IMG/VR virus record: IMGVR_UViG_3300017771_000145
Span: 1-20,980 of that record
Origin: a virus
Length of the DNA stretch: 20,980 bases
Strand: one strand, 5' to 3'
This document shows, piece by piece, positions 1 to 20,980 of this stretch; position 1 is the first letter of the stretch, and the number at the start of each line of letters is the position of its first letter. The notes below the pieces were generated by a model. The model had not been told where the DNA came from, searched no databases, and saw only the letters and a program-made list of their open reading frames with translations. A program made the position numbers and the translations under genes.

Positions 1-90
1 AGAAAAAAGAGCAAATTGCCAACGGTCAATATAGCTTTTCGTATCTGGGCTTAGTTCTTTTTTTGCGTTCATTATTTCTCTATCGCTCAT
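1..90 (-). CDS. Small early protein, N-terminal part (cut by window edge)
   Basis: This leftward reading frame begins with an ATG at position 90 and runs off the window start, leaving about 30 residues (begins MSDREIMNAKKELSPDTK). The start is supported by a 4-base ATGA overlap with the stop codon of the upstream leftward gene, which implies translational coupling and a shared transcript from the motif at 449-487. I do not recognise the family, and no domain can be called from this fragment. It is the last visible member of the small leftward gene array. Confidence 0.55.
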   Translation of the reverse strand, partial: MSDREIMNAKKELSPDTKSYIDRWQFALFS

Positions 91-437
91 ATTATTTTAG
101 TGTCTGCTTCGTGTAGTACATGCTCCATTTCTTCCCAGGCTACCATGTCAGGACTATCTGTAAGATAATCGTAAAGACAAGCGTAAGCTGCTTGCGCAAT
201 GTTATCAGGTCGGCCCCACAAGTCGTGCTCGTTGTAATGATACTCTGAATTGTTTTCGAGTATAGCTTCGCAATCACTCGTGTAGATAACTGCGTTGTCA
301 ATCCACTCGTGAAAGTAATCGTAGAAGTCATCTTGATTGTTTATATCACCGTTGTGAAATGCATGCCATGCATCTTCGCTGAATGATTGGTCTTGTTCGT
401 TTAGCTTTGTGTTTTGTAATGCTCTATATAATTCCAT
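87..437 (-). CDS. Strongly acidic small early protein, unknown function
   Basis: This is a 116-residue protein that I do not recognise. It is strikingly acidic: I count 26 Asp/Glu against 4 Lys/Arg, a net charge near -22, and it is also rich in aromatic residues and His. It has no signal peptide or membrane segment. Charge and size resemble phage proteins that mimic DNA or bind host nucleic-acid enzymes, but no specific family motif is visible, so that is only a hypothesis. The ATG at 437 lies about 11 bases downstream of the conserved motif at 449-487. Its stop overlaps the start of the next leftward gene by 4 bases, so the two are probably coupled. Confidence 0.75.
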   Translation of the reverse strand: MELYRALQNTKLNEQDQSFSEDAWHAFHNGDINNQDDFYDYFHEWIDNAVIYTSDCEAILENNSEYHYNEHDLWGRPDNIAQAAYACLYDYLTDSPDMVAWEEMEHVLHEADTKII

Positions 438-448
438 ATTGTTTTATT

Positions 449-487
449 TTATATTATTATCCAGTTGTTATCGTGTTTATCTTGTAG
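449..487 (-). promoter_or_regulatory. Early-array motif copy 1 (putative phage promoter)
   Basis: One of five copies of a spaced motif found upstream of leftward small genes. Read leftward it has CTACAAG, then CACGA, then GGATAATAATATAA. Compared with copies 3 to 5 it has three extra bases (TTA) in the A/T core, an insertion shared with copy 2. It ends about 11 bases before the ATG at 437, so a transcript starting just downstream would have almost no leader. It does not fit the Bacteroidota -33/-7 promoter pattern well, and promoter function is inferred. Confidence 0.6.
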
Positions 488-490
488 AAA

Positions 491-793
491 TTAGTGCATT
501 TTATTTGCTCTTATGTATTCACCTAGCTTTTTTTGTGCGTCGTATATATCAATTCGATTTGTTTCTTGATACTCAACGATTTCGTATGCACGTTTTAGAT
601 TGTCACAATAAACAATTGTTGTTTCAGGACTGTAGTGTGCTTTGAAAAACACAGTGACGCCGGGCATTGTTTCATCGTGTGAGTACATTTGCTTTTTACC
701 TTTGTATATTTTGTAAAGCCATTGTCCGTTGAAACTTCGGTCGTATGATGGGTAAGTACCGTTTGCTACGTCTTTTAGTATTGCGTTTATCAT
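491..793 (-). CDS. Small early protein, unknown function
   Basis: This 100-residue protein is not recognised. It has a mixed charge and a predicted alpha/beta character, with an aromatic-rich stretch (GQWLYKIYKGKK, residues about 23-34) and a helical C-terminus (DAQKKLGEYIRANK). No membrane segment or catalytic motif is seen. The ATG at 793 lies about 12 bases downstream of motif copy 2 (806-844), and motif copy 1 lies just beyond its stop, so it is probably a single-gene transcription unit in the early array. Confidence 0.75.
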   Translation of the reverse strand: MINAILKDVANGTYPSYDRSFNGQWLYKIYKGKKQMYSHDETMPGVTVFFKAHYSPETTIVYCDNLKRAYEIVEYQETNRIDIYDAQKKLGEYIRANKMH

Positions 794-805
794 AGTTTTA
801 TTATT

Positions 806-844
806 TTATATTATTATCCGATTGTGGTCGTATTTGTTTTGTAG
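806..844 (-). promoter_or_regulatory. Early-array motif copy 2 (putative phage promoter)
   Basis: Second copy of the spaced motif, reading leftward CTACAAA, then TACGA, then GGATAATAATATAA. It shares the three-base core extension with copy 1. It ends about 12 bases before the ATG of the 100-residue gene at 793. Position and conserved internal spacing support a regulatory role, most simply a promoter. Confidence 0.6.
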
Positions 845-858
845 TTTGTGTATAGCAA

Positions 859-1089
859 TTATAGAATATCTTGTTTGATTCTTGGTAGAGAATTAGCACT
901 CCATCTATTACCTTTTGAGTATACACGCCGTGTACGGCTTTTAACTTTACCTGTTTGTAGTTTTATAGACTCATTGAATTCTGCTTGCGTAAAGCCTTGT
1001 ATTGTGCCGTATCCTAGCACTTTACGGTATTCGTTTGCTCTTTCTTTTTTCTTTTGTGCATTGTATGCAAGTAGTTCTTTCATTGTCAT
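859..1089 (-). CDS. Small basic early protein, unknown function
   Basis: This protein of about 76 residues is rich in Lys and Arg, with a basic helix near the N-terminus (AQKKKERANEYRKVLGYG) and a basic C-terminal half (GKVKSRTRRVYSKGNRW). Nucleic-acid binding is plausible but unproven, and I do not recognise a family. I take the ATG at 1089. An in-frame TTG at 1095 would add two residues, and an ATG at 1083 would remove two. Motif copy 3 lies about 22 bases upstream and motif copy 2 lies past its stop, so it is probably its own unit in the early array. Confidence 0.7.
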   Translation of the reverse strand: MTMKELLAYNAQKKKERANEYRKVLGYGTIQGFTQAEFNESIKLQTGKVKSRTRRVYSKGNRWSANSLPRIKQDIL

Positions 1090-1111
1090 AATCAATATCT
1101 TTATAGTTACA

Positions 1112-1148
1112 TTTATATTATCCGATTAAGCTCGTGTTTTGTTTGTAT
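1112..1148 (-). promoter_or_regulatory. Early-array motif copy 3 (putative phage promoter)
   Basis: Third copy, reading leftward with a TACAAAC-like element, CACGAG, and GGATAATATAA followed by ATGTAA. It is about 22 bases upstream of the basic-protein start at 1089 and overlaps the stop region of the upstream gene (which ends at 1150). The internal spacing matches the other four copies exactly apart from the TTA insertion in copies 1 and 2. Confidence 0.6.
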
Positions 1149-1149
1149 T

Positions 1150-1350
1150 CTAGCAATGTCCTAAGCCTAAGTACTCAATTTCAATCCACTCTTGCACAAT
1201 GTTGAGGTCTTTTTGTACTTCAATTGCTTGTAGCAATCTATCATTATCCATTAGGAATTCTTTATCTTGGAATAACTTGTCTCTTAGTTGAGTTAGTGTT
1301 ACTCCGTTCATTAGTTCTTGATTTAATCTTTTTTCTCTTAATATTCTCAT
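1150..1350 (-). CDS. Small helical early protein, unknown function
   Basis: A 66-residue protein, probably all helical, with charged helices such as MRILREKRLNQEL and a heptad-like stretch DRLLQAIEVQKDLNIVQEWI that could form a coiled coil. It is not recognised. It starts 27 bases after the stop of the next gene upstream (1378-1596) with no motif copy between them, so both probably share the transcript started at motif copy 4 (1859-1895). It ends in a Cys two residues after a Gly. No metal-binding pattern is seen. Confidence 0.7.
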   Translation of the reverse strand: MRILREKRLNQELMNGVTLTQLRDKLFQDKEFLMDNDRLLQAIEVQKDLNIVQEWIEIEYLGLGHC

Positions 1351-1377
1351 AATTTTATATTTTTTAAGGTTAATAAT

Positions 1378-1596
1378 TTATTTTTCTTGGTAGTTTTGGT
1401 ATAAGTCGTTTAAGTACTCTTCATCATTTACTTCAGTCTCATTTAGTTCATGGGCCTCGAAAAATAATTCCACTTTAGTTAGTTCGTTGTTTACTAGTTC
1501 ACTTATTTTTTCATTTGATAAATAGTCGTAGTTTTGAATATAGTCGGTAAACAATTCTTCTCTTAAGTCTTCAAGGTAATTTTTCATATTTTTCAT
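1378..1596 (-). CDS. Small acidic early protein, unknown function
   Basis: A 72-residue protein that is acidic and helix-rich (LEDLREELFTDYIQNYDYL near the N-terminus, an E/D/N-rich C-terminus). It is not recognised. I take the ATG at 1596; a second in-frame ATG three codons later (1587) is an equally good start. No Shine-Dalgarno sequence is present. It is the middle gene of a probable three-gene unit (1692-1838, 1378-1596, 1150-1350) under motif copy 4. Like the 116-residue neighbour it is markedly acidic, but it is too short to argue function from charge. Confidence 0.7.
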   Translation of the reverse strand: MKNMKNYLEDLREELFTDYIQNYDYLSNEKISELVNNELTKVELFFEAHELNETEVNDEEYLNDLYQNYQEK

Positions 1597-1640
1597 ATCT
1601 AAGGGGTATAAGTTGTTTATTAGTTATTTTTAGTTAGGTG

Positions 1641-1662
1641 GTATAGTTCGCTAGTTCTATAC
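1641..1662. repeat. Short perfect inverted repeat between early genes
   Basis: GTATAG at 1641-1646 is the exact reverse complement of CTATAC at 1657-1662, separated by 10 bases, in the 95-base gap between two leftward genes. Rightward it is followed by GCTTTTT. The stem is only 6 bp and A/T rich, so a strong terminator is unlikely. An operator or RNA processing hairpin is possible, and chance cannot be excluded. Confidence 0.3.
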
Positions 1663-1691
1663 GCTTTTTAAGTTATTTTGCTTAATATTTC

Positions 1692-1838
1692 TTAGCATTC
1701 TTCTACTTTTAGTATATTATCTAAGCCAAAATGTAGTATTACGTTTTCAATATTATCGCTTTTCATGTACTTGATCCAATTAGTTGGTATTCCTCTTTTA
1801 TTCCAAGTTTGCACTTTAGTTACTTTAAACATTTTCAT
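1692..1838 (-). CDS. 48-residue early protein, unknown function
   Basis: A short open frame read directly from the sequence. It begins MKMFKVTKVQTWNKRGIP at the ATG at 1838 and stops with TAA at 1692-1694. It is basic at the N-terminus, with the pattern TWNKRGIPTNWIKYM followed by a short hydrophobic segment (NVILHFGL). It resembles a small beta-hairpin or helix-turn-helix fragment, but I do not recognise a family. Motif copy 4 lies 20 bases upstream of the start, and two more leftward genes follow without another motif, which supports it as the first gene of a three-gene unit. Confidence 0.6.
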   Translation of the reverse strand: MKMFKVTKVQTWNKRGIPTNWIKYMKSDNIENVILHFGLDNILKVEEC

Positions 1839-1858
1839 ATTTTACTTATTTAATTACA

Positions 1859-1895
1859 CTTATATTATCCAATTCGTTTCGTATTAACTTTGTAG
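1859..1895 (-). promoter_or_regulatory. Early-array motif copy 4 (putative phage promoter)
   Basis: Fourth copy, reading leftward CTACAAA, then ATACGA, then GGATAATATAA. It lies 20 bases upstream of the 48-residue gene. Its upstream end overlaps the last codons and stop (1884-1886) of the 58-residue gene, so the motif is kept even where it must share bases with coding sequence. That argues for selection on the motif. Confidence 0.6.
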
Positions 1896-2060
1896 TTTAA
1901 GTAATTCTTTTTCACAAATCTTAATCTCTTCATTTATTTTATTAGATAAGTTTTCTTTATTTTCATTCATAGATTTTATAAACCTCTTTTCCATTTCTCT
2001 TTTTCTTTGATTATAAAATTTAATTTTTTGATTGTTAGTAAAGTTAGTTGGAAATCTCAT
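1884..2060 (-). CDS. 58-residue Lys/Glu-rich early protein, unknown function
   Basis: A short open frame read from the sequence, beginning MRFPTNFTNNQKIKFYNQRK at the ATG at 2060 and ending at a TAA at 1884-1886. It is rich in Lys, Glu and Asn, and from about residue 11 onward it is probably one long helix (KREMEKRFIKSMNENKENL), possibly a coiled coil. It is not recognised. It is the first gene of the leftward array, with motif copy 5 about 32 bases upstream. Its 3' end overlaps motif copy 4, which serves the next gene. Confidence 0.6.
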   Translation of the reverse strand: MRFPTNFTNNQKIKFYNQRKREMEKRFIKSMNENKENLSNKINEEIKICEKELLKLQS

Positions 2061-2092
2061 TTTTTATAGTTTTAAGTTATATTGTTTTTACA

Positions 2093-2130
2093 TTTATATT
2101 ATCCATTTTAGTCCGTATTTGCATTGTAAT
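2093..2130 (-). promoter_or_regulatory. Early-array motif copy 5 (putative phage promoter)
   Basis: Fifth and outermost copy, reading leftward TTACAAT, then ATACGG, then GGATAATATAAATG. It is the entry point of the leftward array in the divergent intergenic region, about 32 bases upstream of the first small gene. The element order and spacing match the other copies. Confidence 0.6.
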
Positions 2131-2401
2131 TTTTTAAAATAAAAAGCTAAAAACTTTATATAGTGTTGTAACTTGTTGGTACCCATGGGGTTATAAAAAG
2201 GGTTTTAGTTAAGTGGCTGGTTGTCAGGTAGTTACGTGTAATACAAAACCTCTATATATCTCATTACAGTTTTATGTGACAAATACCCCATATATATACA
2301 TAATAGTAGGCTAACGTCATATGCTCCCGTAAATAAACAAGTATATGCGCGATAAATAACTTATGTACATGTATAATAAGATTAATCTTTAACAAAAAAT
2401 T
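2131..2401. other. Divergent intergenic region between early and late arms
   Basis: No credible gene, tRNA or terminator was found between the leftmost-reading motif and the first rightward gene. The region is A/T rich with a few G/C islands (around 2180-2200, with ACCC and GGGGT flanking an AT centre). Close to the rightward start lie overlapping short palindromes (ATGTACAT and TACATGTA within 2363-2373, AAGATTAATCTT at 2378-2389). It is the natural place for a late promoter, an operator or a replication signal. None of these can be assigned with confidence. Confidence 0.5.
2378..2389. promoter_or_regulatory. 12-bp perfect palindrome before the late block
   Basis: AAGATTAATCTT is a perfect 12-bp palindrome ending 12 bases before the ATG at 2402, next to overlapping 8-bp palindromes (ATGTACAT 2363-2370, TACATGTA 2366-2373) and a TATAATAA stretch. 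Such a cluster could be an operator for a dimeric regulator, or part of the late promoter. In A/T-rich DNA short palindromes arise by chance, so this is weak. Confidence 0.3.
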
Positions 2402-3238
2402 ATGGGATACGGAAAATCAAAACCTGGAATGTTCAAAATGAAACACCAGGGAGTGCCAGCGTTACTAAAAGCATTGACTGGTGGTCAAAAAGAAATGGTT
2501 GGCAAAATGAGGAAGCAAGGGAAAACCTCAGCAGCTGACAAAATTGAAAAAGGTATATTAGCAGAGCCGGCCAAGAAAGCAGCAGTTAAGCTCGATCCAA
2601 CGGACGCCGAGAAGAGAGCCAAAAGTAGTGCAAAACTAAAGCGCGATGCTGAAGGAAGAGTAGTCGGCACCTCAACTGAAACAGGTGGAGACATCCCATT
2701 AGGTACTAAAAAAGGCACTAGAAAAATCGCGGCTAGAACAGGTAAATCTTTTGATGAGGAAGGTAATGTAAAGCTCGGTAAGAATAAAAAGTTTGAAGAC
2801 AACTTATTAACTCTACCTGATGGCACCATTATCGGATACAGAAACACAAAAGGCGAAAGAGTAAACTTTGAAAGCAAAGACAGGGTTAACAAAAGAAAAC
2901 TTAAAAGTGGCTCAAAAGTTGGTGGAAGACTAACAGGTAGGGGATTATCTAACCGTGCATTGGAAAACGCAGCCAGTGATTACTACAAGTATAACACGGC
3001 TATTGATAACGTAAATAGGGCATCAGACAAAGCCAGCAAAGTAGTATCTGCTGAAAAAGAAGGCGATAACGTAAGATACAACGAAAGAAAGAAAAGCGTC
3101 AAAACAGCAGCAGCCCAAAAAGCGAAATCTCCTGTTAAAAAAATGGGTGTTGGTTCAAAGTCCATAAGACAAAGAATAAAAGACGACGCTCAAAAAAAGA
3201 AGAGTGCTCCTGCGACAAAAAAAATGTATAAAAAATAA
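2402..3238 (+). CDS. Lysine-rich basic protein, possible virion or DNA-binding protein
   Basis: This is a 278-residue protein that I do not recognise. Roughly a quarter of its residues are Lys or Arg, with Ala/Lys-rich low-complexity segments at both ends (e.g. AEPAKKAAVKLD, KTAAAQKAKSPVKKMG). The middle (residues about 80-175) is Gly-rich and beta-like and could be the only folded part (KKFEDNLLTLPDGTIIGYRN). There is no signal peptide or membrane segment. It is the first gene of the rightward late block and is followed by another very basic small protein after one base. A DNA-binding internal virion protein is a reasonable guess from charge and position only. The ATG at 2402 is preceded by an A-rich leader and has no Shine-Dalgarno sequence. 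Confidence 0.75.
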   Translation: MGYGKSKPGMFKMKHQGVPALLKALTGGQKEMVGKMRKQGKTSAADKIEKGILAEPAKKAAVKLDPTDAEKRAKSSAKLKRDAEGRVVGTSTETGGDIPLGTKKGTRKIAARTGKSFDEEGNVKLGKNKKFEDNLLTLPDGTIIGYRNTKGERVNFESKDRVNKRKLKSGSKVGGRLTGRGLSNRALENAASDYYKYNTAIDNVNRASDKASKVVSAEKEGDNVRYNERKKSVKTAAAQKAKSPVKKMGVGSKSIRQRIKDDAQKKKSAPATKKMYKK

Positions 3239-3239
3239 G

Positions 3240-3473
3240 ATGGCCTTATCACCAGAAGCGAAGCGCCGTAAAAAGCAGCGAGACCTAGAATACGCTATGA
3301 CCCCTAGACGCCGGCGTATGAAAGCCGAAAACCAACGGAAGCGTCGTGCTGCAAAAAAGAACGGCAAAAATATAGATGGAATGGATTACGATCACACGAC
3401 ACAAAGCTTTGTATCGGCGCGGCGCAATCGCTCTGGATTTAGTAAAGGAACAAAAATAAATAATACAAAATAA
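3240..3473 (+). CDS. Small Arg/Lys-rich phage protein
   Basis: This 77-residue protein starts MALSPEAKRRKKQRDLEYAM. I prefer the ATG at 3240, one base after the preceding stop, over an in-frame upstream start near 3204 that would overlap that gene. Its first half is a very basic helix. The C-terminal half has a conserved-looking pattern, NIDGMDYDHTTQSFV followed by NRSGFSKGTK, which I associate with a small family common in marine phages. The DYDH stretch is reminiscent of HNH-type proteins, but the nuclease core is missing. It probably binds nucleic acid. Its stop overlaps the start of the fibre gene by one base, indicating coupling with the late block. Confidence 0.75.
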   Translation: MALSPEAKRRKKQRDLEYAMTPRRRRMKAENQRKRRAAKKNGKNIDGMDYDHTTQSFVSARRNRSGFSKGTKINNTK

Positions 3474-5596
3474 TGGCAAGAATAGATTCGTACACCGCGA
3501 TAACCCCTACGACGGATGACTATTTACTAGGGACTGACAGCCCATCAGGCGGTGGGCCTACCAGGAATTTTACTGTTCACTCTATAATTGATTTAACATC
3601 TAGTGCATTAGGGAACACCAATGACTACCTCGATGGCATAACAATTGAATCTGGATATGCTGCTGATGCGTCAGATACCGCAACCATAACTTTTTCAGTA
3701 GGGTCGCAAACTGATGCAACTTTAAATCTAGGTGGAGCGGCATTTAAAGCAGCTAGTCACTATGCAACATCGGCTGCATTAACAACACACATAACCGACA
3801 CTACTCAACCGCATAGCCTTGATTCTATTGTTGGCAGTGGAACAATTACCGCAGCAAAATTAAGCGGTAACCCCGGTAATGGTACTAATGGCCAAGTATT
3901 GCTTTCAAATGGTAGCGGTGGATTTTCTTGGGGAAACGATCAAGATGATAACGATAATTACTTTCTATCTAGCGTTACAAAGCCAGCTTCTGATTCTAAC
4001 GATATACTATTTACAATTACAGGTGGTACAAATGTTACTGCCAATGTATTCAACGAAGGGGCCTTCTTGGCTAAAACAGATATAAGAGCTGATATAAAAG
4101 CGAACCATACTTTTATTGCTAGCGATTTTACATTTTTAGGCAGTCTAGCGAGCAAAGATAAGGTAAGTGCGGCTGATATTAATCAAGATGCAATTATCAA
4201 TAGCAAGATCAAGAATAATACAATAGAAGAAAGTAAACTAAAAATTACAAATGATCCTGTTGATGGCTATGTATTAACAGCCGACGGAACAAGCGGATCA
4301 ATGGAATGGGTTGCTAATTCAGCTTCCAACTATTATCTTGACGGCATAACAAGAGGTGGCGCTGATAATAGAACATTAACATTTTCTGTTAATGGTGGTA
4401 CAGATAAAACATACACCTTTGGTGATGGAGCTTTTGCTAATTTTGGAACTACAGCAACAAGCGTTGCTAAAGGGAATCACTCCCATACAATAACCGATAT
4501 TTCTGATAGAGGAGCATTGTCAGAATTGGACACGGTAGGCACAAGCGAAATAGACAATGATGCGGTGACTGCTGCTAAATTGCAGCCAACAACCGTTGGA
4601 ACAAACGGGCAAGTACTTTCTATAAACAGCTCTGGTGATTTACAATGGATAAACTCTTCAGCCCAATCAATCGCTTCGCTCAGGTTATTACCCACTACAA
4701 TAGGTGATGATAATAGTACTGTTACAGGAAAAGGCGGACAAATACTTAGGGTTAACTCAGGAGAAACAGCCGTAGAATATGTAAATCTTTTGGTGCAGAA
4801 AAATGAGTTTGATACATCAAACACCCCATCAGCTGGTAAAATATTAGCAATCGACCAAAACGGGGCTATGCTATGGGCAGATGAAGGAGAGGTAACACTT
4901 TCAGCCAACTCTATAAGCACGGGAATGATACAAGCTAATGCTGTTACTCCTGCTAAAATATCTGTGTTTGAAAACAATATGACCTCAACAACAGCGGGGC
5001 ACATACTTGTTTCAGATGGCACTGTATTCGATAATGTTGCCATGTCTGGCGTAATTGCTATAACGAGTGCCGGGGCTACCAGCTTTAACGCGACAGTTGA
5101 TGGCAATGGTATAACTAATACAAGCGGTGTTTTATCCGCAGATGTAGATAATTCAACAATAGAATTATCTGCCAGTGACGGAACAGGAGAATTAAGAATA
5201 AAAGACAACGCAGTTAGCTATTCTAAATTAGCAGATGAGTTTACGACAAGAGACTCAAACGTAACGCTAGCTAATGGCAGCGCTTCTAAAGATATTGATT
5301 TTGACAGTAAAGCTGTATATGAGGTAACTTTACCTACGGACGGCACAGCAACTACACTTAACTTTGATGGAGCAGATATTGGTATGACAAAAGTTGTATT
5401 AATAAAAACTCAATCATCAGCTTATACTGGTACCTTAACATTTAGTCAAACATCTGGCACGGGAACATTCGTAAGATTATCTTCAGATGATATTGTAAAG
5501 GATGCTAACACAACTAATTATGTACAAATTACTTGTATTAATAAGTCGTCAAACGACTGTACTTATATTTACACAATAGGAATAGCACAAACCTAA
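3473..5596 (+). CDS. Large tail-fibre protein with composite repeats
   Basis: This 707-residue, Ser/Thr/Asn/Gly-rich beta protein is typical of phage tail fibres. The N-terminus (MARIDSYTAITPTTDDYLLG) matches the start of the separate 113-residue protein at 10784, so it is probably a particle-anchoring module. The shaft alternates two repeat types. Type A has a YLDGIT...TFSV..G pattern at residues about 52-91, 163-199 and 288-322. Type B has an A.KL...NGQVL...SG...W pattern at about 125-153, 251-279 and 365-392, with degenerate copies to about 520. The last 120 residues resemble the C-terminal domain of the fibres at 12170 and 14823. It begins cassette one, followed by a Gly-rich adhesin-like protein. 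Fibre role is inferred from composition and modules; the exact receptor is unknown. Confidence 0.85.
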   Translation: MARIDSYTAITPTTDDYLLGTDSPSGGGPTRNFTVHSIIDLTSSALGNTNDYLDGITIESGYAADASDTATITFSVGSQTDATLNLGGAAFKAASHYATSAALTTHITDTTQPHSLDSIVGSGTITAAKLSGNPGNGTNGQVLLSNGSGGFSWGNDQDDNDNYFLSSVTKPASDSNDILFTITGGTNVTANVFNEGAFLAKTDIRADIKANHTFIASDFTFLGSLASKDKVSAADINQDAIINSKIKNNTIEESKLKITNDPVDGYVLTADGTSGSMEWVANSASNYYLDGITRGGADNRTLTFSVNGGTDKTYTFGDGAFANFGTTATSVAKGNHSHTITDISDRGALSELDTVGTSEIDNDAVTAAKLQPTTVGTNGQVLSINSSGDLQWINSSAQSIASLRLLPTTIGDDNSTVTGKGGQILRVNSGETAVEYVNLLVQKNEFDTSNTPSAGKILAIDQNGAMLWADEGEVTLSANSISTGMIQANAVTPAKISVFENNMTSTTAGHILVSDGTVFDNVAMSGVIAITSAGATSFNATVDGNGITNTSGVLSADVDNSTIELSASDGTGELRIKDNAVSYSKLADEFTTRDSNVTLANGSASKDIDFDSKAVYEVTLPTDGTATTLNFDGADIGMTKVVLIKTQSSAYTGTLTFSQTSGTGTFVRLSSDDIVKDANTTNYVQITCINKSSNDCTYIYTIGIAQT

Positions 5597-5601
5597 AATA
5601 C

Positions 5602-6552
5602 ATGTTTATAACTAAAAATATATCAACGCTAGGACAAGTAGCCGCTTACCCCCTAACGGTATCTTACCTGATGATTGGCGGGGGTGGTGGTGCATCCTAT
5701 GGTGGCGGCGGTGGAGCAGGGGGTTATAGAAACTCCTACTCTACGGAATCATCTGGAGGTGGTGGATCAACAGAGACACCTTTAACTATAAATAGTGGAA
5801 ACACACTTTATGCAGAAATTGGTGGTGGTGGTAGTGGATCCTTACGGGGGGCTACTGCTGCTAGCAAAGGGAGCAATACAAGATTAGGCAGTTTATATGC
5901 TTATGGAGGCGGTGCTGGCCCAAGGTCTAGCACAGACGCATCATTAGCTGACGGTGGTTCTGGTGGTGGTGAAGGTTTTACGTCTAGCACATCTGGTGAT
6001 ACATCAGGCACTCATAGAGGAGACGGAACCGCAAATCAAGGATATAGAGGTGGTAATAGTACTGACTGGACTCAAAACAATTTCGGTGGTGGAGAATGGA
6101 TTATGGGCGGTGGCGGTGGTGCTGGCCAAGTCGGTGGAAATGCCGTCTGGAGAAATGATTGTGGTGATGGCGGAGATGGTTTGTCATCCTCAATCACAGG
6201 GGCACCAACCCCAAGAGCTGGCGGTGGCGGTGGTGCTTCATGGGATTCGGGTGCTACGCTAGGATTAGGAGGCGCTGGTGGTGGTGGTGATGCTGTTCGC
6301 GGTGGCACTAGTAATGGTGGTGATGGTACTAATAATACTGGGTCGGGAGGCGGAGCTTCGGGAAGTTCTACACAATCACAAAGCGCAACAGGAACAGGTG
6401 GTGATGGCGGTAGCGGAGTAGTAATATTGAGATTTCCTTCTTCAGGGGTAACACCATCATATGCTGCAGGATTAACTTATTCTGAATCTAGTGACGGTGA
6501 TGATAAAATTGTAATAGTAACGGCAGGGTCAGGCAATATAACATTTAATTAA
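5602..6552 (+). CDS. Glycine-rich tail-fibre or adhesin protein (copy 1)
   Basis: A 316-residue protein dominated by glycine runs (e.g. GGGGGASYGGGGGAGGYR), of the Gly-rich domain type seen in phage receptor-binding tips and tail adhesins. It opens with a short non-Gly segment (about 25 residues, ending TVSYLMIGGGGG) and closes with a conserved non-Gly tail (GVVILRF..., then GLTYSESSDGDDK and a TAG.G.ITF ending). The same head and tail occur in the 304-residue paralogue at 13519, while the Gly-rich centre differs, as expected for a receptor-facing region. It is 5 bases downstream of the large fibre and 2 bases before the next gene, so the three probably function together. Receptor binding is inferred. 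Confidence 0.8.
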   Translation: MFITKNISTLGQVAAYPLTVSYLMIGGGGGASYGGGGGAGGYRNSYSTESSGGGGSTETPLTINSGNTLYAEIGGGGSGSLRGATAASKGSNTRLGSLYAYGGGAGPRSSTDASLADGGSGGGEGFTSSTSGDTSGTHRGDGTANQGYRGGNSTDWTQNNFGGGEWIMGGGGGAGQVGGNAVWRNDCGDGGDGLSSSITGAPTPRAGGGGGASWDSGATLGLGGAGGGGDAVRGGTSNGGDGTNNTGSGGGASGSSTQSQSATGTGGDGGSGVVILRFPSSGVTPSYAAGLTYSESSDGDDKIVIVTAGSGNITFN

Positions 6553-6554
6553 AT

Positions 6555-6926
6555 ATGGCACATTACGCTTTTTTAGATTCTAATAACGTTGTAACAAAAG
6601 TTATAAAAGGCAAAGACGAAACAGACACATCTGAAAATTGGGAAACTTATTATGGTGGTATGCATGGTCTTACATGCAAAAGAACATCATATAATACATA
6701 CGCTAATATACATAAAACCAATGGCACGCCTTTTAGAAAAAATTATGCGGGAATCGGTTATACTTACGATACCGATAAAGATGCATTTATACCGCCAAAA
6801 CCATATAACTCTTGGGTGCTAAACGAAACAACGTGTCAATGGCACGCTCCAAATGATTTACCAGATGATGCGGACACCACTAGATACATATGGAATGAGG
6901 CCACAAAACAATGGATTGCTCAATAA
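6555..6926 (+). CDS. Conserved fibre-cassette protein (copy 1)
   Basis: This 123-residue protein starts MAHYAFLDSNNVVTKVIKGK, a start I recognise from many marine phage proteins of tail-fibre regions. It contains two conserved Cys (residues about 40 and 90), the pattern CKRTSYNT, an FRKNYAGIGYTYD block and a C-terminal run of Trp-centred short repeats (SWVLNETTCQWHAP, RYIWNEATKQW). A paralogue of 127 residues sits in the same relative place in cassette two (14437), and the first 26 coding bases of the two genes are identical. It is probably a minor tail or fibre-associated protein; the biochemical role is unknown. Confidence 0.8.
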   Translation: MAHYAFLDSNNVVTKVIKGKDETDTSENWETYYGGMHGLTCKRTSYNTYANIHKTNGTPFRKNYAGIGYTYDTDKDAFIPPKPYNSWVLNETTCQWHAPNDLPDDADTTRYIWNEATKQWIAQ

Positions 6927-6988
6927 AAAATACCATTTTAATGTAATATAACTATATAACCAAAAATAATTAACCAAAACCTTTTATT
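6927..6988 (+). promoter_or_regulatory. 62-base gap, possible promoter for the chaperonin and lysis block
   Basis: This is the longest gap in the first half of the late block. It contains AATACC followed after 11 bases by ATATAA, loosely echoing the early motif (ACGA-type element and ATATAA core) but with a spacer three bases shorter and without the GGAT core. No hairpin terminator is seen. It could carry an internal promoter for the genes from 6989 onward. Confidence 0.3.
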
Positions 6989-7273
6989 ATGACCTATTTT
7001 TATTACAAGTCGGCAACGACTAACCAACAAACTAAATTAAATGAAGAAACCAAAGCCCTATGGGAAACCTTAGCTTTAAAAGAAAATTGGCGTATTACAC
7101 AATTGCCAAATGGTTTTTATCAAACCGAGTATGAGCTTGACGATCAATGGATTGACGTAACAAGGCGTGAAACTATTGAGGGGGCTGAGCAAGCTATTGA
7201 CTCTTCAGTCAATCATTTTAAAAAAAGACTAAAAGCTTTTGAAGGCCCAACAGTAGTTAAAACATTTAAATAA
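6989..7273 (+). CDS. Small conserved phage protein, unknown function
   Basis: A 94-residue protein with an N-terminal half rich in aromatics and Glu (LKENWRITQLPNGFYQTEYELD) and a helical C-terminal half (VTRRETIEGAEQAIDSSVNH, then GPTVVKTFK). I have the impression of seeing this pattern in other marine phage genomes but cannot name a domain. It has no membrane segment. It sits alone between the first fibre cassette and groEL, 17 bases before groEL, so it may be transcribed with the chaperonin genes. The leader before its ATG is A/T rich without a Shine-Dalgarno sequence. Confidence 0.7.
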   Translation: MTYFYYKSATTNQQTKLNEETKALWETLALKENWRITQLPNGFYQTEYELDDQWIDVTRRETIEGAEQAIDSSVNHFKKRLKAFEGPTVVKTFK

Positions 7274-7290
7274 TCTAATATTTTAATTTA

Positions 7291-8850
7291 ATGGAATTTA
7301 ATCACCCAAGTAATATTGTTAAAGATTTAAACTTTAGCAATAATGCGAGTAGCAAAATTATGGCCGGAGTTAATAAGCTTAACAATGCGGTCAAATCAAC
7401 ATTAGGGGCATCGGGAAAATGCGTTATTTATGAAGATGCATTAGGTAGACCGATCGTTACCAAAGATGGTGTAACTGTAGCAAATAGCGTAATCTTACGG
7501 GACCCGGTAGAAAATATTGGCGCCACCCTTGTAAAAGAAGCCGCCCAAAAAACAGTGAAGGAAGCAGGCGATGGAACTACCACCTCAACAGTCCTTGCTT
7601 CCGCCATCTTAAACGAATATTATCAAAGTGGTAAAACAAATGTTAGAGATATAAAAATTGGTATTGATAAAGCCTTGGCTAAATCATTAAAATACCTTAA
7701 TAAAATAAAAGTTCCAGTTGAAGGATCAATGCTCAACCATGTTGCAAATATTTCTGCCAATAATGATAAATTATTAGCAGGCATTATAGCAAATGCCTAT
7801 GAGCAAGTTGGCAAAGATGGTGTGGTATTAATGGAGGAGTCTGATACAGCAGACACGCACGTTGAAATCGTAGATGGAGTGCAATTTGATTCAGGCTTAA
7901 AATCACCACATCTTATTACTGATAAAGAAAAAGGCAAAGCTGTATTAGAAGACCCTTTAGTGCTTTTAGTCGAATCTGAAGTAAATACAATTAGAAAGAT
8001 TCAGACTGTTTTAGAGTATGCTATAAAAGAAAAACGCAGTATACTTATAATTGGGAACATCGCCCAACAGCCGCTTTCTGCATTAATAATGAATAAGGCA
8101 AAAGGTAATATAAAAGTAAATGTTATTGATTCTCCAGGCTTTTCATTAACCAGAAAAGAACTAATGGAAGATTTAGCTTCTATAACCGGCGCTACTATAA
8201 TTAATGAAGATTTAGGCGATGACCTTGATTTAATCGGAATAGAGCATTTAGGTGTATGCAAAAAAGCCGTTACAGACGACAATAATACTGTTATTACTGT
8301 AGAAAATATTAATGAAAAAATTACTGGTCGTATTGAGTCAATTGAAAAACAATTGAAAGAAGAAAAAAACGATTACGTAATTAAAAAGCTAGAAGAGCGC
8401 AAAGCGATGCTTTCTGGATCTGTTGGAATTATAAAAGTTGGGGCTGATAGCAAAGTAGCACTAAAAGAAAAAAAAGATAGAGTAGAAGACGCTATTTACG
8501 CGGTTAAAGCAGCTTTAAAAGAGGGCATTGTTCCGGGCGGTGGTATTGCATTATGTAATGCAGCTAATAGTATAAAACCTGCTTGCGCAGGTGAAGAAAT
8601 ATTAGTAGCCGCTATGAAACAACCTTTTGAAACCATATTAAGTAATTCTGGTGTTACTGGAGATGTGTATAGCAAAGGTAAGGGAATTGACGTTACGAAC
8701 GGTAAAGTTGTTAATATGATTAAAGCGGGGATAATTGACCCGGTCCTTGTAACAAAAACAGCTTTAAAAAACGCGGCATCTGTTGCCTCCACTATTATAT
8801 CTGCTGATTGTGTAATTTCAAACGTTAGAGAAGATGCAGGCAATCAATAG
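7291..8850 (+). CDS. groEL: Phage-encoded group I chaperonin GroEL
   Basis: A 519-residue GroEL homologue covering equatorial, intermediate and apical domains. The ATP site is intact: TKDG at 57-60 (D59, E. coli D52), GDGTT at 93-97 (D94, E. coli D87), D400 in VEDAIYAVKAALKEG (E. coli D398, needed for hydrolysis), GGG at 416-418, and D483 in GIIDP (E. coli D495). It therefore should be an active ATPase. The usual Gly-Gly-Met C-terminal tail is absent; the protein ends REDAGNQ. In the apical domain several residues known to bind substrate and GroES in E. coli differ: Y199 to L203, Y203 to H207, F204 to L208, L234 to Q238. L237 and L259 are kept, and V263/V264 become I/M. It overlaps groES by 17 bases. 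Given its place among structural genes it probably folds phage proteins. Confidence 0.96.
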   Translation: MEFNHPSNIVKDLNFSNNASSKIMAGVNKLNNAVKSTLGASGKCVIYEDALGRPIVTKDGVTVANSVILRDPVENIGATLVKEAAQKTVKEAGDGTTTSTVLASAILNEYYQSGKTNVRDIKIGIDKALAKSLKYLNKIKVPVEGSMLNHVANISANNDKLLAGIIANAYEQVGKDGVVLMEESDTADTHVEIVDGVQFDSGLKSPHLITDKEKGKAVLEDPLVLLVESEVNTIRKIQTVLEYAIKEKRSILIIGNIAQQPLSALIMNKAKGNIKVNVIDSPGFSLTRKELMEDLASITGATIINEDLGDDLDLIGIEHLGVCKKAVTDDNNTVITVENINEKITGRIESIEKQLKEEKNDYVIKKLEERKAMLSGSVGIIKVGADSKVALKEKKDRVEDAIYAVKAALKEGIVPGGGIALCNAANSIKPACAGEEILVAAMKQPFETILSNSGVTGDVYSKGKGIDVTNGKVVNMIKAGIIDPVLVTKTALKNAASVASTIISADCVISNVREDAGNQ

Positions 8851-9091
8851 ATATATTATAATAGATAGAATAAAAGAAGACCCAGTAAAAACAAACGGGC
8901 TACTTTTAAACGAAAAGCACCAAGACGACGTAAGATATAGAAAAGGAAAAGTTATTTCTATAGGCAATTTAGTTGACGGGCTTAACGAAAAAGCGCTAAT
9001 ATATTATGACAAGCATGCTGGCTATGGAATAGAGTTTGACAACAAATTATATTTTGTTATAAAAGAGTCAGACGTTATTGCTGTGCTATGA
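8834..9091 (+). CDS. groES: Phage-encoded co-chaperonin GroES
   Basis: An 85-residue GroES-like protein, compact compared with E. coli GroES (97 residues). It has the family layout: an N-terminal strand NRYIIIDRI, a mobile loop with the hydrophobic triplet LLL (in NGLLLNEKHQDD) that should contact GroEL, KGKVISIG, then LIYYDKHAGYGIEF and the C-terminal strand VIKESDVIAVL. It would cap the GroEL ring above and change its chamber for folding. The ATG at 8834 lies inside the last codons of groEL in another frame (17-base overlap), so translation is probably coupled. Its stop overlaps the next start by 4 bases (ATGA). Bacterial operons normally place groES first; here the order is reversed. Confidence 0.92.
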   Translation: MQAINRYIIIDRIKEDPVKTNGLLLNEKHQDDVRYRKGKVISIGNLVDGLNEKALIYYDKHAGYGIEFDNKLYFVIKESDVIAVL

Positions 9092-9528
9092 GACTAGAAG
9101 CATCTGATTTAAGAGAAATGAATATATTAAAGTATTACAGGCTTATCAGAAGATGGGCCTGTAAGACTTATGATTTAAAAGATGCTGATTTAGAATTACT
9201 TATATATTTTGATTGCGTAGGATTGTTTACGCGTGATGATTATATTAAGGGCACATATACTTTTTCGTGGGATAAAAAAAGATGGGAAAGACTACGACGA
9301 CAAGGGTGGATTGATGTTTATGCGGAAAGAAACCAAACTACAATAAAATATAATGTGTTTAAAACATCAACAAAATGCAAACACCTTATAACAAGGATTT
9401 ATAAAATAATGCTAGGAGAGGAAGATTTACCAATGTCCGAGCGCAGCGTATTTTTCAAGAATAAATCATATACAGATAAAGTTTACAACAAAGCTATAGA
9501 CGATATGTTTAAAGACACTACAAGATAA
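9088..9528 (+). CDS. Winged-helix-like (MarR-style) protein
   Basis: A 146-residue protein whose pattern suggests a winged helix. There are helices over residues about 1-45 (ADLELLIYFDCVGLFTRDDY), then a helix KKRWERLRRQGWIDVYAERN that looks like recognition helix followed by the wing, then YNVFKTSTKCKHLITRIYKI and a C-terminal tail with GEEDLPMSER. I associate this arrangement with MarR-like proteins of marine phages, but no single residue is diagnostic. Start and stop overlap their neighbours (ATGA with groES, one base with the next gene), so it is co-translated with the chaperonin and lysis genes. It may regulate late genes or serve as a structural DNA-binding protein. Fold inferred, function unknown. 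Confidence 0.65.
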   Translation: MRLEASDLREMNILKYYRLIRRWACKTYDLKDADLELLIYFDCVGLFTRDDYIKGTYTFSWDKKRWERLRRQGWIDVYAERNQTTIKYNVFKTSTKCKHLITRIYKIMLGEEDLPMSERSVFFKNKSYTDKVYNKAIDDMFKDTTR

Positions 9529-9848
9529 TGGCATATAAAATGAAAAACAATATCAAATCATTGGTAATGGATCATGGCCTGGTAACAGAAGAAAATGGGA
9601 TGGGTAAAGTCGAAGGCGTTACCTTAAATGATGGCACTATCGTTGTAAATAAAAATTTGTCTAAAAAGAAAAAAAATATAGCGGTGAGTCATGAAAAAGT
9701 TCATCGCGATCAAATACTCAGAGGCGATTTGTCTTATGATGATGAAAATGTATATTGGAAAGGAAAGAAACACCCAAGAGCTCTTATGAAGGAAGGAGCA
9801 AGTGATCTGCCTTGGGAAAAAGAAGCATATAAAAAACAAAAAAAATAA
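9528..9848 (+). CDS. HExxH mini-protein, putative zinc-metallopeptidase-like
   Basis: A 106-residue protein containing HEKVH (residues 55-59), the zinc-binding HExxH signature, followed by DQILRGDLSYDDENVYWKG and a downstream PWEKEAY in which a Glu (97 or 99) could be the third ligand. The N-terminal part (GKVEGVTLNDGTIVV) is a small beta region. It is much smaller than typical metallopeptidases, so it may be a minimal zincin fold or a pseudo-enzyme. I associate the HEKVH...WKGK...PWEKEAY pattern with small conserved proteins of marine phages. It lies between the winged-helix gene and the lysin, one base overlapping the former. A role in virion maturation or cell-wall passage is possible but unproven. 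Confidence 0.7.
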   Translation: MAYKMKNNIKSLVMDHGLVTEENGMGKVEGVTLNDGTIVVNKNLSKKKKNIAVSHEKVHRDQILRGDLSYDDENVYWKGKKHPRALMKEGASDLPWEKEAYKKQKK

Positions 9849-9850
9849 AT

Positions 9851-10006
9851 ATGGGAATGTCAGGACCGGCAGCAGTGCCAATTACTCAAAAAGTTCATTC
9901 AAAAACTTCTGCAAGCAAACAGGCTATTTGTGAAACTTGTAAAAAACCAATTGGTGCACAATGTAGCTGTTCAAGCGGATATGTACACGTAAGAGGTGGA
10001 AATTAG
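9851..10006 (+). CDS. 51-residue CxxC/CxC zinc-ribbon-like mini-protein
   Basis: A short frame read from the sequence: ATG at 9851, TAG at 10004-10006. The product begins MGMSGPAAVPITQKVHSKTS and contains CETCKKPIGAQCSC, a CxxC...CxC cluster that could bind one zinc, followed by GYVHVRGGN. The spacing is short for a classic zinc ribbon. It starts 2 bases after the HExxH gene and overlaps the endolysin start by 11 bases, so it is part of the same coupled string of genes. The small size and tight fit make it credible despite the length. The function is unknown. Confidence 0.65.
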   Translation: MGMSGPAAVPITQKVHSKTSASKQAICETCKKPIGAQCSCSSGYVHVRGGN

Positions 10007-10463
10007 AATAAGCAAACACATTTCAATCAAAGAGGCCACAAGATCAAATACGGCTGAAAGATTAGGTATTGATAATTTTCCTAACAGCCCTGTGCTCGCT
10101 AATATGCAAGCTTTGGCTGAAAATGTATTTGAGCCCCTTAGGGAGCACTTTGGGCATCCAATATATATAACTAGCTTTTATCGCAGTCCGGAGCTAAATA
10201 AAGCTATCGGGGGCAGCTCTAGGAGTCAGCATTGCAAAGGCCAGGCTATTGACATTGATGATGTTATAGGTAATTCAACAAATGCTAATTTTTTTAATTA
10301 TATAAAAGACAACTTAGAATTTGATCAATTAATATGGGAATTCGGAAATAATGATAGTCCTAACTGGGTGCATGTTAGCTACGATGCTTCTAATAATAGA
10401 GGCAATATCCTAAAAGCTATAAAAGAAAACGGAAAAACAAAATATACTATATGGAACCAATAA
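9996..10463 (+). CDS. Endolysin, M15 family peptidase
   Basis: A 155-residue peptidase of the M15 (D-Ala-D-Ala carboxypeptidase or L-Ala-D-Glu endopeptidase) type, which cuts peptidoglycan cross-bridge peptides to lyse the host. The zinc and catalytic pattern is complete: SxHxxGxAxD at residues 77-86 (S77, H79, D86), a candidate acid E115 in LIWEFG, and WVHVSY with the third ligand H126. Substrate-side SFYRSPELN (60-68) matches the family. No signal peptide is present, so export needs the holin or a similar route. It begins with GTG at 9996 inside the preceding mini-gene (11-base overlap) and ends overlapping the next gene by 13 bases. The putative holin is further downstream at 16689. Confidence 0.9.
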   Translation: MEIRISKHISIKEATRSNTAERLGIDNFPNSPVLANMQALAENVFEPLREHFGHPIYITSFYRSPELNKAIGGSSRSQHCKGQAIDIDDVIGNSTNANFFNYIKDNLEFDQLIWEFGNNDSPNWVHVSYDASNNRGNILKAIKENGKTKYTIWNQ

Positions 10464-10774
10464 CCAAAAGAGTACAACAGGCTCCGCTGATGAAAAAACC
10501 ACCAGCACCATCAAAGAAAAAATCTTTAGGATATTACAATGAGGCCAACCCTACTGGGACAGGTGCCGCCGCAGGCGGTGGAATGACGCCAAAAGGGACC
10601 GCTAAATATAGAGCAGATAATCCAGGTTCTAAATTGAAAACAGCCGTAACAACTCCGCCTAGCAAACTAAAGCCCGGAAGTAAAGCTGCTAAACGTCGTG
10701 AGTCTTTTTGTGCTAGATCTAAAAGCTGGACTTCTGAAAGAGGCAGAGCTGCAAGAAGACGCTGGAATTGTTAA
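10451..10774 (+). CDS. DUF6321-like small basic phage protein
   Basis: A 107-residue basic protein. The N-terminal half is low-complexity, rich in Pro, Lys, Gly and Ala (APSKKKSLGYYNEANPTGTG). The C-terminal part has the pattern KAAKRRESFCARSKSWTSER followed by GRAARRRWNC, with two Cys, which matches what I know as the DUF6321 type found in many marine phages. Function is not established for that family; the basic charge and Cys pair suggest nucleic-acid binding or a virion component. It overlaps the end of the lysin gene by 13 bases and precedes the second fibre cassette. Confidence 0.75.
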   Translation: MEPITKRVQQAPLMKKPPAPSKKKSLGYYNEANPTGTGAAAGGGMTPKGTAKYRADNPGSKLKTAVTTPPSKLKPGSKAAKRRESFCARSKSWTSERGRAARRRWNC

Positions 10775-10783
10775 TACTATATT

Positions 10784-11125
10784 ATGGCTAGAATAAAAAC
10801 ATACGTAAAGGATACTGTAATAACGGACGGAGATAAACTTTTAGGCACAGATGCTGCTAATAATAATAGAACTGTAAATATTGAAATAGGCAATTTAAAA
10901 ACATATATGGAAGATAATGCAGAGTTTAACTCTGATACAACCGTATTTAATCAGTCTTCCGCGTCAACCACATGGTCTATCTCACATAACTTAGCAAAAT
11001 ATCCAAGCGTATATACAGAAGATAGTTCTGGCAATATAATAATAGGTCAAGTAGACTATCAAAACAACGCTTCACTAACTATAACATTTTCAGCTGCTAC
11101 AGCAGGAGTAGCTTATTTAAACTAA
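10784..11125 (+). CDS. Stand-alone fibre N-terminal anchor protein
   Basis: A 113-residue protein starting MARIKTYVKDTVITDGDKLL. Its first 40 residues align in pattern with the N-terminus of the 707-residue fibre at 3473 (MARI..Y......D.LLGTD......N). The second half (SISHNLAKYPSVYTEDSSGN, later LTITFSAATAGVAYLN) is a small beta domain that I recognise as common in phage fibre proteins. It thus looks like the fibre anchor of cassette one, present here as its own gene instead of fused to a shaft. It is followed 6 bases later by the 343-residue fibre, suggesting that the two assemble together. Confidence 0.75.
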   Translation: MARIKTYVKDTVITDGDKLLGTDAANNNRTVNIEIGNLKTYMEDNAEFNSDTTVFNQSSASTTWSISHNLAKYPSVYTEDSSGNIIIGQVDYQNNASLTITFSAATAGVAYLN

Positions 11126-11131
11126 AAAATA

Positions 11132-12163
11132 ATGGCAATAAACTATTTACATAATATTGACCTCAATAAAAATGAGCTACAAAATGCGGTAATACAGGTT
11201 CTCGCTTCTGCTCCTTCATCTCCTGTTGAAGGTCAAATATATTATAATTCAACCGTGGGAGAAAAGAAATTGTACTTTTATGATGGCTCAAATTTTATTG
11301 ATGCATCAGGAGATATTAAAAGTGTAACTTCTTCAACAACTGGGACTCTTACGGTAACTGATTCGTCTGGGCCCAATCCAGCTTTATCCATAGTAACGTC
11401 TGCGGTAACAAACGGAGGAACAGCTTTAGCAACCGGAGATCAAATATATGATTTTGTCACAGGGCTAGGATATAGTACGACAGACGTTGACGTTAGCGAG
11501 AGTAATCTACGGGCAAGATTAACAGATATAACGGAAGATGTAACAATTGGTGACGCAACAGACGTAACTATAACCACATCAGGTGATTTAACAGTAACGG
11601 GCGATTTAACAGTTAGCGGAACAACAACCACGGTAAACTCAGCTACATTAAACGTAGCAGACAATATAGTTACTCTTAACAGCGATGTAACAGGCACTCC
11701 ATCTCAAAATGCGGGAATTGAAGTCAATAGAGGCACATCAACTGATGTAGCTATCAGATGGAATGAAACTGACGATAAATGGCAATTAACAAACGATGGT
11801 TCCTCTTATGCAAATATAACAACAGGCGACCATCCATCAACCGCTACAGACTCTGCAGAAGGATTAGTAGAATTAGCTACAGACGCAGAAGCATTAGCAG
11901 GAACATCAGACGCTGTTGTAGTAACGCCTGGTAACCTAGCAGCTAGAAGTTGGGTTGGCACAATTGGCGATGGGTCAGCAACAGCAATAACTGTTACGCA
12001 TAGTTTAGGTGCAAGAGATGTTATTATACAATTATATGATGCAAGTTCTTATGACACTGTATATGCAGATGTAGTAAGAACAACAATAAATACAGCTACT
12101 ATAACATTTGCATCTGCTCCAGCAACAGATGACATTAAAGTATTAGTCATTAAAGCACAATAA
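11132..12163 (+). CDS. Tail-fibre protein (cassette two, 343 residues)
   Basis: A 343-residue Thr/Ala/Asp-rich beta protein typical of cyanophage-like and marine phage tail fibres. Domains in order: an N-terminal segment with GQIYYNSTVGEKKLYFYDG (about 34-52); a repeat stretch DLTVTGDLTVSGTTTTVNS (about 150-168); an NAGIEVNRGTSTDVAIRWNE module (about 190-210), which I know from cyanophage fibres; a TDSAEGLVELATDAEA collar-type segment (about 239-254); and a C-terminal beta domain ending DIKVLVIKAQ. It has no enzymatic motif. It sits 6 bases after the stand-alone anchor and 6 bases before the 448-residue fibre, so the three probably build one structure. Confidence 0.8.
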   Translation: MAINYLHNIDLNKNELQNAVIQVLASAPSSPVEGQIYYNSTVGEKKLYFYDGSNFIDASGDIKSVTSSTTGTLTVTDSSGPNPALSIVTSAVTNGGTALATGDQIYDFVTGLGYSTTDVDVSESNLRARLTDITEDVTIGDATDVTITTSGDLTVTGDLTVSGTTTTVNSATLNVADNIVTLNSDVTGTPSQNAGIEVNRGTSTDVAIRWNETDDKWQLTNDGSSYANITTGDHPSTATDSAEGLVELATDAEALAGTSDAVVVTPGNLAARSWVGTIGDGSATAITVTHSLGARDVIIQLYDASSYDTVYADVVRTTINTATITFASAPATDDIKVLVIKAQ

Positions 12164-12169
12164 TACATT

Positions 12170-13516
12170 ATGGCAAGTCGCTATTTAAATAATATAAAAA
12201 TAAATGACGCTTATACTTTTCCTTCAGCAGACGGAACAGGGGGGCAGGTAATAACCACGGATGGAGCTGGGACACTTTCTTTTGCTGACGCGGCCGCTAG
12301 TGACGCAATAGTGATAAATGTAAAAAATGTATCCGGAGGATCATTATCCACTGGAACCATTATTCACCCTTCACCTACAGCTTCACCCCCTTCCGGAAAC
12401 GTTATTGAGGTAATAGCAGCAGATAATTCTTCAGCCGCAACAATGCCAGCTATAGGTGTTTTAAAAACAACATTAGCAGATGATGCAGAAGGAGAAGCTA
12501 TAGCTTTTGGTAGAGTCAGTGGTTTGGACACTAGTTCTTTCTCAGCAGGGAACCCGTTGTTTGTAAATACTTCTGGTAGTTTTACATCAACAAAACCTAC
12601 TGGAACAGCGCTTATACAAAAAATAGGTATTGTTGTAAAATCGCATGCCTCTTCAGGAACAATTGAAGTATTTGGAGCTAATAGAATAAATGACGTGCCT
12701 AATATTTCTCAAGACTATATATGGCTGGGTAATTCATCCGGTGTAGCTACAGCTACCGAACATTTGTTAAATAATGTTAAAGATGTAACTACATCATCAC
12801 CGACTAATGGTCAAGTTCTTACATGGGACAACACAAATAGTTATTGGAAAAATACTGATGCTGTAACTGGCGGAACTGTAAACGTAGAGAGAAACGCGTA
12901 TACAGGCGATGGATCAGATTTAACATTTGATACTACTTCTACTATTGATAATGAAAATAATGTTCAAGTATATATCGATGGAGTTTACCAATCTAAAGCT
13001 AATTATTCCACAAGCGGGAATACAGTAACGTTTGGAGCAGGAAATGCGCCACCAAATGGCAGTGCAGTAGAATTAATACATCATAAAGGCGATACAGGAG
13101 CAGTTATAGCCGCGGGCGCAATCGGTACAGCCCAAATTGTTGATGATGCTGTTACTTTCGATAAAATAGAAGATAGATATACAGCTGTTGGAACGATAAC
13201 AAATACCTCAGGAGCAACTACAGTAGATTGGTCAAGTGCTGCGGTATATAAAATGAATGCAGCATTAACTGCTGCAATCGAATTTGATTTTACTAATTAT
13301 AAAGCTGGACAAGTATTGACAATATATAATTTGTCAGGGTCATATACTGTTACATTAGATAGCAATGCCGCGACTTCGGAAAGCTTTTTAAAACTAGCTG
13401 AGCAAGATTATGATGGCTCAGCAACTAGCATGTTACAAGTTGAATGTTTAGCAGACGGCGCTAACGCTGTATTTGTTTATTCTGTAGCGCAATATGCTAG
13501 TGACACTACAATTTAA
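12170..13516 (+). CDS. Tail-fibre protein (cassette two, 448 residues)
   Basis: A 448-residue beta-rich fibre protein. Residues about 1-40 hold a FPSADGTGGQVITTDGAGTL unit and about 210-230 a TNGQVLTWDNTNSYW unit, both of the type-B repeat kind seen in the 707-residue fibre. Residues about 245-305 carry an YTGDGSDLTFDTTSTIDNEN...VYIDGVYQSK module that I recognise from cyanophage fibres. The C-terminal 110 residues (from DDAVTFDKIEDRYTAVG) match the stand-alone 126-residue protein at 14823. It is followed 2 bases later by the Gly-rich adhesin copy 2, the same order as in cassette one. Fibre function is inferred from modules and context. Confidence 0.8.
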   Translation: MASRYLNNIKINDAYTFPSADGTGGQVITTDGAGTLSFADAAASDAIVINVKNVSGGSLSTGTIIHPSPTASPPSGNVIEVIAADNSSAATMPAIGVLKTTLADDAEGEAIAFGRVSGLDTSSFSAGNPLFVNTSGSFTSTKPTGTALIQKIGIVVKSHASSGTIEVFGANRINDVPNISQDYIWLGNSSGVATATEHLLNNVKDVTTSSPTNGQVLTWDNTNSYWKNTDAVTGGTVNVERNAYTGDGSDLTFDTTSTIDNENNVQVYIDGVYQSKANYSTSGNTVTFGAGNAPPNGSAVELIHHKGDTGAVIAAGAIGTAQIVDDAVTFDKIEDRYTAVGTITNTSGATTVDWSSAAVYKMNAALTAAIEFDFTNYKAGQVLTIYNLSGSYTVTLDSNAATSESFLKLAEQDYDGSATSMLQVECLADGANAVFVYSVAQYASDTTI

Positions 13517-13518
13517 TT

Positions 13519-14433
13519 ATGGGATTAGGAAGAAGAATTTTATTACCTTACTCAGTGTCGTCTGTATCTTACCCAATCAATGTTTCTTATTTAGTCATTG
13601 CGGGAGGGGGAGCAGGTAACCCAGGCGGTGGGGGTGGCGGTGCTGGAGGTTACAGAACTGCATACGGCTCTGGGAATATATCAGGACGAAATTCAGCAGT
13701 AGAAACGCCATTATCAATTAACTCGGGCACATCATACACAGTAACAGTTGGAGCGGGTGGCGCGACTATGGGCGTATCTAGTGATACTGCAACTTTAACC
13801 GCAGGTGGGAATGCTGGAAATAACTCAGTATTTTCTACAATAACCTCTTTGGGTGGCGGTTGTGGAACTTACTACCCTGCATCTGGATACCTAGCTAAGA
13901 ATAATGGTGGATCCGGTGGAGGCGCTGTGTTTGGCGGAAGTGGTGGTCACAACCAAGGCAACACCGGTGGTACTACAGCACAAGGTTTTGGAGGACACGG
14001 CGGAGGCCTTTCGGGGTCAAGTACGTGGTCTGGTGGTGGCGGTGGAGCTGGTGCAGCGGGAAACAACACTGGAACAGGTGGAGCAGGCTTAGCTTCGTCA
14101 ATAACCGGAAGCTCGGTTAATCGTGGAGGTGGTGGATCGCCGGGTCCTTGGTCAAGCGGATCAAGAGCGTCTAATGGATTTGGTGGAGGATCTTCACCTG
14201 GAGGATATGGAACTGCTAACACCGGTGGTGGCGGTGGTGGTGGTGGTTCTGGTTCTCAAAGCCAAAGTGCTCTAAGAGCATCTGGTTCTGGGGGATCAGG
14301 TGTTGTAATACTAAGGTTTACTCAAGATGCTTCATATACAGCAACATCTGGATTAACGTATTCAGAGTCAACAGACGGAACAGATAAAGTTTTAACCTTT
14401 ACAGCTGGGACAGGAACTATAACATTTTCTTAA
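13519..14433 (+). CDS. Glycine-rich tail-fibre or adhesin protein (copy 2)
   Basis: A 304-residue Gly/Ser-rich protein, paralogue of the protein at 5602. The non-Gly N-terminal stretch ends YPINVSYLVIAGGGAG and is followed by GGGGGAGGYRTAYGSG and a VETPLSINSGTSYTV segment, as in copy 1. The C-terminus shares GSGVVILRF, SGLTYSESTDGTDK and the TAG.G.ITF ending. Between them the Gly runs differ in length and spacing from copy 1. As a probable receptor-binding tip, the two versions could give different host or receptor ranges. It lies 2 bases after the 448-residue fibre and 3 bases before the next gene. Confidence 0.8.
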   Translation: MGLGRRILLPYSVSSVSYPINVSYLVIAGGGAGNPGGGGGGAGGYRTAYGSGNISGRNSAVETPLSINSGTSYTVTVGAGGATMGVSSDTATLTAGGNAGNNSVFSTITSLGGGCGTYYPASGYLAKNNGGSGGGAVFGGSGGHNQGNTGGTTAQGFGGHGGGLSGSSTWSGGGGGAGAAGNNTGTGGAGLASSITGSSVNRGGGGSPGPWSSGSRASNGFGGGSSPGGYGTANTGGGGGGGGSGSQSQSALRASGSGGSGVVILRFTQDASYTATSGLTYSESTDGTDKVLTFTAGTGTITFS

Positions 14434-14436
14434 ATT

Positions 14437-14820
14437 ATGGCACATTACGCTTTTTTAGATTCAAATAATATAGTAAGGGAGGTTATAACAGGAAAAGAAG
14501 AAACTGACACGTCAGAGAACTGGGAAACGCACTACGGGCAAATAAGAAATTTAACCTGTAAAAGAACAAGCTATAATACTAGAGGAGGGCAACATACAAA
14601 CGGCGGGACACCTTTTAGAAAAAACTATGCAGGTGTGGGGTATAAATATGACAGCGCTAAAGACGCTTTTATCCCCCCTCAACCATATGGCAACTGGACA
14701 TTAAATAATACAACTTGCCTATGGGAGCCTCCGATCGGTTATCCCGCAGATGGAAACGATTACGATTGGAGCGAAGATAACAATCAATGGGTACAAATAA
14801 CGTTACCCCTTAATACATAA
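14437..14820 (+). CDS. Conserved fibre-cassette protein (copy 2)
   Basis: A 127-residue paralogue of the protein at 6555. It shares MAHYAFLDSNN, ETDTSENWET, LTCKRTSYNT, GTPFRKNYAG and the Trp-rich end (NWTLNNTTCLWEPP, YDWSEDNNQWVQ). The first 26 coding bases are identical to those of copy 1, which suggests a relatively recent duplication or ongoing recombination. It keeps the position directly after the Gly-rich adhesin, supporting a functional link with it. The exact role (minor tail protein or assembly factor) is unknown. Confidence 0.8.
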   Translation: MAHYAFLDSNNIVREVITGKEETDTSENWETHYGQIRNLTCKRTSYNTRGGQHTNGGTPFRKNYAGVGYKYDSAKDAFIPPQPYGNWTLNNTTCLWEPPIGYPADGNDYDWSEDNNQWVQITLPLNT

Positions 14821-14822
14821 AT

Positions 14823-15203
14823 ATGGCATTAACAAAAGTAACAAGTGGCGTTATAGAGGATAGGTATACTAAAAAAGTTGAAACAAACCATGCTTCAGGG
14901 GCTTACAGTTTAGATTGGAGCACTGGGACAACTTGGGAATTTACTGCTACACTTACAGCCAACATAGAGCTGGATTTTACTAACTTTAAGCAGGGTCAAG
15001 TAATAGACCTATATGGTTTAACTGGATCTTATACTATAACATTTGATAGCGACGCGGCCACAAGTGAAACATTCAATAAAGTAGGCGGCGTGGACTATGA
15101 TGGGACCTCTACTAATCATATACAAATAATATGTGTTGATGACTCAGCCGACGCAGTATTTAATTATGCTATAGGAACTTATACAAGCGATACAACACCC
15201 TAG
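14823..15203 (+). CDS. Stand-alone fibre C-terminal domain protein
   Basis: A 126-residue protein equivalent to the C-terminal domain of the 448-residue fibre at 12170. Both contain IEDRYT, an LDW or VDW strand, an IE.DFTN(F/Y)K.GQV element, SDAATSE or SNAATSE, a DYDG(S/T) element, and a terminal Y.SDTT. A more distant version ends the 707-residue fibre. The protein starts MALTKVTSGVIEDRYTKKVE, so it keeps only the tip with a short lead. It may cap or trimerise with another fibre, or compete with the fused tip. It lies 2 bases after the previous gene. Function is inferred. Confidence 0.75.
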   Translation: MALTKVTSGVIEDRYTKKVETNHASGAYSLDWSTGTTWEFTATLTANIELDFTNFKQGQVIDLYGLTGSYTITFDSDAATSETFNKVGGVDYDGTSTNHIQIICVDDSADAVFNYAIGTYTSDTTP

Positions 15204-15207
15204 TAAT

Positions 15208-15675
15208 ATGAAAGCAAAAGATTATAATGGTACGATAAAAGTATATAATGTTTTACCAAAATCATATGATAAGATAATAGCTGGCTTTGATCAATTATCA
15301 GACGCTGAGCTTCAAGCCCATGGGTTTTACAATGTTGTTATTCCCGCCTATGATAGTAGAATAAAAGAGGTAGGGAATATATATTTTGATTCAGATAATA
15401 GTCAATTTACGTATCCAGTAAGTAATAAAACTTGGTCAGAAAGTTTAACAGATTTAAAAGTGGCCAAAATAGGAGAGCTAAAAGCTGTTTATAATTTTAA
15501 GTTATCTGAAACAGATTGGTATATTACTAGAAAGAGTGAAAAGGGCACTGCTGTTCCTAACGACATTCAAACAAAAAGAAATGATTTAAGAACGGAATGT
15601 GATAACCACGAAACTGCTGTCAACGCAAAGACCGCAAAAGCGCATGTTGTTGCATACGAGGTGCCTAGTATTTAA
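15208..15675 (+). CDS. Fibre-associated protein, DUF4376-like C-terminus
   Basis: A 155-residue protein. The first 95 residues are mixed alpha/beta (QLSDAELQAHGFYNVVIPAY, NIYFDSDNSQFTYPV). The C-terminal part (LKVAKIGELKAVYNFKLSET, then DWYITRKSEKGTAVPNDIQT, then a helix with RNDLRTECDNHETAV) has the Trp-Tyr and Arg pattern I associate with DUF4376-like or tail-fibre-assembly-like phage proteins. It may act as a fibre chaperone or minor fibre subunit. It sits between the stand-alone fibre tip and the DUF7483-like protein in cassette two and has no counterpart in cassette one. Confidence 0.65.
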   Translation: MKAKDYNGTIKVYNVLPKSYDKIIAGFDQLSDAELQAHGFYNVVIPAYDSRIKEVGNIYFDSDNSQFTYPVSNKTWSESLTDLKVAKIGELKAVYNFKLSETDWYITRKSEKGTAVPNDIQTKRNDLRTECDNHETAVNAKTAKAHVVAYEVPSI

Positions 15676-15680
15676 TAGAT

Positions 15681-16670
15681 ATGAGTTTTAATAAAAGACT
15701 TTTTATAGGAGGGGGTGGTGGAATTCAAGGCACAGACCATTTTGCACAACAAGATTACTCAGGCTCGGGTGCAAATAGGACTATTAACACAGGATTTAGA
15801 CCTGCGTTTATACATACTGATGATCGTAACACTGCTGAAAACCCTATGCTTGCGTCATCTATTATGCAAACGGCAAATGCTAGTTTTTATTTTTCATTAA
15901 CTAATGCTCAATATTATAATTCTACATCGTTTACAGGGTTCGTTTCTAATGGATATACGTTAGGCGCAGACAACGTTGCACATTATAATTATTCTGGTAG
16001 AAGCTATACCTCATTTGCTTGGAAAGGCAACGGAACAAGTTCAGCTGTGACTAACAATGACGGGAACACAACAAGTCTTGTAGATGCTAACCCTGAAGGG
16101 GGGTTTTCTATGGCAAGAGCGACATTTGCGGGTATAGGTAAAACAGTTGGACACGGGTTAGATTCCGCACCTGAGTTTTTCTTTATGAAAGGGATGGGAC
16201 CCTCTTCCTTTTACGGTTGGCATCACGGTATGGGAAATGCGTACCAACAGCTTCAAGCAAGTAACGCGAGCGATGTTGCTTATAATAACTTAGCCTCTAC
16301 TTCAACAACTTCTCGTTTTGACGCTTCAAGTTCAAATGATACTTATATTTTTTATAATTGGCATAGCGTAGAAGGATACAGCAAGATTAGCGATTATACA
16401 GGTAACGGAAGTACACAAAGTATAAACCTAGGATTTGAACCTAGATTTGTTTGGCTAATCCCTAACGGGCAACATAATATCTACTTTACTTCTTTACATA
16501 AAGACAGTAACGGATTCAGTAAATGGATTTATCCTAACATAACTGACACTATATACTCAGGTGTTCACATTGGTAATGGAATAAAGCTAACTAGTACAGG
16601 ATTTGACATAGGCAATTCTTCTCTCGTTAATGATACTAATAGAAGTTATTATTACTTAGCATTTGCGTAG
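15681..16670 (+). CDS. DUF7483-like tail or fibre protein
   Basis: A 329-residue protein with the hallmarks of a lectin-like tail domain that I recognise as DUF7483: YTSFAWKGNGTSSAV followed by NNDGNTTSLVDANPEGGFSM, then VGHGLDSAPEFFFMKGMG and a Trp-His pair (YGWHHGMGNAYQQL), and later YIFYNWHSVEGYSKISDYTG and SINLGFEPRFVWLIP. Many marine phages carry such proteins in tail-fibre regions, where they may bind surface glycans. A short N-terminal Gly run (FIGGGGGIQG) resembles the starts of the Gly-rich adhesins. It is the last gene of the second fibre cassette, 18 bases before the holin-like gene. Confidence 0.8.
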   Translation: MSFNKRLFIGGGGGIQGTDHFAQQDYSGSGANRTINTGFRPAFIHTDDRNTAENPMLASSIMQTANASFYFSLTNAQYYNSTSFTGFVSNGYTLGADNVAHYNYSGRSYTSFAWKGNGTSSAVTNNDGNTTSLVDANPEGGFSMARATFAGIGKTVGHGLDSAPEFFFMKGMGPSSFYGWHHGMGNAYQQLQASNASDVAYNNLASTSTTSRFDASSSNDTYIFYNWHSVEGYSKISDYTGNGSTQSINLGFEPRFVWLIPNGQHNIYFTSLHKDSNGFSKWIYPNITDTIYSGVHIGNGIKLTSTGFDIGNSSLVNDTNRSYYYLAFA

Positions 16671-16688
16671 AAATATATTTTTATAATT

Positions 16689-17102
16689 ATGTCTAAAAAA
16701 AAATTTAAAGATACCAACGTTGGGAAATTTTTATTACAAAAGATTCCTAACGTTGTTGGAGCCATCGCAGGTGATACGCCTGTTGGTTCTGTAATACAAG
16801 CTATAATCGGTGGTAGTGATATGTCACCAGAAGATAAAGAAGTTGCTCTTAAAAAATTAGATATTGAAAGAGCAGAAATTGACGGTACAACAAGAAGGTG
16901 GGTAGCAGATGCCCGATCAGGAAGCTGGCTTGCAGCTAACGTGCGACCATTAACGTTAGTATTTTTAGTAATAGCATATGTTGCAGGGTGGTATATGGGC
17001 TATCCATTAGACGATATAACAGGACTGCTTACTATAGTTATAGGTGGATATTTTGGGTCAAGAGGTGTAGAAAAAGTATTTGGGAATAACAAACACAAAT
17101 AA
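16689..17102 (+). CDS. Holin-like membrane protein (GTA-type 3TM holin)
   Basis: A 137-residue protein matching the style of the 3TM holin family PF11351. It has an amphipathic N-terminal segment (about 17-41), a charged helix (SPEDKEVALKKLDIERAEID), the conserved WVADARSGSWLAANVRPLTL stretch (71-90), a membrane segment LTLVFLVIAYVAGWYMGY (about 88-105) and a second hydrophobic segment ITGLLTIVIGGYFGSRG (about 110-126) with the terminal GSRG.EK element. Holins make lesions in the inner membrane so that a lysin without signal peptide can reach the cell wall; here that would be the M15 lysin at 9996. The lysin is over 6 kb upstream, so lysis genes are not adjacent. Confidence 0.8.
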   Translation: MSKKKFKDTNVGKFLLQKIPNVVGAIAGDTPVGSVIQAIIGGSDMSPEDKEVALKKLDIERAEIDGTTRRWVADARSGSWLAANVRPLTLVFLVIAYVAGWYMGYPLDDITGLLTIVIGGYFGSRGVEKVFGNNKHK

Positions 17103-17143
17103 TACGTAATAAAGAAATATAACCTTAACTTAAATTTAATAAA

Positions 17144-17305
17144 ATGAATAAAATTTTAACAAAAGAACAATTAAATCAAATCGTTGTAATTTTAAATGAA
17201 TTGCCAATCAAAGAATTTAACCGAGTGCAGGCTATTATAGAGGTTTTAAATACAGCGGAAACTTTAAAAGAAGAAAATAACGATGAACCTGATACGGAAG
17301 ATTAG
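17144..17305 (+). CDS. 53-residue protein before the packaging genes, unknown function
   Basis: A short frame read from the sequence: ATG at 17144, TAG at 17303-17305. It starts MNKILTKEQLNQIVVILNEL, a hydrophobic helix with Leu/Ile/Val spacing, followed by IKEFNRVQAIIEVLN and a very acidic C-terminus (EENNDEPDTED). It is not recognised; a small helical, oligomer-forming protein is likely. It overlaps the next gene by 23 bases and is preceded by a 41-base A/T-rich gap containing an AATACG and ATATAA pair. It begins the packaging group. Confidence 0.6.
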   Translation: MNKILTKEQLNQIVVILNELPIKEFNRVQAIIEVLNTAETLKEENNDEPDTED

Positions 17306-17501
17306 CATTGGTAGAGATTATAAGAATGACGCAATGCACTATTCAACAGGCCAAGAAGTTTTTGGAGGCCATACAATAGTTGAAATTATAGAAGAAGACG
17401 AAAGTTATAATATTTTTATTGAAAAAAATGAAGAGGTGTTGCCTTGGAAAACTTTTAATAAAAACATGGCAATCGCGGTTGAATACAATTTACAATATTA
17501 A
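17283..17501 (+). CDS. Small conserved phage protein, unknown function
   Basis: A 72-residue protein, probably a small beta-barrel-like fold: IRKISIGRDYKNDAMHYSTG, then GQEVFGGHTIVEIIEEDESY, then IFIEKNEEVLPWKTFNKNMA and VEYNLQY. The pattern IGRDYK.DAM.Y..GQ.V.GG feels familiar from marine phages, but I cannot name a family. It overlaps its upstream neighbour by 23 bases and its downstream neighbour by one base, so it is translationally coupled within the packaging group. No catalytic residues are evident. Confidence 0.7.
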   Translation: MNLIRKISIGRDYKNDAMHYSTGQEVFGGHTIVEIIEEDESYNIFIEKNEEVLPWKTFNKNMAIAVEYNLQY

Positions 17502-18094
17502 TGAAACATTTACATGCCTATTTGATAGAGCCTTTAGATGGAAGGTATACAAATAATAAAAAAATAGGTGACTCTAATTTAATTTTAAATACGCAGATAG
17601 AAGATCATAAGTTTGTTAACAGGCGGGCTAAAATCATTGAAACACCAATTAACAATCCTTTTTTACAAAAGAACGATTTAGTTATTGTACATCATAATGT
17701 TTTTAGAAGATATTTTGATGTAAGAGGGCAAGAAAAAGATAGCGGAAGTTATATTGGGAATAGCCTTTATAAGTGTTATGATGATCAAATATTTTTATAC
17801 AAACGCGATAACAAGTGGTATACTCCTCCTGGCTATTGTTTTGTAAAACCGTTAAAGCAAGACGATAGCTTTCTAAGTGATAAAGAAAAAGCCCATATGG
17901 GCGTTTTAAAGCACTTAGGAGACGATTTAAGAAGCTTTAATATTAAAGATAATGATTTAGTAGGTTTTACGCCAAACAGTGAGTATGAGTTCGTTATTGA
18001 CGATCAAAGATTATATAGAGTCCCTTTAAATTCTATAGCAATAAAATATGAAAGACAAGGAACTGAAGCAGAATATAATCCAAGCTGGATATAA
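17501..18094 (+). CDS. Possible tandem GroES-like protein
   Basis: A 197-residue beta-rich protein. Two halves each look like a degenerate GroES fold. The first (residues about 1-80) has LIEPL, a loop with LILNTQIEDHKFVNRRAKII, then KNDLVIVHHNVFRRYFDV. The second (about 112-190) has YCFVKPL, a loop with HMGVLKHLGDD, then DNDLVGFTPNSEYEFVIDDQ and LYRVPLNSIAIKYE, which mirrors the GroES order (gD.V.f...e..id.....i...I). This is pattern reading, not an alignment score. It may be a co-chaperonin variant or a virion protein with a GroES-like barrel. It lies directly before the putative small terminase, overlapping it by 47 bases, and is coupled to the previous gene. Confidence 0.55.
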   Translation: MKHLHAYLIEPLDGRYTNNKKIGDSNLILNTQIEDHKFVNRRAKIIETPINNPFLQKNDLVIVHHNVFRRYFDVRGQEKDSGSYIGNSLYKCYDDQIFLYKRDNKWYTPPGYCFVKPLKQDDSFLSDKEKAHMGVLKHLGDDLRSFNIKDNDLVGFTPNSEYEFVIDDQRLYRVPLNSIAIKYERQGTEAEYNPSWI

Positions 18095-18323
18095 AGCAGT
18101 TGATGAACTTATAAGGGTAGCTGAAGAAAAAATAATTATTGGGGATCCTGAGGAAGACTTGGCCGCGGATAGATTAAAAAACGCTGCCGCTACAAAAAAG
18201 TTAGCAATATTTGATGCTTTTGAAATATTAACAAGGGTAGAAACAGAAAAAAACATGCTAGAAGCATCTGAAAAAGGATCTACACAATCTTTTAAAGGTT
18301 TTGCAGAAGGCAGATCTAAATAA
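18048..18323 (+). CDS. Putative small terminase subunit
   Basis: A 91-residue, almost entirely helical, charged protein (KDKELKQNIIQAGYKAVDEL, then EEDLAADRLKNAAATKKLAI, then FDAFEILTRVETEKNML) with a basic tail ending FKGFAEGRSK. Position directly before the large terminase, with a one-base overlap of stop and start, fits a small terminase subunit that recognises phage DNA and feeds it to the motor. No helix-turn-helix can be defined, so this is mainly positional. It overlaps the upstream gene by 47 bases, an unusually long overlap. Confidence 0.55.
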   Translation: MKDKELKQNIIQAGYKAVDELIRVAEEKIIIGDPEEDLAADRLKNAAATKKLAIFDAFEILTRVETEKNMLEASEKGSTQSFKGFAEGRSK

Positions 18324-20530
18324 TGTACGAACAAAATTTAATTAAATCCATAAGCCCCATACGTTTAAACACAATTAAACGATTTAATAAGTTAAATAAA
18401 TGGGAGTACGGGTACAATAAAGATTATGATGTAGTCATTATTAGTAAAAGTGGTAAAATAGGTGAAATTATTGAAATACAAAATTTAAAAATTGCACTTC
18501 CTGCCTTGCCTCCTAATATGTTAAAAGAAAATAATAGATGGGTTCCACACGATTATCCAAAAGAGCTTGGCAAAATAAAAACAAGATTTGATTGGGAAAC
18601 GTATCCAGACAATTTTAAAAATAAATGGTATGCATATATTGATGGAGAATTTACCAAACGCGAAGAAGGTCATTGGTTTTATAATAAAAATACACCTACT
18701 TATATTACTGGTAGCCACTATATGTACCTGCAGTGGACCAAAATTGATGTTGGGAAGCCAGACTTCAGAGAGGCTAACAGAGTTTTCTTTATTTTCTGGG
18801 AAGCATGCAAAGCAGACTATAGGTCTTATGGAATGTGCTATCTTAAAAACCGCCGGTCGGGGTTTAGCTTTATGTCTTCAGCAGAATCAGTCAATTTGGC
18901 AACAATTACAAAAGACGCACGGTTCGGAATATTGTCCAAATCTGGATCTGATGCTAAGAAGATGTTCACAGACAAGGTTGTACCAATATCCCTCAACTAC
19001 CCATTCTTTTTCAAACCGATACAAGACGGAATGGACAGACCAAAAACAGAGCTTGCATACAGAGTCCCAGCATCAAAACTCACAAAAAAATCAATTGTAC
19101 AAATCTCTGAAAAAAACGAACTAGAAGGATTAGATACTACTATTGACTGGAAAAATACAGGCGACAACTCATATGATGGTGAAAAGTTAAATATTTTAGT
19201 GCATGATGAAAGCGGAAAATGGGAACGGCCTGATAACATATTAAATAATTGGCGTGTTACTAAAACAACACTACGATTAGGTAGTAAAGTTATAGGAAAA
19301 TGTATGATGGGATCAACGTCTAACTCTTTAGAAAAAGGAGGTAGTAATTTTAAAAAATTATATGATGACTCGGACGTTACTAGAAGAAACCGTAATGGGC
19401 AGACTAGCTCAGGATTATATTCTTTGTTCATACCTATGGAATGGAATTACGAAGGATTCATTGATTCTTATGGATACCCTGTATTTGTTACGCCGGGAAT
19501 TCCAATCAAAGGAAATGACGGGGCAGATATTGAAACAGGTGTTATAGATTTTTGGGAAAATGAAGTTGATGGGTTAAAGCATGATAGTGACGCCTTAAAC
19601 GAATATTATAGACAATTTCCAAGAACAGAAGAGCACGCATTCCGTGACGAAGCTAAAAACAGTATATTTAATTTAACAAAAATATACGAGCAAATAGATT
19701 ACAACGAAGATTTTACAAGGAAAGGCTACGTTACAAAAGGATCGTTTTCGTGGGAAAACGGAATTAAAGATTCAAAAGTAATATTTACACCAAATACAAA
19801 CGGCCGGTTTTATGTGTCGTGGACCCCCTCTAAGAACCTAGAAAACAACGTAATACTTAAGAATGGCGCTAAATATCCTGGGAATGAACATATGGGGGCT
19901 TTTGGCTGTGACTCATACGATATTTCAGGAACAACAGATGGCCAAGGTTCTAAAGGAGCTTTACACGGATTAACTAAATTTAGTATGGAGGATTCTCCTG
20001 CTAACACATTTTTTTTAGAATATGTTGCACGCCCACAAACTGCTGAAATGTTTTTTGAAGATGTTCTCATGGCTCTGGTATATTACGGTATGCCAATTCT
20101 GGCAGAGAATAACAAGCCACGGCTATTGTATCACCTTAGACGTAGAGGCTATAGAGGATTTTCAATGAACAGACCGGATAAAGTTTGGAATAAATTATCT
20201 GTAACAGAAAGAGAAATAGGCGGAATACCAAACACATCAGAAGATATAAAGCAAGCTCACGCAGCTGCTATAGAAACTTATATAAACAATCATGTAGGTG
20301 TTACAGAAGATGGAGGGGGTAATATATATTTTAATAGAACATTAAATGATTGGGCTAAGTTTGATATAAACAAAAGAACAAAATATGATGCGGCAATAAG
20401 TTCTGGGCTAGCTATAATGGCATGCAATAGGCATTTATATCATCCAAAGCCAAAATCAGAAAAACAAGCATTGAATATAAAAATTTCAAGATATAATAAT
20501 AAAGGATCGCATTCAACAATAATAAAATAG
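18323..20530 (+). CDS. terL: Terminase large subunit (DNA packaging ATPase-nuclease)
   Basis: A 735-residue large terminase that pumps and cuts phage DNA at the capsid portal. The N-terminal region has the HWFYNKNTPTYITGSHYMYL pattern (117-136) typical of the marine and crAss-like terminases I know. A non-canonical Walker A lies at 175-185 (KNRRSGFSFMS), Walker B at 290-296 (NILVHDE, D295 and E296), and a coupling motif GSTSN at 330-334. The C-terminal RNase H-like nuclease has candidate acids D530 (FGCDSYD), E595 (LAENN) and D689 (KYDAA). All motifs are intact. The start overlaps the small terminase candidate by one base, and the portal gene begins one base after the stop. It is close to full length for its type. 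Confidence 0.93.
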   Translation: MYEQNLIKSISPIRLNTIKRFNKLNKWEYGYNKDYDVVIISKSGKIGEIIEIQNLKIALPALPPNMLKENNRWVPHDYPKELGKIKTRFDWETYPDNFKNKWYAYIDGEFTKREEGHWFYNKNTPTYITGSHYMYLQWTKIDVGKPDFREANRVFFIFWEACKADYRSYGMCYLKNRRSGFSFMSSAESVNLATITKDARFGILSKSGSDAKKMFTDKVVPISLNYPFFFKPIQDGMDRPKTELAYRVPASKLTKKSIVQISEKNELEGLDTTIDWKNTGDNSYDGEKLNILVHDESGKWERPDNILNNWRVTKTTLRLGSKVIGKCMMGSTSNSLEKGGSNFKKLYDDSDVTRRNRNGQTSSGLYSLFIPMEWNYEGFIDSYGYPVFVTPGIPIKGNDGADIETGVIDFWENEVDGLKHDSDALNEYYRQFPRTEEHAFRDEAKNSIFNLTKIYEQIDYNEDFTRKGYVTKGSFSWENGIKDSKVIFTPNTNGRFYVSWTPSKNLENNVILKNGAKYPGNEHMGAFGCDSYDISGTTDGQGSKGALHGLTKFSMEDSPANTFFLEYVARPQTAEMFFEDVLMALVYYGMPILAENNKPRLLYHLRRRGYRGFSMNRPDKVWNKLSVTEREIGGIPNTSEDIKQAHAAAIETYINNHVGVTEDGGGNIYFNRTLNDWAKFDINKRTKYDAAISSGLAIMACNRHLYHPKPKSEKQALNIKISRYNNKGSHSTIIK

Positions 20531-20531
20531 C

Positions 20532-20980
20532 ATGGCGGAAACAATATTAAAGTCTTCTTTCCCGAGTCAAATTGCTTCAGACGAAGAAAAGGCAAGCTCA
20601 GAGTACGGATTAAAAATAGCCCGCGCTATTGAGCATGAGTGGTTTAAAAGAGATTCCGGAGCAACAAGGTTTTATTCTAACAGAGACGAGTTTCATAGAT
20701 TAAGATTATATGCAAGAGGAGAGCAATCTGTAAAAAAATATAAGGATGAATTATCTATTAATGGTGATTTATCATATTTAAATTTAGATTGGAAACCAGT
20801 GCCAATTATACCCAAATTTGTAGATATAGTTGTAAATGGAATGTCTGACAGGGCTTTTGATATTAAAGCATTTTCGCAAGACCCATCAGCTGTAAAACAG
20901 CGTTCTGAATACGTTGAAAGTATTACTCAAGATATGCAAACGCGTGAATTGAATGATGCAATACAAGAGCAGCTTGGTAT
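20532..20980 (+). CDS. Portal protein, N-terminal part (cut by window edge)
   Basis: The first 149 codons of a gene starting MAETILKSSFPSQIASDEEK at the ATG at 20532, one base after the terminase stop. The pattern LRLYARGEQSVKKYKDEL, followed by NGDLSYLNLDWKPVPIIPKF and VDIVVNGMSDRAFDIKAFSQ, is one I strongly associate with portal proteins of crAss-like and related Bacteroidota phages. The portal forms the ring at the capsid vertex through which the terminase packages DNA. Position directly after terL agrees. The rest of the gene lies outside the window. Confidence 0.8.
   Translation, partial: MAETILKSSFPSQIASDEEKASSEYGLKIARAIEHEWFKRDSGATRFYSNRDEFHRLRLYARGEQSVKKYKDELSINGDLSYLNLDWKPVPIIPKFVDIVVNGMSDRAFDIKAFSQDPSAVKQRSEYVESITQDMQTRELNDAIQEQLG

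What the first reader, a model, noticed from the sequence alone, without database searches (positions are those of the whole stretch)
449..2130. Five-copy spaced motif in front of the leftward small genes
At 449-487, 806-844, 1112-1148, 1859-1895 and 2093-2130 the same bipartite or tripartite pattern occurs on the minus strand: TACAA, then an ACGA-type element 5 to 8 bases on, then GGATAATATAA (copies 1 and 2 carry a TTA insertion in the last element). Spacing is otherwise identical in all five. Each copy lies 11 to 32 bases before a start codon, and copy 4 overlaps the coding end of the previous gene. It does not fit the Bacteroidota -33/-7 promoter, so it may be a promoter for a phage-encoded RNA polymerase or phage-modified host polymerase, driving early genes as separate units.
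Basis: partly seen in the sequence, partly recalled or inferred. Interest (0 to 1): 0.75.

Follow-up and report, generated by a model that had tools for sequence, protein, structure and literature searches.

The report
Phage-specific promoters of marine flavophages
Five copies of a conserved DNA switch in front of a phage's small early genes belong to a large family of phage-specific promoters that replace the host's promoter code and are most likely read by the host's RNA polymerase carrying a specificity (sigma) factor made by the phage itself.

Summary
Five exact copies of TACAA-N7-ACG[AG]-N8-GGATAAT lie on the minus strand only. Both spacings are fixed; the "TTA insertion" falls just downstream of the -10. 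In 17 related genomes or fragments the same element is almost confined to the early strand (128 of 129 sites, window included). In 80 sigma-bearing loci the count is 218 to 0. It is a promoter with an inferable start site: in 684 sites the downstream ATG peaks sharply 7 nt after GGATAAT (130 sites; 1 at 6 nt, 7 at 8 nt), and elsewhere that base is a purine in 98%. So GATAAT is a -10 hexamer, TACAAACTAAATACGA a -37/-22 box, and about a fifth of these mRNAs are predicted leaderless. The clade has lost the host -7 signal (TAnnTTTG) that sister phages keep. No RNA polymerase gene was recognised, but 30 of 32 motif-bearing contigs encode a sigma70-family factor; 0 of 19 sister contigs do. Best explanation: host core polymerase plus phage sigma reads this element (about 0.6). 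Main rival: reading by an entry-time host factor, because sigma lies downstream of the cluster. Transcription was not measured.

The parts
449..487 (-). Class-1 promoter copy 1: box TACAAGATAAACACGA, -10 GATAAT (456-461), inferred +1 at 449 (A), leader about 12 nt to ATG at 437
   Evidence: Exact match, PWM 32.0; start site inferred from relatives
806..844 (-). Class-1 promoter copy 2, -10 at 813-818, inferred +1 at 806 (A), leader about 13 nt to ATG at 793
   Evidence: Exact match, PWM 38.0
1110..1148 (-). Class-1 promoter copy 3, -10 at 1117-1122, inferred +1 at 1110 (G), leader about 21 nt to ATG at 1089; followed by TGTAACTATA, which resembles the class-2 element
   Evidence: Exact match, PWM 32.9; class-2-like match
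1857..1895 (-). Class-1 promoter copy 4, -10 at 1864-1869, inferred +1 at 1857 (G), leader about 19 nt to ATG at 1838; overlaps the end of gene 1884-2060; probably serves three genes (1692-1838, 1378-1596, 1150-1350)
   Evidence: Exact match, PWM 33.8; ORFs
2091..2129 (-). Class-1 promoter copy 5, -10 at 2098-2103, inferred +1 at 2091 (G), leader about 31 nt to ATG at 2060
   Evidence: Exact match, PWM 34.1
87..2060 (-). Seven small leftward genes (87-437, 491-793, 859-1089, 1150-1350, 1378-1596, 1692-1838, 1884-2060), no PHROG match
2275..2321 (.). Interrupted inverted repeat TGTGACA...AGGCTAACGTCAT between the early and late arms; same element overlaps the start of the HTH-sigma operon in relatives; probable operator
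   Evidence: no significant RNA fold
2402..20978 (+). Late arm: tail-fibre-like genes, GroEL/GroES, endolysin, holin, terminase (18323-20530), portal (from 20532); no class-1 copies

Best explanation
The five copies are phage-specific, sigma70-type promoters. Shown by sequence: a 16-bp box TACAAACTAAATACGA at -37 to -22, a -10 hexamer GATAAT at -12 to -7, and a purine start 7 nt after the -10; about a fifth of the genes are predicted to have leaderless mRNA with the ATG at +1. Inferred: they are read by the host's own core RNA polymerase carrying a sigma70-family factor encoded by the phage. That gene sits downstream of the class-1 cluster in relatives and beyond the cut end of this fragment. 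The phage sigma reads GATAAT through an altered region 2.4 (Gly/Arg in place of the residues that read T at -12 in host sigma). Its region 4, and/or the winged-helix protein encoded next to it, reads the lineage-variable upstream box. This would move early/middle small genes off the host promoter code and onto a phage-controlled one.
For: Strand and position: 128 of 129 sites on the early strand in the window and 17 related genomes or fragments, control 0-1; 218:0 in 80 sigma loci, control 0. Start-site signature outside the matrix used for scanning: ATG spike at +1 and 98% purine at +1. Host code abandoned: TAnnTTTG not enriched in intergenic DNA of the clade (58 vs 62 control, 57 vs 114) but enriched in sigma-less sisters (20 vs 4 and 24 vs 12); none of the six sigma motifs mapped in F. 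psychrophilum fits (PMC9723704). Co-occurrence: sigma in 30 of 32 motif-bearing contigs, in 0 of 19 sister contigs, which also lack the motif above control level. The protein is a sigma factor by Pfam, PHROGs, NCBIfam and fold. At the two positions that read -12 in E. coli sigma70 (Q437, T440; PMC2613000) it has invariant Gly and Arg where a Flavobacteriales SigA has Gln and Leu, which suits a G at -12. In divergent sigma-bearing lineages a different upstream box recurs at the same spacing before GATAAT. No RNAP gene recognised.
Against: No transcription data. The sigma gene lies 1-3 kb or more downstream of the class-1 cluster in most genomes, an order that would also suit promoters active before sigma is made. 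No host-type promoter was found in front of the sigma operon that would start the cascade. A second element, TGTAATTATATATATA, sits directly after the sigma gene (51 of 80 loci) and could be the sigma target instead. Co-occurrence is within one clade, so it may reflect common descent. The window fragment itself lacks the sigma gene because it ends inside the early arm. GATAAT was part of the search pattern, so its invariance is partly by construction, and the 80 sigma loci were fetched with a pattern containing the Arg in question (the 14 were not). Recognition-helix residues of region 4 did not track box variants cleanly.
Confidence: 0.6

Rival explanations
1. True early promoters read at entry by host RNA polymerase with a host sigma (SigA or an alternative sigma), possibly helped by a virion-delivered or host DNA-binding protein at the upstream box; the phage sigma then reads the class-2 element TGTAATTATATATATA for replication and late genes.
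For: Gene order: class-1 cluster, then the sigma operon, then class 2 immediately after the sigma stop codon. Class-2-like elements also precede late genes. Something must be read before sigma exists.
Against: Class 1 does not match SigA (TAnnTTTG) or any mapped flavobacterial sigma motif (PMC9723704). Sister phages of the same host group use TAnnTTTG. In 257 Gb of prokaryote genomes the element occurs in only 5 stretches, at least 3 of them clearly contigs of this phage group. The class-2 element lacks a -12 G and its start-site geometry could not be made out.
Confidence: 0.28
2. Promoters for a phage-encoded RNA polymerase (single-subunit, or a virion-packaged enzyme hidden in the giant structural protein).
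For: Long fixed promoter, one strand, early genes; giant virion proteins of about 2,100-3,800 aa exist in the clade, as in N4-like phages.
Against: No RNAP family hit, no PDB or Pfam RNAP hit for the giant protein profile, no hairpin in the element. A -10 hexamer with A-11 and T-7 and a start 7 nt on is the geometry of sigma-dependent initiation.
Confidence: 0.05
3. Operator or other protein-binding repeat, not itself the core promoter.
For: The long upstream box could be a regulator's site; part of the element varies by lineage.
Against: Fixed geometry to a -10-like hexamer and to the ATG and purine at +1; strictly oriented; not palindromic.
Confidence: 0.05
4. Translational or RNA element in the 5' leader.
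For: Always near start codons.
Against: No RNA structure, no Rfam match, distance to ATG ranges from 5 to more than 50 nt, and GGATAAT is equally kept at all distances.
Confidence: 0.02

Closest known systems
Bacteroidota/flavobacterial SigA promoters (-33 TTTG / -7 TAnnTTTG)
   Same: Sigma70-family geometry, probably the same core enzyme, A-rich leaders without Shine-Dalgarno
   Different: -10 is GATAAT instead of TAnnTTTG, no -33 TTTG, a 16-bp box instead, far more leaderless genes (about 19% vs 5.5% in F. psychrophilum, PMC9723704)
Phage sigma-factor cascades (SPO1 gp28 middle promoters, T4 gp55 late promoters; from general knowledge)
   Same: Phage-encoded sigma-type factor redirecting host core RNAP to a phage-specific promoter class
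   Different: Different sequence and clade; here a -10 with G at -12 plus a long upstream box, in uncultivated phages of presumed Flavobacteriaceae
T4 middle promoters (MotA box plus host -10)
   Same: A phage-specific box in the -35 to -22 region combined with a sigma70-type -10
   Different: No AsiA/MotA homologue sought or found; the phage has its own sigma and a neighbouring winged-helix protein
FliA/sigma28-type promoters (TAAA ... GCCGATAA; from general knowledge)
   Same: -10 begins GATAA; the phage sigma region 2.4 reads RIRGAI as in FliA/SigD
   Different: -35 box and spacing differ; the protein scores far below the FliA/WhiG cut-off (47 vs 189.6 bits)
Marine Flavobacteriaceae phage group 2 of PMC5332604
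   Same: GroEL-bearing environmental phages related to Cellulophaga phages, one noted to carry an RNAP sigma-70 gene
   Different: No promoter motif was described in the passages read

Membership tests
Sigma70-type promoter | -10 hexamer with A at -11 and T at -7 | tested here: met
   GATAAT, A-11 100%, T-7 98-99% in 647 sites; partly by construction of the search
Sigma70-type promoter | Start 6-8 nt after the -10, purine preferred | tested here: met
   ATG spike at 7 nt and 98% purine there; inferred, not measured
Sigma70-type promoter | Initiation by a sigma-bearing multisubunit RNAP | not testable with these tools
   No biochemistry; a phage sigma gene co-occurs
Bacteroidota SigA promoter | -7 box TAnnTTTG with -33 TTTG/TTG | tested here: not met
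   Absent from the copies; not enriched in intergenic DNA of the clade
Sigma54 or ECF promoter | -24/-12 GG/GC or a CGT-type -10 | tested here: not met
   By inspection of the consensus against PMC9723704 SM4/SM6
Single-subunit phage RNAP promoter | Phage encodes a T7/N4-like RNAP | tested here: inconclusive
   PF00940 0 of 25, but no control genome rang; giant protein no RNAP hit
Phage with multisubunit-type RNAP | Beta or beta-prime-like gene | tested here: not met
   PF00562 0 of 25, controls 14 of 14
N4 early promoter | Small hairpin in the promoter | tested here: not met
   No stable hairpin
Phage sigma regulon | Sigma factor encoded by the same phages | tested here: met
   30 of 32 motif-bearing contigs, 0 of 19 sisters; absent from the window because the fragment ends
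Phage sigma regulon | Sigma directs transcription from the motif | not testable with these tools
   Needs in vitro transcription or RNA-seq

The most novel reading that the evidence does not exclude
A large uncultivated phage clade of marine Bacteroidota has left the host promoter code for its own two-part code: an invariant GATAAT -10 read by a phage sigma with a rebuilt region 2.4, and a lineage-variable 16-bp box read by sigma region 4 together with the winged-helix protein encoded beside it. Many early mRNAs are leaderless, and the HTH-sigma operon and the late arm share one operator that times the switch.
Probability: 0.33. Interest if true: 0.75.

Novelty: new variant of a known kind. 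Interest (0 to 1): 0.6.

Why it matters
Phages of marine Bacteroidota are abundant, yet I found no report of a promoter class proper to them in the papers searched here. This gives a promoter consensus with an inferred start site, hundreds of mapped early genes, and a candidate cognate pair (promoter and sigma) that a simple in vitro test can join or separate. It shows a phage clade that swapped promoter code relative to its sisters, and it offers a candidate orthogonal promoter/sigma pair for Bacteroidota. Elements so specific can also be used to assign contigs: they exposed phage contigs wrongly binned in bacterial genomes.

Tried and rejected
Bacteroidota -33/-7: not enriched in the clade. 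Phage RNAP: none recognised. Hairpin or RNA element: no structure, no Rfam match. Motif in isolates MW202828 and elemoA: absent, and these also lack sigma. SD-like role for GGATAAT at 7 nt: rejected because GGATAAT is kept regardless of distance to the ATG, and AGATAAT is about as common in the 7-nt group (21 of 123) as elsewhere (68 of 524). Co-variation of region 4 helix residues with box variants: no clean link. Class-2 element geometry: start site not determinable. The AlphaFold model of sigma had modest confidence (pLDDT 71, pTM 0.45); its fold hits are sigma factors but it was not used to place DNA contacts. A first attempt to read late-gene upstream regions was spoilt by a gap calculation error and redone.

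Full report
What was claimed and whether it is there. All five are there as exact matches to TACAA-N7-ACG-N9-GGATAAT, with no further match in the window up to 3 mismatches and no shuffle reaching five. A weight matrix from relatives scores them 32-38 against -10.4 for the next place. Spacings are constant; the extra triplet in copies 1 and 2 lies downstream of GGATAAT and is common in relatives. Two of the seven genes have no copy of their own.

Where the window comes from. It is a 20,980-bp virus record, a fragment. Its terminase is closest to environmental contigs and then to Flavobacterium elemo phages and Cellulophaga/Tenacibaculum phages. GroEL and GroES genes are present. GroEL-bearing marine phages related to Cellulophaga phages have been described as putative Flavobacteriaceae phages, one with a sigma-70 gene (PMC5332604). 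The host of this contig is therefore probably a marine flavobacterium, but that is not shown.

Genome-wide distribution. In the window and 17 related genomes or fragments a matrix scan gives 129 sites, 128 on the strand of the early arm; two sister phages have none, and the reversed-sequence control gives one in all. In 80 loci around the phage sigma gene it gives 218 sites on one strand, none on the other, none in the control. About 90% of core matches are intergenic (107 of 119 on the early strand).

Why it is a promoter, and where it starts. The scan matrix ends at the last T of GGATAAT. Downstream of it, among 684 distinct sites, the ATG of the following gene has a sharp peak exactly 7 nt on: 130 sites, against 1 at 6 nt and 7 at 8 nt. 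In the sites without an ATG there, that base is G or A in 98% and is mostly preceded by T. Both facts are explained if it is +1, which makes GATAAT the -10 hexamer (-12 to -7) and TACAAACTAAATACGA a box from -37 to -22. About 19% of genes would have leaderless mRNA, against 5.5% in F. psychrophilum (PMC9723704). The sites are related by descent, so the counts are not independent events. In the window the predicted starts are 449, 806, 1110, 1857 and 2091, all purines.

Not the host code. The Flavobacterium housekeeping -7 box TAnnTTTG is not enriched in intergenic DNA of this clade (58 vs 62 control on the early strand, 57 vs 114 on the late strand). It is enriched in the sister phages MW202828 (20 vs 4) and elemoA (24 vs 12). 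None of the six sigma motifs mapped in F. psychrophilum resembles the element (PMC9723704). A scan of 257 Gb of prokaryote genomes for a 20-base form found five stretches. Three are plainly contigs of this phage group binned in bacterial genomes, one more (in a Prochlorococcus single-cell genome) carries a homologue of a clade gene, and one lies at the end of a Flavobacteriales chromosome contig.

Who reads it. No RNA polymerase was recognised: beta-subunit family 0 of 25 with all 14 controls ringing, T7-like family 0 of 25 but without a working control, giant virion protein without RNAP similarity. But a sigma70-family protein of about 250 aa is encoded downstream of the class-1 cluster (Pfam regions 2 and 4, PHROG sigma factor, NCBIfam sigma70 superfamily, fold). 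It is in 30 of 32 motif-bearing contigs of 58 kb or more; G022, one of the two without it, looks like an incomplete contig whose early arm runs off its end. It is in none of 19 sister contigs, which also lack the motif above control level. Aligned to a Flavobacteriales SigA, region 2.4 reads KRIRGAIRRSID where SigA reads WWIRQSILQALA. The two positions equivalent to Q437 and T440 of E. coli sigma70, which read base -12 (PMC2613000), are invariant Gly and Arg in 14 factors collected without using this pattern. An Arg there suits the G at -12 of class 1; this is an inference. In three divergent lineages a different upstream box (CGAATTATAATACGA, TACAAATTAAATACA, ACTCACC-ATTAAATAATTT) recurs within each lineage at the same spacing before GATAAT, as expected if one partner reads a constant -10 and another a drifting box.

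What speaks against sigma reading class 1. The sigma gene follows the class-1 cluster, typically 2-3 kb downstream. No host-type promoter precedes its operon. A second element, TGTAATTATATATATA, follows the sigma stop codon in 51 of 80 loci and resembles elements before late genes. The alternative that class 1 is read at entry by host polymerase and class 2 by phage sigma is therefore alive at about 0.28. Two loci have class 1 directly before sigma, which would be positive autoregulation under the favoured model.

A further switch element. An interrupted inverted repeat TGTGACA(A/T)TAG-C...GGCTA(A/T)TGTCACA overlaps the start of a two-gene operon encoding a conserved winged-helix-like (HTH_11-like, below the family cut-off) protein and sigma in 62 of 76 loci, control 0. 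It also sits at the head of the late arm in many genomes, including the window at 2275-2321. It has no significant RNA fold in the window. It is a good candidate operator for the early-late switch.

Verdict. The promoter reading is strongly supported by in silico start-site evidence; the phage-polymerase reading is not; the phage-sigma reading is favoured but untested by experiment. As a kind, phage sigma-dependent promoters are known; this consensus, its clade-wide replacement of the host code and the high leaderless share make it a new variant.

Noticed in passing
window 2275-2321; G013 (L214-L217) near 54193 and 62884; 62 of 76 sigma loci: Interrupted inverted repeat TGTGACAwTAGsC...GGCTAwTGTCACA at the head of the late arm and overlapping the start codon of the HTH-sigma operon; candidate operator shared by both.
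   Followed up: partly
L266-L345, about 770-820 nt after the sigma start (51 of 80 loci); also before late genes, e.g. window about 6942: Second conserved element TGTAATTATATATATA directly after the sigma gene, before the replication operon; possible second promoter class, start site unclear.
   Followed up: partly
L348 positions 323-355: A near-perfect class-1 promoter close to the end of a 1.39-Mb Flavobacteriales contig, upstream of a 293-aa ORF and parA/parB-like genes; could be phage relic or a host gene switched on by phage sigma.
   Followed up: no
L346 (64-kb contig), L347, L349, L350: Contigs with genes and class-1 promoters of this phage group filed under Prochlorococcus, Aliivibrio, Gammaproteobacteria and Flavobacteriaceae genomes; probably mis-binned or co-captured phage contigs.
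   Followed up: partly
class-1 sites, position -1 onward (140 of 647 sites): About a fifth of class-1 sites continue TGTAA directly at -1/+1, giving ATG-TAA start-stop, a TTACA...TGTAA inverted pair, or an overlap with the class-2 element; meaning unknown.
   Followed up: no
A1 alignment (L214:6025-13758 and relatives): Giant late-arm protein (about 2,070-3,790 aa) with an HExxH motif and an internal HAD-like DFDDTLA...TARP domain; no family match.
   Followed up: partly
window 6555-6926 and 14437-14820; 5602-6552 and 13519-14433: Paralogous gene pairs in the late arm (MAHYAFLDSNN... and glycine-rich tail proteins), suggesting a duplicated tail-fibre cassette.
   Followed up: no
window 8834-9091 and 17501-18094: Two GroES-type genes, one next to GroEL and one in front of the terminase (PHROG co-chaperonin), a pairing also annotated in elemo phages.
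   Followed up: no
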